Virus record (IMG/VR): IMGVR_UViG_3300032313_000664
Coordinates: 25,839 to 89,838 of that record
Reading direction: 5' to 3' (one strand)
Origin: a virus
Length of the DNA stretch: 64,000 bases
Part shown: piece after piece, positions 1-64,000 of the stretch
Position numbering within the stretch: position 1 is the first letter of the stretch
Layout: each line of letters opens with the position of its first letter
Made by a program: the position numbers and the translations under genes
The notes under the pieces: model-generated
The model's input: the letters and a program-made list of their open reading frames with translations, nothing else
Told to the model about the DNA's origin: nothing
Databases searched by the model: none

Positions 1-66
1 AACGTAAGTGGTGCCTATATCAGATTAATCTATGTAGATGCAACAAGAGGATGGGTAAGAGCATAA
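1..66 (+). CDS. C-terminus of an upstream virion protein (partial)
   Basis: An open frame enters from the left edge and encodes 21 residues ending in the motif DATRGWVRA before a TAA at 64-66. The stop overlaps the ATG of the next gene (TAATG), the coupling seen throughout this fibre array. An ending of this kind (strand, then GW, then a short tail) suits a tail-fibre or similar virion beta-domain, but too little is visible to name a family. Confidence 0.6.
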   Translation, partial: NVSGAYIRLIYVDATRGWVRA

Positions 67-443
67 TGGCAAATTTAAGCGAAGTTTTAGCAGAAACATC
101 AGTAAAGACAAACCTTGATCTACAGACGTATCGGACTGGAAGAAGAGATTTAGGAACAGTAAATGGTGCAGTTAACCTTGATCTGTCTCTTTCAAATGAC
201 TTTACCGCAACAGTAAATGCAAATACTACATTTACAATTACAAATTGCCCAACCACTGGAGTTGTAGGTTTTTCTTTACAGCTAATTGGCGGCGGAGCAT
301 ATACAATAACATTTGCAAATGGAAAATACCCATCCGCAACAGCACCAGCTTTAACATCAGGTGGAATTGATGTTATAACATTTATCACTTATGATAATGG
401 AGCAAACTGGCGTGGAACTCTAGCAATGAAGGACTCAAGATAA
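66..443 (+). CDS. Small tail-fibre/virion beta-domain protein
   Basis: The 125-residue product has an N-terminal stretch rich in Thr and Asp, then an all-beta domain with the pattern TFTITNCP...GFSLQLIGGGAYTITFANG and a C-terminal NGANWRGTLA. Such 'noise-baseline' beta-domains are common near the ends of phage tail fibres, and the protein is paralogous in layout to the product of 9217-9654. The ATG at 66 is preferred over an in-frame ATG at 51 because it overlaps the previous stop. It is followed directly by a chaperone-like gene, the usual fibre-chaperone pairing. It probably forms part of the host-recognition apparatus. The exact role is inferred. Confidence 0.65.
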   Translation: MANLSEVLAETSVKTNLDLQTYRTGRRDLGTVNGAVNLDLSLSNDFTATVNANTTFTITNCPTTGVVGFSLQLIGGGAYTITFANGKYPSATAPALTSGGIDVITFITYDNGANWRGTLAMKDSR

Positions 444-943
444 TGTACGCACAAGTTATAGACGAAGAAATTGTAAGAATCATTGATGAGCAGTCTTTAA
501 GAGAGATGTACTCATCTACACATTTCCCAGCAACAATAACTCAGGCATCCTTAGAAGGATTTGATAACTGGTACGTTGTAGAAGATTCTTCAGAGTTTCC
601 AGAATACAACAAGGCATCTGAAAAGTTAGAGTTTACAAGAGTATTTAATGGCACATCAGTTGTAGGTCAATACGTAGTTGTTGATCTTTCAAATGCAGAA
701 AAGGCGGCAGCAAAAGAAGCAAGAACTAGCGAAGTTAGATACCACAGAGATAATACATTAAACTCAACAGACTATCTAATGACATCAGATATATTTAATT
801 CTTTTTCTGCAGCAGATCAGCAAAAGATCATTAATTACAGACAAGCACTAAGAGATTTGACAGATCAGGCAGACCCATTTAATATCACATGGCCAGTCCT
901 TGGAATAGAGTCAATTAATTTAAAGTATAAAGTAGAGATCTAA
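443..943 (+). CDS. Tail-fibre assembly chaperone-like protein
   Basis: The 166-residue protein begins MYAQVIDEEIVRIIDEQ and has a C-terminal helical region with R.HRDN.L..TDYL, then YRQALRDLT and a final WP. This order of R/DN...TD, YRQALRD and WP is typical of the phage tail assembly chaperone family (Pfam Phage_tail_APC), whose members help fold or attach fibres. It starts on the last base of the preceding fibre gene, and a related gene lies at 9673. It probably acts in the host cytoplasm on an adjacent fibre. The family match is by motif only. Confidence 0.65.
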   Translation: MYAQVIDEEIVRIIDEQSLREMYSSTHFPATITQASLEGFDNWYVVEDSSEFPEYNKASEKLEFTRVFNGTSVVGQYVVVDLSNAEKAAAKEARTSEVRYHRDNTLNSTDYLMTSDIFNSFSAADQQKIINYRQALRDLTDQADPFNITWPVLGIESINLKYKVEI

Positions 944-1858
944 ATGCCATTTCCACCAGCCAGATACTCAACAGCTTCAGGAGTAAAATCTTTCTTTTTA
1001 AGACAGGTTATTACAAAGGGCTACGTTCTTGCTGGTTATAGAAACGGTCAGCCATGGACAAGCGTTAATGAAGTAACACACTCAACTGATACAACAATTG
1101 ATTTGGGCGGTCCATTAAATAACTCTACTTCTTATCCAGGCGGGATGTGCGATGACACATTTGCATATGTTCTTAAGGCAAATAATACAGTTGGTGGAAA
1201 CAGCAGCCAAACAAACAAATATAATATGAGAACAAATGTATCAGTAATTGGCCCATCTGCCCCATACAATGTGGGAAATGCTGGAACAATTATGCATAAA
1301 GAGCAAACAACTGCATGGGGTAAGCCTGCTGATGGAAATGCAGCACTTATGAGATTTAATTTTGCAACACAATCGTGGCTAAGTTCAATTGGCGCAGCCT
1401 ATGGAAATAACGGCGAAACAATGTCAGCTTTTTATCATGAAACAAAAGGATATCACTACGGCGATAACAATGGGCTTAAGCTTACTTTTGCAACAGAAAC
1501 TCAAGCATCTTCACCAATGAATGGTGCTCATGGACAACAAAAAGCAATTTCTTCAAAGTTATCACACCTGTATGCAGGAAATGAAGGTAGCTACAATGGA
1601 GGCTACAACCTTAGAAGATTTAGTGTTGCTACAGAAACAAATGTAGGAAACGTAGCAAAGCCAATTGGAAACTGTGGAGAAGAAGATTTTGATATGGGGC
1701 AAAACTGGCAGTATATGCTAGGTAATTATAATGGTGAGCAAAACAATAGATCTTGGAGATTTAACTATGCTACAGACTCTGGCTATGAAGGCGGAGGAAC
1801 AATGCAATCTAAGGGAGTTCCAGGCAGAAGTTCTGCCTACTCAGCACAACGTTCTTAA
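944..1858 (+). CDS. Repeat-containing tail-fibre protein, possible beta-propeller
   Basis: The 304-residue protein contains several spaced motifs of the form RFNFAT, LTFATET, RFSVATET and RFNYATDS, about 40-60 residues apart. Each is followed by a Gly/Asn-rich turn. This periodicity resembles kelch-like beta-propellers carried by some phage tail proteins. It contains many aromatic residues in Gly/Asn loops, which suits sugar or surface binding. It abuts the chaperone-like gene upstream. No catalytic motif is visible. The propeller assignment is inferred from repeat spacing, not from a recognised family. Confidence 0.55.
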   Translation: MPFPPARYSTASGVKSFFLRQVITKGYVLAGYRNGQPWTSVNEVTHSTDTTIDLGGPLNNSTSYPGGMCDDTFAYVLKANNTVGGNSSQTNKYNMRTNVSVIGPSAPYNVGNAGTIMHKEQTTAWGKPADGNAALMRFNFATQSWLSSIGAAYGNNGETMSAFYHETKGYHYGDNNGLKLTFATETQASSPMNGAHGQQKAISSKLSHLYAGNEGSYNGGYNLRRFSVATETNVGNVAKPIGNCGEEDFDMGQNWQYMLGNYNGEQNNRSWRFNYATDSGYEGGGTMQSKGVPGRSSAYSAQRS

Positions 1859-1873
1859 CAGATAGGCAATAAA

Positions 1874-2602
1874 ATGAGATATATAAACGACCTAACATCG
1901 GATGTTTCTGGCTACACAAAATCACAAAAAGACATCCTTCTTTATGCTACCAATAGACATTGGGGTGTTCCAACATTTAAAATAGATAATTTTGTTGGTG
2001 GGGCTCAATTTACACCATTTGGAAAGTTAAGACAACTCTTGCTAGAACTTGGCGCAAGAGAAAACATGATTGTTGAGCAAGAGCTGAAGATTGAGAGAAC
2101 CAAACTAGAGATTGAGCTAGAGAAAGAAAGAATAACTTTAACTAACTCTCCAACTGAAATAAAGATTCATGAGCTTAATATTAAAGAAAAAGAAAGAACT
2201 CTTTTAAATCAAAAAAATGGAGTTAGCTCAGTCTATGAAGAGCGAGATAAGTACATGGTGCTTATAGACAAGTTTAATAATTCAGAAGAAGGCAAGTTGC
2301 CAGATGGAAGATTTATTATGGATATAATCGGCAACTACGAAGAAGAAGAAAGACTAGAAGCAGAGCTTTGGGGAATTAGACTAGGTGCTCAAGCAGCCTA
2401 CGATTTAATGTTTTATGGCAGAGTCAATGGCGGAAATATGGAAGCTATTGATCAGCTACCAAAAGAAGTTAGAGAAATAGCTCTTGAAACTGCAGTAGCC
2501 AAAGCAATAGAGACAAACAAGCACCTAGACGCTCTTCAAATTGAAACAAGAAAAAGACTAGAGCTGTCTGACTCAGAGCAAGGACTTTGGGAAGAAGTTT
2601 AA
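1874..2602 (+). CDS. Coiled-coil phage protein of unknown function
   Basis: The 242-residue product starts MRYINDLTSDVSGYTKSQKDILLYATNRHW. A long charged helix follows at about residues 60-125, with Glu/Lys/Leu heptads that should form a coiled coil. A second helical region follows with many Glu and Ala. I do not recognise a family with certainty. Its place inside the fibre array suggests a structural or assembly role. The stop overlaps the next ATG (TAATG at 2600-2604), so it is translationally coupled to the following gene. Confidence 0.6.
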   Translation: MRYINDLTSDVSGYTKSQKDILLYATNRHWGVPTFKIDNFVGGAQFTPFGKLRQLLLELGARENMIVEQELKIERTKLEIELEKERITLTNSPTEIKIHELNIKEKERTLLNQKNGVSSVYEERDKYMVLIDKFNNSEEGKLPDGRFIMDIIGNYEEEERLEAELWGIRLGAQAAYDLMFYGRVNGGNMEAIDQLPKEVREIALETAVAKAIETNKHLDALQIETRKRLELSDSEQGLWEEV

Positions 2603-3159
2603 TGATATATTTTTTGTTTGACCCCGTAGATAAAACGGAGAAAAATAATTACATCCAGCATATTGGTGAATGGAACAATTTGTTCATAGGGGCAGTAGAT
2701 GAAAGCCAGATGCTGTATATGAACCTTCCAAGAATGACGGTGGTAACAAAAGAAGTTGCTCTTGCGTATAAGTTTGTTGGAAAGTATAAAGGCTATATAA
2801 AGCTTAGACCAAATACTTTGCATCTATCACAATTAGAGGGCAAGCCATTTGAGCAGGTAGAGGGTAAGTTTAAGTATACCTTGACTGAAGAAGATAAACA
2901 AAATGCATGCCTTTTCCAAAAAGCTGCAATGATATTTATGCTAGAAAAATACTATTCAAATAAACTTTTGTTATTAAAATCTACACCAGAGTTTTTAAAA
3001 CAGGACGACTTTCAATGTGAAAAGTTTCATTTAAATAAAAAGAATGAAATCTATCAAAAAATTATCTCTTGCCAAGATTGGGTAGAAGCTGGTATACTAT
3101 TAAATAATCATTTTGGCGTTCATTATGATGCGGATACTTTATCAAAAATAGATTTGTAG
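2602..3159 (+). CDS. Hypothetical protein in fibre array
   Basis: The 185-residue protein starts MIYFLFDPVDK. The ATG at 2602 overlaps the upstream stop and is preferred to an earlier in-frame start at 2587. The composition is mixed alpha/beta with many Lys, Phe and Tyr. No signal peptide, membrane segment or known motif is apparent. It lies between the coiled-coil protein and the Cys-rich methyltransferase fusion, and the three genes look like one small transcription unit. Function unknown. Confidence 0.55.
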   Translation: MIYFLFDPVDKTEKNNYIQHIGEWNNLFIGAVDESQMLYMNLPRMTVVTKEVALAYKFVGKYKGYIKLRPNTLHLSQLEGKPFEQVEGKFKYTLTEEDKQNACLFQKAAMIFMLEKYYSNKLLLLKSTPEFLKQDDFQCEKFHLNKKNEIYQKIISCQDWVEAGILLNNHFGVHYDADTLSKIDL

Positions 3160-3164
3160 GATAA

Positions 3165-4811
3165 ATGTTTAGCGTACCATTAAACCCAAAGCTAAATGAG
3201 AATCAGATAAATGAATTTATTTCTTTCTTAAAAGACTATAAAGACTACATATATGATTTTTATTTTACCTGTAGGGTTGCCCCATTTAATCAAGACGCCA
3301 TGGGCGATATTTTTCAGGGTGGAAAAGAAGACCATGACTATTTAATTGATCTTGCATTACATATTCAGCAAGAGACAGGTGTGCTTGCCTCCGCCGTATT
3401 TAACAACACAGAAGTTAGACCAGATCAACAAAACCTAGATCTATTTATTAAAAACTTTTTGCCAGTGTATGAAATGGGAATTAGGTCTGCTACGATACCC
3501 CATACTCATTGGATGGCAACGGGCCAAATTAAAAAAGCATTCCCAGAGCTATTTGTAAAGAATACTATCCTTAGAAATGTTTCAGAACCAAGGGATATAG
3601 AAAAGCTAGCCAAAGCTGGATTTGACTATGTCAACCTTGATCGTGACCTAATGCGTGATCATGCAAAGCTAAAGCTTTTTAAAAAGGCAAAGACGCAGTT
3701 TGGTGTAAAATTATCACTGCTTGCTAATGAGGGTTGCTACGGCGGATGCATAATGATGGATGAACATTATCAGTTTAATAATACCCGCACAGATGGACCT
3801 CAGTATTTTAATGACCCAATAAGCAGGGTTTCCTGCCCAAAGTGGGATCATGAAGATTTTGCGGTATCTTTAAAAACAGCTAATTTCCCACCATGGCGTG
3901 AGGATTGGCAGGAGTTCCTAGATGATCTTGGTATTGATGTTATTAAGATGCACGGTAGAGAGTCGCATACAAGACTTAAAGAGACTATGGATATAATCAG
4001 GAGGTATGCCAATAATGAAGAAATTCTATTTGACAGCTTTAATGATTTTATTGAGGAAACTAATATGGTTGACAAACCAATTACCATCTGGCGCAATAAG
4101 ATCAAAAATTGTAAATTTGATTGCTGGGATTGTGGTTATTGTGACAAGATAATGGCTGCCAAATATGGCAACCATATAAATCCAAAGGTTTCCTTTGTGG
4201 CACAGGAATTAGTTAATTCTGTCAATGATCCAATTGAGATTAATATTCCAGGACTAACATCTACTAGAGTCCAGTCATTAATAAATGGTTTAGCAAAGAA
4301 CTCTTCTAAGTACCTTGAGATTGGTTCTTATCAGGGCGCTACAGCCTCTGCCGCCTTGATGGGCAATAGACTAGATGCATACTTTGTGGACATGTGGCAG
4401 GAGGCCCCACAAGCCGTTAGAGAAGGTTGGGATATTCCAACTACAAATACCCTTGAGGAATTTAAAAACAATATAGCTCCTTATAAAGGTAATAATAAAA
4501 TATTTATATCTAACTCAGATATGTTCAAGGTTAATTTGTCAAAAATGTCAGATATTGATTTATTCTTTTATGACGGTCCTCATGATTTTGAATCAACAAA
4601 GAATGCCGTAAAATACTACTCTCCAGTATTTGCAGATCAAGCAATTTTAATATTTGATGACGCAAACTGGACGGAAGTTGTAAAAGGTGCTCATAAAGGA
4701 ATAATTGAATCTGGATTAAAAATATTGTATAGTAAGAAGATATTAAATTCATTAGAGTCTGATGCAGACTGGTGGAACGGCTTATACATAGTTGTTGTAA
4801 GCAAAGAATAG
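3165..4811 (+). CDS. Fusion: Cys-rich U32/UbiV-like barrel and class I methyltransferase
   Basis: The 548-residue protein has two parts. Residues 1 to about 340 look like an alpha/beta barrel ending in a cysteine-rich module: Cys191 and Cys195 (in NEGCYGGC), Cys224 (SCPKW) and Cys316, 320, 323 and 326. The NEGC...C motif recalls the peptidase-U32-like proteins (UbiU/UbiV/TrhP) that bind a 4Fe-4S cluster. Residues about 380-548 form a SAM-dependent methyltransferase of the Methyltransf_24 type, with YLEIGSYQG near 383, then YFVDMW, DLFFYDGPH and LIFDDANW. The substrate is unknown and could be a nucleotide, RNA or sugar. It sits among fibre genes and is followed by a 174-base non-coding gap. 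The fusion is clear, while the U32 link is tentative. Confidence 0.65.
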   Translation: MFSVPLNPKLNENQINEFISFLKDYKDYIYDFYFTCRVAPFNQDAMGDIFQGGKEDHDYLIDLALHIQQETGVLASAVFNNTEVRPDQQNLDLFIKNFLPVYEMGIRSATIPHTHWMATGQIKKAFPELFVKNTILRNVSEPRDIEKLAKAGFDYVNLDRDLMRDHAKLKLFKKAKTQFGVKLSLLANEGCYGGCIMMDEHYQFNNTRTDGPQYFNDPISRVSCPKWDHEDFAVSLKTANFPPWREDWQEFLDDLGIDVIKMHGRESHTRLKETMDIIRRYANNEEILFDSFNDFIEETNMVDKPITIWRNKIKNCKFDCWDCGYCDKIMAAKYGNHINPKVSFVAQELVNSVNDPIEINIPGLTSTRVQSLINGLAKNSSKYLEIGSYQGATASAALMGNRLDAYFVDMWQEAPQAVREGWDIPTTNTLEEFKNNIAPYKGNNKIFISNSDMFKVNLSKMSDIDLFFYDGPHDFESTKNAVKYYSPVFADQAILIFDDANWTEVVKGAHKGIIESGLKILYSKKILNSLESDADWWNGLYIVVVSKE

Positions 4812-4823
4812 ATTTTGTATCAT

Positions 4824-4913
4824 ATACGGATTCGAGCATATAAAAGACCGTATTTTGCTACAAAGGCACACGTGCCTATTATATTTGTACGTCTTAATGA
4901 CACGAATTAAGAC
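4824..4913 (+). other. Three consecutive inverted repeats in a 174-base gap; possible structured RNA
   Basis: The gap 4812-4985 has no gene. It holds three perfect inverted repeats in a row: ATACGG (4824-4829) with CCGTAT (4848-4853), AGGCAC (4864-4869) with GTGCCT (4872-4877), and GTCTTAAT (4891-4898) with ATTAAGAC (4906-4913, 7-base loop). None is followed by a T-run, so they are not ordinary terminators. The cluster precedes a membrane transporter gene and could be a leader or small RNA. This is inferred from base pairing alone. Confidence 0.4.
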
Positions 4914-4985
4914 CTCAAAGATGCTAGCGCTTGTGTTTATATAGGTATCTAAATTAGATTCTATAAATACTGAAAGGTTATAAAG

Positions 4986-5936
4986 ATGGAAATTACACCC
5001 TCTTTGTTTTTAAATAATCAGCAGTTCTTAATACTGCTAGCGTCAGTAATGGCATTGGCCTTTGCTGCAAAGAAAACCCAGGTGTTCCTGCCCTTTTACA
5101 GCTGGATTGCCAAAAATGTTAAATCTAAAAGAGCAGTAGTTGCTCTTATTTCTCTGTTCTCTGGCGTACTGCCGATTTCAGGTCGTGTCGCTGTTTCGGC
5201 TGGTGCACTAGATACAATTGCCCCAGAAGATCAAAAGAAGCGTAAAAATTACGGAATCATTGATTACCTTTCTACGCATCATTTCTACTTTTGGTCACCA
5301 CTAGAAGCAACAGTTCTTCTCCCAATGGCGGCACTAAGTATTAGTTACTGGGAGTTGATGAGCAGAGTTTGGCCACTTATTGCTACAGCATTAATAGTAA
5401 TCCTTTTCTATATATTTAAGATTTTAAAGGAAGATGATATTGAAATTAATATCCCAGACAAGCCTTTAAAGAAAAGAGATAAGCAGCCATGGCAACTTGA
5501 GGCAGATGCAAAGCGTGATCGAAAGCAACTGCTTGATTATGCAAGAGTAATTCTATTTACTGGAATTGTTATTATCCTGAGCAATATTGTAAAGGCTAAT
5601 TTTGATACAATAAATGCATGGGTAGAAAATGCCCATAAAAATAATCTATTAATCTTAGTTGCTTTTGCTGGATTCTTGGCAAGTTTTGCCTTGGGAAGTT
5701 CTAGCAAGTTTGCTGGATTTGTCGTCCTCTCAGTAGGAGTATTTGGCATAGAAACTTTGCCACTATTCTTTGCAGTCGACTACGCAGGATATATGCTGTC
5801 TCCAGCACATAAGTGTTTAGTTGTAGGTAAGAGCTACTTTAGAACCCCTCTCAAGGATTACTATAAGGCAATTTTTGCTTTGGTGATTCCAGTGGTTCTA
5901 ATGGGTATAACTTTGTACTACGGCGGGACCCTCTAA
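4986..5936 (+). CDS. Multi-pass membrane transporter, DUF401/ion-transporter-like
   Basis: The 316-residue protein is strongly hydrophobic with about eight membrane segments, near residues 12-30, 48-66, 98-120, 124-145, 184-204, 218-238, 240-262 and 290-312. A charged cytoplasmic loop spans about residues 147-180. The motif GVLPISGRVAVSAG near 60-72 and LSPAHKCLVVGKSYF at 272-286 match the signature regions of the DUF401 family in the ion-transporter (gluconate/lactate/arsenite-type) superfamily. It would act in the host inner membrane, moving an unknown anion or acid. It has a structured gap upstream and a strong hairpin downstream, so it looks like an independent cargo (moron-like) unit inside the fibre array. 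Confidence 0.7.
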   Translation: MEITPSLFLNNQQFLILLASVMALAFAAKKTQVFLPFYSWIAKNVKSKRAVVALISLFSGVLPISGRVAVSAGALDTIAPEDQKKRKNYGIIDYLSTHHFYFWSPLEATVLLPMAALSISYWELMSRVWPLIATALIVILFYIFKILKEDDIEINIPDKPLKKRDKQPWQLEADAKRDRKQLLDYARVILFTGIVIILSNIVKANFDTINAWVENAHKNNLLILVAFAGFLASFALGSSSKFAGFVVLSVGVFGIETLPLFFAVDYAGYMLSPAHKCLVVGKSYFRTPLKDYYKAIFALVIPVVLMGITLYYGGTL

Positions 5937-5947
5937 AAACCTATTGT

Positions 5948-5976
5948 CCCCACTGGCTTCTAGAAGGCCAGTGGGG
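5948..5976 (+). terminator. GC-rich hairpin after the transporter gene
   Basis: CCCCACTGGC (5948-5957) pairs with GCCAGTGGGG (5967-5976), extended by two weaker pairs to a stem of about 12 with a short loop. TATAATAAG follows instead of a clean T-run, so termination may be moderate. It closes the transporter unit. Confidence 0.65.
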
Positions 5977-5990
5977 TATAATAAGTTAGG

Positions 5991-6014
5991 CAAAGGTAGA
6001 TAATACTACCTTTG
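5991..6014 (+). other. Second hairpin before the fibre operon
   Basis: CAAAGGTAG (5991-5999) and CTACCTTTG (6006-6014) form a perfect 9-base stem with a 6-base loop, 14 bases after the first hairpin and just before an extended -10 promoter. It could be a back-up terminator or an operator or processing site for the downstream operon. Confidence 0.5.
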
Positions 6015-6028
6015 ATAATAAATATTTA

Positions 6029-6037
6029 TGATATACT
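6029..6037 (+). promoter_or_regulatory. Extended -10 promoter
   Basis: TGaTATACT matches an extended -10 element. No good -35 is seen at 17 bases. The predicted start is near 6044 and a GGAG-type ribosome site lies before the ATG at 6059, giving a leader of about 15 bases. Confidence 0.5.
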
Positions 6038-6058
6038 TTTAGGTATAGGAGATACAAC

Positions 6059-6391
6059 ATGCCAGATTATGCAAGTTTAACAGCCCAAGTAGAATTATTC
6101 AAGACCAAGGTGGGAGCCCTCAGCGGATCAACACTTGGAGCACAAGAATTGGTTTATCTAGCCAAAGCTATTGAATCAATGGGAAATCTTTTGGGAGTCA
6201 ACGACGTTTTGGCAGCTACAAATACAAAGCTAAATGATATCTCAACTGCAGTAACAGGTGCCGTAACAACTGTTTCAAGCGCAGGAAGCACACAAGTAGC
6301 AGCAGTAGCTGCAGCAGGAGCAACACAGGTAGCAGCTGTTGCGAATGAATTAAATAACTTTACAATCTATCAGAATATGGGAGTAATATAA
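6059..6391 (+). CDS. Small helical virion-associated protein
   Basis: The 110-residue protein is rich in Ala, Thr and Val, with a repeated AGxTQVAAVA segment near residues 80-100 that should be helical. It has no signal peptide or membrane segment. It is the first gene behind the promoter at 6029 and is followed two bases later by the next fibre-like gene. It may be a trimeric coiled-coil stalk or connector, but I recognise no family. Confidence 0.55.
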   Translation: MPDYASLTAQVELFKTKVGALSGSTLGAQELVYLAKAIESMGNLLGVNDVLAATNTKLNDISTAVTGAVTTVSSAGSTQVAAVAAAGATQVAAVANELNNFTIYQNMGVI

Positions 6392-6392
6392 A

Positions 6393-6713
6393 ATGCCAAC
6401 AACAGTCAGTTTACCAGCACGTTTTTACGCAGGAACACTTACAAACAACGAAACAGGAGTTTGGACAGTACCAGCAGCAGAAACAGATGTTATCACATCA
6501 ATCACAGTTCAAAACATTACACTTGCAGCACAAACATTTAACGTAAAAATGGCAGGAACATTCTTGGCCTATCAGCTAAGCCTTCCACCACAAACTTTTA
6601 TGACATTAGATATTAAGCAAGTTCTTAACACAGCAGAAAGCATTCTCGTAACAGCGTCAAATAATAACGCAGTCACAATGTTTATCTCTGGCGTAAAAAT
6701 AACATCATCATAA
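6393..6713 (+). CDS. Tail-fibre N-terminal-type beta-domain protein
   Basis: The 106-residue all-beta protein has the pattern ITSITVQNIT...FNVKMAG...LTLDIKQVLNTAESILVTASN...MFISGVKI. The first 115 residues of the collagen-like protein (10849) follow the same plan: ITVTN, FSIF, LKLEHSLILNAGESIAAV and LTISGVDL. I infer one structural domain used twice, probably for docking or trimerising fibres. The gene is packed between other fibre genes. Function beyond a virion role is not visible. Confidence 0.6.
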   Translation: MPTTVSLPARFYAGTLTNNETGVWTVPAAETDVITSITVQNITLAAQTFNVKMAGTFLAYQLSLPPQTFMTLDIKQVLNTAESILVTASNNNAVTMFISGVKITSS

Positions 6714-6729
6714 TTTAAAGGAGTAAAAA

Positions 6730-7725
6730 ATGTCACAAGTTTCCAACACTACAAGTTCCATTTATTTGCCAGGACTAACTACAACAATTAATGCTGCCGT
6801 AACACAGGGATTGCAAACTGGTATTACAGCACAAGCTATTGCAGCAGGTGGAGTAAGCTCAATGTACATGCCTCTTGAAGAAAGAATTTATTCATCAGGC
6901 ACATGGACAAGACCAGCAAATTCAGGACCAGTTATTAAAATGATTCTTGTTGGCGGAGGAGGTTCAGGCGGAGTTGGAGTTTCATGGTCCCACAGCGGAG
7001 CAGGTGGTGGTGGCGCAGGACAACTTGTTGAAAGATGGCTAGACATTTCTTCAGTACCAATTGGATCAACTATTTCAGTAACTATCGGAGCAGGTGGCGC
7101 AGCAGTAGGTGGAAATGCAAACGGAAATAATGGAGGAAACTCTTCATTCGGTGTTAACGGACAACCATTTTATTTAATTGCATACGGCGGTGGCGGTGGC
7201 GGTTACCCAGATGGTACAGGTAACAATGGCAACAGCGGAAGCATGGGTCCAGGATACAATAATCAAAATGGTGGAGGATCTGGTGGCGGTGGCGGATCTA
7301 ACTACAACTGGCAATACGGCGCAGGCGGAGGCGGAGGCGGATCATCTAGCGCAGGAATGCCAGCAAGAAATACAACATCAAGCAATGGAACTGGAAGCGC
7401 AGGGCGACCAGGAGGATTTGGTTGGGGTCCTGGAGCATCAGGCGGAGCAACTGGAACTAACCACAGCTGGACATCATGGATTGGAATGGGCGGAGGCGGC
7501 GGTAATGGTCAATACGGAATTGCAGGCGGCGGAGGCGGAGGCGGAGGAGTAGGCGGAGGAGGATCTTGTGGTGGTGGCGCAGGAGGATCCCCAGTAACAG
7601 ATAACAATGGTGGATCAGGAATGGACGGAACAGGTTCAGGTGGTGGTGGAAATTCACACACAGGTGGTGTCGGTCAAAAAGGAGGTTCTGGCGTAGCTAT
7701 TATTACATACTACGTTAAGGCATAA
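6730..7725 (+). CDS. Glycine-rich tail adhesin (first copy)
   Basis: Of 331 residues, the first 50 are a non-repetitive Thr/Ala segment. Residues 51-80 contain the conserved SGTWTRPAN strand. The rest is dominated by runs of Gly with Ser, Asn and Ala, up to five Gly in a row. Such polyglycine regions fold as packed polyglycine-II helices in distal adhesins like gp38 of T-even relatives, and their loops bind the host receptor. It has an AAGGAG ribosome site. A clear paralogue lies at 8254, with the same N-terminal plan and the same SVPIGS motif. The receptor is unknown. Confidence 0.7.
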   Translation: MSQVSNTTSSIYLPGLTTTINAAVTQGLQTGITAQAIAAGGVSSMYMPLEERIYSSGTWTRPANSGPVIKMILVGGGGSGGVGVSWSHSGAGGGGAGQLVERWLDISSVPIGSTISVTIGAGGAAVGGNANGNNGGNSSFGVNGQPFYLIAYGGGGGGYPDGTGNNGNSGSMGPGYNNQNGGGSGGGGGSNYNWQYGAGGGGGGSSSAGMPARNTTSSNGTGSAGRPGGFGWGPGASGGATGTNHSWTSWIGMGGGGGNGQYGIAGGGGGGGGVGGGGSCGGGAGGSPVTDNNGGSGMDGTGSGGGGNSHTGGVGQKGGSGVAIITYYVKA

Positions 7726-7727
7726 TT

Positions 7728-8009
7728 ATGAGAGACTACGTATTTATTAATGAAGATGGTACAGTAAAAAACATACTGAACCTAGTTGGACCAGAAGCAA
7801 TTGAAGCAAATGATGATTTAAAAGATTTGCTTTGGTTTGATTACACTGACTGGGACTATGACGATAAGCCAGGTCCACAATGGACATACAACAAAGAAAC
7901 AGAAGTGTGGACTAAATATGTTCCATTTAATTCTGCACCAATCCCAGAAGATATTATTGAAGCAATTGCAGCATCAGTTGAAGCTGAACCAATAGAGGGT
8001 GATATCTAA
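7728..8009 (+). CDS. Small acidic fibre-associated (chaperone-like) protein
   Basis: The 93-residue acidic protein starts MRDYVFINEDGTVKNILNL, with WFDYTDWDYDD and PGPQWTYN in the middle. The short N-terminal strand 'VFINEDGTVKNI' parallels the opening of other fibre-chaperone genes in this window. It follows the first glycine-rich adhesin with no gap and overlaps the next gene by one base. It probably assists adhesin folding or caps it. No firm family match. Confidence 0.5.
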   Translation: MRDYVFINEDGTVKNILNLVGPEAIEANDDLKDLLWFDYTDWDYDDKPGPQWTYNKETEVWTKYVPFNSAPIPEDIIEAIAASVEAEPIEGDI

Positions 8010-8254
8010 TGTCAAGAATATGGGCACTATTAGTAGATAATGTTATTGGAAATGTAATCATTGCAGAAGAAGATTTTATTGAATCTCATCCAGATTTTTC
8101 AGGATTGGGTCGGATTGACATTACAGACTATGATCCACAACCAGGAATTATGTGGATACTAGAGGATAATAAATTTAAAGCACCAGAATCAGTAAGACCA
8201 AAACCAGAACACGTAGTACCAGAAAATAATCTTGAAATCGAGGTAAAGGCATAA
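8009..8254 (+). CDS. Small acidic fibre-associated protein
   Basis: The 81-residue protein opens MSRIWALLVDNVIGNVIIAEEDFI and has DYDPQPGIMWILEDNKF. The layout (hydrophobic N-terminal strand pair, then an acidic turn and W) echoes the product of 7728-8009 and the opening of the protein at 9673. It lies between the two glycine-rich adhesin genes, overlapping both neighbours by one base. It is likely a folding or attachment partner of an adhesin. This is inferred from position. Confidence 0.5.
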   Translation: MSRIWALLVDNVIGNVIIAEEDFIESHPDFSGLGRIDITDYDPQPGIMWILEDNKFKAPESVRPKPEHVVPENNLEIEVKA

Positions 8255-9189
8255 TGGCAACATATGGAACAATTAATCAAATATACGTACCAGGACTAGA
8301 TACTCAAATTTTAGCATCAACAACAGCTCTTTCAACATCTATTGCTATTCCATTAATTGCAGCAAACCTTTCAGGTTTTTATAATGCGTATGAAGTTAGT
8401 ATTTTAAGCGGTGGGTCATGGACACGTCCAGCAAACAGCGCACCACAAATTAACGTAACGCTTGTTGGCGGAGGCGGAGGCGGTGGATGCACCAACTATA
8501 GCGCAAACCACGGCGGTGGTGGAGCAGGACAACTATTAAGAAGAACTCTTGATATTTCATCAGTTCCAATAGGATCAGGAATTTCAATCGGTATTGCTAA
8601 TGGCGGAACATGTAATGCACAAGGAGGAAACTCAACATTTGGAACTTCAGGACAGCCATTCTATATGATTGCATACGGTGGAGGTTCAACACAGGGTAAT
8701 GGACAATCAGGTTCAAATGGACCAGGGGCTAACAATAGAACTGGAATCGGATCTGGCGGTGGCGGACAAGGAGAATGGATTAACTCATGGGGCGCTGGCG
8801 GTGGCGGTGGTGGAGCAGGCGGAGCAGGCATGCAAGGCAACGTTCACTTTACAAGCTCTGGAGGATACTCTGGATACTTTGGAGGATCAAGAAACTCATC
8901 AGAAGGTTCATCAGGCGGAGGACCAGGTTCTTCCAATGGAAATGACTCTGGTAACAGAAGCCAAGGAGGACAGGGCGGTAATGGTCTATACGGACTAGCA
9001 GGTGGCGGAGGAGGCGCAGCAAGAGGCGTTGGTGGCGGAGGATCTTGTGGCGGAGGTCAAGGACACGGAGACCACATTGGAACTCCAAGAGCAGACGCTA
9101 TGCCAAACTCAGGATCTGGCGGTGGCGGTGGTGGAGCAAACACTGGTGGTTCAGGAATCTGCAAGATTATCTATTGGGTAAAAGCTTAA
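8254..9189 (+). CDS. Glycine-rich tail adhesin (second copy)
   Basis: The 311-residue paralogue of the 6730 adhesin keeps the same N-terminal plan: IYVPGLDTQI, then GSWTRPAN, LVGGGGGGG, GAGQLLRRTLDISSVPIGS and QPFYMIAYGGG. The glycine-rich part differs in the residues between the Gly runs, as expected if the two adhesins recognise different surface forms. The gene starts on the last base of the preceding small gene. An alternative is that one copy is structural and the other the receptor binder. The codons favour GGA and GGC. Confidence 0.7.
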   Translation: MATYGTINQIYVPGLDTQILASTTALSTSIAIPLIAANLSGFYNAYEVSILSGGSWTRPANSAPQINVTLVGGGGGGGCTNYSANHGGGGAGQLLRRTLDISSVPIGSGISIGIANGGTCNAQGGNSTFGTSGQPFYMIAYGGGSTQGNGQSGSNGPGANNRTGIGSGGGGQGEWINSWGAGGGGGGAGGAGMQGNVHFTSSGGYSGYFGGSRNSSEGSSGGGPGSSNGNDSGNRSQGGQGGNGLYGLAGGGGGAARGVGGGGSCGGGQGHGDHIGTPRADAMPNSGSGGGGGGANTGGSGICKIIYWVKA

Positions 9190-9216
9190 TAATTAAAGAA
9201 ATAAAAGGAGAATAAA

Positions 9217-9654
9217 ATGCCAGTATCAATGACCCCACAAGCTGTTACACCATCTTTGTGGACATACACATACCTTCAGGCCCCAATTAATGGCCAAGGG
9301 TTTACATACTTTAACATTCCAGTTGAATTTTCTGATAAAGGAACAATCAATGCTGGAGGAACAGCATCATGCGATTTAGCTGCAGCTGGTGTATTTAAGA
9401 TGATTGCAAACGGTAACATGACAGTAGCTTTCACAAACTATCCAGGAACAGCAAAGGCTGCTTTTTGGCAAGTTGAGATTAAAGCTGGCGGATCATATAC
9501 AATTACATGGCCAGGAGTTGTTAAGTGGGATGGTGGCGGAGCTGCAAACGTAGCACCACTCCTATCAACAAATACAACACTCTTGAACTTCTACACAAAA
9601 GACGGTGGAACAACTGTCTACGGCGGATACGCATTCGCTGATTTATACGTATAA
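9217..9654 (+). CDS. Tail-fibre beta-domain protein
   Basis: The 145-residue protein contains NMTVAFTNYPGTAKAAFWQVEIKAGG and then YTITWPGVVKWDGG...APLLS, followed by LNFYTKDGGT and a C-terminal GGYAFADLYV. This is a common C-terminal domain of phage tail fibres, and the pattern (V.FTNYP, QVEI..GGSYTITWP, KW.GG.AP.LS) is easy to recognise. It is related in layout to the gene at 66-443. An AAGGAG site lies before the ATG. The gene is followed by its chaperone-like partner at 9673. Confidence 0.7.
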   Translation: MPVSMTPQAVTPSLWTYTYLQAPINGQGFTYFNIPVEFSDKGTINAGGTASCDLAAAGVFKMIANGNMTVAFTNYPGTAKAAFWQVEIKAGGSYTITWPGVVKWDGGGAANVAPLLSTNTTLLNFYTKDGGTTVYGGYAFADLYV

Positions 9655-9672
9655 TAATTAAAAGGGGGATCC

Positions 9673-10116
9673 ATGTACGCAATAGTTACAAATAATGAAG
9701 TTACAAATATTGGTGAAATAACAGTATTGTTTCCAAATACTTCATTCCCATCTAATGGCGACTACGGAGACTTCCTAGAAGAAAATAACGTATACCCAGT
9801 TATAACTGATTTGGAGTATGATTCCAACACTGAAAGATTAGTTCCATGCACACCATATGTTAGAGCTGGTAAGGTTTATAATGTAGAAGTACAGCCAATC
9901 TCTGAAGAAGATCAAAAAGATATTTTGCTGGCGCATATCGATTTTGAATTAATTTCTACAGAAGGTCTTGAAACCAAATCAGATTTGTCTGCTAAAGACA
10001 AGCAGGCTTGGGTTAAGTACAGAGAAAAGCTAAACTTATTAAAAGAATATTCAAATGTATCAGAGATTACTTGGCCAGAAAAGCCTGTAGTCTATGGTGG
10101 AACAGAGGAAAACTAA
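9673..10116 (+). CDS. Tail-fibre assembly chaperone-like protein (second)
   Basis: The 147-residue protein starts MYAIVTNNEVTNIGEITVLFP. It has a C-terminal helical segment with DKQAWVKYREKLNLLKEYSN, then ITWPEKP. The W..YREKL and terminal WP pattern is that of the tail assembly chaperone-like family also seen at 443-943. A GGGGGAT ribosome site precedes it. The pairing with the fibre gene just upstream repeats the order at 66-943, which suggests a duplicated fibre-chaperone cassette. Confidence 0.65.
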   Translation: MYAIVTNNEVTNIGEITVLFPNTSFPSNGDYGDFLEENNVYPVITDLEYDSNTERLVPCTPYVRAGKVYNVEVQPISEEDQKDILLAHIDFELISTEGLETKSDLSAKDKQAWVKYREKLNLLKEYSNVSEITWPEKPVVYGGTEEN

Positions 10117-10833
10117 TTGCTACCTAATCAGCGTTCAAATTTTCGTAGAGCTAGATTTACAACAACAGGTCTACGTCTACATCTAGACGCAGCATTGCCT
10201 GGTACAGTAATTAGAGACGGATCTGATTTTGTTTCCGCTTGGAACGACAAGTCTGGTGCAGGTCGGCACATGGTTCAAGCAACACAGGCAAATAAGCCAC
10301 AATTTCTTGCTACTGGTCTAGGTGGACTAGGAGCCCTTCAGTTTGACGGAACAGATGACTTTATGACATTCTCAGATCAAACACTAGCATATATCGCTGG
10401 AAGATCTTTTACAGTTTTTTATGTGGCTTCAAAACCAGCAAATACTAATACCTGGATTTTTGGCGGAACTAATACTGGAACAAGAACAAATTTTTTTGCA
10501 GGTAACTTAACAGCAAATACACATAGATCAGGATTTTATAATGACGACCAAGGTTCTATAGTTACAGCCGCAGCATCGGGAACAACAGAGATTTACACAA
10601 TTGTTTATGATTCATCAAATAACCAAAGAACTATAAGAAGAAATAGAGTAGAAGTTTCACGTGCCGTAACAGGCGGATCAGTAGCTTCAATGACGGGACA
10701 AGCAATTGGCAGATATGTTTCATCCTATGGAAACTTTAAAATTGGAGAATTCTTAATTTACGATAGAGCTTTGCAGTTCTCAGAACAAGAAACTGTTGAA
10801 AAAGATCTAATATCTAAGTGGTCTATAGTCTAA
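10117..10833 (+). CDS. LamG/concanavalin-like lectin domain protein
   Basis: The start is TTG directly after the upstream TAA, eight bases after an AGAGG ribosome site. The 238-residue product has GLRLHLDAALPGT, then FVSAWNDKSGAGRHM, ALQFDGTDDFMTF, FTVFYVAS and a C-terminal KIGEFLIYDRALQFSEQE. This order is that of LamG/laminin-G-3 jelly-roll domains that phages use to bind glycans. It precedes the collagen-like fibre gene. It is probably a virion decoration or adhesin that binds host surface sugar. Confidence 0.65.
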   Translation: MLPNQRSNFRRARFTTTGLRLHLDAALPGTVIRDGSDFVSAWNDKSGAGRHMVQATQANKPQFLATGLGGLGALQFDGTDDFMTFSDQTLAYIAGRSFTVFYVASKPANTNTWIFGGTNTGTRTNFFAGNLTANTHRSGFYNDDQGSIVTAAASGTTEIYTIVYDSSNNQRTIRRNRVEVSRAVTGGSVASMTGQAIGRYVSSYGNFKIGEFLIYDRALQFSEQETVEKDLISKWSIV

Positions 10834-10848
10834 GGGAGGAAGTAAAGT

Positions 10849-13248
10849 ATGTCATATGCTCCAATTAGATTTGCAGGACCTTCATTAATTCCAGCATCTC
10901 CAGCCAAAATATACACGGCTGTATCTACAATAATTATTAAAGAATTTACTGTAACAAACTTCAGTGGTTCAACATTGCCATTTAGCATATTTTTGCTTGG
11001 AGAAAATGGCGATCAGGTTATTAACCTATACGGAGTAAATAGATCAAGCCTAGACCCATATACACTTTATGGAAATGTTAACGTAGCAAATAACACAACT
11101 CTTAAGCTAGAGCACTCATTAATTTTAAATGCTGGAGAATCAATTGCAGCAGTTACAACAACACCAAATTGCTACTCATTAACAATATCTGGAGTAGATC
11201 TTTCAGGAACACTCTCTGGCGGAGGATCAACAGGCGGAACCACAGGAGCTTCAGGGGCAGGGTATTCTGATGTAACATCAATAACAACAAACCCAGTAAC
11301 TACAGGCTCAAAAGTATTTTATGTAAACAATAGCGGTGCCTATACAGCGGGACAACGTGTTCGTGTAATTAATCCACTTGCACTAACAACATACGTTGAA
11401 GGAACTATTACGCAAGTTGTAAAGAATGTCAGCATTACAGTAGCTGTTGATGCAACAAATGGAACAGGAACATACTCTGAATGGGTATTTGCCGTTACTG
11501 GAAATCCAGGAACGTCTGGAACTTCAGGATCAAATGGTGCAACAGGTGCTACGGGTGCTACGGGAGTAGGTGCCACAGGCGCAACAGGAGCAACTGGCCC
11601 AACTGGAGCCAATGGAACATCTTTGACTTCGCAGGGAACAGTTCCAAATGTTGCTTCGCTACCAACAACAAATGTATTTGTAGGTGCAACATATTTAGTG
11701 ACAGATACTCAAGAAATGTATGTTTGGAATGGAACAGCGTTTTCAAATGCTGGTGTTTATAGGGGGCCTATCGGAGCAACTGGACCAGTAGGTGCCACAG
11801 GCGCAACAGGAGCAACTGGTCCAACTGGCGCAGCTGGAAGATCTATTAATATTAAAGGAACAAAAGCAAATATTGCTGCACTACCATCTTCAGGAAATAC
11901 GTCTGGAGATTCATGGATTGTATTAACTGATTTACATCTTTATGTTTGGGACGGAGCAACTTGGCTAGATGCTGGGCAGTTCCAAGGCCCAACAGGTGCA
12001 ACTGGACCAGCAACTATTTCAGTAGGTACAGTTTCTACAACTGGCCCAGCTGGGACACCTTCAGTAACAAATTCAGGAACATCATCGGTTGCAGTATTTG
12101 ATTTTATTTTACAGCAAGGCCCAACTGGAATTACTGGTCCAACTGGAACTTCTGGCTCTGTTCAAATAGGAACAGTTGGATCCACTGGACCAACTGGAAA
12201 TGCGTCTGTAACAAATTCAGGAACAGTAAATGCTGCAACGTTAGATTTTGTTTTAAAGCAGGGCCCAACAGGGCCTACAGGCCCAGCGGGACCTACAACA
12301 ATAACTATAGGTACAGTATCTGCAACTGGCCCAACAGGAGTTCCTACAATAACAAATGTTGGAACAACAACTGATTTAATTTTAAATTTTGCATTACAAC
12401 AAGGACCAGCAGGACTAACAGGTGCTACTGGCCCAACGGGTGCAGCAAGCACTGTAGTTGGACCAACAGGACCAACAGGTTCAACTGGCCCAACAGGAGC
12501 TAACGGACAAGCTGGAGCCGATGGAAGCTCAGTTAGAATTTTAGGATCATATCCAACCGAAGCAGCGCTAAACGCTGCTAAACCATCAGGAAACATTTTA
12601 GGAGATGGTTATCTAGTTGCTGGAAATCTATTTGTATGGACTGGAACAGTTTGGACAGATGCTGGAAACATTCAGGGTCCAACAGGACCAACAGGTGTAG
12701 CGGGCCCAACAGGTGCAACAGGTGCAACGGGTGCAGTAGGTCCAACAGGAGCTAACGGATCTAGCATTCAAGGCCCAACAGGTGCAACAGGTGCAACAGG
12801 TTCTACAGGCGCAACAGGCGCAACAGGTGCTACAGGAGTAGGATCCCCAGGTGCAGCAGGACCAACAGGACCAACAGGAGCAGACGGACCTGCAGGAGGA
12901 CCAACAGGACCAACGGGACCAGCAGGTATAAGTATCACTGCTAATTATATTGTCACAAGTCCAGCAGGCGGCAGTTATAGTATAGACGGAGCTTCAGGAA
13001 ATCCAACATTGACTTTATTAAGAGGACATACATATGTCTTTACGGTAAACGCCCAAGGACACCCATTCTGGTTTCAAACAACTAGCGGTGCATACAACTC
13101 AGCAAATACTTTTGCTACTGGTGTAACAAACGGGGGAGACGATGTAGGAGGAATTACATTTACTGTTCCACTTAGTGCGCCAAACAATTTGTATTACATT
13201 TGCCAATTCCATGCAAGTATGAACGGAATCATTAACATAATCGGTTAA
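10849..13248 (+). CDS. Collagen-like tail fibre with C-terminal cupredoxin domain
   Basis: The 799-residue protein has a beta-rich N-terminal domain (about 1-120) related to the protein at 6393. Long Gly-X-Thr/Pro repeats follow, such as GATGATGPTG, broken by two kinds of inserted module, three copies each. One ends in a strand like MYVWNG..F.NAG; the other reads G.VS.TGP.G.PSVTNSGT. The C-terminal 100 residues are a cupredoxin fold: NPTLTLLRGHTYVF, then His738 (HPFWF), and YYICQFHASM with Cys785, His788 and Met791, the full type-1 copper ligand set. The collagen part should form a trimeric stalk. The copper site may be structural or redox, and its role is unknown. Confidence 0.75.
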   Translation: MSYAPIRFAGPSLIPASPAKIYTAVSTIIIKEFTVTNFSGSTLPFSIFLLGENGDQVINLYGVNRSSLDPYTLYGNVNVANNTTLKLEHSLILNAGESIAAVTTTPNCYSLTISGVDLSGTLSGGGSTGGTTGASGAGYSDVTSITTNPVTTGSKVFYVNNSGAYTAGQRVRVINPLALTTYVEGTITQVVKNVSITVAVDATNGTGTYSEWVFAVTGNPGTSGTSGSNGATGATGATGVGATGATGATGPTGANGTSLTSQGTVPNVASLPTTNVFVGATYLVTDTQEMYVWNGTAFSNAGVYRGPIGATGPVGATGATGATGPTGAAGRSINIKGTKANIAALPSSGNTSGDSWIVLTDLHLYVWDGATWLDAGQFQGPTGATGPATISVGTVSTTGPAGTPSVTNSGTSSVAVFDFILQQGPTGITGPTGTSGSVQIGTVGSTGPTGNASVTNSGTVNAATLDFVLKQGPTGPTGPAGPTTITIGTVSATGPTGVPTITNVGTTTDLILNFALQQGPAGLTGATGPTGAASTVVGPTGPTGSTGPTGANGQAGADGSSVRILGSYPTEAALNAAKPSGNILGDGYLVAGNLFVWTGTVWTDAGNIQGPTGPTGVAGPTGATGATGAVGPTGANGSSIQGPTGATGATGSTGATGATGATGVGSPGAAGPTGPTGADGPAGGPTGPTGPAGISITANYIVTSPAGGSYSIDGASGNPTLTLLRGHTYVFTVNAQGHPFWFQTTSGAYNSANTFATGVTNGGDDVGGITFTVPLSAPNNLYYICQFHASMNGIINIIG

Positions 13249-13274
13249 TGTTTATAGCTAAAGCAAGGAAATAA

Positions 13275-14336
13275 ATGAAAATAGCAGTATATACAATTGC
13301 TTTGAATGAAGAGCAATTTGTTAAGCGTTGGTACGAGTCTGCACAAGATGCAGATTATTTGTTGATTGCAGATACAGGGTCAACTGATAAAACAAAAGAA
13401 ATAGCATTAAATCTAGGCATAGAAGTTTATTCTATATCCGTGGCCCCCTGGCGATTTGATGATGCTAGAAATGCAGCTCTTGCACTAATACCGTCTGATA
13501 TAGATTACTGCATATCTTTAGACATGGATGAGGTGTTGTCAGAAGGATGGAGAGAAGAATTAGAAAAACTTCCTTCTTCGGTAACAAGGCCAATACATAG
13601 ACTAGTTACTTCATTTGATGAAGATGGGAAACCAGGTGTAGAATTTGATGCACTAAGAATTCATTCAAGACATGGTCATAGATGGAAATACCCAATACAT
13701 GAATCTGTTGCATTTTACGGAATAGATGAAGTAAGACAAAATGTTGATATTAAGATATACCACTACCCAGATAATAATAAATCAAGAGGGCAATATCTTC
13801 CGTTGTTAGCAATGGCGGCACAAGAAGATCCTACAAGCGACAGGTGTGCACATTATTATGCAAGAGAGCTTTTCTATTATGCCAGATATGAAGAAGCAGC
13901 AATTGAGTTTAAAAGGCATCTAGAATTACCTTCGGCTTTCTGGAAGCCAGAGAGATGTGAGTCTATGAGGTATATTGCAAGGTGTGAGCCAAACAACAAA
14001 GAGTACTGGCTCAGGCTGGCTATTGCAGAATGCCCAGAAAGAAGAGAGCCTTTTGTAGATCTTGCTCAATATTTTTATGAGCTTCAAGAATGGGATAGAG
14101 TAAAAGAATATTCAGAGCTTGCCTTAAATATAAAAGAAAAATTTCTAGGATATTTCTGCGAAGCAGATGCCTGGGGATGGAAGCCACACGACCTATTAGC
14201 GCTGGCTAACTTTAATTTAGGACTAGACGAAGAGGCACTACTTCATGGTAAAATTGCATTAGATCTTAATAATGATGACAGGCTAAAAAAGAATGTAGAG
14301 TTCTATCAGCTAGCTCTGTCAAATACTGGAGAATAA
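13275..14336 (+). CDS. Family 2 glycosyltransferase with TPR-like C-terminus
   Basis: The 353-residue protein has an N-terminal GT-A fold: IAVYTIALNEEQFVKRWYES, then LIADTGSTDKT and the metal-binding SLDMDEV near residue 75-85. These are hallmarks of GT2 enzymes that transfer sugar from a nucleotide donor. The C-terminal part (about 180-350) is all-helical with repeats resembling TPRs (DLAQYFYELQEW, LALANFNLGLDEEALLHG). It would act in the host cytoplasm. Its place between two virion genes suggests that it glycosylates a fibre protein or alters host surface sugar. It overlaps the next gene by one base. Confidence 0.75.
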   Translation: MKIAVYTIALNEEQFVKRWYESAQDADYLLIADTGSTDKTKEIALNLGIEVYSISVAPWRFDDARNAALALIPSDIDYCISLDMDEVLSEGWREELEKLPSSVTRPIHRLVTSFDEDGKPGVEFDALRIHSRHGHRWKYPIHESVAFYGIDEVRQNVDIKIYHYPDNNKSRGQYLPLLAMAAQEDPTSDRCAHYYARELFYYARYEEAAIEFKRHLELPSAFWKPERCESMRYIARCEPNNKEYWLRLAIAECPERREPFVDLAQYFYELQEWDRVKEYSELALNIKEKFLGYFCEADAWGWKPHDLLALANFNLGLDEEALLHGKIALDLNNDDRLKKNVEFYQLALSNTGE

Positions 14337-16096
14337 TGTCATACAGATTAAAGGTAATAAAAGATAGCCCAATCGGGTTTTGGATGCTTGACGAATCTTC
14401 GAGTAGCTCAGTAGCCATGGACTATTCAGGCTGCAATAACAATGGTGCTTATACTGGATCTCCTGCTACAAATATTTTGCCACTTGTTCCAGGCGGGGGA
14501 TCAGGAACAAAGATTACAAACCTATCCTATATAACTTTCCCTATAACAAATAACTATTACACAACAACCTCCACTCCAGGAATGGCAACAAAGTATTCCT
14601 CAGATAACGACTTTACAGTAGAGTGCTGGATTAATCAATCAATTGAGTCTACTTCAAAAACAACATTATTTGCAGACGATACCAGCAAGATCGGTCTCTA
14701 CTGGGATAGAGGAGATATTGTATTTAGGGTTTCTCAGGATGATGAAATAAGATACCCAGTAACGTATTCAAAAAGATCAATGCACATAGTTGGAGTGTAT
14801 TCAATTTCTTCAATTTCCTTATATGTTGACGCAAGGCTCGTGGCAACAAAATCTTTATCCCCTGACTTTAAATTTACAAATACATTAATTGCATTTACAG
14901 CGGGGCCAACATCGAATGTATCAGACTCATTTATAATTGATGCTCCAGCAATATACAGATATTCTATTTCTCCACAATCAATACTAAGCCATTTCAATGC
15001 AGGAAGCGTTTCATCTTCTGCAATACAAATTGTTGCTCCAGATCAAGGTATATTGTTTTCAGGCACAGACGCATCTATTAGAGCTCAATTCCAATACTCA
15101 TATCCTATCAATAGAAGATGGACGGAATTCCTAGACGAAAATACATACTATGATGAAGCGGCAGGATATATTTCATTTTATAAGACCGATACCCCTGTAG
15201 CTAAAACATTTATCATAGAAGACTTCTTTATGGTTCCAAGCGGGATCCCGTATGTAACCTCAAAGGTTGAGTGGAGAAATGATTTAAATATATCTGTTGA
15301 GTCAAGCGTAGATGGATTGGCATGGCAAAATTGTACAAATGGAATGCCATTACCTCAATATACAAAAGATGGATTTAGCACAACAGGTCTAGTCTATTTA
15401 AAGATAACCATGACAACTTCAGATGCTAGTAAATATCTTCCAAGACTTGCATATTTTGCAGTAAGCTTTTATACAAATAAAGATGTATATGCAGATAACT
15501 TTGGATACAAGATATCATCTCCAGCTGAATACTATATTGGATCATTAAATTACCCAGTTCTTTCAAGACATTATGATAATGGAATAAGAACAAAGGCAGG
15601 GTCTGGATTTAACCTGTCCGCCTCCTCACCTGTTAACTCTACAGAAATGCTCTTCACGCCCTCTACAAGCGCCGCTAACACCCTAATCTATTTACCTGCG
15701 GCTGAAGGTGTGCCAGAAACAAAGTATGCCTGGAACGGCTCTGGGACGGTCTCAAAGGCAAACATCCTATCAATATTTATAAACGGAGTTGACAGAACAT
15801 CGGCAACGAACATAAGCTCGTTTTTAGTAGAAGAAGAACTTCATCATATAGTAATTAACTTTACTGCACCAATTTTAGGTGATATACAGTTTAACTATTT
15901 AGTATCTGGCGGGCCAACATCCCTATATAATAATATTGCCGTATACCCAAATAGCTTTACTCAGCAACTTGTAAACACCCACTACGGTTTATATATAGGA
16001 AAGGCTTCTGTATCTGTTTCAGATCCGTCCATATCTGTGACAGAAAAACCATTCAGGGCATACAATAACGACTGGATTGTGTTACAAAGTATATAA
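14336..16096 (+). CDS. LamG-containing tail protein
   Basis: The 586-residue protein opens with SYRLKVIKDSPIGFWMLDESS...AMDYSG, the start of a LamG-type jelly roll (residues about 5-220) that recurs in phage tail proteins. FTVECWINQS, LYVDARLVA and YRYSISPQSIL complete the fold. The rest is beta-rich with no known motif. It is the last gene of the fibre array, with the head operon promoter just after it. A role in glycan binding is inferred from the LamG fold. Confidence 0.65.
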   Translation: MSYRLKVIKDSPIGFWMLDESSSSSVAMDYSGCNNNGAYTGSPATNILPLVPGGGSGTKITNLSYITFPITNNYYTTTSTPGMATKYSSDNDFTVECWINQSIESTSKTTLFADDTSKIGLYWDRGDIVFRVSQDDEIRYPVTYSKRSMHIVGVYSISSISLYVDARLVATKSLSPDFKFTNTLIAFTAGPTSNVSDSFIIDAPAIYRYSISPQSILSHFNAGSVSSSAIQIVAPDQGILFSGTDASIRAQFQYSYPINRRWTEFLDENTYYDEAAGYISFYKTDTPVAKTFIIEDFFMVPSGIPYVTSKVEWRNDLNISVESSVDGLAWQNCTNGMPLPQYTKDGFSTTGLVYLKITMTTSDASKYLPRLAYFAVSFYTNKDVYADNFGYKISSPAEYYIGSLNYPVLSRHYDNGIRTKAGSGFNLSASSPVNSTEMLFTPSTSAANTLIYLPAAEGVPETKYAWNGSGTVSKANILSIFINGVDRTSATNISSFLVEEELHHIVINFTAPILGDIQFNYLVSGGPTSLYNNIAVYPNSFTQQLVNTHYGLYIGKASVSVSDPSISVTEKPFRAYNNDWIVLQSI

Positions 16097-16122
16097 TTCT
16101 GTCACAACAGTTGACAAAAAGC

Positions 16123-16151
16123 TGGACTTGAGTAGACAATAATGGTAAAAT
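16123..16151 (+). promoter_or_regulatory. Promoter for leaderless head-operon mRNA
   Basis: TGGACT (16123-16128), 17 bases, then TGgTAAAAT with -10 TAAAAT (16146-16151). The next ATG (16160) lies 9 bases after the -10, at the predicted transcription start, and there is no ribosome site before it. A TTGACA at 16111-16116 is a weaker alternative -35 with a different -10. Confidence 0.55.
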
Positions 16152-16159
16152 AAAGTCCT

Positions 16160-16501
16160 ATGGATATCAATAATACTAAATACAAGGTTCTTGATGAAGA
16201 GAGCACCCTAGGCATATATGTCTGGGAGATGCCTGACGGCAGATGGATTGGAGACGACGATGGGAATTTTCTTTCAGTCACGTCAAAAAAAGGCAATAGA
16301 TCCAGAATCGATGCTTTGGCTAGAGAAGTTCGCACATTCGGTATATATGAAGGCGGGCCTAAATTTCTTTCTGCAAGAAGAAAAATTGATGACGAAGAAT
16401 TTGAATACCAAAAACAAAGACTTAACTGGGGATTAATTCCAGACCCTATGGATATTGGTAACTATAAAGATGAAATGAAAAAGATGGGTGGCATGAAATG
16501 A
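16160..16501 (+). CDS. Conserved small protein preceding portal
   Basis: The 113-residue protein has YVWEMPDGRWIGDDDGNFLSV, then RIDALAREVRTFG and a C-terminal NWGLIPDPMDIGNY. Proteins of this plan occur just before portal genes in some actinobacterial phages, with unknown function. The ATG has no ribosome site and lies at the predicted start of transcription, so it is probably leaderless. It overlaps the portal ATG by three bases (ATGA). It may be a head assembly cofactor. Confidence 0.6.
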   Translation: MDINNTKYKVLDEESTLGIYVWEMPDGRWIGDDDGNFLSVTSKKGNRSRIDALAREVRTFGIYEGGPKFLSARRKIDDEEFEYQKQRLNWGLIPDPMDIGNYKDEMKKMGGMK

Positions 16502-18069
16502 TTGAGGTTCAAGAAGAAGACGGAAATACAATTGATATATCTAACACAGCCGACTGGTTTTCTTTTAAAAAAGAGCAGCCAACAAGTGACCCATTTGCAA
16601 TAAGCGGAGATGACCTAAAAAAAGTAAGAGGCTTAGGAACAGCATTTAAAAGAAAAATTAACCGAGAGTTTTCAAAAGCTTTTACAGGAATTGAAGGCGT
16701 AGGCACACAACAAAATCTTCTTGCACAGGCTATTAGTGGCTATGCAATGTTTGACCTTATTGAGCCACCATACAACCAAGAATATCTATCGAAAATTTAT
16801 GAAGTGTCAACATATAACTATGCAGCAATTAATGCAAAGGTTGCAAACATTGTTGGGCTAGGATACGATTTTGTTGAAACAAAAAAGACAAATGATGCAT
16901 TTGATTCAATAACAGATGAGAAGCAATTAGAAAGAGCCCGCAAAAAGCTTAACAGGTTGCGCCAAGACCTACACGAATGGTTGGATACAACAAATGAAGA
17001 AGATACCTTTACTCAAACATTAATTAAGGTGTACACAGATTTAGAGGCAACAGGAAATGGCTATATTGAAATAGGCAGAACTACAGGCGGAAACATCGGA
17101 TACATTGGGCATATTCCTGCAAAGACAATGCGTGTACGTAGACTAAGAGATGGCTTTGTTCAATTGCTTTACGGCAAGGCAGTCTTCTTTAATAATTTCG
17201 GAGACACAGAAACAGAGAATCCAATTGCTGGACAAGAAGATCGACCAAATGAAATTATACATTTAAAGAAGTACACACCAATGAACAACTACTACGGCAT
17301 ACCAGATATTGTGGCTGCTCAGGTTGCTCTAACTGGCAATGAATTTTCTGGAAGATATAACCTAGATTACTTTGAAAATAAGGCGGTCCCAAGATATATT
17401 ATTACAGTAAAGGGAGCAAAGCTTTCACCAGAGTCAGAAAGAAAGCTGCTTGAATTTTTCCAGGTGGGGTTAAAGGGCAAAAACCATAGATCTCTATATG
17501 TCCCACTTCCATCAGATACCCCTGACTCAAAAGTTGAATTTAAGATGGAGCCAATTGAAGCTGGAAACCAAGAAGGCTCATTTGAGAAATATCGTAAATC
17601 AAATAGAGATGAAATTTTGCTAGCCCACCGTGTTCCAATTAATAAAATAGGAACACCAGAGGGAGTTAATTTGGCTGTTGCTCGTGACGCAGATAAGACA
17701 TTTAAAGAGCAAGTCTGTAGACCCGCCCAGATGATTCTGGAAAAGAAAATTAATAATATATTCGGCGAGAAGACAGACGCATTGCTTTTAAAGTTTAATG
17801 AATTAACATTGACTGACGAAGATACCCAGTCTAAAATTGACGAAAGATATTTAAGAATGCAGGTCATTACCCCTAATGAAGTTAGAATTAGAAAAGGCAT
17901 GATTCCAATTGATGGCGGAGATAAGGTCGTAGACCTTCAAGCCCAAGCAGCAGAAATTAGAGCCCAAGCTGGGAACACCAGACAAAGGTCTCAAGATCGC
18001 CAAGCAAATTCCCCAGATGTTTCTGGAGAAGGAAGAAATGCTAAAGGCGACGGCAGACAAGTTGACTAA
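16498..18069 (+). CDS. Portal protein
   Basis: The 523-residue product matches phage portal proteins: PPYNQEYLSKIYEVSTYNYAAINAKV near 90-115, IGHIPAKTMRVRR, GIPDIVAAQVALTGN, YNLDYFENKAVPRYII and a C-terminal LLAHRVPINKIG, as in the HK97/PBSX portal families. Twelve copies form the ring at the capsid vertex through which DNA passes. The last 60 residues are Gln/Arg-rich and probably disordered. It is followed by protease and capsid genes, the usual head order. Confidence 0.85.
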   Translation: MIEVQEEDGNTIDISNTADWFSFKKEQPTSDPFAISGDDLKKVRGLGTAFKRKINREFSKAFTGIEGVGTQQNLLAQAISGYAMFDLIEPPYNQEYLSKIYEVSTYNYAAINAKVANIVGLGYDFVETKKTNDAFDSITDEKQLERARKKLNRLRQDLHEWLDTTNEEDTFTQTLIKVYTDLEATGNGYIEIGRTTGGNIGYIGHIPAKTMRVRRLRDGFVQLLYGKAVFFNNFGDTETENPIAGQEDRPNEIIHLKKYTPMNNYYGIPDIVAAQVALTGNEFSGRYNLDYFENKAVPRYIITVKGAKLSPESERKLLEFFQVGLKGKNHRSLYVPLPSDTPDSKVEFKMEPIEAGNQEGSFEKYRKSNRDEILLAHRVPINKIGTPEGVNLAVARDADKTFKEQVCRPAQMILEKKINNIFGEKTDALLLKFNELTLTDEDTQSKIDERYLRMQVITPNEVRIRKGMIPIDGGDKVVDLQAQAAEIRAQAGNTRQRSQDRQANSPDVSGEGRNAKGDGRQVD

Positions 18070-18086
18070 CCCCACTCAACTGTTAT

Positions 18087-18115
18087 TTGCCTTTTTATCT
18101 ATAAGTCGCTAAAAT
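18087..18115 (+). promoter_or_regulatory. Promoter for leaderless protease mRNA
   Basis: TTGCCT (18087-18092), 17-base spacer, then TAAAAT (18110-18115). The ATG at 18123 lies 8 bases past the -10 end, at the predicted start of transcription. An almost identical promoter, TTGCCT with 17 bases and CTAAAATTA, precedes the major tail protein. Confidence 0.6.
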
Positions 18116-18122
18116 TAAGCAT

Positions 18123-19463
18123 ATGAATATTGAAAAGTCTTTGTGGTCCAGTCATGGCGACAACATCAGTCTATCGGTTCCCTTTACAAAGGTTAACCGT
18201 GAAAAAAGAACGGTGTCAGGATTCGCTACATTAGATAATGTTGATCAGACAGGCGACGTTGTCACAGCAGAAGCAAGCCTAAAAGCTTTTGAAGGCTTTA
18301 GAGGAAATCTTCGTGAGATGCATAACTCAACAGCAGTTGGCAAGGTTGTTTCATTTAAGCCAGAAACATACTACGATCCAAAATCAAAAGAATTTTATAA
18401 CGGTGTATATGTAGATGCATATATCTCAAAAGGCGCACAGGACACTTGGGAAAAAGTTTTAGACGGAACCCTATCTGGATTCTCAATCGGCGGTAAGATT
18501 AATGAGTCAGACAATGAAGTCAATAAGGCAAATGGCAAGACAGTAAGATTTATTAAGGATTACGATTTGATTGAATTGTCAATTGTAGATTCTCCAGCAA
18601 ATGAACTTTGCAATGTTCTGTCTATTCAAAAGGTAAACGGCCAATTGATATTTAAAGGAATTGCAACTGAAGTAGTAACAGAAAATATTTTTTATTGTGA
18701 AGAAAGCAATTCTGTTTTTATCTCAACAGAAAAAACATATGACTCTCCAGTATCTGGAAAGCCAGCACAACTAATTGGTTGGGTTGAGAGCTCAGATGTT
18801 AACAAGTCAAAAGAGATTGATAAGATTCTTGATGCATATAAGCATTCAAGATTTACGTTGCCTGATACACAAATAGCAAAACAGGCAAACGCAGAAGGAG
18901 GTAATGAAGTGTCAGAAAATACAGAAAACGTAGTTGTTGAAGATGCAGCTGTTGAAGCAGCACCAGAAGCAACCGTAGAAGAGACAACAGAAGTTGCAGC
19001 AGATGCAGCACCTGCAGTCGAAGATGCTCCTGCAGAAGATGCAGTAGCGGAAGACACAGCTGCCGAGACTCTGGAAAAAGTAGCCGACGTATCAGAAGAT
19101 AAGGTTGAAGAACCTGATTTTGCAAAGATGTTAGGCGACCTAAAGGGCTTTTTCTCAGAAACTCTAAATAAGGCATCAGAAGTTAATGCAGCACAAGTAA
19201 CAACAATCCAAGAGACTGTTGAAGCTTTCAGCAAGAGCGTAGACGCTAGAATTTCAGAGTTGGCAGAACAACACACAGTGCTATCAAGTGCTGTAAAAGA
19301 TATCAAGAGCACGATTGATGGTGTACAAAAGCGTGTCGATGCAGTAGAGTCCGAGACTGCAATTAAGAAGTCTTCTGATCTTGGCCGATCAGAGGAAGTA
19401 ACAATCAAGAAATCTAAATGGAACGGTTCTTTCCTCGGTTCCGTGAACGAAATATTTAACTAA
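18123..19463 (+). CDS. Prohead protease with C-terminal scaffold domain
   Basis: The 446-residue protein has an N-terminal protease domain (residues about 15-175) of the HK97 prohead protease (XkdF-like) type: REKRTVSGFATLDNVDQTGDVV, EMHNSTAVGKV with the likely catalytic His, GTLSGFSIGG with the likely Ser, and DYDLIELSIVDSPANELC. It cuts scaffold and capsid N-termini during head maturation. The C-terminal part from about residue 255 is Glu/Ala-rich and then coiled coil (ISELAEQHTVLSSAVKDIKS), as expected for scaffold. A strong internal ribosome site starts this part as a separate protein. The mRNA is probably leaderless. Confidence 0.8.
   Translation: MNIEKSLWSSHGDNISLSVPFTKVNREKRTVSGFATLDNVDQTGDVVTAEASLKAFEGFRGNLREMHNSTAVGKVVSFKPETYYDPKSKEFYNGVYVDAYISKGAQDTWEKVLDGTLSGFSIGGKINESDNEVNKANGKTVRFIKDYDLIELSIVDSPANELCNVLSIQKVNGQLIFKGIATEVVTENIFYCEESNSVFISTEKTYDSPVSGKPAQLIGWVESSDVNKSKEIDKILDAYKHSRFTLPDTQIAKQANAEGGNEVSENTENVVVEDAAVEAAPEATVEETTEVAADAAPAVEDAPAEDAVAEDTAAETLEKVADVSEDKVEEPDFAKMLGDLKGFFSETLNKASEVNAAQVTTIQETVEAFSKSVDARISELAEQHTVLSSAVKDIKSTIDGVQKRVDAVESETAIKKSSDLGRSEEVTIKKSKWNGSFLGSVNEIFN
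18896..18911 (+). promoter_or_regulatory. Internal ribosome site and GTG start within the protease gene
   Basis: AGGAGGT at 18896-18902 is followed, 7 bases after the last G, by an in-frame GTG at 18909-18911. A full-consensus ribosome site at ideal spacing, exactly where the protease domain gives way to the acidic scaffold part, is hard to attribute to chance. Confidence 0.65.
18909..19463 (+). CDS. Probable free scaffold protein from internal start
   Basis: Reading from the in-frame GTG gives a 184-residue protein starting VSENTENVVVEDAA. It is acidic, then forms a coiled coil (EVNAAQVTTIQETVEAFSKSV to VQKRVDAVESE) and ends in a basic tail, WNGSFLGSVNEIF. This is the composition of internal scaffolds. 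Phage lambda makes its scaffold Nu3 the same way, from within the protease gene C. I infer that both the fused and free forms are made. Confidence 0.6.
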   Translation: MSENTENVVVEDAAVEAAPEATVEETTEVAADAAPAVEDAPAEDAVAEDTAAETLEKVADVSEDKVEEPDFAKMLGDLKGFFSETLNKASEVNAAQVTTIQETVEAFSKSVDARISELAEQHTVLSSAVKDIKSTIDGVQKRVDAVESETAIKKSSDLGRSEEVTIKKSKWNGSFLGSVNEIFN

Positions 19464-19478
19464 GGTAGGTATAATAAT

Positions 19479-20528
19479 ATGAGCAATGAACTATTAGAAA
19501 AAGCAGCCGCAGCTGGTGCAACAGTATCAACTGGATTTGGCTCAACAACTGGTGGAACAGGAGTACACAGAGCTTCCGAAAACGGAAACGGTGGACTACT
19601 TAACCCAGAACAATCTGCTCGCTTCCTAGACTATATGTTCGACGCAACCGTAATCGGTAAGGTTGCCCGCACAGTTAGACTTAAGGCAGACACAGCAGAG
19701 ATTGACCGTATGTCAATCGGCGAGAAGCTTATGCGTCTCGCATCAGAAGGAGAAAACACTGGAGAAAACAGTGCAGTAACTTTCTCAAAGATCTCTTTGA
19801 CAACAAAGAAGCTTCGTATGGACTGGGAGCTTTCAACAGAGTCTCTAGAAGACAACATTGAAGGTGCAGACCTAGAAGATCACATTGCCCGCTTGATGGC
19901 AACACAAGCAGGAAATGACATCGAAGATGTTATCCTTAACGGAAACACATCACTTTCTTCAGACGCACTTTACAAGTCATTTGATGGCGTTGTAAAGAAG
20001 GCAAAGACACACGGACGTGTTGTCGATGCAAACGGCGCTGGAGTTTCTCGTGAAGTATTCAACAAGGCACTTAAGGCTATGCCACGTAAGTACAAGCAAC
20101 GTCGTGGAGACCTTCGCTTCCTTGCTGGATCAAACTTGATTCAGGACTTCCTATATGCTAACAGCATTGGAACAAACCAAACAATTCCACAAGATATCGC
20201 TTCAAGCGTTATCCGTGGTGGAGTTGCACCACTAGGTGGACCTGCAGGATATGTGGCACCATTCGCATTCGGTATTCCGATTGTTGAAGTTCCACTTCTT
20301 CCAGAGACACAAGCTGGAGATTACTCAGGACAAACTGGTTCACACGGAGATATCCACTTGACATTCCCAAATAACGTAGTTATTGGTATCAAGCGTGATG
20401 TAACTGTTTACCGTTTCTTCTGGCCACGTAAGGACTCAATCGAGTACACAATGTACACACGTGTTGGCGTCCAAATCGAACAAGCTGACGCTTGGGTAGT
20501 CGTAAAGAACGTTAAGGTTGCTTCTTAA
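19479..20528 (+). CDS. Major capsid protein (HK97 fold)
   Basis: The 349-residue protein contains SARFLDYMFDATVIGKVARTVRLKADTAEIDRM, then KISLTTKKLRMDWELSTESLEDNIEGADLEDHIARLMATQ, the spine helix and following regions of HK97-type capsids. AGNDIEDVILNG, and FNKALKAMPRKYKQRRGDLRFLAGSNL are also typical. It is codon-biased compared with neighbours, with many GTT, CGT and CTT codons, as expected for a highly expressed protein. It follows the protease/scaffold gene by 15 bases with a GGTAGGT site. A strong terminator lies after it. Confidence 0.9.
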   Translation: MSNELLEKAAAAGATVSTGFGSTTGGTGVHRASENGNGGLLNPEQSARFLDYMFDATVIGKVARTVRLKADTAEIDRMSIGEKLMRLASEGENTGENSAVTFSKISLTTKKLRMDWELSTESLEDNIEGADLEDHIARLMATQAGNDIEDVILNGNTSLSSDALYKSFDGVVKKAKTHGRVVDANGAGVSREVFNKALKAMPRKYKQRRGDLRFLAGSNLIQDFLYANSIGTNQTIPQDIASSVIRGGVAPLGGPAGYVAPFAFGIPIVEVPLLPETQAGDYSGQTGSHGDIHLTFPNNVVIGIKRDVTVYRFFWPRKDSIEYTMYTRVGVQIEQADAWVVVKNVKVAS

Positions 20529-20544
20529 TTAGAATTAACCCAAG

Positions 20545-20580
20545 AAAGGCCCCCAATTAATTTTGGGGGCTTTTCATTTT
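20545..20580 (+). terminator. Rho-independent terminator after capsid gene
   Basis: AAAGGCCCCC (20545-20554) pairs with GGGGGCTTTT (20565-20574), extended by AA/TT next to a 6-base loop. A T-rich tail follows through 20580. It ends the strongly expressed capsid transcript. Confidence 0.85.
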
Positions 20581-20599
20581 AATTTAACAATGCTATAAT
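20571..20599 (+). promoter_or_regulatory. Extended -10 promoter after the capsid terminator
   Basis: TTTTCA (20571-20576), 17 bases, then TGcTATAAT ending in a consensus TATAAT (20594-20599). The -35 overlaps the T-tail of the terminator. A GGAGA site precedes the ATG at 20625. It restarts transcription for the connector genes. Confidence 0.65.
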
Positions 20600-20624
20600 T
20601 GAAGAACCTAACAAAGGAGAATAT

Positions 20625-21032
20625 ATGTCATTTGAGACATTAAAAGTTGCAGAACTCAGAAAGATTGCAGAAGACTTTGCAGTCGATACTGATGGAATTA
20701 AAAATAAGGCAGACATTATTGCCACTCTTGCCGAAGAGGGCGTTACCTGGTCTGTATACCAAAAGACAATTAAAGATGTTGAAGAAGCGGCTGAAGAGTT
20801 TGCTGAGACAGAAGAAATTCTTCCTCGATTTGATCCAAAGTCGGATAAGCCAGAAGATACAGTTCTAGTTAGAATGACTAGAGAGAATTACAGATACGAT
20901 ATAGTTGGTTATACGTTTACAAAAGAGCACCCTTTTGTTGCAATGACAGAAGAAGATGCTCAGAAAATTTTTGACAAGGAGGAAGGTTTCCGCATAGCAA
21001 CCCCTAAAGAAGTTCAGGATTACTACGCTTAA
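20625..21032 (+). CDS. Head protein with SAP/LEM-like N-terminus
   Basis: The 135-residue protein starts with the helical motif LKVAELRKIAEDFAVDTDGIKNKADIIATLAEEGVTW, which matches the SAP/HeH fold (two helices joined by GIKNKADI). The C-terminal half (FDPKSDKPEDTVLVRMTRENYRYDIVGYTF...PFVAMTEEDAQKIF) is beta-rich and is often found in small proteins just behind capsid genes. It may decorate the capsid or bind packaged DNA. It has its own promoter. Confidence 0.6.
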   Translation: MSFETLKVAELRKIAEDFAVDTDGIKNKADIIATLAEEGVTWSVYQKTIKDVEEAAEEFAETEEILPRFDPKSDKPEDTVLVRMTRENYRYDIVGYTFTKEHPFVAMTEEDAQKIFDKEEGFRIATPKEVQDYYA

Positions 21033-21042
21033 CCTTTATTAA

Positions 21043-22023
21043 ATGGAGATATTAGTAGGTACAAACTCGCCAGTAAAGCACAAGGTTTATTGGAAAGGCT
21101 CTCCAAAAGATGCTGATGCCCTTCCTGTTGTTCGGGTATATGACATAACAGAGGACCCAGCAATAACTCCTGCTATTAACCCAGGTACACTTATTACAAC
21201 ACTTACTCCAACAAAGTTGGAAACAGACATAGGTGTTTACGAAGTGTACCCTCCACACTCATTAACAAATAGAAATAAACAACTTAATCTTGTATGGCAA
21301 TATTCAGTCGAAGGAACTGCTATTACAAAAGAGCATAAGCTTTTTGTAGTTACTCCGTATGTTGATATTACACAAGCAGGAGACGTTTTGAAATTAGGCT
21401 CTGACCCGTCTGATCCAAACTATAAGTCTTATTTTGAAATTGCTGAAGCTGAAAGATATGCCAGAAAGATAATTGAAAACTACACTGGCCAAGTATTTAG
21501 CTTGTATGACGATGTGCATACTGTGTACGGGGCAGGAGCAGATGTTTTGCCGCTACCATTTAAACTAGCAGACATACACGAATTGTATGAGAATGACATA
21601 CTACTTTTAGATAACATTAATAATATAAATAACTGGAACTATGACACCATCATATCCGAGAGTGGATTTGGAATAAGAGTTAACAAGGCTACCATGCTAG
21701 ACAATACTGTTTATGTAGCAAATGGAATGGTTCCCCCATCAATTAATTACTCTACAGGTGGAGCATTTGGAAAAGACTCAGTATACAGAGTTGCTGGTAG
21801 ATATGGATGGGAACGTGTTCCTGACGAAGTAGAGCTTGCAGCAATTGAACTCATGAAGGATTATTTCTCAAAAGACAAGGTCTGGAGAGACAAGTACATG
21901 AAGAGCATATCAACATTTGACTGGAAGTTTGAATACAATGCAGAGACCTACAGAGGGACTGGCAATGTATATGTCGATCAAATTCTGCTACCTTATATCA
22001 TTAATCAGATGGTAGTAATATAA
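21043..22023 (+). CDS. Head-tail connector (adaptor) protein
   Basis: The 326-residue protein has an N-terminal beta domain, then SYFEIAEAERYARKIIENYTGQVF near 130-155 and GRYGWERVPDEVELAAIELMKDYFSKDKVWRDKYMKS near 255-290. This helical pair is the adaptor core of gp6/gp15-like head completion proteins, which sit under the portal. The genes that follow are the stopper and neck proteins, in the usual order. The N-terminal extension (about 120 residues) is longer than in most relatives. Confidence 0.7.
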   Translation: MEILVGTNSPVKHKVYWKGSPKDADALPVVRVYDITEDPAITPAINPGTLITTLTPTKLETDIGVYEVYPPHSLTNRNKQLNLVWQYSVEGTAITKEHKLFVVTPYVDITQAGDVLKLGSDPSDPNYKSYFEIAEAERYARKIIENYTGQVFSLYDDVHTVYGAGADVLPLPFKLADIHELYENDILLLDNINNINNWNYDTIISESGFGIRVNKATMLDNTVYVANGMVPPSINYSTGGAFGKDSVYRVAGRYGWERVPDEVELAAIELMKDYFSKDKVWRDKYMKSISTFDWKFEYNAETYRGTGNVYVDQILLPYIINQMVVI

Positions 22024-22451
22024 TGTTTAACATCATAGATTCAGTTTTGACTATGAAGATGGATGTCTACAAGCAAGTTGATTACCAAGATCCAGACACT
22101 GGTGCGCTTAAAAGAGAATGGCAATATGACAGAACAATGTCTTGTCATGCTAAAGGAGTTATATCAAACTCTGCATCTACTAGAACAGGTGATAAGCAAG
22201 TTATTTCAAATAGGTACACCAATGATCAAATTTTACAATTAAGAACAACCGACAAGGTTTCATTGCGTGAAAAGATTACAAATATATCTGATTCATCGGG
22301 CAAAACTATCTGGGTGGAAGCAAATTTTCCAACAGACACCGCAACTGTTTTTGAAGTAATGGGGTCAACACCAATGACAGACCCATTTGGAACAGTGGTA
22401 GGATATAACACATCTGTAAAGAGATCGGAGAACCAGACGATTGGATACTAG
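22023..22451 (+). CDS. Head closure (stopper) protein
   Basis: The 142-residue beta-rich protein MFNIIDSVLTMKMDVYKQVDYQDPDTGALKREWQY has the order expected of a gp16/gp7-type stopper: a beta barrel with YDRTMSCHAKGV and KVSLREKI. It starts on the last base of the adaptor gene. It should close the head after DNA packaging and receive the tail. The call rests on position and size more than on motif. Confidence 0.55.
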   Translation: MFNIIDSVLTMKMDVYKQVDYQDPDTGALKREWQYDRTMSCHAKGVISNSASTRTGDKQVISNRYTNDQILQLRTTDKVSLREKITNISDSSGKTIWVEANFPTDTATVFEVMGSTPMTDPFGTVVGYNTSVKRSENQTIGY

Positions 22452-23235
22452 TGCCGTATTAGTTAAAGCAGCCAGTGGGTTACAAAAAAACATGGGCGGA
22501 ACTAAAGGCGCAGTTTTGCAGGATAGCACAGTTGCTCAAATATCAGCAGCTATATATTATCAGGCATCAGTTATCTCAAAGGTTACAACTAATAAACAAT
22601 TTCAATCAAAATTTCAAAGCATACTATTTAATCAAATAAAAAAAGACTTTGGAAATTATGTAGACTCTCAGTCCAGAACAAACCCTAAAACATTACACCA
22701 TGTTTATGAATGGAAAAAGGTTGGAACCCCTTCAGCAAGACTGTTTGATTTAAAAGTAGTAGGAACTGACGGTCTTTCTTTTAAGATCTCTTCTGAATTT
22801 AAACCTTCTAAATCTATGGTCCCAACAAATTTTGGTAAGGCAAGGCATGTGTTTACAAACAAAGCTTCCGTCATGGAGGCGGGAATGCCATTAGTAATAA
22901 GACCTAAGAATGCAGAAAGACTTGTGTTCGAGATGGATGGGGTCGTTATTAGAATGCCTAAAGGTATGCCTGTAACAGTTAAAAAGCCAGGAGGCGGCAA
23001 GGCAACTGGCAGGTACAAGATAGCCTATGCTCAATTCTTTACTGGCAACCTAGTAAACCTATCAATTAAGAATTCAAAATTTCAACAAATATTTAATTCA
23101 TCTATTACCAAAGCAATGAAATTACCAGTAGATGTTAAAAAAGTTAAATACTCTTTTTCACCAAATACATTAAATATGCAGGCTGGCTCAGCACTAGCAG
23201 CAGCTTTTGGAGGTTCAGATGCCAACGGATTATAA
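22441..23235 (+). CDS. Neck/tail-completion-like protein
   Basis: The start is TTG at 22441, which overlaps the preceding gene by 11 bases and has a GGAG-like site upstream. An ATG at 22492 is the alternative. The 264-residue protein is Lys/Phe-rich with IIYYQASVISK-like helices, then a beta domain (LFDLKVVGTDGLSFKISSEF, RLVFEMDGVVIRMPKG). Position between stopper and terminator suggests a gp10-type neck protein. The sequence itself is not decisive. Confidence 0.5.
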   Translation: MDTSAVLVKAASGLQKNMGGTKGAVLQDSTVAQISAAIYYQASVISKVTTNKQFQSKFQSILFNQIKKDFGNYVDSQSRTNPKTLHHVYEWKKVGTPSARLFDLKVVGTDGLSFKISSEFKPSKSMVPTNFGKARHVFTNKASVMEAGMPLVIRPKNAERLVFEMDGVVIRMPKGMPVTVKKPGGGKATGRYKIAYAQFFTGNLVNLSIKNSKFQQIFNSSITKAMKLPVDVKKVKYSFSPNTLNMQAGSALAAAFGGSDANGL

Positions 23236-23731
23236 TTATGATGTAATGCTTGATCTACGCAAGCACATATGGAGCCAATTAAAGTCTAATAGTTTATTTG
23301 AGGCTTCAGATTATTACAGTGATAATTTAGGAGAAGAGCTAATTCCTATTATCCCAGTACAGCAACAACCAGAAATGAATCAATTTTTGAGCGGTAAGAA
23401 GCATATAGTATATGACAAGATAGGAATGTCTTACGAGGATAACTGGGTAATATGCTGTGAGCAAATCCTATTTACAATATACTCAACAGACGTATCTGAG
23501 ATTAATCAAATAAGAAATTTAATGATGGATTTATATAGAAGAATGGATGAGTCAGCAAGGGATGCAAACCTGTATTCGGGCATATCTCAGAAGTTTAAGT
23601 TCTATAGCATATTTGTTGCAGACATATCCCCTACAGCCCCTTCAGAGGAGCTAGCAGGCTTCCTGTCAACCGATGTAGTGCTTGAGGTAAAATACGCAAG
23701 GCACGTGGATTCAAACGGCAGATTCCTCTAG
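23219..23731 (+). CDS. Tail terminator-like protein
   Basis: The 170-residue protein starts with ATG at 23219, five bases after a GGAGG site inside the end of the previous gene. An earlier TTG at 23207 lies within that site and is rejected. MLDLRKHIWSQLKSN, then IVYDKIGMSYEDNWVICCEQILFTIYSTDV and the long helix EINQIRNLMMDLYRRMDESA match the usual alpha/beta plan of tail terminator proteins, which cap the tail tube at the neck. The major tail protein follows. Confidence 0.6.
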   Translation: MPTDYNYDVMLDLRKHIWSQLKSNSLFEASDYYSDNLGEELIPIIPVQQQPEMNQFLSGKKHIVYDKIGMSYEDNWVICCEQILFTIYSTDVSEINQIRNLMMDLYRRMDESARDANLYSGISQKFKFYSIFVADISPTAPSEELAGFLSTDVVLEVKYARHVDSNGRFL

Positions 23732-23732
23732 T

Positions 23733-23761
23733 TTGCCTTTTAGGGCATTATACACTAAAAT
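23733..23761 (+). promoter_or_regulatory. Promoter for the major tail protein
   Basis: TTGCCT (23733-23738), 17 bases, then TAAAAT (23756-23761) in the context CTAAAATTA, as before the protease gene at 18087. The predicted leader is about 80 bases and ends in an AGGAGGT ribosome site before the ATG at 23848. Confidence 0.6.
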
Positions 23762-23847
23762 TAGATTTAGAGGAAAGGCCTAGCCAGCCAAGATTTCAAA
23801 AAAGTTTAACAATATATATATATTTTTAAAACAGGAGGTAAGACACA

Positions 23848-24534
23848 ATGGCATTTAACTCAGCCAAAAATATTCTTGTGGGAGCTTCACCGCTTTACAT
23901 CTCGAATTCAGATTCAACTGTAACAGGTTATGTTGAAAACCAAGAGCCAGGAGTTGCAAAGACTGCAACAGCTGGAAAGAAGGACGGTGTTCCAGCATTT
24001 AACGCTGCAACATCATACCGTACAACTCTTGACGCAGCACAAGCTGTAACAGACAATGCTTACCGTAACGTAGGGTTTACAAACAATGGTCTTCAGATCA
24101 CTTACAACCCAACTTACGATTCAGTAACTGTTGACCAGTTACTTGATACAGCAAAGCTTTTCAAGTCTGCGATGGAAGTTATGATCGCAACAGAAATGGC
24201 AGAAGGAACACTAGAGAACGTTCTAGTGGTTTTCGGACAAGGACAAGGAACTCTTACAAACGCAGGTAAGACACTTGGACTAGAAGCAGGTTCTCTTGGT
24301 ATTGCACCAACAGAGCGCCAGCTAGTAGCAATTGGACAAGCTCCAACTGACACTTCAGCCACAACAGAGCGTATTTACTATGCACGTCGTGTATTGTCTG
24401 TACAACAGTCACAATTCTCACTTGCACGTAATACACCAACATCATTCCCAGTAACATTCCGTTTGCTTCCAGACGCAGGTTACACAGGTTCAGAATACGG
24501 TAAGATTATTGACCGTACTTGGACACCAGCTTAA
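23848..24534 (+). CDS. Major tail (tube) protein
   Basis: The 228-residue protein starts MAFNSAKNILVGASPLYIS, then YRNVGFTNNGLQITYNPTYDSVTVDQLLDTAKLFKSAMEV, LENVLVVFGQG, and a C-terminal SFPVTFRLLPDAGYTGSEYGKIIDR. These segments match the tube proteins of siphoviruses (beta-sandwich with long C-terminal loop). It is preceded by an AGGAGGT site and followed by a terminator, as for the capsid gene. Codons again favour highly expressed forms such as CGT and CTT. It polymerises on the tape measure. Confidence 0.8.
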   Translation: MAFNSAKNILVGASPLYISNSDSTVTGYVENQEPGVAKTATAGKKDGVPAFNAATSYRTTLDAAQAVTDNAYRNVGFTNNGLQITYNPTYDSVTVDQLLDTAKLFKSAMEVMIATEMAEGTLENVLVVFGQGQGTLTNAGKTLGLEAGSLGIAPTERQLVAIGQAPTDTSATTERIYYARRVLSVQQSQFSLARNTPTSFPVTFRLLPDAGYTGSEYGKIIDRTWTPA

Positions 24535-24550
24535 TTAAAATTAAGTAGAT

Positions 24551-24580
24551 AAAGCCCCCATTTATGGGGGCTTTATTGTT
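24551..24580 (+). terminator. Terminator after the major tail protein
   Basis: AAAGCCCCCA (24551-24560) pairs with TGGGGGCTTT (24565-24574), leaving a 4-base loop at 24561-24564, and ATTGTT follows. It is the same design as the capsid terminator. Confidence 0.8.
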
Positions 24581-24607
24581 GTGCTGGTAAATGCTTTATG
24601 TTATAAT
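24579..24607 (+). promoter_or_regulatory. Extended -10 promoter for tail chaperones
   Basis: TGtTATAAT with -10 TATAAT (24602-24607) and a weak -35, TTGTGC (24579-24584), at 17 bases. A TAGGAGG ribosome site lies just before the TTG at 24635. Confidence 0.55.
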
Positions 24608-24634
24608 AATTAAGACGATCCTAGGAGGATTAAA

Positions 24635-24967
24635 TTGGCAAATACAGTATATAGTGTAGAAGAGATTACACTGCAAGACGGCTCAACAGTTAAGCTAAAG
24701 CCACTAAGCATCAAAGAGCTTAGAGATTTTATGAAGGCTCTACAGGGTGCGGCAGACTCAACATCAGAAACCGAAACACTAAATGTTTTGATTGATGCAG
24801 TAGCAGTAGCACTAAAAAAGCAACTACCAGATTTGGTAGCAGATAGAGATGCATTAGAAGATGCACTTGATGTACCCACAATAAATCGCATCCTTGAAGT
24901 ATGCGGTGGGATTAAGATGGATGACCCAAACCTACTAGCGGCAGCGGTTCTGGCTGGTCAGAACTAG
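24635..24967 (+). CDS. Tail assembly chaperone, short form (gpG-like)
   Basis: The start is TTG after a GGAGG site. The 110-residue product has SVEEITLQDGSTVKLKPLSIKELRDFMKAL and a helical C-terminus with INRILEVCGGIKMDDPNLLAAAVLAGQN. This is the plan of the G protein of tail chaperones that load tape measure during tail assembly. It stops at TAG 24965-24967. A canonical slippery heptamer lies near its end (24925-24931), so ribosomes can change to the long form. Confidence 0.75.
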   Translation: MANTVYSVEEITLQDGSTVKLKPLSIKELRDFMKALQGAADSTSETETLNVLIDAVAVALKKQLPDLVADRDALEDALDVPTINRILEVCGGIKMDDPNLLAAAVLAGQN

Positions 24968-25305
24968 ATCTAGCCGCTTTAGAGGGTGAAGTATTTCTTC
25001 TGGGAAACTGGAAGAATTATGAAGAACTAGAAGAAAGTCTTTCAATGCCAGAGCTAATACAAACATTGAAATCCTTTAAGAAGCAAAAAGCAGAAGATAG
25101 AAAATTTGCAGCAGGACTTAAAGGCATAGAAATAAATATTGATGAAGACGAAGAAGAAGTTCAAGAAGGAAAAACCTTTGAAGATATTCAAAGAAAAGCA
25201 TTAGGTATTAATGCATCAGGTGATGATATACTTTCATTACAAGGTCCATTAGCAGCAAGTGCAGGATTTGGAATCGGAGCTGGTTTAGGTTATTCAAAGG
25301 AGTAA
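24635..25305 (+). CDS. Tail assembly chaperone, frameshifted long form (gpGT-like)
   Basis: A -1 shift at 24925-24931 joins the first 99 codons to 124 codons of the -1 frame, giving 223 residues. After the shift it reads PTSGSGSGWSELDLAALEGEV, then NWKNYEELEESLSMPELIQTLKSFKKQKAEDRKFAAGLKGIEIN. The MPEL...E..K..KF...KGI segment is the classic T-part of tail chaperones just before tape measure. The T-part also ends in a Glu-rich and Gly-rich tail. The long form binds tape measure and recruits the tube protein. The shift is inferred from sequence, and the order of genes agrees. Confidence 0.75.
24925..24931 (+). promoter_or_regulatory. Slippery heptamer for -1 frameshift
   Basis: CCCAAAC is read in the zero frame as C CCA AAC, the X XXY YYZ form. 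The -1 frame is closed by a TGA at 24922-24924 immediately before the site and is open from 24925 onward to 25305, which fixes the shift to the interval 24925-24967. Confidence 0.8.
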
Positions 25306-25316
25306 TGTATAGATAA

Positions 25317-28300
25317 ATGGCTGATGAAAATATTGTAACTAATATAGTTGCCAATGCTGATTTTTCAGGTCTTATTGCAGATGTCAATAAGGTCACAGCC
25401 TCACTATCTAAACTACAAGCTCAGTTAATTGCTTCAGACGCAAAGCTTGCAAATCAAGTTGCGGTAATGAACAGATCCTTCTCAGAAAATTTGAGAAGAA
25501 CTGGGCAGTTTTCTACACACTTTGTTACACTAACTTCAGATACTGAAAAGTTTGGTAAGAGTCTTGATGGCGGAAAGCTTAAGCTACGAGACTACTTTAG
25601 AACGTTTCAAGAACATACAAAAACTTCAGGCGGAATCGTTAGAGATCTTGCTAAGCAACAAGTAGCACTACAAAATGCCATCATACAACCCTTGGGTAAA
25701 AACGCCCAAGGGCTTATGCAGTTTAACGTACAGGTTCCACAAGGTCTAGATAATATAAAAAACAAAACAGCCATAGCAAGACAAGAGCTTCAGATATTAA
25801 ATAAGGTTGTTCAAGATGGCGGAGTTCAGCTTATTAACTGGGGTAAGAACACTCAGTGGGCAGGACGTCAGCTAACAGTAGGATTAACAGTACCACTAGC
25901 GGCATTTGGTAAAGCAGCAGCAGATGCATTTAGAATGGCAGACGCAGAGTTGGTAAGACTTACAAAGGTTTATGGCGGAGTAGCAGCAACATCCTCAGCA
26001 GAATTATCTAAAATAAGAACTGAAGTTTCAGCAACCGCTAAAGAAATTTCAAAAGCTTATGGAGTTTCATTTAAAGATACAATTACACTTGCAGCAGATA
26101 TAGCAGCAACAGGTAAACAAGGCGATGAGCTTTTGTCTTCAGTCAAAGAAACAAGCAGACTTGCAGTTCTTGGTGAAGTAGATAGACAAGAAGCCATGAA
26201 GGCCACACTGGCAATTCAAACAACATTTAAACAAAACACTGATCAACTTTCTGAGTCGATTAACTTCCTTAACTCAGTTGAAAACCAAACATCAACAACT
26301 CTTAATGACTTAGTAGAAGCAATTCCAAAAGCTGGTCCAGTTATTCAAGGATTAGGCGGAAGCGTACAAGACTTAGCGTTGTATTTAACTGCAATGAAGG
26401 AAGGTGGAATTAATGCTTCAGAAGGAGCCAACGCTCTTAAATCAGCACTAGCATCTTTAATTAATCCTACAAAAGTAGCAAAAGAAAAGTTTTTTGAAAT
26501 GGGAATTGATCTCGGTGGAATTGTAACAAAAAATGCTGGAAATTTAACAGGAACAATAATGGCTCTTCAGGCCGCACTAGATAGCCTAGACCCACTACAA
26601 AAGCAACAGGCAATTGAGCAGTTGTTTGGTAAGTTCCAGTTCTCTAGACTTAATGCTTTGTTTGCAAACTTAGGCAAGCAAGGAAGCCAGACTCTTCAGG
26701 TAATGGATTTAATGAAAGCAAGTTCTCAAGAGCTAGCCCAAGTTGCTGACCGAGAATTATCAATGGTAACAGAATCTGCTTCTGGAAAGTACAGAAGAGC
26801 AATAGAGGGATTAAAGGCAGACCTAGCTGGAATAGGAGAAGAGTTCCTTAAGGTACAAACATTCTTTATCAATGTTGTAGACGGAATTATTGATTTTACA
26901 ACCAAACTTCCAAAGCCTATTAAGCAGATCTTAACTTTTGCTGGTGGATTAACCGCAGTAATCGGTCCAGTTATTATGTTGACTGGTGTTCTCGCTAACT
27001 TCTTTGGCTACGTTATAAAAGGAGTTTCTCACTTTAAAGCCTTGTTTAAAGGTGGAGAAGGCTGGAAGATGCTTACTCCAGAAATTCTTGCTGCACAAAA
27101 AGCAGGAAGCCTTGTTGAAAAAACATTTTACAGTGATGCACAAGCGGCAACAGTATTAAAAACAGCAATTGAAGGCTTAGTAGCAGAGTTTACTGTATTG
27201 CAATCTAAGGCTCAGTCAGGGGCAATATCAGTTGCTCCAGCATTAAATAATTTTGTAAGCGGGGTTACTGGAAGAGTAGTTAATCCAAACCATCCAATGC
27301 TAAGCCCAACAGACACAAGATCAATGTCTCACATGAATCCAGTTGGTGGGATGACGGCAGATCAAAAGACTGGCCAAACAATATTTGGAGTAGTACCTGG
27401 AGCACCAAGAGTTAATCAGACAATAGGTAATAACCCACAGATTTATGCAAATGCAGATTTACCAGAAGTACAGGGTCTTACAAGAATTGGAAAAGCTTCA
27501 ACTGGAGTAGTTGCAGCCGAAGCTGCTAAGTGGCATGCAATGACAGGCGCATTAGCAATGCAATCAGAAACAGAAATAAAAGCATTGAAAACAGAAGTTT
27601 CCAGAACAGGATTAATTACACACGAGCTTTCTGCTTCGTATCAAGCTTTGTTGCCAGAAATGACAAAGCTAACACAACGAGCAGCCCTTGAGTCAGCAGA
27701 AATTGTTGCTCAATTACAAGCAAGTAAAATAACAATAGATCAAGCAAGAGCAAAAATTATTGCATTGAATGCACAAATTGAAGCTGCTATGGGAGCTGCT
27801 GCTACAGATATTGCAGGACAGCAAGGAAGATCTATTGCCTTAACGTCTGTTCCTTTGCTAAGTCAACCAGTGGTAGACAGAGCTGGTAAATCAAATATGA
27901 AAGAGCTTGCTCGTCCAGGAAGAACAAGAGGTCTTCTTAATAAAATTGCAGGAGGCCTCGGAGTTAAAACTTTTGGCGCACCGTATAGCATTGAAACAAC
28001 AATGCCAAAGAAGTTTCATACGGGAGGCACAGTCAGTGGTCCAGGAACTGGAACATCTGATTCAATTCCTGCAATGGTTTCTAATGGAGAGTTTATTGTT
28101 AAAGCGGGATCAGTAAATGCAGAAACCCTTCCAATTCTTCAAGCAATAAATGATAACCCAGACAATACAAGACCATTCCTATCTGCCTTTATGACACATC
28201 AAGGAACTGAAATAAATCAAGGTCTTGAAGGTAAAGCAAAAGGAAAAGTGGTACCAACTGGAATATCGATTGCAAATGATATGCAGAACCTTCATTCTCG

Positions 28301-31300
28301 TGGCCTGCACCCAATGGGCGTTTTTTATGATCAAGGAACAAGATTAGGTTACGATAAGAATGAATTAAAAATTGCACTTAACGGTGCACACGAAGAACTG
28401 CAAAGAACTTTTTCTGCAAAAGGATCTGCTACAATTAATAAGCTATATTACGACAAAGTGGCTTCATCTACTATACTTAAATACTTAAAAGATGTTAAAA
28501 GATTAAGTCCAGCAATAGGCAGACAAGTTTCTATGGCAGAAGAACTTATGTTCTTAGGTCATCAAAGACTATCTTCAGGTAAAGGTTTTGAAAAAGGAAC
28601 AATGCGTCAAGTTGGATTTGATGGCGTCAAGCTACCCAGAGAAATTATCGGCACTGGAAGTGGATTCTCTAAAGATTCAAATCAAAGACATTTTAATTTA
28701 ATACAAGACCTATACGACGAAGAACCTTCAAATAAGTATACAGGTAAGTTAGGTAAGGGCAATACTATATCTCAAGTATTTAAAACTCAAAAAGGTCATA
28801 TGGGTGTGGCACGACCAATTTCAAAAATGAATTTCTTAATGAGCATGGTAAAAAACAAACTAAGTCGTGCACCACTTGCGCCAGACCCAAGATCAATTGC
28901 TTTGAATCAAAAATGGAGAAGAGGATACAAAGACGGCGGATTAGTTGGATACAAGAACGGCGGTATGGTTGGAGGAATGGATATCCCACGCTTTCATGAT
29001 GGCGGCTTTGTTTCTGGATTTCAATCTCAAGCTAGCAAGGGGTTTGTTGGACAAGGAATGCTAAAGCGCCCTGAAGGCGGCGGAATGGGCATCGGTGCTC
29101 AAATGGGAATGATGATGGGCGGATCAATGCTAGGACAATCTATAGGCGGCAACGTTGGCACTGGAATAACAATGGCTGCAAATATTCTCCCATGGCTTCC
29201 CCTACAAAAAATTATGCCATTAATTGGCAAGCTAATGACAAACCTAAGAACACTTTCTGGAATAGCAAATATTGCTGGTAAAGCAATGGGTCTATTATTT
29301 AGAGTTGGTCCAGTTGGTGCAGTTGTTACTGCAGTTGGACTTGCTGTATTTGCTTATAAGAAGTGGCGCAAAGAAGTAGAAGAAACTCAAAGAGAACATG
29401 TAATGCTAAACGGCATTACTGAAAAGGGTGCTAAAGAAGCAGGAATTAGCTACAAGAATGTAGCAAACTCAATTAAGGATGTAAGAGAGCAGTTTAAGCT
29501 TCAACAACAACAAGGTATATCCGCATACGAATCAATGACTGGTTCTGGAGTACAAGGGCTTACATTAACAATTGCACAACTAAAAGAATTAAAGAAAACT
29601 GCAAAAGATACTATGCCAGAGTTAGTCGGAACTTTTAATAGCATAGATACAAGCAAGGTAAATGATCTTGCTGCAAACCTAAAGGCACAATTTGTATCTG
29701 CAGGTATGTCTGCACAAGATGCAACAAATAAAATTTATGCAATCATAGAAGCATCAAATAAGGCTGGCGCAGGACTTGGTGCTATAACTAGCACAGGATT
29801 TACTGCAATAACAGACAAGGGAAGCGCTGCTTCTGCTATCGTTAAAAATTTAATTGATAGTCTTGCAGATATTGAAAATGTTGATCCAAAAGCATTTGCA
29901 TCAAATATTGATACCGTTATATCAAGCCTAGATGCAGCAACTGCTGCACTTGTAGGAACAAAAGATGCACAAGGAAATACAATTGATGAATCTATGGCAA
30001 TGACAATGCAATGGGAAAAGCTTGTCAAACTTGGTGCCGACTATACTCAATTAGGAGAAAAAGCTCTTGCTAACCTAAAGAAAGAAAGACCTGAACTTGC
30101 TGCAATATTAAAGAGCACAGATACTGTTGCAGGAATGTATGCCAAGTGGAGAGTACTTTTGGCTGGAGTTAATATTGATCTTAAGAATATAACATCTCAA
30201 CAAGCAATGGGAATTGCAGCTTATCAGCAAGCACTTTCTATGGCAGCATCTGCTTCAACATCAAATGAAAACACAAAAGGCGCATTGGGCACAGCTAATA
30301 AAGCAACAAAAGATTTAACAGATAGCATTAAAAAAGGCGAGAATGCAATAAAGAAGTATTCAAATACTGAAGCTGGATTAAGCAAGGCCAGAATAAAAGC
30401 ATATCAGGATGAAATTAAAGCTATCCGTGATCGTGCTGATGCAAAGAAGAAAGCCCTAAGAGACACTGTAGAAACTGAAAACACTGAGCTTGAGCTACAA
30501 AAGCTTAAGTTAGAAGCCCAAGCCGCACTAGCACGTGGAGACAGAGATGCTTATGAAGCTGCAAACATTGCAATTGCTCAGCTTACGAAAGAAACTCAGT
30601 TAAAGAAGGCTGAAGATAAAATTGATGCTAATGCTAAAAAAGAAGAAGCAAAAATTCAAGCCATTCTTGATGCAGATCAAGCAAAGAAAGATGCAGCAGC
30701 AGATGCAGTTACTAAGGCACAAAATACAGGCGCTTCAGCGACACAAACACTTGGAGAAATAAATAGCATTAAGTCGTTGCTTGCCCAGCTGGCAATAGAT
30801 CAAATTGAAAACGATAAGCTTAAAGACCCAACTAAAAAAGCAGATGGTCAAAAAGCTCTAGACGGAAGACTTCAAACTATAATTGGATCACTTGAAAAAG
30901 CTTCAGATGCTGTTCAAAAAGCATTCCCAGAATATGTTGATGCAAAAACAAATAAAGGAATTCCTACAAAAATTTATGGAATGCCTGGAGGTGAAGGTGC
31001 TCGAACTGGAGCTGGTGGAGCATTTGATAAGCTTGTTGCAGAAGTTGCAACAGGCGCAGAAAAGAATTTTAATAAATTATCTTCAGAAATTAGAGGCGGG
31101 GCATCACTTGGAGATGTTGTTAAAGCAATGGGCGGGACAGTAAGCAAGAGTAAAAAAATTGAGCAAGCAGATGTTACTGCTGCAATAAAAGCACAGCCTG
31201 GAGGTAGCAGTTCAGGATACCTTAAAGATCAAACAAAGGATGACGGTTCTCTTGAAGAGGGAGTGAGAAACGCTATCATACAAAAGTATGGGTTTAAAGA

Positions 31301-31736
31301 TGGAGATTCATTTGAATTCCAGGGCAAGACATATAATGTAAAGAAGAAGGCCTGGTACAACGGTAAAGGCAACGAAGCTGTTCTTGTAAAGAAGTGGGGC
31401 GGCGGTGCCGTAGTTGCTGGACAAACCTACGGTGTAAATGATAGAATTAACTCATTGGGAGTACAGCAAGAAGGCTTTATGCCGTTTACTCCAAAGGTAA
31501 GCGGAATAATTTATCCAAATGTTGATACTATGCCAAAGTATAATATCCATAGCGGAGAAGTAACTGGAATGCGTGGCGGAGTAAACAGTTCTTACAATAA
31601 CAATTCATACTCAATTAACATTGCGCTTAATGGAACCAACGTGACAGCAGACGATGTAATGAGAAGATTTAAGACAGAGATGGCTTTGGTTCATGCAAAA
31701 GAAGGAAGATCTAGATCAGTTGGGGGACAAGTTTAA
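25317..31736 (+). CDS. Tape measure protein
   Basis: The 2139-residue protein is helical for most of its length and ends with SINIALNGTNVTADDVMRRFKTEMAL, as many tape measures do. Its N-terminal 500 residues contain the TP901 tail core plan: WGKNTQWAGRQLTVGLTVPLAAFG near 180-200, then EGANALKSALASLINPT. Hydrophobic segments lie at about 532-570 and 1260-1350. Gly-rich motifs of the form GGTVSGPGTGTSDSIPAMVSNGEFIVKAG occur near 905-935, with GGLVGYKNGGMVGG near 1205-1220. A long coiled coil spans about 1660-1800. At about 0.15 nm per residue the tail would be near 320 nm. The ATG at 25317 follows a three-codon minicistron. Confidence 0.9.
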   Translation: MADENIVTNIVANADFSGLIADVNKVTASLSKLQAQLIASDAKLANQVAVMNRSFSENLRRTGQFSTHFVTLTSDTEKFGKSLDGGKLKLRDYFRTFQEHTKTSGGIVRDLAKQQVALQNAIIQPLGKNAQGLMQFNVQVPQGLDNIKNKTAIARQELQILNKVVQDGGVQLINWGKNTQWAGRQLTVGLTVPLAAFGKAAADAFRMADAELVRLTKVYGGVAATSSAELSKIRTEVSATAKEISKAYGVSFKDTITLAADIAATGKQGDELLSSVKETSRLAVLGEVDRQEAMKATLAIQTTFKQNTDQLSESINFLNSVENQTSTTLNDLVEAIPKAGPVIQGLGGSVQDLALYLTAMKEGGINASEGANALKSALASLINPTKVAKEKFFEMGIDLGGIVTKNAGNLTGTIMALQAALDSLDPLQKQQAIEQLFGKFQFSRLNALFANLGKQGSQTLQVMDLMKASSQELAQVADRELSMVTESASGKYRRAIEGLKADLAGIGEEFLKVQTFFINVVDGIIDFTTKLPKPIKQILTFAGGLTAVIGPVIMLTGVLANFFGYVIKGVSHFKALFKGGEGWKMLTPEILAAQKAGSLVEKTFYSDAQAATVLKTAIEGLVAEFTVLQSKAQSGAISVAPALNNFVSGVTGRVVNPNHPMLSPTDTRSMSHMNPVGGMTADQKTGQTIFGVVPGAPRVNQTIGNNPQIYANADLPEVQGLTRIGKASTGVVAAEAAKWHAMTGALAMQSETEIKALKTEVSRTGLITHELSASYQALLPEMTKLTQRAALESAEIVAQLQASKITIDQARAKIIALNAQIEAAMGAAATDIAGQQGRSIALTSVPLLSQPVVDRAGKSNMKELARPGRTRGLLNKIAGGLGVKTFGAPYSIETTMPKKFHTGGTVSGPGTGTSDSIPAMVSNGEFIVKAGSVNAETLPILQAINDNPDNTRPFLSAFMTHQGTEINQGLEGKAKGKVVPTGISIANDMQNLHSRGLHPMGVFYDQGTRLGYDKNELKIALNGAHEELQRTFSAKGSATINKLYYDKVASSTILKYLKDVKRLSPAIGRQVSMAEELMFLGHQRLSSGKGFEKGTMRQVGFDGVKLPREIIGTGSGFSKDSNQRHFNLIQDLYDEEPSNKYTGKLGKGNTISQVFKTQKGHMGVARPISKMNFLMSMVKNKLSRAPLAPDPRSIALNQKWRRGYKDGGLVGYKNGGMVGGMDIPRFHDGGFVSGFQSQASKGFVGQGMLKRPEGGGMGIGAQMGMMMGGSMLGQSIGGNVGTGITMAANILPWLPLQKIMPLIGKLMTNLRTLSGIANIAGKAMGLLFRVGPVGAVVTAVGLAVFAYKKWRKEVEETQREHVMLNGITEKGAKEAGISYKNVANSIKDVREQFKLQQQQGISAYESMTGSGVQGLTLTIAQLKELKKTAKDTMPELVGTFNSIDTSKVNDLAANLKAQFVSAGMSAQDATNKIYAIIEASNKAGAGLGAITSTGFTAITDKGSAASAIVKNLIDSLADIENVDPKAFASNIDTVISSLDAATAALVGTKDAQGNTIDESMAMTMQWEKLVKLGADYTQLGEKALANLKKERPELAAILKSTDTVAGMYAKWRVLLAGVNIDLKNITSQQAMGIAAYQQALSMAASASTSNENTKGALGTANKATKDLTDSIKKGENAIKKYSNTEAGLSKARIKAYQDEIKAIRDRADAKKKALRDTVETENTELELQKLKLEAQAALARGDRDAYEAANIAIAQLTKETQLKKAEDKIDANAKKEEAKIQAILDADQAKKDAAADAVTKAQNTGASATQTLGEINSIKSLLAQLAIDQIENDKLKDPTKKADGQKALDGRLQTIIGSLEKASDAVQKAFPEYVDAKTNKGIPTKIYGMPGGEGARTGAGGAFDKLVAEVATGAEKNFNKLSSEIRGGASLGDVVKAMGGTVSKSKKIEQADVTAAIKAQPGGSSSGYLKDQTKDDGSLEEGVRNAIIQKYGFKDGDSFEFQGKTYNVKKKAWYNGKGNEAVLVKKWGGGAVVAGQTYGVNDRINSLGVQQEGFMPFTPKVSGIIYPNVDTMPKYNIHSGEVTGMRGGVNSSYNNNSYSINIALNGTNVTADDVMRRFKTEMALVHAKEGRSRSVGGQV

Positions 31737-32206
31737 TGCCATTAACATTACCAAGAGGTTCAATCTTTAGCATAGAGGCTAAGGATCTTTTAGCAACTCC
31801 CGCAGGAACTGTAAATCAATTTAATAAGGTTACTGAGCATAACCGTACAGACTTTAGCATTAATGTTGAAAGAATTGAAAAAGTAGTAAGAACATCAAAC
31901 GGAACTTTAAGAAAGAATTTTATTAAAGATAAGCGCAAGTTCTCAACATCCTGGGACATGCTTCCATCATATAGAACTCTAACCGTGGACGGTGCATGGG
32001 GAGCAGAAGACTTAAGATCATTCTACCTAGGAGAACAAGGACAGGGTAGTTTTAAAATTAGATTAAACATAGCAAAAAATGGAGTCTCACAAGAGTCATC
32101 TGGATATGAAGAGTATACGGTTGTTATTACAGACTGCAGCTTTGCAATTGCCAAAAGAGGCTTACAGCCCCACTGGAACGTATCCCTGAGCATGGATGAA
32201 GTCTAA
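31736..32206 (+). CDS. Distal/minor tail protein
   Basis: The 156-residue beta-rich protein overlaps the tape-measure stop by one base. TDFSINVERIEKVVRTSNGTLRKNFIKDKRKFSTSWDMLPS, then GSFKIRLNIAKNG and TDCSFAIAKRGLQPHWNVSLSMDEV are typical of a short distal tail protein at this place. It would connect the tube end with the tip complex. The family is inferred from position and fold pattern. Confidence 0.6.
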   Translation: MPLTLPRGSIFSIEAKDLLATPAGTVNQFNKVTEHNRTDFSINVERIEKVVRTSNGTLRKNFIKDKRKFSTSWDMLPSYRTLTVDGAWGAEDLRSFYLGEQGQGSFKIRLNIAKNGVSQESSGYEEYTVVITDCSFAIAKRGLQPHWNVSLSMDEV

Positions 32207-34074
32207 TGCCAGTATATGCAAGCCCTGCAGCCAAAACAAAGCTTGAGCAAAGCACAAACCTAAATTTAAATATAGGTTGTACTATTGAGTACAACATGAA
32301 TAGACTTGTAGATAACATTGTTGTTACTGGTGCAGATATTGTTAAGCCAGACGGAAGTAAGCCTTTTAAAAAGTTATTCCCCGTAGATTCAATCATCAAG
32401 GCTAACCGACCAATTGGAGCGGGAGTTAAATATGGAATCACAGGAGATATTGGGTCTGGAACATATAGAGATCCAAGAGCTAGTACATACCCGTTAGACT
32501 ATAGAACATACTACCCAGGAGCAGACACATATTACAAGTACTGGCTAAGCGCAGTTAGCACGGGTGTAGATTTAACCATTACATATCCAAAAGCAGTATT
32601 AACAAATAAAGTAGTTGCAAGATTTGAGATATCACATTCAACTCCAGGAACCTGGAACATACTTTTAAATGGATCATCTGTTGCACAAGGAACAAGTTCA
32701 CAGATAAAAGCATTCGGTGCTGGAACATATGATGCTGGAACTTTGACTATTTATTATAATGGAACTGCATGGGTAACTACAGAGCCAGCAGTGCTAGGTG
32801 CTCCAGTAAGCATAACCACATTAAAGATAACCACTGCAGGAGTTGCAGGTAAGTACATTGGTGTTATTGAGCTTTGTCCTAAATGGGTAGTTGATATATC
32901 AGATGCCATTACAGATATGTCTATCTCAAAAGAGTCATCTACAAGCTCAGAAGATATCCTACCAATCGGAAAGGTTTCAGCAAACTCTTTATCTTTAGGT
33001 CTTGTATCCTACGAAACCACACGTAAAATAATTTCCTTTGATAAAACATTTACTTTTGATGCCTCTAAGATTTATCTATACAAGCAGATTGAATTAAACC
33101 CATACTACAAGTTATATAATTCTGACCAAACTTATGAAAAAATTAATCAAGGTGTGTTCTATCTAGACAACTGGTCTTCCTCAGAATATGGAGAGATATC
33201 TTTAACGGCACTTGATGGAGCAAAAATTTTGCAAGAAGTAATTGCACCAAGTATTATTTGTGAAGGATATTCAACAACTGCAATATTAAGAAGACTGCTT
33301 GATACGGTAGGTTTTACAAACTATAAATTTAATATGTCTGCAACAGACACTTCAATATTTACTCCAAAGTTCTGGTGGACAGATGACAGTAAGCCAGTGT
33401 GGAATGCCATACAAGAGCTTTGCCGAGACTCTCAAATGACAGCTATCTTTGATGAAAATAATGTGCTTCAATTTTACACAAGAGACTACATGTTCTCTTC
33501 AGCAAAATCCGTAGACTGGTCATTTAGATATAATGCAGATGGATCAAATCTGCCTAACATAATTTCTTTTTCTAAAAACGAGTTAGCAAGTGCAAATCAG
33601 GTTAAGGTCTTATGGAATAGCGTAACTACTTCAGAGTTTACTGGAAACTCTCAGCCACTGTGGAAGTCTGGCAACACTTCAATGGGAGCCCTATCACTTG
33701 ATCAAGATCTCCCAGCGTCTATTGGGGAAGGCGGATATATCAATCTTTCTCCAATTACAGTAAATAGCTACGAAAGCAAAAGAGTTCTATACGAGTATAA
33801 CGGATACCTTGTAATTGATTCAGAAATTATAGAGTATGATGCAATTCAATATGAATATGTTTATAATGGTGTCAAGACGCAAGTGTGGATAACAACTGAA
33901 TCAGATGTATTAAAATATTTAGGTCTGTCAAATGTTGGTTCTGCAAACTATCAGCCTACAGGAAAATATAGAATTAAAACAAGAGGTGCATTTAATACAA
34001 CCGTTGCAAATCATTATGCTGCGGCGTCTACTATATTAAATTCATGGAGTGGATATGAGGTGAAGTGGGTATAA
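32206..34074 (+). CDS. Minor tail protein (tip hub-like)
   Basis: The 622-residue protein has GCTIEYNMNRLVDNIVVTGADIV at the N-terminus, a PGTWNILLNGSSVAQG beta domain near 145-200, then ALDGAKILQEVIAPSIICEGYSTTAILRRLLDTVGFTNY and FWWTDDSKPVWNAIQELCRDSQMTAIFDENNVLQFYTRD. The last segments match the gp27-like hub of siphovirus tips (tail-lysozyme-type domain without lysozyme). It follows the distal protein in the standard order. It overlaps the next gene by one base. Confidence 0.65.
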   Translation: MPVYASPAAKTKLEQSTNLNLNIGCTIEYNMNRLVDNIVVTGADIVKPDGSKPFKKLFPVDSIIKANRPIGAGVKYGITGDIGSGTYRDPRASTYPLDYRTYYPGADTYYKYWLSAVSTGVDLTITYPKAVLTNKVVARFEISHSTPGTWNILLNGSSVAQGTSSQIKAFGAGTYDAGTLTIYYNGTAWVTTEPAVLGAPVSITTLKITTAGVAGKYIGVIELCPKWVVDISDAITDMSISKESSTSSEDILPIGKVSANSLSLGLVSYETTRKIISFDKTFTFDASKIYLYKQIELNPYYKLYNSDQTYEKINQGVFYLDNWSSSEYGEISLTALDGAKILQEVIAPSIICEGYSTTAILRRLLDTVGFTNYKFNMSATDTSIFTPKFWWTDDSKPVWNAIQELCRDSQMTAIFDENNVLQFYTRDYMFSSAKSVDWSFRYNADGSNLPNIISFSKNELASANQVKVLWNSVTTSEFTGNSQPLWKSGNTSMGALSLDQDLPASIGEGGYINLSPITVNSYESKRVLYEYNGYLVIDSEIIEYDAIQYEYVYNGVKTQVWITTESDVLKYLGLSNVGSANYQPTGKYRIKTRGAFNTTVANHYAAASTILNSWSGYEVKWV

Positions 34075-35885
34075 TGGCAGGCGCATACGATTACTGGAGT
34101 AGTTCATTTTTACCAATACCAACCCCAGCACCAGGGACTCTAGTCATACCTTGGATCTCAATTCAGACAACATCTACAACAAGAGCAGTTATAACTTTAG
34201 GTACTCCAACGCAAACTCCAGGAAGCTACGCTGGGTCAGCAGCAAGCACTGGTAATTTTAATGATCCAGATTTTACATTTACAACATCAAGCGGAGTTCA
34301 TGTCCGTGAAAATTTAACTCCAGGTGCAAAATATACAGTTAGAGCACGTGCATACACAGGAGCAAATGCTACTGGAACAGCAGGTCCTTATATTACTGAA
34401 AGTTTTACTATGCCTTCATCATATAACCCCCTTACTGGAATTGTTTCAACAGCTACGCCAGTTACAACACCGCCAGTGTCAACTGGGTCAAAAGTTAATA
34501 CAACAACGCTTTCGGGCATTGCTGCAGCAAGTGGAACTAATGTAGCTCTAGACAGCACCGCAGCAGCAGATACTGGATCAGATGAAGTCGCTGGACCAGT
34601 ACAATACGTAACAGGATCCTCATCGGCAACTAGCGGAAATAGACAAGTTGAAAAATCTTTATTTAGAGTTACAAATAATTCAAAAGATCCTGCTGAATTT
34701 TCAATAGCAGCAAAGAATTTTGAAATTTCAACATCTTATTCGCACTATACCTTTGGAACAGGGATGTTTTTTCAAAGCAGTATTTCTGATGTAAACGCAT
34801 CGGGTGGTATGGGATTTTTTACAGATTTATTAGGAATGTCAGGATATTACGTTCTTATGCAAACAACTTCTAACATGAATAAAACTGATGATAAAGAAGT
34901 AAAAATTATAAAAGTAGTTAATGGTAGAGTTAAAAAGCTTAATGACAGTCAAAAGGGTATTTCAAAAACCCTTACTGGAATCTTAGGCGCAACATCTTAT
35001 AAAGTAGACATAAAGGTAAAATGCGACACTGGGGTAAGAGTAATTGATGTTTATATTAACAACTTTAAAATAACAGCAACAGATGTTACATCTGCTACAA
35101 GTACAGACCCTTTAGATAAGGTTCTTCCTATAACACCCAATGTATCTATGTGTGCCACTACAGGATCAGCATATTATGATTATGTTTATGCTATGCCTCT
35201 TGAGGAAGCTCAATATAACTCAGGAGTGTTGCAAAATGTATATAATGGTCAATTTAATGATACGATGCTAAGCTTTTTATACGGAGAAAAGGTTTTAAAT
35301 AATTTTAATAAAACAAATCTTACAAATGGAAAGCTAGAAGAGTTTGGCACAGTTGCTAGAGAACTTAGAAAAGTTAGTATTAAGTATGAGTCTAGGCCAG
35401 GATATCCCCTCTACCCAAGCTTAGGAATAAATAAATTTGTCAACGTACTAGGGTCCAGACTTACGTCGTTTGGTGCGGAGGTTTACCTAGTAAATAACGC
35501 TGGAACCTGGGTACCTTTAGATGACTCATCACTGCACTCATTTAGTGTTATTGGTAACTACGTAGTTACATCTGGTCAACATGAGTATACAGACAAAACT
35601 GTAAATGAGTATTCAAACCCAGAACCAGTAATATTTCAGTCCTCTTGGATACAAAAAGAAGATGATGCCAAAGCAGTGTCTAACTGGATTAAGACGTTAT
35701 GGTCAAAGCAGCAGTCTGTTATAAATATGCAGGTATTCGGAAACCCGCTTGTCTCAGTTGGAGACATTATAACAATTAATTATCCTTCAAATGGGCTTGA
35801 CGGAACGCAGAAATTTGTTGTTATGAATGTAAGTAATTCATTTATGGATGGATTGGAGACATCAATTACAGCTAGGACATTGTAG
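34074..35885 (+). CDS. Minor tail protein with Fn3-like N-terminus
   Basis: The ATG at 34074 overlaps the previous stop; an earlier in-frame GTG at 34065 is inside that gene and rejected. The 603-residue protein has an Fn3-like domain (ENLTPGAKYTVRARAYTG), a central lectin-like sandwich (residues about 200-370, with GMFFQSSISDVN...GGMGFF) and a C-terminal hub-like part (KKEDDAKAVSNWIKTLWSKQQSVINMQVFGNPLVSVGDIITI). The last part is a common tail tip motif. It is probably a tip protein with a carbohydrate-binding insert. Confidence 0.6.
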   Translation: MAGAYDYWSSSFLPIPTPAPGTLVIPWISIQTTSTTRAVITLGTPTQTPGSYAGSAASTGNFNDPDFTFTTSSGVHVRENLTPGAKYTVRARAYTGANATGTAGPYITESFTMPSSYNPLTGIVSTATPVTTPPVSTGSKVNTTTLSGIAAASGTNVALDSTAAADTGSDEVAGPVQYVTGSSSATSGNRQVEKSLFRVTNNSKDPAEFSIAAKNFEISTSYSHYTFGTGMFFQSSISDVNASGGMGFFTDLLGMSGYYVLMQTTSNMNKTDDKEVKIIKVVNGRVKKLNDSQKGISKTLTGILGATSYKVDIKVKCDTGVRVIDVYINNFKITATDVTSATSTDPLDKVLPITPNVSMCATTGSAYYDYVYAMPLEEAQYNSGVLQNVYNGQFNDTMLSFLYGEKVLNNFNKTNLTNGKLEEFGTVARELRKVSIKYESRPGYPLYPSLGINKFVNVLGSRLTSFGAEVYLVNNAGTWVPLDDSSLHSFSVIGNYVVTSGQHEYTDKTVNEYSNPEPVIFQSSWIQKEDDAKAVSNWIKTLWSKQQSVINMQVFGNPLVSVGDIITINYPSNGLDGTQKFVVMNVSNSFMDGLETSITARTL

Positions 35886-35902
35886 TCTGTAAATGGTATA
35901 AT
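35874..35902 (+). promoter_or_regulatory. Promoter for leaderless minor tail mRNA
   Basis: AGGACA (35874-35879), 17 bases, then TGgTATAAT with -10 TATAAT (35897-35902). The ATG at 35909 lies 7 bases after the -10, at the predicted transcription start. Confidence 0.6.
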
Positions 35903-35908
35903 AAAAAT

Positions 35909-36307
35909 ATGGTAACTAAAAGAGTATCTACAACCAGCGTCACGGCAGACGCACCCATTGCTCTATACTCAAACTCTCCAGAAAACAGTGATTTGGGGCC
36001 AAACTATAAAAAAGTAATACCTGGTAATACAATTGGAGCAATGTATCTTTCTTCAGGAGATATTAATTATAACGAAGTAGATGGCACCACAGTTGTTGTA
36101 GAGGAAGCAGCCGCAGCTGCAGCCGCAGCAGATGGAACAAAACCTACAGAGGCTCCAGGGGCTCCATCTCTTTCAGACATACAGGTTGTATCAAAAGAAG
36201 TTGTATATGATGCAGCAGGTAATCCATCAGTTCAGGTGGTATTTAAAATTAAAAATTCAAGTGGTCAAAAGCTAAAGGCCATCAATTCAAGAGTGGAGCT
36301 ATTATGA
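35909..36307 (+). CDS. Small virion-associated protein
   Basis: The 132-residue protein has an N-terminal TTSVTADAPIALYSNSP and a run of Ala near residues 65-78 that may be a flexible link, then SLSDIQVVSKEVVYDAAGNPSVQVVFKIKNSSGQKLKAI, a beta domain. It is probably read from a leaderless mRNA. It overlaps the next gene by four bases (ATGA). The role is unknown but its place in the tip module suggests a tip or fibre-linked part. Confidence 0.5.
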   Translation: MVTKRVSTTSVTADAPIALYSNSPENSDLGPNYKKVIPGNTIGAMYLSSGDINYNEVDGTTVVVEEAAAAAAAADGTKPTEAPGAPSLSDIQVVSKEVVYDAAGNPSVQVVFKIKNSSGQKLKAINSRVELL

Positions 36308-37389
36308 TAACAAAGTTTGGAAAAAGATTTTTAACAAGCCACCTAGCAGGTTTAGTTGATTTTACAACAAAAGACCTAGCACTAGGAATAGGAAGCTCTG
36401 CTGTAAATCAATTTGGAAATGATACCAGACTAGAATTTGAGTTTTATAGACTGCCAGCAACATTGAGCAGCATTGATATTAGGTCTGCAGACATAACAGG
36501 TCTTTCCTCTACAGGATCAGCTGTAACTTATACTGCACAAAATAATTTCAGCCCAGGACAGACAGTTAAAATAACAGGAGTCGTTCCCACACAATATAAT
36601 GTTTCATCAGCAGTAGTTACATCTGCATCAAATTCCCAATTTACAATTGCATCTTCTTCAACTGGGAATTACACATCTGGCGGATACGCTTCTTCTTATT
36701 CAGCAATATTTTCTGCAACTATACCGCAGGATATCTCAGGTGTAATATCTGAAATTGGTTTGTATCCAGGAGCAAGAAAATCTACTAATAGTTTTGATAG
36801 TCAATTTATAACTTCATTTGATAATAATTTAAATTGGACAGACGGGTCATTTAATCCTGAAACAACTTTTAATTCAGAATCATTTCAATCTAAAATCGGA
36901 GAGAATATGATTGGCATTAGGGCGTTTGCAAGTGAATCAAAAGAGTACACCAATTCACAAACATTCTATGACATATCGGGATATAGCGTAAATGATAGTA
37001 TAGCAATTGCATACAAGAAAATGGATACAAACTTATCAAAAATTAGAGTAAAGTTTTATAGCTCTGATTCCTCATATTGTTGGGTTGATTTTACCCCAGA
37101 GTCTGGAACTGGAGATAAGATAACATCATTAACCTTAAATAATTTATTTAGCAACACAACGGCAACTCCACCAGATCTTACTTCTATTGTTAAGGTTGGA
37201 GTAGAAGTCACGGCAGGATCTGGCGGAAATACAATTGTATACTTAGACAGCATTAGAATTAATGACGAAGACACCTTTGACCCATACTTTGGCTTAATTA
37301 GTAGATCAGTTCTAACTGGAGCAGACATCTTAACAAAAGTTTCTGGAAGACAAGTAGATATAGAATATAAGCTAGCGCTGGAGTTTTAA
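36304..37389 (+). CDS. Minor tail/virion protein
   Basis: The 361-residue protein starts MITKFGKRFLTSHLAGLVDFTTKDLALGIGSSAVNQFGNDTRLEFEFYR. A short Ig-like insert (AVTYTAQNNFSPGQTVKITG) near residue 75-90 and a beta sandwich (NIVYLDSIRIND) follow. The opening resembles baseplate-periphery proteins of siphoviruses. No enzymatic motif appears. The gene follows its small partner and precedes the Fn3-rich tip protein. Confidence 0.6.
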   Translation: MITKFGKRFLTSHLAGLVDFTTKDLALGIGSSAVNQFGNDTRLEFEFYRLPATLSSIDIRSADITGLSSTGSAVTYTAQNNFSPGQTVKITGVVPTQYNVSSAVVTSASNSQFTIASSSTGNYTSGGYASSYSAIFSATIPQDISGVISEIGLYPGARKSTNSFDSQFITSFDNNLNWTDGSFNPETTFNSESFQSKIGENMIGIRAFASESKEYTNSQTFYDISGYSVNDSIAIAYKKMDTNLSKIRVKFYSSDSSYCWVDFTPESGTGDKITSLTLNNLFSNTTATPPDLTSIVKVGVEVTAGSGGNTIVYLDSIRINDEDTFDPYFGLISRSVLTGADILTKVSGRQVDIEYKLALEF

Positions 37390-40215
37390 ATGTCAGATGC
37401 ATTAAAAGACCTAGCCATTGTTCCAGTAACTAGTAGTGATACTAATTACTTTCTTCGTAAAGTAACTGGATTAAAAATTGACAAGACTTATTCATTTAAG
37501 TTTCAGTGGGTTTTTGAAGATGATACTAAAAGCGATTGGTCTCCAGGGTATCAAATAAATACACCAACAGAAAACGTGCCTGGGGCACCTTCAGTAACGG
37601 TACCTGCAACAGCAATAGGAAACATACCAGTAACACTTTCTGTTTTCCCACCAAATACAAAGCGTGTAGATATATATATTATAGGCGGAGTGTACGGTAC
37701 GGGCAAAGTAGCAGATAGTTTTCTGAGCGCTGGAACAAAAAATATTTCAGTAGCAGCAGGAGTTTATCAGGTAAGCTTAATAGCAGTAACCCCTTCTGGA
37801 ATTAATGGAGATCCAACTAATACATTTACAATTACCATATCTAATGTTGTAACGGAGGACACGGTTGCACCAGATCCAATTTCTGCAGGAGTTGTAACTG
37901 GAGGAGTTCATCCACAAGATTCTAGCGGTCAATTAGGATATTTAAACGTTGCTGTAACTAATGCAACGATACCCGCAGACTTTGCTGGATATATCGTAAA
38001 GATAGTCAGCAGCACAAATACTTGGACTCAAACATTTAATAGCTCAACAGCGTTATCTAATTTATATATAACTGGTGGGCTATTTGTTGGTCAATCATAT
38101 ACATTATCTGTAGCCACAACTGACGGTAAAAATATATCTAGCTATGTTAACTGCACACCAGCACCATTTACAATTACTGATACTAGAACTAATACAAGCA
38201 CAGTAACTGGAAATCTTTCTTTTTCTGCCACAGATTCTATATTGACAGTATCTTGGGTGGCATCTACGGATCCGTATGTAGACTCATATAGAGTTCAAAT
38301 AACATCTGATACTGACACAGCATTTACCTCACCAATTCAAACAGTAGAAAGCAAAGGGACCACTGCAACATTTGGCGGACTGGTATCAAATACAACCTAT
38401 AGAGTAAGGGTTACATCAAGATACAGCGGAGCTTCAGCAGCATTAAGTACGGTTCATACTACGGGCACATTTACGTTAAATGCTTCAGGAGCAATTAGCG
38501 ATGGTATCGCCCCAACAACAAATCCTGCACTAACATCTGCTATGGTTAAATCTTTATTTGGAGCATTTGCAATCACATTTCCTTCGGTAGCAAACTCTGA
38601 TGCAGTTACATATGAAGTATTTATTAAAGCAGATAGCCCAACTGGTATTGTAAGTAATACCTATAAAGTATTAGAAGTGGGCGGAACATTTGCTGTAGTT
38701 AAATCTTTAGCAGATAAAACTACTGCTCTTACCTACGGAGCAGATTATTATATTGCTATACGTGCTAAAGATAATGACGGAGTTTCAACTGGAACAGTAA
38801 CAGCGGTAGGGCCAGTCAAAACACTTCAAGTCTCCAATGCAGATCTTGCAGCAGACTCTGTTTATGCAAACAATATTTTAGCTGGAGTAATTGATGCTAC
38901 TAAATTAACCGCAGATACCATACTAGCTAATCAAAAAATAACTGTTGGCTCTAATGCTGCACTCGATAGAATCAGATTAGACGCAACTGATGCAACAATT
39001 AGCGGACAAGCTGTAAGCTCAAGAATTTATATTGGAGGCGGAAATTATTATGATACCGCAAGCTCTTTTTATGCAGACAACTTAGGCCGCCTAAGCATTG
39101 GGCAAAAGTTAAAATTTGAAAGTGGCGAATTAACAATAAATGGAAAAGGAACTTTTACAGGAACTGTTACTGCTGGCTCTGGATTAAACTCAGTATCTCT
39201 TGGCAACGATGTAAGTGGCACAAATGATGGCATCTACATTGGCGCAACTGGAGACTACATATATTCAGATGGAACACTAAGGTTGGGTAATGGAAACATT
39301 ACATATTCAAACGGAACTCTGGCGGTTCAGGGAAACATTACAGCAAATTCTATAGCAGCAAATACAAGTCTTTCTGGACTAAGTATTACTGGAACTACTG
39401 GAACATTTGGCGGAGTTACAATAAATTCATCTGGTATTAGCTCAACTAATTTTAGCGTAACATCCACTGGAATTTTATCCGCAGCAGCAGGAACAATCGG
39501 TGGGTGGGATATAAATGGTACCCAGCTAAGAAGTACAGGCACAAACTCTATTACATTAAATCCAAATACACCTAAAATTGCATTGCTTCAGTCAGGCGTT
39601 GAAAAAATTACAATAGATCCAGTTGAGGGCATTAAAGACGGAGCTGGTAATTTTTCATTAACCCCAGCGGGAATACTTACTATAAAGGGATCTATTACTT
39701 CAGGATCAACAATTAATGGTGCAACAATCACTGTTAGTAATACATTTAGCTCAAGCGGTTTGACAACAGCATCTGATACAGGCTTAACGGAATCTACAGA
39801 CTCATCTTCTGGAGGAACACAATCAACTTCGGGCTCCACTTCCTTTACTCCAACTCTTACCATAGCTAATGGAAAGATGTCTTCAGATAGCATATTAAGA
39901 ATTGAAGGCTCAAGCTATACCGAGATACTATCTGGAGGAACTCAATCTGCGATATTTGATTCAAGCAAGTCCTCATTAGTATTTACTACTGGATTATATT
40001 TAGGAAACCCAGCCACATCTTCAACGGCTGAAATACAAAATCACTCTACTCCTTATATTACTGTAGACGCAAGAATGCGATTAAGAAGAGGTTCACCGCT
40101 TACCTATCCAAACGGAAGCACGGGAGCCTACATAAGAAACATTTATATTAAAAGTACAACTAGCACCCCATCATCTACAACAGGTCATGTCGGCGACATT
40201 ATGATTACGTATTAG
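37390..40215 (+). CDS. Large Fn3-rich tail tip/central fibre protein
   Basis: The 941-residue protein has several Fn3-like domains in the first 500 residues (LKIDKTYSFKFQWVFEDDTKSDWSPGY; VSWVASTDPYVDSYRVQITSDTDT; VTYEVFIKADSPT). The next part, with DLAADSVYANNILAGVIDATKLTADTI, and GGWDINGTQLRSTG, is found in central tip fibres of siphoviruses and in receptor-binding J-like proteins. The C-terminal end contains a Gly/Ser-rich beta repeat. It is likely the central tail fibre. Confidence 0.7.
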   Translation: MSDALKDLAIVPVTSSDTNYFLRKVTGLKIDKTYSFKFQWVFEDDTKSDWSPGYQINTPTENVPGAPSVTVPATAIGNIPVTLSVFPPNTKRVDIYIIGGVYGTGKVADSFLSAGTKNISVAAGVYQVSLIAVTPSGINGDPTNTFTITISNVVTEDTVAPDPISAGVVTGGVHPQDSSGQLGYLNVAVTNATIPADFAGYIVKIVSSTNTWTQTFNSSTALSNLYITGGLFVGQSYTLSVATTDGKNISSYVNCTPAPFTITDTRTNTSTVTGNLSFSATDSILTVSWVASTDPYVDSYRVQITSDTDTAFTSPIQTVESKGTTATFGGLVSNTTYRVRVTSRYSGASAALSTVHTTGTFTLNASGAISDGIAPTTNPALTSAMVKSLFGAFAITFPSVANSDAVTYEVFIKADSPTGIVSNTYKVLEVGGTFAVVKSLADKTTALTYGADYYIAIRAKDNDGVSTGTVTAVGPVKTLQVSNADLAADSVYANNILAGVIDATKLTADTILANQKITVGSNAALDRIRLDATDATISGQAVSSRIYIGGGNYYDTASSFYADNLGRLSIGQKLKFESGELTINGKGTFTGTVTAGSGLNSVSLGNDVSGTNDGIYIGATGDYIYSDGTLRLGNGNITYSNGTLAVQGNITANSIAANTSLSGLSITGTTGTFGGVTINSSGISSTNFSVTSTGILSAAAGTIGGWDINGTQLRSTGTNSITLNPNTPKIALLQSGVEKITIDPVEGIKDGAGNFSLTPAGILTIKGSITSGSTINGATITVSNTFSSSGLTTASDTGLTESTDSSSGGTQSTSGSTSFTPTLTIANGKMSSDSILRIEGSSYTEILSGGTQSAIFDSSKSSLVFTTGLYLGNPATSSTAEIQNHSTPYITVDARMRLRRGSPLTYPNGSTGAYIRNIYIKSTTSTPSSTTGHVGDIMITY

Positions 40216-40223
40216 GAAAATAA

Positions 40224-43091
40224 ATGGGTATTCTTTCTAAAGTTGCTAATACTGGTTCTTCAACAGACTGGAGAACTACAAAAAAGGTTTGGGTCAAGGT
40301 TTCAAGTACACTTTGGAAATCAGCAACTGCACTATACGGGAAAACAGTAAATGGCTGGGTAAAGATGTGGCCAGGAAATGCCCCTTCAGTAAGACCATCA
40401 GATCCAATTAATATAAGATTGGGCGGATATAATGGGACTGTAGCATCTAGCGTAGAGTTATTTTGTAGCACAAATGTTGGAACAGCGGGAACATTTTTAA
40501 AATTGTGGGGAAATGATGGATCATTTGATGGAGTAACCCCTATTACTATTTCCAATAGAAGAATGTTATGTTCAGACAATATTGACGGACAGGTAGAAAG
40601 ATTTAGCTTAAGTGGAAATGACACTATAGATTTTGCAACAACGACTCAAGCAACCAGAGATCTTGCTGAAGGATACTATATATTTTATCAACTAAAAGCT
40701 GAAAACGTAGATGGAATTTTAGACGCATATTCTCCAGCAGTTAAAGTAATTAAAAGGAAACCAGCTTTAGTAAGCTATGCTATTCTTTCTGAATCAGGAG
40801 GACTTTTGCAAGGCGATAGTGGATTTTCTCCTTTTGACGTTGTATCATTAAGCGCTCAAGTACGTTACGGTTGGTGGATAAAGCCAGGAGGCTACTTAGG
40901 AGGAACTCCAGTTTTAAAATGGTGGAAAAATTCAACGGGATCAACAGGTGGAACCCTATTAAAAGAAATTAATATTGAAACAGGATACAACTATGTTGCG
41001 GGGTCATACGATTCGTCCTATACATACAATACAAATACTTCAAACGTTTTAACTATATCTAGCAGCTATAACGTAGGAAGTACACCACTTCAAGTAGGAG
41101 AGTACCTAGTTGCTGAACTTTATTTAGAAAACTCTTATACAGCACATTATGCTTCTCCAGCAAGCTACTGGGCTGCTACTGCCGTTGCAACAGTTCCCCC
41201 TCCAACATTTCTTACAGCAACAACAGATAGAGACGACGGTGTTGATTTAACATTTGGCGGATCATCTGCTGCAGTAAGTTATGATATTTTTTGGAATACA
41301 GGAGATGTTGCTCCTACAGATACAGTAACTCCAGATTTTTCTGGAAAATCTTCTCCATTCTTAGATACCACAATGGGTTTTGGCGTAACTAGATGGTACT
41401 GGGTTAGAGCAGTTAATTCAAGCGGCCTTAAATCTACTTGGTATCCTGCCGTAAACGGAGTAATTGGAACAAGGGTTAATGAGATATTTTATAACGTTAA
41501 TTGGCTTGGAAATGGAGGGTCTTCATTTAATCAAGGTTCTCCATGGTCGTTTAAGAAAAACGGTACCGTCACAGTCCCTTCTGCAACTAGAATAGGATAC
41601 ACATTTCTTTTTTGGGCAAATACCGCATCAGGAGCATATACATACAGCACATCTAACGTCGGTGGAACTTGGTCTCCTCCTGCTCAAAACATTACTATGT
41701 ATGCAAGGTGGCAGGAAAATATTTGTACAATACCCGATGTAATTGGCATGACAGAAATTAATGCAACAAATGCTGTTAACACTGCTGGATTTTTATACGA
41801 GTATACTGATTATATTGACACTACTAATGCTTCAATAGTTGGAACAGTTGCTGCAATAGATCCAGCAGTAGGGTCACAACCAGGCTGCGGTACAAACATA
41901 ACTTTAACTTTATATAGGCTTCCACCTGCTACTGCCCCAAGCGGACTATCTGTAACACTCACTCCAACAGGAACACAGATGGCTGGAACGGAGCTCACGG
42001 CATCAGTTTCTACAACTGCTGGTAGTACGCCAATTACATATACGATTCAGATATTTAAAAGAACGGGTGCAGACCCAACAAATGCAAACACTCAAGTTGC
42101 AAGTGGAACAACATCTGCTACACACACTATTACAGCAAGTGAGGCTGCAGGAACACCAGACCGATTTATTGCATACGCAACTGCAAGCAACTCAGCTGGA
42201 ACAGTAACTGGTTATTCTAGTGTTGTTACATCTACTCCTGCTGTAGCTACAGTTGTAGCGCCATCTGGGGGAACTGCTACAGTAAGCCCAACAACAGGAA
42301 CTGCGGGAACAACAACATATACAGGATCTACTTCAGGATGGGCGGGATCAACAGCAACGTACACCTACTCATGGCAATATTTTAGCTCTAGTTCTTTTTC
42401 TTATGTAGAATATACATCGGGAACTTCATTTTCTCCGCCAGCAAATATTAATTCGCTATACCCAAACTATGGCTGGAGGCTTAGAGTTGCTGCAACTAAT
42501 ACAGCAGGAACTGCTTATGCAGATGCAAGTGTAACAATAAGTTCGCCAGCAGCAGCTATAGCTCCAAGCGGTGGTGAAGTTACCCTTACGCCAAGCGGAA
42601 CCCAACAAGCTGGAACACAGATATGTGCAAATGTAACTGCTATGTCAGGAACCGCTACAATAAGCTATATAACTAATATTCGCAAAGCAACGGGTAGCAG
42701 TCCAACGGGAACAGCAACTTCCGTTGCTTCTGGATCTGGAACAGGTAATAGCGTATGTTGTCATACAATTACTGCAAGTGAAGCAGCAGGAACTCCAGAT
42801 CAATTTAAAGCATATACGGTTGGAAGTAACTCTGCTGGGGACCATACTATTGGATCTAATACAGTTATATCCACCCCAGCCGTAGTGGTATTTCATGCGC
42901 CATATCACGAGCCAACTGTATTTCATGCGCCATATCACGAGCCAGCTGTATTTCATGCGCCATATCATGCGCCTACCCCAAGTTGTGGCTCTCCTTACTC
43001 GTTTAATTACCCAGACGCTAATTGTGGAGGCGATGGCGGATACGCTGGTATTTACAATAGTTGCGGAGTATTTGTGGGATGTAATGACTAG
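40224..43091 (+). CDS. Tail protein with InlB-like, PASTA-like and His/Pro-repeat modules
   Basis: The 955-residue protein is modular. Residues 1-330 are a tail beta domain and Ig-like parts. About 425-497 match an InlB/Flg_new beta-grasp repeat (IGYTFLFWANTASG...ITMYARWQEN). About 501-568 match a PASTA domain: CTIPDVIGMTEINATNAVNTAGF, then GTVAAIDPAVGSQPGCGTNITL, with Cys501 and Cys555 able to pair. Two Ig-like repeats with HTITASEAAGTPD follow, then three decapeptides of the form FHAPYHEPTV and a Cys-rich end (ANCGG..SCGVFVGC). PASTA domains bind peptidoglycan in Gram-positive hosts, so this suggests a cell-wall-binding tail part. Confidence 0.65.
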   Translation: MGILSKVANTGSSTDWRTTKKVWVKVSSTLWKSATALYGKTVNGWVKMWPGNAPSVRPSDPINIRLGGYNGTVASSVELFCSTNVGTAGTFLKLWGNDGSFDGVTPITISNRRMLCSDNIDGQVERFSLSGNDTIDFATTTQATRDLAEGYYIFYQLKAENVDGILDAYSPAVKVIKRKPALVSYAILSESGGLLQGDSGFSPFDVVSLSAQVRYGWWIKPGGYLGGTPVLKWWKNSTGSTGGTLLKEINIETGYNYVAGSYDSSYTYNTNTSNVLTISSSYNVGSTPLQVGEYLVAELYLENSYTAHYASPASYWAATAVATVPPPTFLTATTDRDDGVDLTFGGSSAAVSYDIFWNTGDVAPTDTVTPDFSGKSSPFLDTTMGFGVTRWYWVRAVNSSGLKSTWYPAVNGVIGTRVNEIFYNVNWLGNGGSSFNQGSPWSFKKNGTVTVPSATRIGYTFLFWANTASGAYTYSTSNVGGTWSPPAQNITMYARWQENICTIPDVIGMTEINATNAVNTAGFLYEYTDYIDTTNASIVGTVAAIDPAVGSQPGCGTNITLTLYRLPPATAPSGLSVTLTPTGTQMAGTELTASVSTTAGSTPITYTIQIFKRTGADPTNANTQVASGTTSATHTITASEAAGTPDRFIAYATASNSAGTVTGYSSVVTSTPAVATVVAPSGGTATVSPTTGTAGTTTYTGSTSGWAGSTATYTYSWQYFSSSSFSYVEYTSGTSFSPPANINSLYPNYGWRLRVAATNTAGTAYADASVTISSPAAAIAPSGGEVTLTPSGTQQAGTQICANVTAMSGTATISYITNIRKATGSSPTGTATSVASGSGTGNSVCCHTITASEAAGTPDQFKAYTVGSNSAGDHTIGSNTVISTPAVVVFHAPYHEPTVFHAPYHEPAVFHAPYHAPTPSCGSPYSFNYPDANCGGDGGYAGIYNSCGVFVGCND
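42891..42980 (+). repeat. Three tandem 30-base repeats coding for His/Pro decapeptides
   Basis: Units at 42891-42920, 42921-42950 and 42951-42980. The first two differ at one base, and the third diverges in its second half. They encode FHAPYHEP(T/A)V twice and FHAPYHAPTP once. The near-identity at DNA level points to recent duplication or replication slippage. Confidence 0.85.
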
Positions 43092-43105
43092 ATATACTAT
43101 ATCTA
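43089..43105 (+). other. Palindrome overlapping the stop of the tail protein
   Basis: TAGATAT (43089-43095) and ATATCTA (43099-43105) form a perfect 7-base inverted repeat with a 3-base centre, which contains the TAG stop. No T-run follows. It could be a protein-binding or mRNA-end site. Confidence 0.4.
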
Positions 43106-43113
43106 AATTAGGG

Positions 43114-43142
43114 TTGTCTATATTAACATTCCCTGCTATAAT
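43114..43142 (+). promoter_or_regulatory. Extended -10 promoter
   Basis: TTGTCT (43114-43119), 17 bases, then TGcTATAAT with -10 TATAAT (43137-43142). An AAGGAGG ribosome site follows and the ATG lies at 43160. Confidence 0.65.
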
Positions 43143-43159
43143 ATGGAAGGAGGTAAAAA

Positions 43160-43384
43160 ATGACAATTGAACTAACAAATGAAGAAAAATTAAGTATTGT
43201 TGAGCAGCATATTAAGTCTATTGACTACGGTATTTACGGAGTGCAATTAGATATAATTGAAATAAATGCTATATCAAATCCAGATGCCTCTCAACTTTCA
43301 AACTTAAATACAAGACTTGCTGCTCTAAATTCAAAGAGAACAGCTCTCGTCACTGAAAAAGATTCATTGACCCCAACAGCTTAG
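43160..43384 (+). CDS. Small coiled-coil protein
   Basis: The 74-residue protein has an AAGGAGG site and its own promoter. NEEKLSIVEQHIKSIDYGIYGVQLDIIEINAI and DASQLSNLNTRLAALNSKRTALV form two amphipathic helices joined by a Pro turn. This small helical plan is common at the end of fibre or lysis modules in phages. No membrane segment is present, so it is not a holin. Function unknown. Confidence 0.55.
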   Translation: MTIELTNEEKLSIVEQHIKSIDYGIYGVQLDIIEINAISNPDASQLSNLNTRLAALNSKRTALVTEKDSLTPTA

Positions 43385-43394
43385 GAATATAAAA

Positions 43395-43568
43395 ATGGCA
43401 GATAAAACTGAATTAGTTGTAATGGCCTTACAGCAAAGAATTGGTGAGATTGTTTCAAATTATGAAACACAAATTGCTATTCTACGTGCAGAGCTTACAC
43501 AGTTATCTCAAGATAAAGAAGACAAAGAAAAAGCAATAAAGGATTATGAAGATTCTTTACAAGCATAA
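43395..43568 (+). CDS. Small coiled-coil protein (57 residues)
   Basis: ATG at 43395 opens a 57-residue frame: MADKTELVVMALQQRIGEI, then YETQIAILRAELTQLSQ and a Lys/Glu-rich end. It is a single long coiled coil. It lies 10 bases after the previous small helical gene. It could be a trimerising stalk or scaffold element. The call rests on length, position and composition. Confidence 0.5.
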   Translation: MADKTELVVMALQQRIGEIVSNYETQIAILRAELTQLSQDKEDKEKAIKDYEDSLQA

Positions 43569-43580
43569 GGAGAAAATGTA

Positions 43581-44000
43581 ATGGCGTTTAATGATGGAGA
43601 GCCAATTGATGCGGCCAAGCTTGGAGCATTAGAAACATCTCTTGCAGAGATAAAGGCAAAGGTTCCTCAATTTGGATCCTCTACTACAAATATTGCAATT
43701 GACAATTCGACTATTGGAACTGTGGTTGTCCCACAAATATTTGGTGGGATTTCAGGAACAGTTCCATTAAATCCAGGTAAAACCTCTACCTTTACAATTA
43801 ATTACAGTGGAGCTAAGTTGACCTCGGCACCCAAGTCTATTACTTTAACCCCAGTTCGTGAACCTGGAGTATCTCACAACGAAGCCCATGTTGTAAAAAG
43901 CTCAGTGAGTAGCACGACAGCAATGTGCAAGGTCTTTCAGCCAACTGGCTACACCGCTGGAAGTACTCAGTTTTATTTCTTAGTTATTCAGCACTCTTAG
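43581..44000 (+). CDS. Small virion beta-domain protein with N-terminal coiled coil
   Basis: The 139-residue protein starts MAFNDGEPIDAAKLGALETSLAEIKAKVP, a helix, followed by a beta-sandwich ending in STQFYFLVIQHS. The plan (short helix, then beta domain) resembles small tail tip fibres or decoration proteins. It follows two small coiled-coil genes, and the three may form a short fibre with a separate stalk. It ends in the promoter-operator region at 44003. Confidence 0.55.
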   Translation: MAFNDGEPIDAAKLGALETSLAEIKAKVPQFGSSTTNIAIDNSTIGTVVVPQIFGGISGTVPLNPGKTSTFTINYSGAKLTSAPKSITLTPVREPGVSHNEAHVVKSSVSSTTAMCKVFQPTGYTAGSTQFYFLVIQHS

Positions 44001-44002
44001 TA

Positions 44003-44030
44003 TTGACAATCTAGGCCTATATGTTACAAT
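44003..44030 (+). promoter_or_regulatory. Consensus -35 promoter with extended -10
   Basis: TTGACA (44003-44008), 16 bases, then TGtTACAAT with -10 TACAAT (44025-44030). It lies just after the last virion gene. A perfect inverted repeat and a terminator overlap or follow it, so initiation here is likely controlled. Confidence 0.65.
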
Positions 44031-44040
44031 TACTGTAACA
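44022..44040 (+). promoter_or_regulatory. Candidate operator overlapping the -10
   Basis: TGTTACA (44022-44028) and TGTAACA (44034-44040) form a perfect 7-base inverted repeat with a 5-base centre over the -10 and start region. A repressor bound here would block the promoter. The same symmetric form was not noted elsewhere in the window. Confidence 0.5.
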
Positions 44041-44042
44041 TC

Positions 44043-44067
44043 AAAGTCACGCACCCGTGACTTTTTT
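44043..44067 (+). terminator. Terminator just after the promoter
   Basis: AAAGTCACG (44043-44051) pairs with CGTGACTTT (44056-44064) with a 4-base loop; Ts continue to 44067. It lies 7-12 bases after the predicted start of the promoter above. It may end virion transcripts, or act as an attenuator for the replication operon. Confidence 0.8.
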
Positions 44068-44084
44068 ACATATTAAGGTAGAAA

Positions 44085-44885
44085 ATGAGCAACGATTTAA
44101 AGTGGATGCTATCATCCGATCAGCAATTCCCGTATCAAGATGACAAGATGATTGCCTTATGGTTTAAGGTCATGAAATGGTTTAAGCCAGATGTAGTTGA
44201 TTACTTGGGAGATACTGATGACCAAGCATGTTATAGCAAATACAATGAAGGATTGTCTTCAGAATTTCTTGCCTTGCATAAGACAGATAGCAAAGATCTT
44301 ATTGTTCCAATGATGCGTCATGAAGCAAAGGGGGCAAGAGATTTTTATGCAAAGACTAGAGATATGTTACCTGACGCTCAGCTTTTTTCTGCTTTAGGAA
44401 ACCACGACATTAGAATTTTTAACTACATGGATGCCAAGCTTCCAGATTATTTAAAAGAAGTGACACCAGAAACTCTTTGGAACCTAGACTCTTTGGGCTA
44501 TGAATATATCTACTATGACTCTTTACCTAAACGTCGATTTGGCGATGTGCACGTACATCACGGAATTTCTATATCAGCAACTGGATCAGTCAGAAAAGAC
44601 ATGGAGGATTTACAGGTATCTTTAATTAGAGGACACTCACACAGAATTGCTTCACATATGGTAACATATGAATTAAGAAATAATGGCGAAGGAGAGACCC
44701 TCCGTGGATACGAGATTGGTCACATGTGCGATGAAAAGGGGCCAGGTATGAAGTATACACAGCATCACGACTGGCAAAAAGGTTTTGCTATTGCACACAT
44801 TGTAAATGATTATCCTCATATTCAAATGATTCATGTTTCCCCAGACTACTCTTGCGTGGTGGACGGAAAGGTATTTACTTTATAA
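44085..44885 (+). CDS. Metallophosphoesterase
   Basis: The 266-residue protein carries the calcineurin-like metal motifs in order: SDQQ near residue 11, DYLGDTDDQ near 44, ALGNHDIR near 105, HVHHG near 155 and GHSH near 185. They bind two metal ions and cut phosphodiester or phosphomonoester bonds. The first motif reads SSDQQF, where SDxH is usual, so it is slightly atypical. It is the first gene of the replication block, after a terminator, with a TAAGGTAG site. The substrate is not known. Confidence 0.75.
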   Translation: MSNDLKWMLSSDQQFPYQDDKMIALWFKVMKWFKPDVVDYLGDTDDQACYSKYNEGLSSEFLALHKTDSKDLIVPMMRHEAKGARDFYAKTRDMLPDAQLFSALGNHDIRIFNYMDAKLPDYLKEVTPETLWNLDSLGYEYIYYDSLPKRRFGDVHVHHGISISATGSVRKDMEDLQVSLIRGHSHRIASHMVTYELRNNGEGETLRGYEIGHMCDEKGPGMKYTQHHDWQKGFAIAHIVNDYPHIQMIHVSPDYSCVVDGKVFTL

Positions 44886-45070
44886 TGTGGTGCGGCAAAT
44901 GCGGAGGCAGAGTTTTTGTAGATAGAGTTTTTTCTCAAAAGCTACATATAGAATTATTTTGTATTATGTGTGGTAAAAGAAATATGGTTAACAAAGAAAT
45001 GAGTGCTTTTGGAAAATGGCTAGACGCAAAAGAAACGGCAACCTTAAAGAACTACGGTATTTCTTCTTAA
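44885..45070 (+). CDS. Zinc-ribbon protein (61 residues)
   Basis: The ATG at 44885 overlaps the previous stop (TAATG). MWCGKCGGRVFVDRVFS, then HIELFCIMCGKRNMV gives Cys3, Cys6, Cys26 and Cys29, a four-Cys zinc ribbon, followed by a helix. Similar small ribbons appear in actinobacterial phages, with unknown function. It may bind DNA, RNA or RNA polymerase. It overlaps the next gene by 55 bases in another frame. Confidence 0.6.
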   Translation: MWCGKCGGRVFVDRVFSQKLHIELFCIMCGKRNMVNKEMSAFGKWLDAKETATLKNYGISS

Positions 45071-45498
45071 ACGATAAGGTGCATAAGGTAATAAGATCAT
45101 CCAGATCAAAGGACGAACTTATTGCCTGGTGCTATCCAGATCATAAGAGAGTGCTATATTCTTACTCTCAGGTATATAAACATTTAGGTAAAGCTTACAG
45201 CATAAAGCAGGTAGGATTACTTTTAAATAAACATAGTGTAACTATCCATGACTATATACTTGAGGGTAAAATAAAGACGCCATCTAAGATCTATCCAATT
45301 AGTAATCCTACAAATGAAAATTGGTCTAAGTATTTATTTAGCGAATCGGACATTTTAGACATTCACCAGTTTATCTTAGATGCTGGACACTCAAACAGTA
45401 TGCCATCTCGTGCTGAATTATTGGGGCTTCTCAAACACAACATTATATTGTATACTAAGACAGACAGCGGGTTCATACCAGTTTGGAAGGCGGAATAA
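45016..45498 (+). CDS. Helix-turn-helix protein
   Basis: The 160-residue protein begins MARRKRNGNLKELRYFFLNDKVHKVIRSSRSKDELIAW and contains KQVGLLLNKHSVTIHDYILEGKIKTPSKIYPI. The latter is a winged-helix or MerR/excisionase-type recognition helix with its wing. YLFSESDILDIHQFI follows. It overlaps both neighbours. It is likely a DNA-binding regulator of early transcription or replication. Confidence 0.6.
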   Translation: MARRKRNGNLKELRYFFLNDKVHKVIRSSRSKDELIAWCYPDHKRVLYSYSQVYKHLGKAYSIKQVGLLLNKHSVTIHDYILEGKIKTPSKIYPISNPTNENWSKYLFSESDILDIHQFILDAGHSNSMPSRAELLGLLKHNIILYTKTDSGFIPVWKAE

Positions 45499-45608
45499 TG
45501 GCAAGCAGCAGGATTGTAATTTGCCCAGTTTGTAATAAAGAATTAGAAGTCAGATCAGATTTTGCCCATATGACATTATCTAACCATACAAATAAGGAGC
45601 ACAAGTGA
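45498..45608 (+). CDS. Tiny C2H2 zinc-finger protein (36 residues)
   Basis: The TAATG overlap at 45496-45500 starts a 36-residue frame: MASSRIVICPVCNKELEVR...HMTLSNHTNKEH. Cys9 and Cys12, then His24 and His30, give a CCHH zinc finger. The stop overlaps the next gene's GTG by four bases. It is too short for most gene callers, but the overlaps on both sides and intact ligands support it. Confidence 0.55.
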   Translation: MASSRIVICPVCNKELEVRSDFAHMTLSNHTNKEHK

Positions 45609-45808
45609 CAACGAGAGTTAAGGTGGACCTTTCGTTCACACGCAATTTAGGTAATTACGAAAGCATTAAAATTGGTGTTGGTGTTGAAGATGATCTCCGA
45701 GCTGGAGAGAATGTAGATACAGCCACAGAGAGAGTCTATAAGTTTGTTGAAGATAAGCTTATTGAAAAGACTCGTGAGGTAGAAGAAGAGCTAAAGCGTG
45801 GCAAATGA
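45605..45808 (+). CDS. Small conserved phage protein
   Basis: The GTG at 45605 overlaps the end of the tiny zinc-finger gene. The 67-residue product MTTRVKVDLSFTRNLGNYESIKIGVGVEDDLRAGENVDTATERVYKFVEDKLIEKTREVEEELK has a beta strand pair and a long C-terminal helix, a plan seen in single-strand-binding or recombination accessory proteins of actinobacterial phages. The function is not known. It overlaps the next gene by 11 bases. Confidence 0.55.
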   Translation: MTTRVKVDLSFTRNLGNYESIKIGVGVEDDLRAGENVDTATERVYKFVEDKLIEKTREVEEELKRGK

Positions 45809-46115
45809 AAAGCAGCCTTATATTCTTATAAGCCTATATCTATCCTTGTATAAGGAAAGATACAACAAGTCTTTAACTATAAATAAGTTTAGAGAAAAGT
45901 GGGCTATGCAAGATGTAATAGATAGTGTAGGATATGATCGTTCAGTTGAGCTTTTAAAGTATTATTTTAAGACCAACAAATCTGGTCACCCATTGAACTT
46001 TTTTTATAACAACTTTGATAGGATTGACCAGTTAGAAAAAGATATTAAAAAGGATAAGGCAGTCCGCAGTGTCCTTCTAGGAGAAACTAAAAAGATGGTA
46101 GAAGGCGAAGAATGA
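45798..46115 (+). CDS. Small helical protein before the helicase
   Basis: The GTG at 45798 follows an AAAG-like site. The 105-residue protein contains YLSLYKERYNKSLTINKFREKWAMQDVIDSVGYDRSVELLKYYF and a long C-terminal helix with LEKDIKKDKAVRSVLLGE. It lies directly before the DnaB-like helicase gene and overlaps it by four bases (ATGA), so a helicase-loader role is possible. That is inferred from position only. Confidence 0.5.
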   Translation: MANEKQPYILISLYLSLYKERYNKSLTINKFREKWAMQDVIDSVGYDRSVELLKYYFKTNKSGHPLNFFYNNFDRIDQLEKDIKKDKAVRSVLLGETKKMVEGEE

Positions 46116-47356
46116 ATACAGAAGCAACTTTAATTTCTGCCGTATGTAAGAATAAAGATATTAGCACACTGCTTGCAGACAATGTTGACGACCTATTTAC
46201 TTCCCATAGAGATATCTGGGAAAGCTTAAAGTCGTACTACTATAAGTTTAAAGCCGTGCCAGAGGCTGGCGTTCTTATGGAACGACATAAAGACTTTGAG
46301 CCAGTTGAAGCAAAGGCAGAGACTGGATACTACCTAGACATATTAAAGAACGAGTTTATTTCAAACAAACTCAAGACAATCATTTTACGTGGAGGATCTG
46401 CTCTTAAAGAAGATGCAGCATCTAGAGTTCTTGCACAAATGCAAAGCGACCTTGCTGGACTAAGTCGATATACAAATAATGTAAGAGACTTAGACATTGT
46501 TGATGTTGAAAATGCAGCACGACATTATCAAGCAGTTAAAGAGCGCTCATCTGTAATGGGTGGAGCACCAGGAATCCTAACTGGATTTGATGCTATTGAT
46601 AAAGCATATCCAACAGGAATGGCACCAGGACATTTAATTGTTGCCATTGGTTGGCCAGGAAAAGGAAAGACGTGGTTTACTTCGTACCTTGCTTGCAAGG
46701 CTTGGGAGCAAGGCTTTAAGCCAATGATTGTTTCTCTTGAAATGTCTCCAGAGAATATGCGTGACCGTATCTTTACAATGCTTGGGTCTGGTATATTCCG
46801 TGCAAGCGATTTGTCAAAGGGTGACATTAACATTGATGACTTCCGTAACTGGGGAAACAAAAAGTTTGAGGGCAAAAATAGTTTTGTTTTGATCTCAAAT
46901 GAGGGTGCATCAGAAGTTACTCCTGCAACCATTCAGGGCAAGATAGATCAGCACAAGCCAGACTTAGTTATTCTAGATTACCACCAGCTGTTTAACGATA
47001 ACAAGCGTTCAAATTCTGAAGTAGAAAGAAACAGAAACGTTTCTCGTGAATTTAAAATGCTTGCTGTATCTAATAACATTCCTATCATTGATATTACTGC
47101 TGCAACAGCAGACGATATATCTGATCAGGAAAATCCGCCAATGATGTCTCAGGTTGCTTGGTCTAAAGCAATTGAGTACGATGCCGATATGGCTCTTGCG
47201 GTACACAGGTACCCACAGACCAATATGATTGAGATTGTGTCTAGAAAGAATAGACACGGTCATGACTTTAATTTCTATTTGGACTGGGATATTAACCGTG
47301 GTATCGTCAAAGAAATTTACGAGAACCCATTCCAAAATGACGCACAAAAGAATTAA
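46112..47356 (+). CDS. DnaB-like replicative helicase
   Basis: The 414-residue protein has an N-terminal helical part (about 1-130) and a RecA-like motor. Walker A is GWPGKGKT near residue 180, a slight variant with a Pro. PMIVSLEMSPENMRDRI follows, then Walker B LVILDYHQLF near 288 and the C-terminal LAVHRYPQTNMIEIVSRKNRHG. These mark a T4 gp41/DnaB-type hexameric helicase that unwinds DNA at the replication fork. The primase and ssDNA-binding genes follow nearby. Confidence 0.85.
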   Translation: MNTEATLISAVCKNKDISTLLADNVDDLFTSHRDIWESLKSYYYKFKAVPEAGVLMERHKDFEPVEAKAETGYYLDILKNEFISNKLKTIILRGGSALKEDAASRVLAQMQSDLAGLSRYTNNVRDLDIVDVENAARHYQAVKERSSVMGGAPGILTGFDAIDKAYPTGMAPGHLIVAIGWPGKGKTWFTSYLACKAWEQGFKPMIVSLEMSPENMRDRIFTMLGSGIFRASDLSKGDINIDDFRNWGNKKFEGKNSFVLISNEGASEVTPATIQGKIDQHKPDLVILDYHQLFNDNKRSNSEVERNRNVSREFKMLAVSNNIPIIDITAATADDISDQENPPMMSQVAWSKAIEYDADMALAVHRYPQTNMIEIVSRKNRHGHDFNFYLDWDINRGIVKEIYENPFQNDAQKN

Positions 47357-47636
47357 AAGATTTCAAATTGATGTACAGTTTCATGATAACATTCAGCTTA
47401 TTAGTCTTAAGCCGCAATATGAAAACTTACTTACTCACGATATGAGATCAAAAGGATATGTGAGAGTGCTTGACATAGACACAGCATTTTCGGTAGAATT
47501 TACAGGCGAAACATGGAAGTTCTTAATGACACTCCATGGTGTATACGTAGGAAAGAAGCAGGCATGGCTATCAGAGGGTATAACGCAAGGAAAATTGATT
47601 CCACGCAATATGCGCCCAACCATATCAAGTCAATAG
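47337..47636 (+). CDS. Hypothetical replication-block protein
   Basis: The ATG at 47337 lies within the end of the helicase gene (20-base overlap), and an earlier start at 47229 is rejected as a shadow of the helicase. The 99-residue protein MTHKRIKRFQIDVQFHDNIQLISLKPQYENLL has YVRVLDIDTAFSVEFTGETWKFLMTLHGVYVGKK, a beta-rich plan. It overlaps the primase gene by 73 bases. It is packed in the replication block, but no family is clear. Confidence 0.5.
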   Translation: MTHKRIKRFQIDVQFHDNIQLISLKPQYENLLTHDMRSKGYVRVLDIDTAFSVEFTGETWKFLMTLHGVYVGKKQAWLSEGITQGKLIPRNMRPTISSQ

Positions 47637-48562
47637 TAAAAGCTCTTGGCTTAGACGTAGTTGCGGAACCAGGTAATGAGGTTATGTTTTACTGCCCATT
47701 TCATTCTAATAGACACACAGCTTCCTGCTGCATAAACAAGTCTTCAGGTGCCTGGCTATGCTTTAACCCTTCATGTGGAGAGTCTGGAACATTAACAGAG
47801 TTAGTTAGAAGAGTTTTACACAAAAATGATTTTGAGGCAATTAGATTTATTGCTGCACAGGAAAAAGAAGCATTAAATAATTTTGATGAAGTTATGGCTA
47901 GCATCTTTGAAGACAAGCCAGACTTCGAAGAGTTTTCACAAGAGACCTTAGATAAATTATATGCAGATCTATCTACAAGCAAAGAGGCTCAAGACTATTT
48001 ACTATCCCGTGGGATTAATAAGTCGTCAATTGATTATTTTAAATTAGGGTATTCCTCTAATATGAATATGGTTATCACTCCAGTCCATAGTCCAGACGGA
48101 ACGCCTATAGGTTTAGTGGGAAGATCAATTGAGGGCAAGTCATTTAAAAATAGCACTAACTTGCCTAAGAGCAAAACTTTATTTAACGTTCACCGTGCCA
48201 AGAAGATTGGCGAACATGTTATTGTAGTTGAGTCTAACTTTGATGCAATTAGAATACATCAGGCGGGATTCCCAAACGTAGTAGCAGTCCTAGGTGGAAT
48301 ATTATCCACAGAGCAGCATAAACTTTTAAATAGATACTTTAATAAAATAACTGTAATGACAGACTCAGATTTGGCTGGCAGAGAGCTAGGCTTGAGCATA
48401 GCCAATAGATTAAAGAACAAAGACCTCTTGTGGGCTTCCCATGAATATGGTAAGATATATCCACATGATGCAAAAGATGCTGGCGACATGACTGATGAAG
48501 AAATTAAAATCTGTATTAAAAATGCAGTATCAGACATAGAGTACAGGTCTTGGACCCCATAA
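47564..48562 (+). CDS. DnaG-like primase
   Basis: The ATG at 47564 is chosen because the 17 codons upstream in the same frame are only the shadow of the previous gene. The 332-residue product has a CHC2 zinc ribbon at Cys44, His47, Cys66 and Cys71 (YCPFHSN...WLCFNPSCG). The Toprim core includes HVIVVESNFDAIR with its Glu near residue 222 and VMTDSDLAGRE with the DxD near 267. It makes RNA primers, working with the helicase encoded upstream. A small Cys-spacing difference (CX4C) is a minor variant. Confidence 0.8.
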   Translation: MAIRGYNARKIDSTQYAPNHIKSIVKALGLDVVAEPGNEVMFYCPFHSNRHTASCCINKSSGAWLCFNPSCGESGTLTELVRRVLHKNDFEAIRFIAAQEKEALNNFDEVMASIFEDKPDFEEFSQETLDKLYADLSTSKEAQDYLLSRGINKSSIDYFKLGYSSNMNMVITPVHSPDGTPIGLVGRSIEGKSFKNSTNLPKSKTLFNVHRAKKIGEHVIVVESNFDAIRIHQAGFPNVVAVLGGILSTEQHKLLNRYFNKITVMTDSDLAGRELGLSIANRLKNKDLLWASHEYGKIYPHDAKDAGDMTDEEIKICIKNAVSDIEYRSWTP

Positions 48563-48599
48563 TAAAACAAACTAAAGATGGATATATACCATCAACTAT

Positions 48600-49280
48600 A
48601 TGAAACGAGGAAGCATGGGAATAGTAAAAGGGTTGAAAGACCTTAACAAAGTGATGGACAAGCCGCAGTCTTCAGGTGGAGACGGTACAAAGGCTCGTTG
48701 GGTTAAGTTAGAGGATGCAGAAAGCGTTAAAGTTCGTTTTCTTCAAGAACTTGATCCAGACTCACCTACCTACAATGAAAAGCTGGGCCTTGGATTTATT
48801 GCAGTAGAACACACAAATCCAAAAGACTATCGTCGCAAGGCTCTATGCACAATGGATGACCAAGGTAAGTGCTACGGTTGCGAACAACACCGCAAGGACT
48901 ACAAGGCAGGATGGAAGGGCCGTTCACGACTCTACATTAATGTTCTTGTAGATGACGGCAAGGAAGATCCTTATGTAGGAATCTTGTCTCAGGGTTCAAG
49001 TGGAAAAACAATTACACCAACACTTATCGAGTACGCTGGAGAAATGGGAAGCATTACTAACCTAATGTGGCGCATTAAGCGTACTGGCACAAAGACAGAT
49101 ACAAGTTACACAATTATCCCACTTGCAAAAGATGAAACACCATTTGATGGTTCATCACTTGAGCTTTATCAGCTTGAGGATACAGCAGTGCGTGACATGC
49201 CATACACAGAGCAAGAAGCATTTTTTGCTGGTGAAGCAAATGGCGAAGAGTCTACTTCTTCAAGTAGCGTAGACTGGTAA
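48600..49280 (+). CDS. Single-stranded DNA-binding protein
   Basis: The 226-residue protein (or 221 residues if it begins at the ATG 48615, just after a GAGG site) contains KGLKDLNKVMDKPQ and a core with SVKVRFLQELDPDSPTYNEK, then LCTMDDQGKCYGCEQHRKDYKAGWKGRSRLYINVLVDDGKEDPYVGILSQG. The Cys/His group (three Cys and a His) is the zinc site of a gp32-like protein. The C-terminus is acidic and ends in SVDW, as single-strand binders do. It coats ssDNA for polymerase and recombination. Confidence 0.75.
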   Translation: MKRGSMGIVKGLKDLNKVMDKPQSSGGDGTKARWVKLEDAESVKVRFLQELDPDSPTYNEKLGLGFIAVEHTNPKDYRRKALCTMDDQGKCYGCEQHRKDYKAGWKGRSRLYINVLVDDGKEDPYVGILSQGSSGKTITPTLIEYAGEMGSITNLMWRIKRTGTKTDTSYTIIPLAKDETPFDGSSLELYQLEDTAVRDMPYTEQEAFFAGEANGEESTSSSSVDW

Positions 49281-49303
49281 TAGGTTAAGAGGCGGAGAGT
49301 TAA

Positions 49304-52300
49304 ATGAAATTTACACACTTACATGTGCATTCCTACTATTCTTTAATGGATGGACTTAACTCTCCCCTCGAACTTGTTCAGGCTGCGAAGGCAGCGGGAC
49401 AAACAGCAATAGCAATAACAGATCACGGAACCTTGTCTTCACATAGAGAAATGCAGATTGCCTGTAAAGAAGAGGGCATAAAGCCAATCCTTGGAGTTGA
49501 AGCCTACATATCTCCAACAGACAGATTTGATAAATCTTCAAAGACAGATAAATCTATTCAGGCATATAACCACATTATCCTTTTAGCAAAAAATAAAAAA
49601 GGATTAGAAAACATTAATATTCTCCAAGAGATTGCTTGGAACGAAGGCTTTTATCATAAGCCTAGAATTGATAGAGAGGTTCTTAAGGAATATGCAGAAG
49701 GTGTTATTGTTCTTAGCGGATGCCTTAATGGGCTTATTAGTAAGTGCATCGAAAAGGGCGAATTTTCAGAAGCAAAGATTATACTCAAAGATTTTAAGCA
49801 AACTTTTCAAGAAGATTTTTATGTGGAGGTTCAGTCTCATAATCCGAAAGAGATAAATTCTAAATTACTGGAGCTTGCTGACGAACTTAATATTAAGGCG
49901 GTGGCGACTGGAGATGCTCACTTTGCTAAAGAAGAAGATAGAGTATTAGAAGAGGCAATGCTTATATTATCAACATCCCCTAAGATGGATAAGGATGCTG
50001 ACTTTGAAATGTCTAGACAGATTAAAGATATTAATGAAAGATTAAACTATCTATACCCAGACCGTAGAATATCATTTCAGGATTACAATTTATTTATCCA
50101 ATCACGATCTGAAATTGAAGCTGACTTTAATAAGGCTGGAATTACTCGTACAGATATATATGATAATACTATTGAAATTACTAATAAAATTAAGGAATAC
50201 GACTTTAACAGTGGTTTAGACTTGCTCCCAGTACCCAAGACAGATGCCGACGAGAAACTGGCTCAGATGGCCTCTGAAGGCCTTAAACGCCTAGGTCTGA
50301 CAGAGTCTCAAGTCTACATTGATAGGCTTGATGAAGAGTTATCTGTAATTAAAGATAAGTCATTTGCATCCTATTTCTTAGTTGTTGCCGATATGATTAA
50401 CTGGGCAAAGAGTAACGATATCAAGGTTGGCCCAGGCCGAGGTTCGGCAGCAGGCTCACTGGTTTGCTATGCCCTTGGTATTACAGATGTAGATCCAATC
50501 AAGTATGATTTGCTATTCTTCCGATTCATTAACCCAGAACGTAATGACTTTCCAGATATTGATACAGACTTTGAAGATCGCCGTCGTAAAGAGGTTAAAG
50601 ATTATTTAAAGAAAAAGTTTAAGCACGTTGCATCTATTTCTACATATACTTATTTTAAAGATAAGGGTGTAATTAGAGATGCTGCTCGTGTGTTTATGGT
50701 CCCGCTTTCAGATGTTAATCGTGCCATGAAATCTATTGATACGTTTGAAGATTTTATTGACTCCCCAAATACTAAAGAGTTTAGAACTAAGTACCCAGAG
50801 GTTGTTTGGCTTGCAGACAGACTGCGTGGAAGAATTAGATCCGTAGGTGTTCACGCAGCAGGTGTTGTTGTAGCAAAGGATGATCTTAGAAAATATGCAC
50901 CAGTAGAATCAAGAGCTGATGCAAGTGATTTAGTTTCAGGAAGAATTCCAGTCGTCGCATACGATATGGATACGGTTGCAGATATAGGTCTTATTAAGCT
51001 AGATGCACTAGGTCTTAAGACTTTATCTGTGATCTCTGACACCCTTGCTTCAATTAAAAAGCGTTCAGGTAAAGATATAAATCTATCTAAGTTAACACTT
51101 GATGACCCAGATGTTTACAAGGTTTTGAGCGAAGGCTATACAAAGGGTGTATTCCAAGCAGAAGCAACCCCTTATACCAATTTGCTAATTAAAATGGGTG
51201 TAGATAAGTTTGAAGATCTTGCTGCATCAAACGCATTGGTTCGTCCAGGAGCTATGAATACGGTAGGTGCTTCTTATATTAAGCGTAAGCATGGTGATGA
51301 AGCAGTACAGTTTATTCATCCAATCATGAAGCCATTTACAGAAAATACATACGGAGTTATTATTTATCAAGAACAGGTCATGCAGGCTTGTGTGCACCTC
51401 GGAGGAATGACTTGGTCAGAAGCTGACAAAGTTCGTAAAATTATTGGAAAGAAGAAAGATGCAAAAGAGTTCGACCAGTTCAAGGATCGCTTTATTGATG
51501 GCGCTTCAAAACACATTTCTAAGAAGCAAGCCGAAACGCTATGGCATACTTTCGAGGCTCATGCTGGGTATTCTTTTAACCGTTCCCATGCTGTTGCTTA
51601 CTCTATGCTCTCTTACTATACTGCTTGGCTCAAGACTTATTATCCTTTGGAATTTATGTTCTCGATTCTTAAAAACGAAAATGACAAAGACGCCAGAACA
51701 GAATATTTAATTGAAGCAAAAAGATTAAATCTGAGCATTAAGCTTCCACACATTAATGAATCAGACGTGTTCTTTTCATTAAAGGGAGACTCAATTAGAT
51801 TCGGCTTGGGTGAAGTAAAGTTTATTTCAGATAGTATTGCAAATAAAATTATTGATCAGAGACCATTTAAATCTTATTCTGAATTTATTGAAAAGGCTTC
51901 TAAGAAGGGCAGCGGAATCAATAGCCGTGCAATATCTGCACTGAATGCAATTGGTGCTGCGGCATTTGAAGACAATCCAAGAAGCGGAAATGAAAAGGAT
52001 AGCTACTACGAGTATCTAGGCATACCTACATTTAACCTAGAAGGAATTCCACCACGTATTAAATCACAGGCAAGACCGATTGAAGAGTTTGAAGACCTAG
52101 GGTCATTTGTTATGTTTGGAATGGTTAAATCAATTAAGCGTGGTAACGGTTGGGCACGTATTGAATTGGTAGATGAGACTGGGTCAATTGGACTATTCCA
52201 TACTGAGCAAACACAAATAGAGACTGGGCAGATGTACTTTATCCTTGTTGGAGATAACAGAATTGCTCGCTATGTAAAGGTAAGTGATATTGATCCTACG

Positions 52301-52573
52301 GGCTCTAATTCATTTGTAGATTATCTTTATAAAAAGCGTTATGATCTTGACGAAGACGAGTATGTTGTAGTAGACTTTACTCCGTATGTAACAAAAGCTG
52401 GGAAGACAATGAGCCACATAGTTCTTTCCAATTCAGAGAAAGAATTAACTAGAGTAATTGCTTTCCCAACAATGTATAAGATGTCCCTAGCTAAAATGCG
52501 TGAGGGAATGAAGTGTAAGGTTGTTCTATCTACTTTAGATGATGGAACTTTAATGGTAAAGGAAATAAAATGA
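49304..52573 (+). CDS. dnaE: DNA polymerase III alpha-like (DnaE) polymerase
   Basis: The 1089-residue protein has an N-terminal PHP domain (residues about 3-200) with THLHVHSYYSLMDG, ITDHGTLSSHREM and HFAKEEDRVLEEAM. The polymerase core starts near 330 and has the signature PDIDTDF at 417-423 (Asp418, Asp420 and Asp422) and the third catalytic Asp in KLDALGLKTL near 566. A helix-hairpin-helix and an OB-like domain (SIKRGNGWARIELVDETG) end it. It is shorter than bacterial DnaE (about 1150-1200) but complete. It would replicate the phage genome with the helicase, primase and SSB next to it. Confidence 0.9.
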   Translation: MKFTHLHVHSYYSLMDGLNSPLELVQAAKAAGQTAIAITDHGTLSSHREMQIACKEEGIKPILGVEAYISPTDRFDKSSKTDKSIQAYNHIILLAKNKKGLENINILQEIAWNEGFYHKPRIDREVLKEYAEGVIVLSGCLNGLISKCIEKGEFSEAKIILKDFKQTFQEDFYVEVQSHNPKEINSKLLELADELNIKAVATGDAHFAKEEDRVLEEAMLILSTSPKMDKDADFEMSRQIKDINERLNYLYPDRRISFQDYNLFIQSRSEIEADFNKAGITRTDIYDNTIEITNKIKEYDFNSGLDLLPVPKTDADEKLAQMASEGLKRLGLTESQVYIDRLDEELSVIKDKSFASYFLVVADMINWAKSNDIKVGPGRGSAAGSLVCYALGITDVDPIKYDLLFFRFINPERNDFPDIDTDFEDRRRKEVKDYLKKKFKHVASISTYTYFKDKGVIRDAARVFMVPLSDVNRAMKSIDTFEDFIDSPNTKEFRTKYPEVVWLADRLRGRIRSVGVHAAGVVVAKDDLRKYAPVESRADASDLVSGRIPVVAYDMDTVADIGLIKLDALGLKTLSVISDTLASIKKRSGKDINLSKLTLDDPDVYKVLSEGYTKGVFQAEATPYTNLLIKMGVDKFEDLAASNALVRPGAMNTVGASYIKRKHGDEAVQFIHPIMKPFTENTYGVIIYQEQVMQACVHLGGMTWSEADKVRKIIGKKKDAKEFDQFKDRFIDGASKHISKKQAETLWHTFEAHAGYSFNRSHAVAYSMLSYYTAWLKTYYPLEFMFSILKNENDKDARTEYLIEAKRLNLSIKLPHINESDVFFSLKGDSIRFGLGEVKFISDSIANKIIDQRPFKSYSEFIEKASKKGSGINSRAISALNAIGAAAFEDNPRSGNEKDSYYEYLGIPTFNLEGIPPRIKSQARPIEEFEDLGSFVMFGMVKSIKRGNGWARIELVDETGSIGLFHTEQTQIETGQMYFILVGDNRIARYVKVSDIDPTGSNSFVDYLYKKRYDLDEDEYVVVDFTPYVTKAGKTMSHIVLSNSEKELTRVIAFPTMYKMSLAKMREGMKCKVVLSTLDDGTLMVKEIK

Positions 52574-52860
52574 CAGAAGAATATGATGTAAATGAAGTGC
52601 AGGCATCGCTAACAGCAAGCAAGGTTCTTGTTGCTATTTTGGAAACACTAGGTAGCGTAAGAGTTGAAACAAAAACTTTAGTTGAAGCAACTAATAAAGA
52701 CAAGCAGCTTGTCGTAGACTATGATGAAACTGGACCAGCTTTTATCTTTAGACTGCCATCCGATAGCGAATTTGAATTCAATGGTGTGCTAGCTGAAGGA
52801 GAAATTAAAGAGGCGGAATTAATTAATGACGAAGCGGAATTAATTAATGACTTCGAATAG
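52570..52860 (+). CDS. Small acidic protein, unknown
   Basis: The 96-residue acidic protein starts on an ATGA overlap with the polymerase stop. MTEEYDVNEVQASLTASKVLVAILETLGSVRVETKTLVEATNKDKQLVVDYD suggests a helix and beta hairpin. Its C-terminus carries a seven-residue duplication (EAELIND twice), encoded by a 21-base repeat. The gene ends within the next gene's start region. No family is recognised. Confidence 0.55.
   Translation: MTEEYDVNEVQASLTASKVLVAILETLGSVRVETKTLVEATNKDKQLVVDYDETGPAFIFRLPSDSEFEFNGVLAEGEIKEAELINDEAELINDFE
52810..52851 (+). repeat. Tandem 21-base repeat at a gene junction
   Basis: Two copies, 52810-52830 and 52831-52851, differ at one base. The second copy contains the ATG (52847) of the next gene, and the first contains a similar ATG out of use. 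The repeat thus spans the acidic C-terminus of one gene and the start of another. Confidence 0.8.
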
Positions 52861-53194
52861 CATAGTAACAGAGTACGGCCTAGATGCTCTATCAGCAGTT
52901 TTACATGAGACTGCAATTGAAAAGGGTTTCTGGGAAGGCACAATCAGTTACGACAAGGTTGGAAACAAGCTAGCGCTTGTGCATTCTGAAGTAACAGAAG
53001 TGCTTGAAGCAATTAGAAAAAATAAAGGGTCAGAAGAAGTTGTTGAAGAAATGGCAGATGTAATTATTAGATTGCTAGACATTTATGCAGCAATGAGAAA
53101 TTCAGGAGATTTAATTCATAGCCTAGATGACGTTCTAGATAAAAAAATTAATATAAATAAAGAAAGACCAAAGCTTCACGGCAATTTATTTTAA
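52847..53194 (+). CDS. MazG-like nucleotide pyrophosphohydrolase
   Basis: The 115-residue protein has GNKLALVHSEVTEVLEAIRKNKG and EEVVEEMADVIIRLLDIYAAM, the helical metal-binding motifs EvtE and EEmaD of the MazG superfamily, which hydrolyse nucleoside triphosphates (or ppGpp-like alarmones). The ATG lies within the end of the previous gene and within the repeat at 52831-52851. It may adjust nucleotide pools during infection. Phages often place it with replication genes. Confidence 0.75.
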   Translation: MTSNSIVTEYGLDALSAVLHETAIEKGFWEGTISYDKVGNKLALVHSEVTEVLEAIRKNKGSEEVVEEMADVIIRLLDIYAAMRNSGDLIHSLDDVLDKKININKERPKLHGNLF

Positions 53195-53203
53195 TGCTAT
53201 ACT
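53175..53203 (+). promoter_or_regulatory. Promoter for recombination genes
   Basis: TTCACG (53175-53180), 17 bases, then TGcTATACT with -10 TATACT (53198-53203). An AAAAGG-type site precedes the ATG at 53224. Confidence 0.6.
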
Positions 53204-53223
53204 AAGGGAAAGAAAAGGTTCAC

Positions 53224-54228
53224 ATGAGTATATTAATAGACGATGTATTAGCAAAGCTAGATCCTAAAACAAGAGCAAGAGTTCAGTCTGCACAGGATGT
53301 TCAAGTTGAAAAACAACTCACACCCAGCATTGGATTAAATTTTGCTTTGCGTGGAGGGCTAGGATACGGAAGACAGGTTTTAGTATGGGGCAATAAGTCT
53401 GCAGGAAAGTCTTCTTTCTGTTTGCAGATGATAGCTTTGGCACAAAAAGAAGGAAAGACTTGTGCTTGGATAGATGCAGAAGCATCATACGATCAATCAT
53501 GGGCTGAAAGTTTAGGAGTAGATTCATCTTCCCTTATCTATTCTCCAGCAAAAACAGTTAATGATATGGTTGACGTAGCAACAAAGCTAATGGATGCTGG
53601 GGTTGACATGATAGTTGTTGATTCAATTTCTGCCCTACTGCCTGCAATTTATTTTGAAAAAGATGGAAATGAAATGAAAGATTTGCAAGATACTAAGCAA
53701 ATCGGCGCTGAAGCAAAGGATATGACCCACGCAGTCAAGATGTTAAACTATGCAAACAAAAACACACTACTTGTTCTCATCTCACAACAACGAAATCAGT
53801 TTGGATCTATGCATGCTTCGCACATCCCCACGGGTGGAATGGCAGTCAAGTTCTTTTCTTCAACCGTCATTAAGCTCTGGTCGTCAGAAGCTGAGGCTAA
53901 TGCTATTAAAGCTGGCGTTAAAGTTGGCGACAAAATTATCGAACAAAGAGTCGGAAGACCAGTTAACTGGATTATTGATTACAACAAACTCGGCCCCCCA
54001 AATTTATCGGGACAGTACGACTTTTATTACCAAGGGGACACTCTCGGTGTAGACCGTGTCGGTGAAACTCTTGATGTTGCAGAAATGTGCGGTATCGTAG
54101 AAAAAGGTGGAGCATGGTACACAGTAAATGGAGAACGTTTTCAAGGACGTGCAAAGGCTGTAGCATATTTAAAGGAAAATCCAGATGTTGTAGACAGCTT
54201 AGAAGAAGAGATAAATGCCAAATCTTAA
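53224..54228 (+). CDS. RecA/UvsX-like recombinase
   Basis: The 334-residue protein has an N-terminal helix (SILIDDVLAKLDPKTRARVQSAQ) and then the RecA core: RQVLVWGNKSAGKSSFCLQM with Walker A near residues 57-66, TCAWIDAEASYDQSWAESLGV, DMIVVDSISALLP with Walker B near 131-138, and LVLISQQRNQFG. This is the RecA/UvsX/Sak4-type strand exchange protein. It promotes pairing and repair, working with the ssDNA-binding protein. It overlaps the next gene by 14 bases. Confidence 0.85.
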   Translation: MSILIDDVLAKLDPKTRARVQSAQDVQVEKQLTPSIGLNFALRGGLGYGRQVLVWGNKSAGKSSFCLQMIALAQKEGKTCAWIDAEASYDQSWAESLGVDSSSLIYSPAKTVNDMVDVATKLMDAGVDMIVVDSISALLPAIYFEKDGNEMKDLQDTKQIGAEAKDMTHAVKMLNYANKNTLLVLISQQRNQFGSMHASHIPTGGMAVKFFSSTVIKLWSSEAEANAIKAGVKVGDKIIEQRVGRPVNWIIDYNKLGPPNLSGQYDFYYQGDTLGVDRVGETLDVAEMCGIVEKGGAWYTVNGERFQGRAKAVAYLKENPDVVDSLEEEINAKS

Positions 54229-54403
54229 TGAGTTTCTTAATAAAAAAATTGAGCAAAAAGAATATAGCCTAGAAAAGCTTCCAGGTCTTAGGGCATGCAA
54301 TACATGCGATGAAGATGTTAATGGAGCAATGTGGGATCCAATTGAATTAGTAATGTCTTGGAGATGCTCTAAGGGCCATGAAACAACTTTTAAGGTTCAG
54401 TAA
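54215..54403 (+). CDS. Small zinc-binding protein
   Basis: The 62-residue protein has LRACNTCDEDV with Cys28 and Cys31, then SWRCSKGHETTF with Cys51 and His55, a CCCH zinc ribbon. It overlaps the recombinase gene by 14 bases and the next by one. It could be a regulator or a recombination accessory. Function unknown. Confidence 0.55.
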   Translation: MPNLNEFLNKKIEQKEYSLEKLPGLRACNTCDEDVNGAMWDPIELVMSWRCSKGHETTFKVQ

Positions 54404-54714
54404 TGTCAGAAAGAGCAGAAGTAAAAAGAGATGGGGCTAAGGCTCAAAAAAATAGTGGCCGTGGCGACTATCAAAAAGGTGATGCAAAGTGGAACCAGTT
54501 CCTTGTGGACTACAAAGAAGCAAAAGCATCCTTTAATTTAAATAAAGATGTATGGGCTAAGATTTGTACAGATACCTTTAAGGTAAGTAGAGATATGCAC
54601 CCTGCACTTAAAATTATTATTGGTGAAGATTCTAAGGTCCGTCTTGGAATTATTGAATGGTCTGTATTAGAGGAACTGATACAATTTTGGGAGGACAACA
54701 ATGACAGAAGATAA
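54403..54714 (+). CDS. Putative PD-(D/E)XK-type resolvase or nuclease
   Basis: The 103-residue protein starts MSERAEVKRDGAKAQKNSGRGDYQKGDAKWNQFLVDYKEAKASFNL. Basic helix, then GD and the strand with (D/E)-Y-K (FLVDYKEAK), then VWAKICTDTFK and PALKIII. Proteins of this plan are often listed as Holliday junction resolvases in actinobacterial phages and fit a PD-(D/E)XK fold (Asp of GDA; Asp-X-Lys in DYK). It would cut branched DNA. A RuvC-like candidate lies 1.4 kb downstream, so the pair is notable. Confidence 0.55.
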   Translation: MSERAEVKRDGAKAQKNSGRGDYQKGDAKWNQFLVDYKEAKASFNLNKDVWAKICTDTFKVSRDMHPALKIIIGEDSKVRLGIIEWSVLEELIQFWEDNNDRR

Positions 54715-55039
54715 GAATACTCTTGAGCTAATTAGCAATATTACTGAGTTTAATGATTTACATGAGTTCATGAAAGATGAGCATCTAGATAAAGCATTGG
54801 CAATCGTAGTAAAGCTATTGATGAACCCAGATGTTCCTTCAGCAAAAGCACCTCATCTAATTATGGAGCTGCAGGCAATGTCAACTAAGTTTGCTGTACT
54901 TGCATCCGTGTATTCAACAATTGCAAAAGACAAAGCTGGAACCGCTAACAACAATAAGAAAAACATTTACTATTCAGTAAAGGAGTCCATAGACAAACTT
55001 GTAGATGCACTTAAGTATGTCGTTAGGTACAACTCATAA
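54701..55039 (+). CDS. Helical phage protein, unknown
   Basis: The 112-residue protein MTEDKNTLELISNITEFNDLHEFMKDEHLDKALAIVVKLLM is helical with KAPHLIMELQAMSTKFAVLASVYSTIAKDKAGTANNNKKNIYYSVKESIDKL. Its position between two nuclease genes suggests a DNA-processing accessory. No family is clear. It overlaps the upstream gene by 14 bases. Confidence 0.5.
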   Translation: MTEDKNTLELISNITEFNDLHEFMKDEHLDKALAIVVKLLMNPDVPSAKAPHLIMELQAMSTKFAVLASVYSTIAKDKAGTANNNKKNIYYSVKESIDKLVDALKYVVRYNS

Positions 55040-55831
55040 ATGGCTAGAGATATTGTAAAGAACCTTAAGTTTAAAAAGCACACTGGAAAGTTCTTTGACC
55101 CAGAAAAGTTTGCAGATCTTCTAGACGAGGCTTACAGAAATACAAAACGTGCTGATGGGTCTATGACCAAGAAATCATTTAGTCCAAGCGCCCTTGGCTA
55201 TGGTCACGGCAAGTGTCCTAGATATTGGTACATGGCATTTTCTGGAGCAGTTTTTATTGATGACAACGATGCAGTTGCCGTTGCTAATATGGCACAAGGA
55301 ACTCAGGCGCATGAGCGATTACAGAAGCTTATTTCTACTATGCCAGAGTGGAGAGCGGAAGAAGAAGAGATTATTAATGAGTATCCACCGATCAGAGGAT
55401 TTATAGATCTTATTATGGAGTACGATGGCGAGACAGTAATTGGTGAAATTAAAACGGCAAAGCAAGAGGTTTGGGATACCAGACAATCAGAGATGAAGCC
55501 CACAGATAACCACATGCTACAACTTCTTACCTACATGAAGTTAAAGAATGCTAAAGAGGGATTTTTCTTATATGAGAATAAGAATACCCAAGAGATTTTG
55601 GTTATTCCAATTTCTATGAATGAAAAGAATACAAGGATTATCGAGGAGACCTTTGCTTGGATGTGCGAAGTCTGGGATAACTTTAAGGATGGAGATCTTC
55701 CTAAGAGACCAGAAGGTGCAACTAAATCCAAAATGCCTTGTACTTATTGCCCAGTTAAGAAAGAGTGCTACGAAAAGGGTGGTCCAGTAGGCACTGTTGA
55801 AATTGATTTGTTTTCGGTATCTAATTTATGA
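55040..55831 (+). CDS. Cas4/RecB-like exonuclease
   Basis: The 263-residue protein has Cys59 (KCPRYWY), then MAQGTQAHERLQKLI, GFIDLIMEYDGETVIGEIKTAK with catalytic Asp and Glu-X-Lys, and the C-terminal CTYCPVKKEC with Cys234, Cys237 and Cys243. One Cys in the N-terminal part and three at the end hold a 4Fe-4S cluster in Cas4/AddB-like nucleases. It should degrade or resect DNA ends for phage recombination. No CRISPR array was seen, so a CRISPR role is unlikely. Confidence 0.8.
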   Translation: MARDIVKNLKFKKHTGKFFDPEKFADLLDEAYRNTKRADGSMTKKSFSPSALGYGHGKCPRYWYMAFSGAVFIDDNDAVAVANMAQGTQAHERLQKLISTMPEWRAEEEEIINEYPPIRGFIDLIMEYDGETVIGEIKTAKQEVWDTRQSEMKPTDNHMLQLLTYMKLKNAKEGFFLYENKNTQEILVIPISMNEKNTRIIEETFAWMCEVWDNFKDGDLPKRPEGATKSKMPCTYCPVKKECYEKGGPVGTVEIDLFSVSNL

Positions 55832-56106
55832 TATGTGCAAATAAAGAGTGTGCTAAAGATTTTGAGCCAAAGACTCATAATCAAAAGTATTGCACAGATG
55901 AGTGCTGTAGAGTTGCAACAAACCGTAGGATCATGGAGAAGTATTATGAAAAGAAAGCTATTAGAAATGGTGCTGTTCGTCCATGCAAAAAATGTAAGAT
56001 ACAATTAAGTAGGTATAATAAAACAGAACACTGCGCCACATGTGCAAAGAATATTGATCTGGCTACAAAAGGCAAAGTAAAAAGGATGCTAGATGACATT
56101 GGCTAG
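55828..56106 (+). CDS. Double zinc-finger protein
   Basis: The 92-residue protein has two Cys-rich modules: MICANKECAKDF...QKYCTDECCRVATNRR, and RPCKKCKIQLSRYNKTEHCATCAKN. The first is like the C-terminal zinc finger found in DUF2116-like or HNH-related proteins. It overlaps both neighbours (ATGA with the Cas4-like gene; 14 bases with the RuvC-like gene). It is probably a nucleic-acid-binding partner of the recombination set. No catalytic His-Asn-His is clear. Confidence 0.6.
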   Translation: MICANKECAKDFEPKTHNQKYCTDECCRVATNRRIMEKYYEKKAIRNGAVRPCKKCKIQLSRYNKTEHCATCAKNIDLATKGKVKRMLDDIG

Positions 56107-56659
56107 TCTTGCAAAGACAAAAGCAAATAGGGTTTTGGGAATAGACGCCTCAACAAACTCTATTGCTTTCTGCTTAATGGAAGGTGATAAGCCATTAAAG
56201 TGGGGCAAGGTTGATCTTAATGGTCTTGATATATATGAAAAAATTCACGACGCAAAAAATAAAATGCATTCAATGCTTGAAGAATTAAAATCAGATTACA
56301 TTGTTGTCGAAGGTGCTGTGTTTGTTAAGTCAGCAGATGCTGTAATTAAACTATCATATGTTTATGGGGTTGTTATAGCAGAACTAATGTCGACGGGGGC
56401 AAAGGTTATAACAATAGCACCTTCATCCTGGCAATCCTACATAGGAAACAAGAACCCTACTAAAGATGAGAAGCAAGCAATAAGACTACTTAACCCAGGA
56501 TACGCAGACTCATGGTATCAAAACAAACTTAGAAATATGAGAAAGCAGAGAACTGCTGACTATTTTAATAGAAAGTATAATTTAAATGTGGTGGATTTTG
56601 ACGTTGCAGATAGCTTTGGTATTGCACATTATGCTAACAAGGTACTGACAGAACGATGA
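56093..56659 (+). CDS. RuvC-like Holliday junction resolvase
   Basis: The 188-residue protein has the RNase H fold order of RuvC: RVLGIDASTNSIAFCLME with the first Asp near residue 17, DYIVVEGAVF with the Glu near 73, and DVADSFGIAHYA with the last Asp near 177. PSSWQSYIGN is also typical. It should resolve branched DNA before packaging. It lies in the recombination block with a Cas4-like nuclease and a second resolvase-like gene. It overlaps the next gene by four bases. Confidence 0.75.
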   Translation: MTLASLAKTKANRVLGIDASTNSIAFCLMEGDKPLKWGKVDLNGLDIYEKIHDAKNKMHSMLEELKSDYIVVEGAVFVKSADAVIKLSYVYGVVIAELMSTGAKVITIAPSSWQSYIGNKNPTKDEKQAIRLLNPGYADSWYQNKLRNMRKQRTADYFNRKYNLNVVDFDVADSFGIAHYANKVLTER

Positions 56660-56802
56660 AGTTGTATCAAAATAAAGACTGGCTATTCAGAAGGTATTCT
56701 GTTCAAAAGAAAACCATTATTGAAATAGCTGAAGAGTGTAAAGTTTCTGCTATGACTATACAGAGATACCTAGAAAAGTTTGGATTGACTAAAAAAAGAT
56801 GA
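56656..56802 (+). CDS. Tiny helix-turn-helix protein (48 residues)
   Basis: ATG at 56656 overlaps the RuvC-like stop (ATGA). The 48-residue frame reads MKLYQNKDWLFRRYSVQKK, then TIIEIAEECKVSAMTIQRYLEKFGL and a basic end. It is a clean homeodomain-like HTH: IAEECKVSAMTIQRYL is a resolvase-type recognition unit. It overlaps the next gene's ATG by four bases. Coupling on both sides supports a real gene. It may regulate the block or act on DNA with the recombinase set. Confidence 0.6.
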   Translation: MKLYQNKDWLFRRYSVQKKTIIEIAEECKVSAMTIQRYLEKFGLTKKR

Positions 56803-57350
56803 GTAAAGATGTGTGGCTAAATGCCAATCAAGAAACAGCAGGAGATCTTATCCTTACAGGTTATCATGGCCTCCTAAGAGATATGCCTGTTTACGATGAG
56901 GTAAGATCATTATTCGGACACGGATCAACAGCCCTAGACTTTGGGTGCGGAGTAGGAAGAAACTCTGTAGCCCTATCTGACACATATAATAAAGTTATTT
57001 CTTTTGATTTGCCCAGCATGATTGGCCTAGTCCCAGAAGATAACAAGCTAAGCAATATAACATATACAACCGACTGGGAGTATGTAAAATCTTTTAAGTT
57101 TGATACTGTATTAGCAAGCCTTGTGTTTCAGCATATAGAAGATTCAGAATTGAATTCATATTTAACCGACCTGTCTCAAATAGCGGACAGATTAGTTCTT
57201 CACAGCAGAACCTGGATTGATCATTCAGCTTCACAGGTATTGCCAATTGTAGAGAAATACTTTATAATTGATACTATTGAGTATTCAAGAGATCCCAATA
57301 ATCCTATTGAGGATCATTTTATTGCAACATTAAACAAGAGGGCGGAATAA
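56799..57350 (+). CDS. SAM-dependent methyltransferase
   Basis: The 183-residue protein has TALDFGCGVGRNSVALS (motif I, near 45-60), KVISFDLPSMIG and DTVLASLVFQHIEDSELN, the hallmarks of a class I methyltransferase of the UbiE/Methyltransf_25 type. It is small and lacks a clear target recognition domain, so a small-molecule, nucleotide or protein substrate is as likely as DNA. It starts on the end of the tiny HTH gene and ends on the next gene's ATG. Confidence 0.7.
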   Translation: MSKDVWLNANQETAGDLILTGYHGLLRDMPVYDEVRSLFGHGSTALDFGCGVGRNSVALSDTYNKVISFDLPSMIGLVPEDNKLSNITYTTDWEYVKSFKFDTVLASLVFQHIEDSELNSYLTDLSQIADRLVLHSRTWIDHSASQVLPIVEKYFIIDTIEYSRDPNNPIEDHFIATLNKRAE

Positions 57351-57679
57351 TGTTAAAACCAGTATATGAAGATGTATCTCAGTTTCATTGTAATGATTTG
57401 TATTTAAGATCAGTAGGTGCTCCAGCAGGCAATAAGATCTGGGAAACATGCCATGAAATTGCACACATGTTAATTGAAAAGAATATATCATATGGCAACT
57501 CGGCTTTAGAACCTGCAAGAATATTTTCAACGGCGGACTCAACAGAACAATTAAAGGTCCGTATTGATGATAAGTTAAACAGAGTAAAGAACAATCAAGG
57601 CTTTGCAGGAGATAATGATATTGATGATTTGATTGGCTATTTAGTATTATATAAGATTGCAAAGGCTAATTCTAATTGA
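57350..57679 (+). CDS. Nucleotide-modification-associated-like protein
   Basis: The 109-residue helical protein has AHMLIEKNISYGNSALEPARIFSTADSTEQLKVRIDDKLNRVKN and DIDDLIGYLVLYKIAK. KN..YGNSA followed by RIDDKLNR is the pattern of the DUF1599/Nmad1 (nucleotide modification associated) family, which is MazG-like in fold. It follows a methyltransferase gene, so the two may act together on nucleotides. This family link is by pattern only. Confidence 0.6.
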   Translation: MLKPVYEDVSQFHCNDLYLRSVGAPAGNKIWETCHEIAHMLIEKNISYGNSALEPARIFSTADSTEQLKVRIDDKLNRVKNNQGFAGDNDIDDLIGYLVLYKIAKANSN

Positions 57680-57704
57680 CATTTTAGTCAACTGAAAGTA
57701 TAAT
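57676..57704 (+). promoter_or_regulatory. Near-perfect promoter for leaderless terminase mRNA
   Basis: TTGACA (57676-57681), 17-base spacer, TATAAT (57699-57704), a perfect match in both boxes. The ATG at 57711 lies 7 bases after the -10, at the predicted start of transcription, with no ribosome site between. Confidence 0.85.
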
Positions 57705-57710
57705 AGGTTA

Positions 57711-58247
57711 ATGAGCGAAATAGAATTAGCCCAACATTTTGACAGAATGAACAGGGTTGTAGAAGAACTTCTCAAAGGCAACACGCCAACACAGATTGCT
57801 ACCCTAACGGGATTTCAAAGAAAAGAAGTCCTTGAGTTTATTGACGAGTGGAAGACTGTAGTCCATAGCGATAGCGGAATCAGAGACAGAGCAAGAGAAG
57901 CCATCTCAGGGGCAGACCAGCACTATGCAATGCTTATCAAAGAAGCCTGGAAAACAGTTGAAGACGCAGATCAGGCGGGACAGCTGGCGGTTAAGTCAGG
58001 TGCACTAAAACTAATTGCAGACATAGAGACAAAGCGAATAGCAATGTTGCAGTCTGTTGGCGTACTTGAAAATAATGAAATTGCATCTCAAATTGTTGAG
58101 ACAGAACGTAAGCAAGAAGTACTAATAAGAATATTAAAAGAAGTTACAGCACCATGCCCTAAATGCAAAATGGAAGTTGCAAAAAGATTATCTCAAATTA
58201 CTGGAGTAATCGAATCCGTCCCAGTAGAGGAAGCAGATGTCGTTTGA
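57711..58247 (+). CDS. Terminase small subunit
   Basis: The 178-residue protein has an N-terminal HTH (LAQHFDRMNRVVEELLKGNTPTQIATLTGFQRKEVLEFIDEWKTVV) that binds the packaging site, and a helical central part (SGALKLIADIETKRIAMLQSVGVLENN) for ring assembly. The C-terminus has a Cys pair (CPKCKMEV). It precedes the large subunit and overlaps it by 11 bases. It is probably leaderless. Confidence 0.8.
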   Translation: MSEIELAQHFDRMNRVVEELLKGNTPTQIATLTGFQRKEVLEFIDEWKTVVHSDSGIRDRAREAISGADQHYAMLIKEAWKTVEDADQAGQLAVKSGALKLIADIETKRIAMLQSVGVLENNEIASQIVETERKQEVLIRILKEVTAPCPKCKMEVAKRLSQITGVIESVPVEEADVV

Positions 58248-60039
58248 TTATGCCGACCTTATTGATATGCTTGACGGCGAAGAGTTTGACGAAAAGCCAG
58301 TCGATCTAAAAACATTTGCTACCCATCCAGAGTACCTAGGACTTCCACCTCTTTCAGAGTACCAGTATACATTAATTGAAAAAAGTTCTCAGATATATAA
58401 AGAGTCAACTCTAATTAAATTGTTTGGCGAAGAAGAAGGAAAGATAAGGTTTAAGCAAACTGCTAATGAAGTTGTTGCTCAGCTAGGTAAGGGAAGCGGA
58501 AAAGATTACTGCTCAACTATTGCTGTATCATATATAGTTTATTTGTTGTTGTGTTTAAAAGACCCAGCAACATATTATGGTAAGCCTCCAGGAGATAGCA
58601 TTGATATTATTAATATTGCTATTAACTCACAACAAGCAAGCAACGTTTTCTTTAAAGGATTTAAAACACGCATTGAAAAGTCTCCGTGGTTTGCGGGCAA
58701 GTACAGCGACAAGGCTGCTGAAATTAAATTTGATAAAGCAATAACAGTACATTCTGGTCACTCTGAGCGTGAAGCTTGGGAAGGGTATAACGTTATTGTT
58801 GTTATTCTTGATGAGATTTCAGGCTTTGCAATTGAAAATACTACGGGTCATGATCAGGCTAAGACTGGTGGCGCTATATATGATATGTATAGAGCATCAG
58901 TAGATTCTCGTTTTCCTGATTTTGGTAAAGTTATTTTGCTTTCCTTCCCAAGATATAAGAATGATTATATACAGCAAAGATACGATGCTGTTGTGGCTCA
59001 GAAGGAAACTATAGTTAGAGAACATAAATTTAAAATGGATACAGATCTTCCAGATGGTACAGAGGGAAATGAATTTGAAGTACAATGGGAAGAAGACCAC
59101 ATCTTATCTTACAAGATACCAAAGGTGTATGCTCTAAAACGCCCCACATGGGAAGTTAATCCAGTAAGAACCATTGATGATTTTAAAGTTGCATTTTTTA
59201 CAAACCCAACAGATGCTCTTTCTAGATTTGCATGCATGCCGCCAGAAGCAGTCGACGCATTCTTTAAGTCAAGAGAAAAAGTTGAAAAGGCGTTTAATAA
59301 AGGCCACTTAGCAGTAGACACATTTGGAAGACTAGAAGAATGGTTTATACCAGATCCAGATAAAAAATATTTCTTGCACGTAGACTTAGCTCAAAAGCAT
59401 GACCATTGTGCAGTTGCAATGGGGCATGTAAATAGATGGGTTAATGTTAAAGTAACCGACACATACTCTCAACCAGCACCGATTGTTGAGATAGACGCAG
59501 TAAGATACTGGACACCAACAGCAGATAAGTCTGTTGATTTTACAGAAGTTAAAGATTATATTTTATCACTTAGAACAAGAGGCTTTAACATAAGCGTTTG
59601 TACCTTTGACAGATGGAATTCTCATGATATGATGCAACAACTAAAACAATACGGCATCAATACAGAAATTCTATCTGTCGCTAAAAAACATTACGATGAC
59701 ATGGCGATGGTTGTGCTAGAAGAAAGACTGACTGGCCCACACATTCAATTATTAATTGATGAACTACTTCAGTTAAGAATTATGAGGGACAAAGTTGATC
59801 ACCCTAGAAAGGGATCAAAAGACTTGGCGGATGCTGTATGCGGTGCTATTTATAATGCTATAAGTAGAACTAGATTTGACTCTAATCAAGAAGTAAACGT
59901 TCACACATATGAATCAATGACTTTTGATAATGATTTTGGTGTAGAGCCTGACGGAGAAACGTCTACATTTAATATGATAAGGGCACCACGTATGCCAGAA
60001 AACTTAAAAGACGCAATGGACAGGATGATGATAATATGA
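58237..60039 (+). CDS. Terminase large subunit
   Basis: The 600-residue protein has the packaging ATPase with Walker A (QLGKGSGKDY) near residue 82-91 and Walker B (VVVILDEISGF) near 187-197, and a C-terminal nuclease with FLHVDLAQKHDHCAVAMGH near 379, VCTFDRWNSHDMMQQLKQYGIN near 448-470 and KDLADAVCGAIYNA near 528-542, each with a metal-binding Asp. It pumps DNA into the head and cuts it. A tRNA block follows. Residues after about 550 are not typical of the family. Confidence 0.9.
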   Translation: MSFDYADLIDMLDGEEFDEKPVDLKTFATHPEYLGLPPLSEYQYTLIEKSSQIYKESTLIKLFGEEEGKIRFKQTANEVVAQLGKGSGKDYCSTIAVSYIVYLLLCLKDPATYYGKPPGDSIDIINIAINSQQASNVFFKGFKTRIEKSPWFAGKYSDKAAEIKFDKAITVHSGHSEREAWEGYNVIVVILDEISGFAIENTTGHDQAKTGGAIYDMYRASVDSRFPDFGKVILLSFPRYKNDYIQQRYDAVVAQKETIVREHKFKMDTDLPDGTEGNEFEVQWEEDHILSYKIPKVYALKRPTWEVNPVRTIDDFKVAFFTNPTDALSRFACMPPEAVDAFFKSREKVEKAFNKGHLAVDTFGRLEEWFIPDPDKKYFLHVDLAQKHDHCAVAMGHVNRWVNVKVTDTYSQPAPIVEIDAVRYWTPTADKSVDFTEVKDYILSLRTRGFNISVCTFDRWNSHDMMQQLKQYGINTEILSVAKKHYDDMAMVVLEERLTGPHIQLLIDELLQLRIMRDKVDHPRKGSKDLADAVCGAIYNAISRTRFDSNQEVNVHTYESMTFDNDFGVEPDGETSTFNMIRAPRMPENLKDAMDRMMII

Positions 60040-60284
60040 GTACGTATCAAGAAAAAGCAAAAGAATGTAAGTGTTGCGGAAAGCATGTTCCGCTTCCTAC
60101 TGTATTAAAAGAATATAATGAAATAGTTTTATGTCCAACAACATTTTCTAATGTAGTTGAATATAAAAGAATATGGATAGCCTCTGGGAAAAGACCAATG
60201 GGAAATATTCGTAAACATTTTTCAGAATATGTACAGCAAATAGTTGAAGCAACTATTGACAAAAATGAAGACGGCACGTTATAA
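60036..60284 (+). CDS. Small Cys-rich protein
   Basis: The 82-residue protein starts on the ATGA overlap with the terminase. MSTYQEKAKECKCCGKHVPLP gives Cys11, Cys13, Cys14 and His17, and LCPTTF gives one more Cys, so a single zinc knuckle is likely. RPMGNIRKHFSEYVQQIVEATI is helical. The last codons overlap the -10 of the tRNA promoter. Function unknown. Confidence 0.55.
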   Translation: MSTYQEKAKECKCCGKHVPLPTVLKEYNEIVLCPTTFSNVVEYKRIWIASGKRPMGNIRKHFSEYVQQIVEATIDKNEDGTL

Positions 60285-60285
60285 T
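60256..60285 (+). promoter_or_regulatory. tRNA promoter
   Basis: TTGACA (60256-60261), 18 bases, TATAAT (60280-60285), both perfect. The first tRNA begins at 60296, about 4 bases after the predicted start. The boxes lie in the coding end of the preceding gene. Confidence 0.8.
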
Positions 60286-60295
60286 AGACTTCTAA

Positions 60296-60369
60296 GCAAC
60301 AATAGCTTAGTTGGTTAAAGCCCCGAACTCATAATTCGGTAATCGTAGGTTCAAGTCCTACTTGTTGCA
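60296..60369 (+). tRNA. tRNA with CAT anticodon (Met or Ile2)
   Basis: A complete cloverleaf: acceptor GCAACAA (60296-60302) with TTGTTGC (60362-60368); anticodon stem CCGAA/TTCGG (60323-60327/60335-60339) with anticodon CAT at 60330-60332; T arm GTAGG-TTCAAGT-CCTAC. CCA is not encoded. It could be elongator Met or a lysidine-modified Ile tRNA reading ATA. Confidence 0.9.
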
Positions 60370-60381
60370 CGAAAGGTTAAT

Positions 60382-60690
60382 ATGGATAACGAAGATAAAA
60401 TGGAATACTATCTTTCAATAGGTGCCATAGAGTTATCTGGAATGGACGAGGATGGCGAATTCATATTTAACATAACAGACAGAGCAAAAAAGCTTGCACC
60501 AGAACTTTGGCGGGCACACGAAGAGCATGTTAATGAGTCATTAGTTTCTCTATATAATAAAGGATTAATTAATGTAACATACAATGATAATCTTGAAGCA
60601 ATAATTGAGATGTCTGATGAGGGAAAAAAAGTAGCAAAAGAGATGGGCTTAGTTGAAATGGATATGGACATAGATATTCCAAATGATTAA
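60382..60690 (+). CDS. Winged-helix-like protein between tRNA genes
   Basis: The 102-residue acidic protein MDNEDKMEYYLSIGAIELSGMDEDGEFIFNITDRAKKLAPELWRAHEEHVNESLVSLYNKGLINVTYNDN has the helix-strand order of a winged helix (LYNKGLINVTYN, then a beta wing). It is common after terminase genes in some actinobacterial phages. It is probably a DNA-binding regulator of unknown target. It lies between the first tRNA and the other three. Confidence 0.55.
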   Translation: MDNEDKMEYYLSIGAIELSGMDEDGEFIFNITDRAKKLAPELWRAHEEHVNESLVSLYNKGLINVTYNDNLEAIIEMSDEGKKVAKEMGLVEMDMDIDIPND

Positions 60691-60695
60691 GACAA

Positions 60696-60768
60696 GCCTT
60701 CGTAGCTCAGGGGATAGAGCGAGACTCTTCTAAGGTCTGCGTCGCAGGTTCGATCCCTGCCGAGGGCA
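60696..60768 (+). tRNA. tRNA-Arg (TCT)
   Basis: Acceptor GCCTTCG (60696-60702) pairs with CGAGGGC (60761-60767), with one G-T pair. The anticodon stem AGACT/GGTCT holds anticodon TCT at 60729-60731, which reads AGA and AGG. The T arm is GCAGG-TTCGATC-CCTGC. CCA is not encoded. Confidence 0.9.
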
Positions 60769-60772
60769 CAAT

Positions 60773-60843
60773 GCGGATGTTGCATATTGGTAGTGCCTCT
60801 GCCTTCCAAGCAGAAGGGGTGAGTTCGATTCTCATCATCCGCT
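60773..60843 (+). tRNA. tRNA-Gly (TCC)
   Basis: Acceptor GCGGATG (60773-60779) pairs with CATCCGC (60836-60842). Anticodon stem TCTGC/GCAGA carries anticodon TCC at 60805-60807, reading GGA and GGG. GGA is abundant in the glycine-rich adhesins. CCA is not encoded. Confidence 0.9.
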
Positions 60844-60847
60844 CTCT

Positions 60848-60918
60848 TTCTCACTCGTCCAACGGCAGGACATCGCCCTTTGGAGGCGAGAATCGTGGTT
60901 CGAATCCATGGTGAGAAG
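60848..60918 (+). tRNA. tRNA-Gln (TTG)
   Basis: Acceptor TTCTCAC (60848-60854) pairs with GTGAGAA (60911-60917). The anticodon stem TCGCC/GGCGA carries anticodon TTG at 60880-60882, reading CAA. CCA is not encoded. Only 4 bases separate it from the Gly tRNA. Confidence 0.85.
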
Positions 60919-60928
60919 CTAAAAAAAA

Positions 60929-60937
60929 TGATATACT
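60929..60937 (+). promoter_or_regulatory. Extended -10 promoter after the tRNA cluster
   Basis: TGaTATACT, the same element as at 6029. No good -35 is present. The leader runs to an AAGGAG site before the ATG at 60972. Confidence 0.5.
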
Positions 60938-60971
60938 AATCATAAGCAGTACAAAAACAAGGAGAAATAAA

Positions 60972-61184
60972 ATGAGCGTTTTAAAAAAGATTAAAGATTT
61001 TCTTGGAGTTAAAGAAGATACTTATAACGTAAAGATGGATGAAGTTTTAGCACCAGCAAAGAAAGCACCAGCAAAGAAGGTTGCCAAGAAGGCTCCCGCA
61101 AAGAAAGTAACTAAGAAAGCACCAGCCAAGAAGGTTGCTAAAAAAGCGCCAACTAAGAAGTCTGCAATTAAGAAGCCAATGTAA
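60972..61184 (+). CDS. Histone-H1-like Lys/Ala/Pro-rich protein
   Basis: The 70-residue protein has an N-terminal helix (SVLKKIKDFLGVKEDTYNV) and then repeats of the form APAKK, VAKK and VTKKAPAKK. These repeats match the H1-like tails of bacterial HU/Hc1 and AlgP-type proteins, which bind DNA non-specifically. It has an AAGGAG site and its own promoter. It overlaps the next gene by one base. It may compact phage DNA or coat host DNA. Confidence 0.65.
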   Translation: MSVLKKIKDFLGVKEDTYNVKMDEVLAPAKKAPAKKVAKKAPAKKVTKKAPAKKVAKKAPTKKSAIKKPM

Positions 61185-61591
61185 TGTACGAATACTACGT
61201 TAAAAAAGTAGAAGCTGTAGTCGACGGGGACACAATTGATGTTCTCATTGACTTAGGTTTTGATATATTGTTTGCATCAAGAGTAAGACTGGCTGGAATT
61301 GATACTCCAGAATCCAGAACAAAGGACCTAGCAGAAAAGAAGCTTGGACTTGAAGCAAAGGAATACCTTAAGTCTAAATTAAAAGACGCCAAGGACGTAA
61401 GAATCAAAACAGAAAAGATGGACTCATCTGAAAAGTATGGAAGAATCCTAGGATGGATTTTTGTTGACGATCAAAAAGTTTCGATTAACGAGCAGATGAT
61501 TACAGATGGACATGCGTGGGGATACCTAGGAGATACCAAAGTTAAAGACTTCCAGGCTTTAGCAAAGGCAAGAGCAAAGTCTGGTAAATAA
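61184..61591 (+). CDS. Thermonuclease-like (SNase) protein
   Basis: The 135-residue protein has VEAVVDGDTIDVLIDLG, then RVRLAGIDTPESRTKD and KYGRILGWIFVD, the three-part signature of staphylococcal nuclease-like enzymes (Arg of RLAGIDTPE, Asp of VDGDT, second Arg of YGRILG). No signal peptide is seen, so it should act inside the cell, on DNA or RNA. It starts on the last base of the H1-like gene, so both may act on host DNA. Confidence 0.8.
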   Translation: MYEYYVKKVEAVVDGDTIDVLIDLGFDILFASRVRLAGIDTPESRTKDLAEKKLGLEAKEYLKSKLKDAKDVRIKTEKMDSSEKYGRILGWIFVDDQKVSINEQMITDGHAWGYLGDTKVKDFQALAKARAKSGK

Positions 61592-61601
61592 ATATCAGTT
61601 A

Positions 61602-61610
61602 TGCTATAAT
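61602..61610 (+). promoter_or_regulatory. Extended -10 promoter for the heat-shock gene
   Basis: TGcTATAAT with a consensus -10 (61605-61610). The leader runs about 50 bases to an AAGGAG site before the ATG at 61666. Confidence 0.6.
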
Positions 61611-61665
61611 TATTTTACATCCGCCTTATGGGGATGCTAAACTAACTCGCTTAAAAGGAGCAAAA

Positions 61666-62085
61666 ATGGTAAATACACTCATGGGATCTATCTTCACAGA
61701 TCCTTTTTTTATTGGCTTTAATCGTGAAATGGAAAGAATGGCACATGTCCATCAGGCTGCAACACGCCAGACATATCCACCATATGATGTTTTAAAGCTA
61801 GACGAAGATACATATCAGGTATCAATTGCAGTAGCAGGATTCACAAAAGATGATATTGATGTTTCAGTAGACAACGGAACACTTATTATTAAGGGTGAAA
61901 TCACAGAGGTTACAGACGGCGAATATCTACATAAAGGTATTGCTGCACGTAAATTCACAAGAACATTTGGGCTTGGCGAATATATGGAGGTAACTGGAGC
62001 TTCAATCGAAGACGGAATGTTAAACATTAATGTAGACAGAATCATTCCAGAAGAAAAGAAGCCAAAGGTCATTAAGATCAAATAG
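61666..62085 (+). CDS. Small heat-shock protein (Hsp20)
   Basis: The 139-residue protein has a short N-terminal arm and an alpha-crystallin domain (about 40-139): PPYDVLKLDEDTYQVSIAVAGFTKDDIDVSVDNGTLIIKGEI, FTRTFGLGEYMEVTGASIEDGMLNINVDRIIPEE and the terminal IKIK, like the IXI motif. It would hold unfolding proteins in the host during infection. Similar genes occur in cyanophages and other aquatic phages. It has its own promoter. Confidence 0.85.
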   Translation: MVNTLMGSIFTDPFFIGFNREMERMAHVHQAATRQTYPPYDVLKLDEDTYQVSIAVAGFTKDDIDVSVDNGTLIIKGEITEVTDGEYLHKGIAARKFTRTFGLGEYMEVTGASIEDGMLNINVDRIIPEEKKPKVIKIK

Positions 62086-62154
62086 TCTTTGGTTCGCTAC
62101 CGAAGGAGACCTGAGCAAGTCATGAAAAGGCTCATTTAACTTAAAGGATATGTA

Positions 62155-62343
62155 ATGCCAGTATACGAATACAAGTGCTCATATGATGATGCACACCCAA
62201 CAATGTCAGTACATAGATCTATTGTTGATAATGATCCAGGCTACACATGTGTTGAATGTGAGTCAGAAATGACTAGACACTTTACTCCATTTGGTATACA
62301 GTTTAAAGGTAATGGCTTTTATAAAACAGATAATCCTAAATAG
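62155..62343 (+). CDS. FmdB-like zinc-ribbon protein
   Basis: The 62-residue protein MPVYEYKCSYDDAHPTMSVHRSI ends with YTCVECESEMTRHFTPFGIQFKGNGFYKTDNP. The MPVYEY start, C..C pair and FKG.GFY.TD end are those of the FmdB/CxxC_CxxC_SSSS family. The first Cys pair is CSYDDAH, with Cys8 and a His in place of the usual second Cys. Cellular relatives are common in actinobacteria. Function unknown, perhaps regulatory. Confidence 0.7.
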   Translation: MPVYEYKCSYDDAHPTMSVHRSIVDNDPGYTCVECESEMTRHFTPFGIQFKGNGFYKTDNPK

Positions 62344-62348
62344 TTAAG

Positions 62349-62357
62349 TGGTATAAT
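62349..62357 (+). promoter_or_regulatory. Extended -10 promoter for the secreted protein
   Basis: TGgTATAAT, consensus -10 (62352-62357). An AGGAGAT site (62388-62394) stands 8 bases before the TTG at 62401. Confidence 0.6.
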
Positions 62358-62400
62358 TATTAAGTAAGCAAAGATATTGCATTACTTAGGAGATACCTAG

Positions 62401-64000
62401 TTGACTAGAAAGTTACAGTATTTTTTAACCAGCCTTTTTATAATCGGCTGGCTTTTCCTTTTTAGCCCTAACTTTGCTAATGCTAATGAGCCACCAGCCC
62501 CCTCAGAGCAAGTTGTTGTAAGCCCAGCACAGCAAGCGGTCAATACAGCAATCGCAACTGCAACGACAGAAGTTGCACAAGCCGCAGCTGCATCGGATAC
62601 AGCAACAGTAACAATAGCAACTGCGGTCCAAGCAGTAACAGCATCTAATACAGCCGTAGCTGCAGCAAATACTGCGGTTACTGCGGCAACTACTGCAGTA
62701 GCAGAAGTTTCAAATGTATCAACAGTTGTAGAAACTGCAACGGCAGTTGTTCAAGCAATTACTTCAACAGTAGCATCAGTTACACAAGCCGTAGCCGCAA
62801 TACCAGTAACAGCCACAACTCAAACACCAGAGGTTGCTACGGCGCAAGAAGTTGTTACAGTGGCAGCCACAGTTGTTGAATCTGCAACTACATCATTAAC
62901 ACAAGCAGTTGCCACGGCAGCAACTCCAGTAGGATCCCCTGTTCCGTCTGTTACTGTAGAGCAAGTTTCTACAGCAATTGCAACAGAGGTTGCTCAATCA
63001 GAAACAGCAACAGTTTTAGTTCAATCAGCACAGACAGCAATAGATACGGCTACTACAACAGTTGCTACAGCAACTACGGCAGTAGCAGCAGTAACACCTG
63101 CACGGACAGAGGCTCAAACACAATTAACTCAAGCAAATGTAGCAATTAATAACGCACAGGATGCAGTTAATGCTCTTGCAGCAACTATTGGCACTACAAC
63201 AAATGTTTTAGCAAACACAGATGATGCGGGTGTACGCATGAATCTACCATTTAATTTACAAATGGGCGGGGTAACATATAACAATGTTTATGTTGGATCA
63301 AATGCAACTATTACTTTTGGAGTAAACGAAGGTGGAACTTATCATACTACTCCCAATGCACCTTCTATATCTATAGCAGGATACGACTGGACTACTTGGA
63401 GTAATGGATCTGGAATTACATACTCAACAACTACTAATACACTTAGTGTTGCTTGGGACCTTAGAGTATTTCCACTAACTACCGCCGAGACACAAATGAC
63501 TCAAGTTAGATTTAATGCGGATGTTAATCCTTCAGATGGTGCATGGCAAGCAGACGTTAGCGTAACTGGTCCTATTCCAAATGGGGCTAGGTTTAATGTA
63601 AGAGAGGCTACTGGAGGTACATTAACTCCTATTGTTAATACAAGCACTACAACAGGGTTTACTGGAACAATTAGTCAAGGATCTCCATTTACTCCCACTC
63701 CTGATCCAGACAATGCGACAGTCTTGGCAGCAATTGATACAGCAAATGCACAAATTGCTACATTAAACTCAGCAGTTACAGCTATTGTTGCAACAAATAC
63801 AGCAAATACAAATACAGTTATTGCACCAATTGCAACTGTTTCACAAAATACTGTAACGGCACTAGCAGCAGCAAGCACAACATTAACTGAAAAGGTGGCA
63901 GACCTTGCAATTGTTTCTACAGCCGTAGAAAAAGTAACTACCGCACCTACAATAGTAGCAGCAGCACAAACAGTAATTGATGCAGTTCCTGCACCTGCAC
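62401..64000 (+). CDS. Secreted Ala/Thr/Val-rich surface protein (3'-partial)
   Basis: The start is TTG, after an AGGAGAT ribosome site and an extended -10 promoter. The frame stays open to the window edge (at least 533 residues). The N-terminus is a Sec signal peptide: basic TRK, a hydrophobic core (SLFIIGWLFLF) and a cleavage site after ANA at residue 28. Residues about 40-270 are Ala, Thr and Val in a heptad-like rhythm (for example TAVAAANTAVTAA), a coiled-coil stalk. About 275-405 is a beta domain with GGVTYNNVYVGSNATITFG, like domains of bacterial surface proteins. The stalk then resumes. It should be exported by the host. Role unknown, perhaps exclusion or adhesion. It is easily missed because of its TTG start and its lack of a stop. 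Confidence 0.75.
   Translation, partial: MTRKLQYFLTSLFIIGWLFLFSPNFANANEPPAPSEQVVVSPAQQAVNTAIATATTEVAQAAAASDTATVTIATAVQAVTASNTAVAAANTAVTAATTAVAEVSNVSTVVETATAVVQAITSTVASVTQAVAAIPVTATTQTPEVATAQEVVTVAATVVESATTSLTQAVATAATPVGSPVPSVTVEQVSTAIATEVAQSETATVLVQSAQTAIDTATTTVATATTAVAAVTPARTEAQTQLTQANVAINNAQDAVNALAATIGTTTNVLANTDDAGVRMNLPFNLQMGGVTYNNVYVGSNATITFGVNEGGTYHTTPNAPSISIAGYDWTTWSNGSGITYSTTTNTLSVAWDLRVFPLTTAETQMTQVRFNADVNPSDGAWQADVSVTGPIPNGARFNVREATGGTLTPIVNTSTTTGFTGTISQGSPFTPTPDPDNATVLAAIDTANAQIATLNSAVTAIVATNTANTNTVIAPIATVSQNTVTALAAASTTLTEKVADLAIVSTAVEKVTTAPTIVAAAQTVIDAVPAPA
62429..62460 (+). terminator. Hairpin with T-rich tail inside the secreted-protein gene (candidate attenuator)
   Basis: CCAGCC (62429-62434) pairs with GGCTGG (62446-62451) across an 11-base loop, and CTTTTCCTTTTT follows. 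It has the look of a terminator, but lies in the signal-peptide codons. It could attenuate transcription, or be an accident of the codons for the hydrophobic core. Confidence 0.35.

Follow-up and report, generated by a model that had tools for sequence, protein, structure and literature searches.

The window, a stretch of 64,000 nucleotides, belongs to a viral record (G000) of 89,838 bases. Its tail module includes the tape measure gene (25317-31736) and tail matches to phrog_10359 and phrog_9983. The last large open reading frame (ORF) of this module codes for a 955-aa protein, for which the label tail protein used in the original prediction is fair. From its amino to its carboxyl terminus the protein carries strand repeats of the VKVSSTLWKSA type, a PASTA domain that passes the Pfam cut-off marginally (23.3 vs 23.2 bits), Ig-like repeats, a Pro-rich linker and a Cys-rich end, termed knob below (Table 1). 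Portal proteins are 52-86% identical among the viruses carrying this knob, and the one encoded in the window is 58% identical over its full length to those of Stanwilliamsviridae phages of Streptomyces. Phages Yaboi and BillNye of that family also share with it the order of the ribonucleotide reductase, portal, tape measure and minor tail genes. By these two traits the source virus, an uncultured phage, is a Stanwilliamsviridae-like siphovirus. The interval between the ribonucleotide reductase and portal genes differs, with ~3 kb in Yaboi against ~34 kb of appendage genes in the source virus. Note that this block (G000:8744-42300, i.e., window 1-16400 and the sequence upstream) contains Gly-rich, collagen-like, LamG-like, glycosyltransferase and methyltransferase genes.

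Table 1. Features of the window relevant to the 955-aa tail-region protein.
Feature	Position	Strand	Basis or remark
Portal gene	16498..18069	+	Used to relate carriers
955-aa tail-region protein with linker and knob	40224..43091	+	ORF; tail-module position; synteny with L036/L037 and Streptomyces phage Yaboi
PASTA domain, residues 502-563	41727..41912	+	Pfam PF03793, E 6e-5
Ig-like repeats, conserved in syntenic relatives	41931..42878	+	58-65% identity to L036/L037/L038, residues up to 893
Linker unit 1, FHAPYHEPTV	42891..42920	+	Sequence; 29/30 identical to unit 2
Linker unit 2, FHAPYHEPAV	42921..42950	+	Sequence
Linker unit 3, diverged, FHAPYHAPTP	42951..42980	+	Exact 22-mer common to the L054 YHAP array
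C-terminal four-Cys knob, CGSPYSFNYPDANCGGDGGYAGIYNSCGVFVGCND	42984..43088	+	53% identity to paralogue G000:15503-15712, E 2.5e-6
Phosphoesterase-like gene	44085..44885	+	Marks synteny; follows the tail protein gene in L036/L037/L038

The 30-base repeat predicted within this ORF is real. TRF reports a period of 30 with 2.7 copies, 98% matches and a score of 153. The best match of the ORF to itself at a lag of 30 has 29 of 30 identical bases against a maximum of 21 in codon-shuffled ORFs (n=300), which is far beyond chance expectation. The array had been described as three copies of FHAPYHEP(T/A)V. This holds for units 1 and 2 but not for unit 3; the array consists of two near-exact copies and a diverged one, because the last unit reads FHAPYHAPTP and is identical to the others at only 23-24 of its 30 bases. 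The Cys-rich end predicted after the repeats is also present, with four Cys among the last 35 residues.

The knob has the consensus CSGYYYxYxEPxCGGYASIYNxCGxFLGCND, and the family profile scores the window copy at E 2e-21. The search of the virus's own record identified a second such module at the carboxyl terminus of a 240-aa protein, encoded outside the window in the appendage gene cluster, whose two PASTA domains (69.6 bits) are followed by a YYAP/YHAP stalk (VAPYYAPYYAPPYYEPYYAPPVYHAPPVYHAP...). The core common to both knob copies is C-x11-13-C, then GG and YAxxYNxCGxFxGC(N/D)D. The knob is furthermore the carboxyl terminus of proteins with PASTA, Ig or fn3 domains in 12 other viral contigs. 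Ten true members and one chance match came from DNA-pattern scans of IMG/VR, while L022 and L049 joined the family through the profile and second pattern scans. These 12 contigs represent fewer independent lineages because there are close pairs among them. Several candidates were discarded: the matches in L007, L045-L048 and L050-L053 lie in a frame that is wrong or does not code, and no knob is present in L039-L044, which come from cellular genomes. Queries with the exact window repeat or with linker plus knob gave candidates of which none was confirmed by tblastn; the DNA-pattern scans worked better. The contig L022 of knob carrier G008 has a gene at 7535-8308 that looks by eye like a tail sheath gene, and the knob may therefore also occur in a contractile-tailed phage.

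No knob was found in any of the cellular genome contigs searched or in any INPHARED record of a cultured phage; the only matches in the latter, to zinc domains of primases and further genes without relation to it, were due to chance. Likewise, tblastn against INPHARED detected no relative of knob or stalk, which also sets the source virus apart from phages of the Yaboi/BillNye type. The PDB holds no relative of the knob by sequence or by fold: its AlphaFold model, only moderately confident (pLDDT 72, pTM 0.37) and showing a small beta knob, matches no solved fold. PASTA domains (PF03793) are found in the 955-aa protein and in its small paralogues as in other PASTA proteins, with the difference that the viral proteins are neither kinases nor PBPs and use PASTA as the proximal part of an appendage.

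One knob type is carried by many linkers, namely PTPAPTPVA, VTPAVTP, YSNPPPYDN, PPPPVD, poly-PT, YYAP/YHAP and FHAPYHEP. Conversely, the HAPYH linker was identified in two further phages (L054/L057 and L056) by scanning with [FY]HAPYH[AED]P, so that relatives with the HAPYH motif do exist. Their Cys-rich ends, CQCAPCGGVSYDCCNCFCDFGQVFC in L054/L057 and CTSFDAAIGCC... in L056, are unrelated to the knob; L055 was rejected as its HAPYH is a chance occurrence in a 23-aa frame. At the locus of the window protein, before the same phosphoesterase gene, the homologues L036 and L038 (identical to each other) end in a Thr run and other Cys beads, and the homologue L037 has neither linker nor knob. In G000, G001, G003, G004, G006, G017 and G018 a small PASTA-linker-knob gene precedes the portal gene by ~19-27 kb. 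The portals of the six other phages are 52-86% identical to that of the source virus, and their linkers and knobs differ. The structural genes neighbouring the G000 knob gene on its upstream side share 69-75% identity with their G016/G018 counterparts, and again the knob differs. Judging from these gene comparisons, the tip is exchanged with its proximal part kept both at the small PASTA locus and at the syntenic locus of the 955-aa protein. Within the collections searched, stalks and knobs are exchanged as modules, linkers vary in length, and the module is restricted to viruses.

The knob gene is followed by a gene coding for a 130-aa protein in 11 of the 12 other carriers and at the paralogue of the source virus; in the eight carriers in which the distance was measured, it starts 15-48 bases past the knob gene. 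Its product is 59-81% identical in the carriers, with the exceptions of G015 (32%) and G008, which lacks it, and is absent from all records with other knobs. By sequence comparison, the downstream gene co-varies with the tip and the two are linked. Since the knob copy of the window has no adjacent partner gene, the partner would act there in trans. The 130-aa protein has no match in Pfam or PHROGs, and its low-confidence model (pLDDT 61) has no fold match at E<=0.001.

The most probable explanation is that the HAPYH repeat is one interchangeable Pro-rich stalk that projects an exchangeable four-Cys tip, probably a host adhesin, with a linked partner. The body of the tail protein would anchor the structure, and a presumably extended Pro-rich stalk would hold the knob off the tail. 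The knob would be the conserved, exchanged and likely interacting tip, for which host adhesion is the most economical role if it is located in the virion as we infer. It appears to spread together with the 130-aa partner, which may fold, seat or cap it or bind beside it. The stalk would grow and shrink by repeat slippage and be swapped independently of the knob. The source virus has this module twice, in the 955-aa tail protein and in the 240-aa PASTA protein. Several points weigh against this interpretation: independent lineages are few (~5-8), G008 has the knob without the partner, the window copy lies apart from any partner gene, and the knob model is only moderately confident and has no solved counterpart.

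Modular receptor-binding proteins with linked chaperones are found in phages T4 (gp37/gp38), Mu (S/U) and lambda (Stf/Tfa), in which the proximal part is kept and the C-terminal tip exchanged. Receptor-binding proteins of Klebsiella phages follow the same scheme, with swappable C-terminal specificity modules (PMC8262889). The module described here resembles these systems also in having a small gene that directly follows the tip gene and is linked to it. It differs in the tip itself, which is a Cys knob of ~31-35 aa borne by a Pro-rich stalk and neither a trimeric beta fibre nor a depolymerase, and in a partner that has no detectable similarity to Pfam or PHROG families. Literature searches yielded no description of a stalk-knob-partner module: the system is undescribed, while the theme of swappable phage tips is already known. 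A compact exchangeable adhesin-like module composed of stalk, knob and partner is thus missing from Pfam, PHROGs and the records of cultured phages. Its carriers are uncultured phages, and the cultured phages most closely related to them have Streptomyces hosts.

The Y/H-A-P stalk could in addition be a glycosylation track, an extensin-like glycoprotein decorated at Tyr, Thr or hydroxyproline by the GlcNAc transferase (PF11397) that the phage encodes beside it. This possibility complements the preferred reading of a stalk projecting a tip and is less likely than not. Plant extensin-like glycoproteins have Tyr/His/Pro repeats. The phage stalk is like them in being a repetitive, possibly glycosylated Pro/Tyr/His stalk, and differs in being viral, without Ser-Pro(n) motif and with no shown homology. 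PF11397 genes were found beside the linker gene, and only where the linker is of the Y/H-A-P or poly-Thr type (G000, G017, G018 and G012/G014). In the first three it follows the Y/H-A-P gene together with two mutually related genes (222 and 229 aa); in G012/G014 a more distant PF11397 gene (26%) comes after the poly-Thr tail gene. None was found in carriers of PTP, YSNPP, VTP or PPP linkers, including G003, which has the closest portal (86%). Counted by lineage, the transferase accompanies 4/4 stalks of the first group and 0/5 of the second (one-sided Fisher ~0.008, calculated by hand and before phylogenetic correction); G016 was excluded from the count as its contig ends just past the array. 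The association, of 4 against 5 lineages, is suggestive and not proven, having been recognized only post hoc and among related carriers. The pattern in G000 therefore has the partner tracking the knob and the transferase tracking the stalk type.

Relatives of the PF11397 gene are rare, being detectable in 3 of 50,697 cultured phage records. Other enzymes fit stalk modification: an epimerase/GDP-mannose-dehydratase-like gene and a sulfotransferase gene lie downstream of the knob gene in G001, of PTP type, and prolyl-hydroxylase-like 2OG oxygenases adjoin it in G002, G003, G008 and G015. Precedents are Dictyostelium Gnt1, which modifies a hydroxyproline of Skp1 (PMC3515798), and the glycosylated C-termini of mycobacteriophage capsid and tail-tube proteins, as cited in PMC12619734. 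Against glycosylation stand the near absence of Ser/Thr from Y/H-A-P linkers, the lack of a PF13640 match in G000, and an enzyme that could instead modify other appendage proteins. Prolyl hydroxylase was rejected as a necessary companion, PF13640 being absent also from G012, G014 and G018. Note that G015 (L088), a viral contig of 16 kb, matches 2OG-Fe(II) oxygenases at eight places, some of them near the knob gene. G000 has three related genes of ~220-235 aa (L058:17157-17822, 17818-18507 and 3796-4497), two of which form a block with the GlcNAc transferase gene. The two tested have no Pfam match, and homologues of the trio are found in G001, G003, G004, G006, G009, G017 and G018.

A broader but doubtful proposal is an undescribed class of appendages that combine exchangeable Pro-rich stalks having their own modifying enzymes with disulfide knobs having cognate partners. 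A Gnt1-like GlcNAc transferase would go with Tyr/His-Ala-Pro and poly-Thr stalks, and sugar/sulfate enzymes with PTP stalks. The product would be an adhesin of lollipop form, glycosylated and extensin-like, in uncultured phages probably infecting actinobacteria. If the glycosyltransferase link were true, stalk chemistry and tip specificity of the virion would evolve as separate cassettes.

Alternatively, the repeat could be a functionally neutral low-complexity product of replication slippage in a tolerant inter-domain linker. The predicted recent or unstable copy number is plausible in view of the identity of units 1 and 2, codon usage and length variation. GCG, which accounts for 4.9% of the Ala codons of the source virus, is used by every HAP of the window repeat and for 19/23 Ala codons of the stretch counted in L054. 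Linkers before near-identical knobs range from 23 to 41 aa. Between two contigs of 98% overall identity, the stalk differs by precisely one unit of 12 bases (CCTACTCCAGCA); this may be an assembly error since the reading frame of the gene concerned is broken in one of them, G009. Against instability, the long YHAP/HAPYH array of L054/L057 is identical in two assemblies. The longest exact word shared with the window repeat has 22 bases in L054 and 8 in the virus's own paralogue, which was rejected as the source of the repeat; the sequences fit the acquisition of one seed unit from a related phage, followed by its amplification. Near-identical units, the rare codon throughout HAP, freely variable linker length and the linker-free homologue L037 are all compatible with neutrality. 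It is nevertheless unlikely: all linker classes before the knob are Pro-rich despite their differing composition, and the Y/H-A-P type recurs in several phages accompanied by the glycosyltransferase.

The even number of Cys in the knob suggests disulfides. Zinc bound by the four Cys is an improbable substitute, although they are invariant and virions are assembled in a reducing cytoplasm. The spacing (~C-x11-13-C-x8-12-C-x5-C) lacks the CxxC pairs of zinc ribbons, and other beads in knob proteins have two Cys (CPPGYTWYPNFGEC), fitting a disulfide.

The original prediction that the paired His could chelate a metal as in HxH tips is not supported. Published iron sites of phage fibres are HxH pairs (PMC11705849); such fibre or spike sites (T4 gp37, alterophage R22Y) are similar to the window array in that a tail protein bears regularly spaced His pairs close to its distal end. 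By its sequence the window linker is a Pro-rich linker, in contrast to the trimeric beta fibre with octahedrally coordinated iron of that class; it and the four related Y/H linkers contain no HxH, the His spacing in the linkers checked being i,i+4. The motif precedes the terminal knob and does not form the tip. His interchanges with Tyr inside related arrays and is not conserved across the family, the same knob standing on His-free linkers (YSNPPPYDN, PTPAP, VTPAV, PPPPVD). Despite the regular H-A-P-Y-H pitch in the window and the 21 His of the 103-aa L054 linker, dense enough that it could bind transition metals adventitiously, it is very improbable that the His stiffen or cross-link the tail tip as a metal-binding array; His-rich arrays may bind metal incidentally.

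Further small Cys beads on Pro-rich linkers (e.g., CPPGYTWYPNFGECIE, CTSADAPNPNMPLCNYGNIGTC, CPPPGDTSGSFSEPCSFDPTRCC) are found in L005, L016, L018, L020 and L022 and appear to be common to several viruses. The collagen-like tail fibre encoded at window 10849-13248, which matches phrog_677, ends in a domain of ~105 aa whose ligand pattern resembles that of cupredoxins (GHPFWF...YYICQFHASMNG). A domain like it is present in the Mtd_N tail-fibre protein (L058:13628-14992), also matching phrog_677, whose gene is just upstream of the small PASTA-knob gene. Elsewhere in the window, genes for an Hsp20-like small heat-shock protein (61666-62085), a thermonuclease-like protein (61184-61591) and a C-family DNA polymerase III alpha subunit (49304-52573) were recognized by eye.
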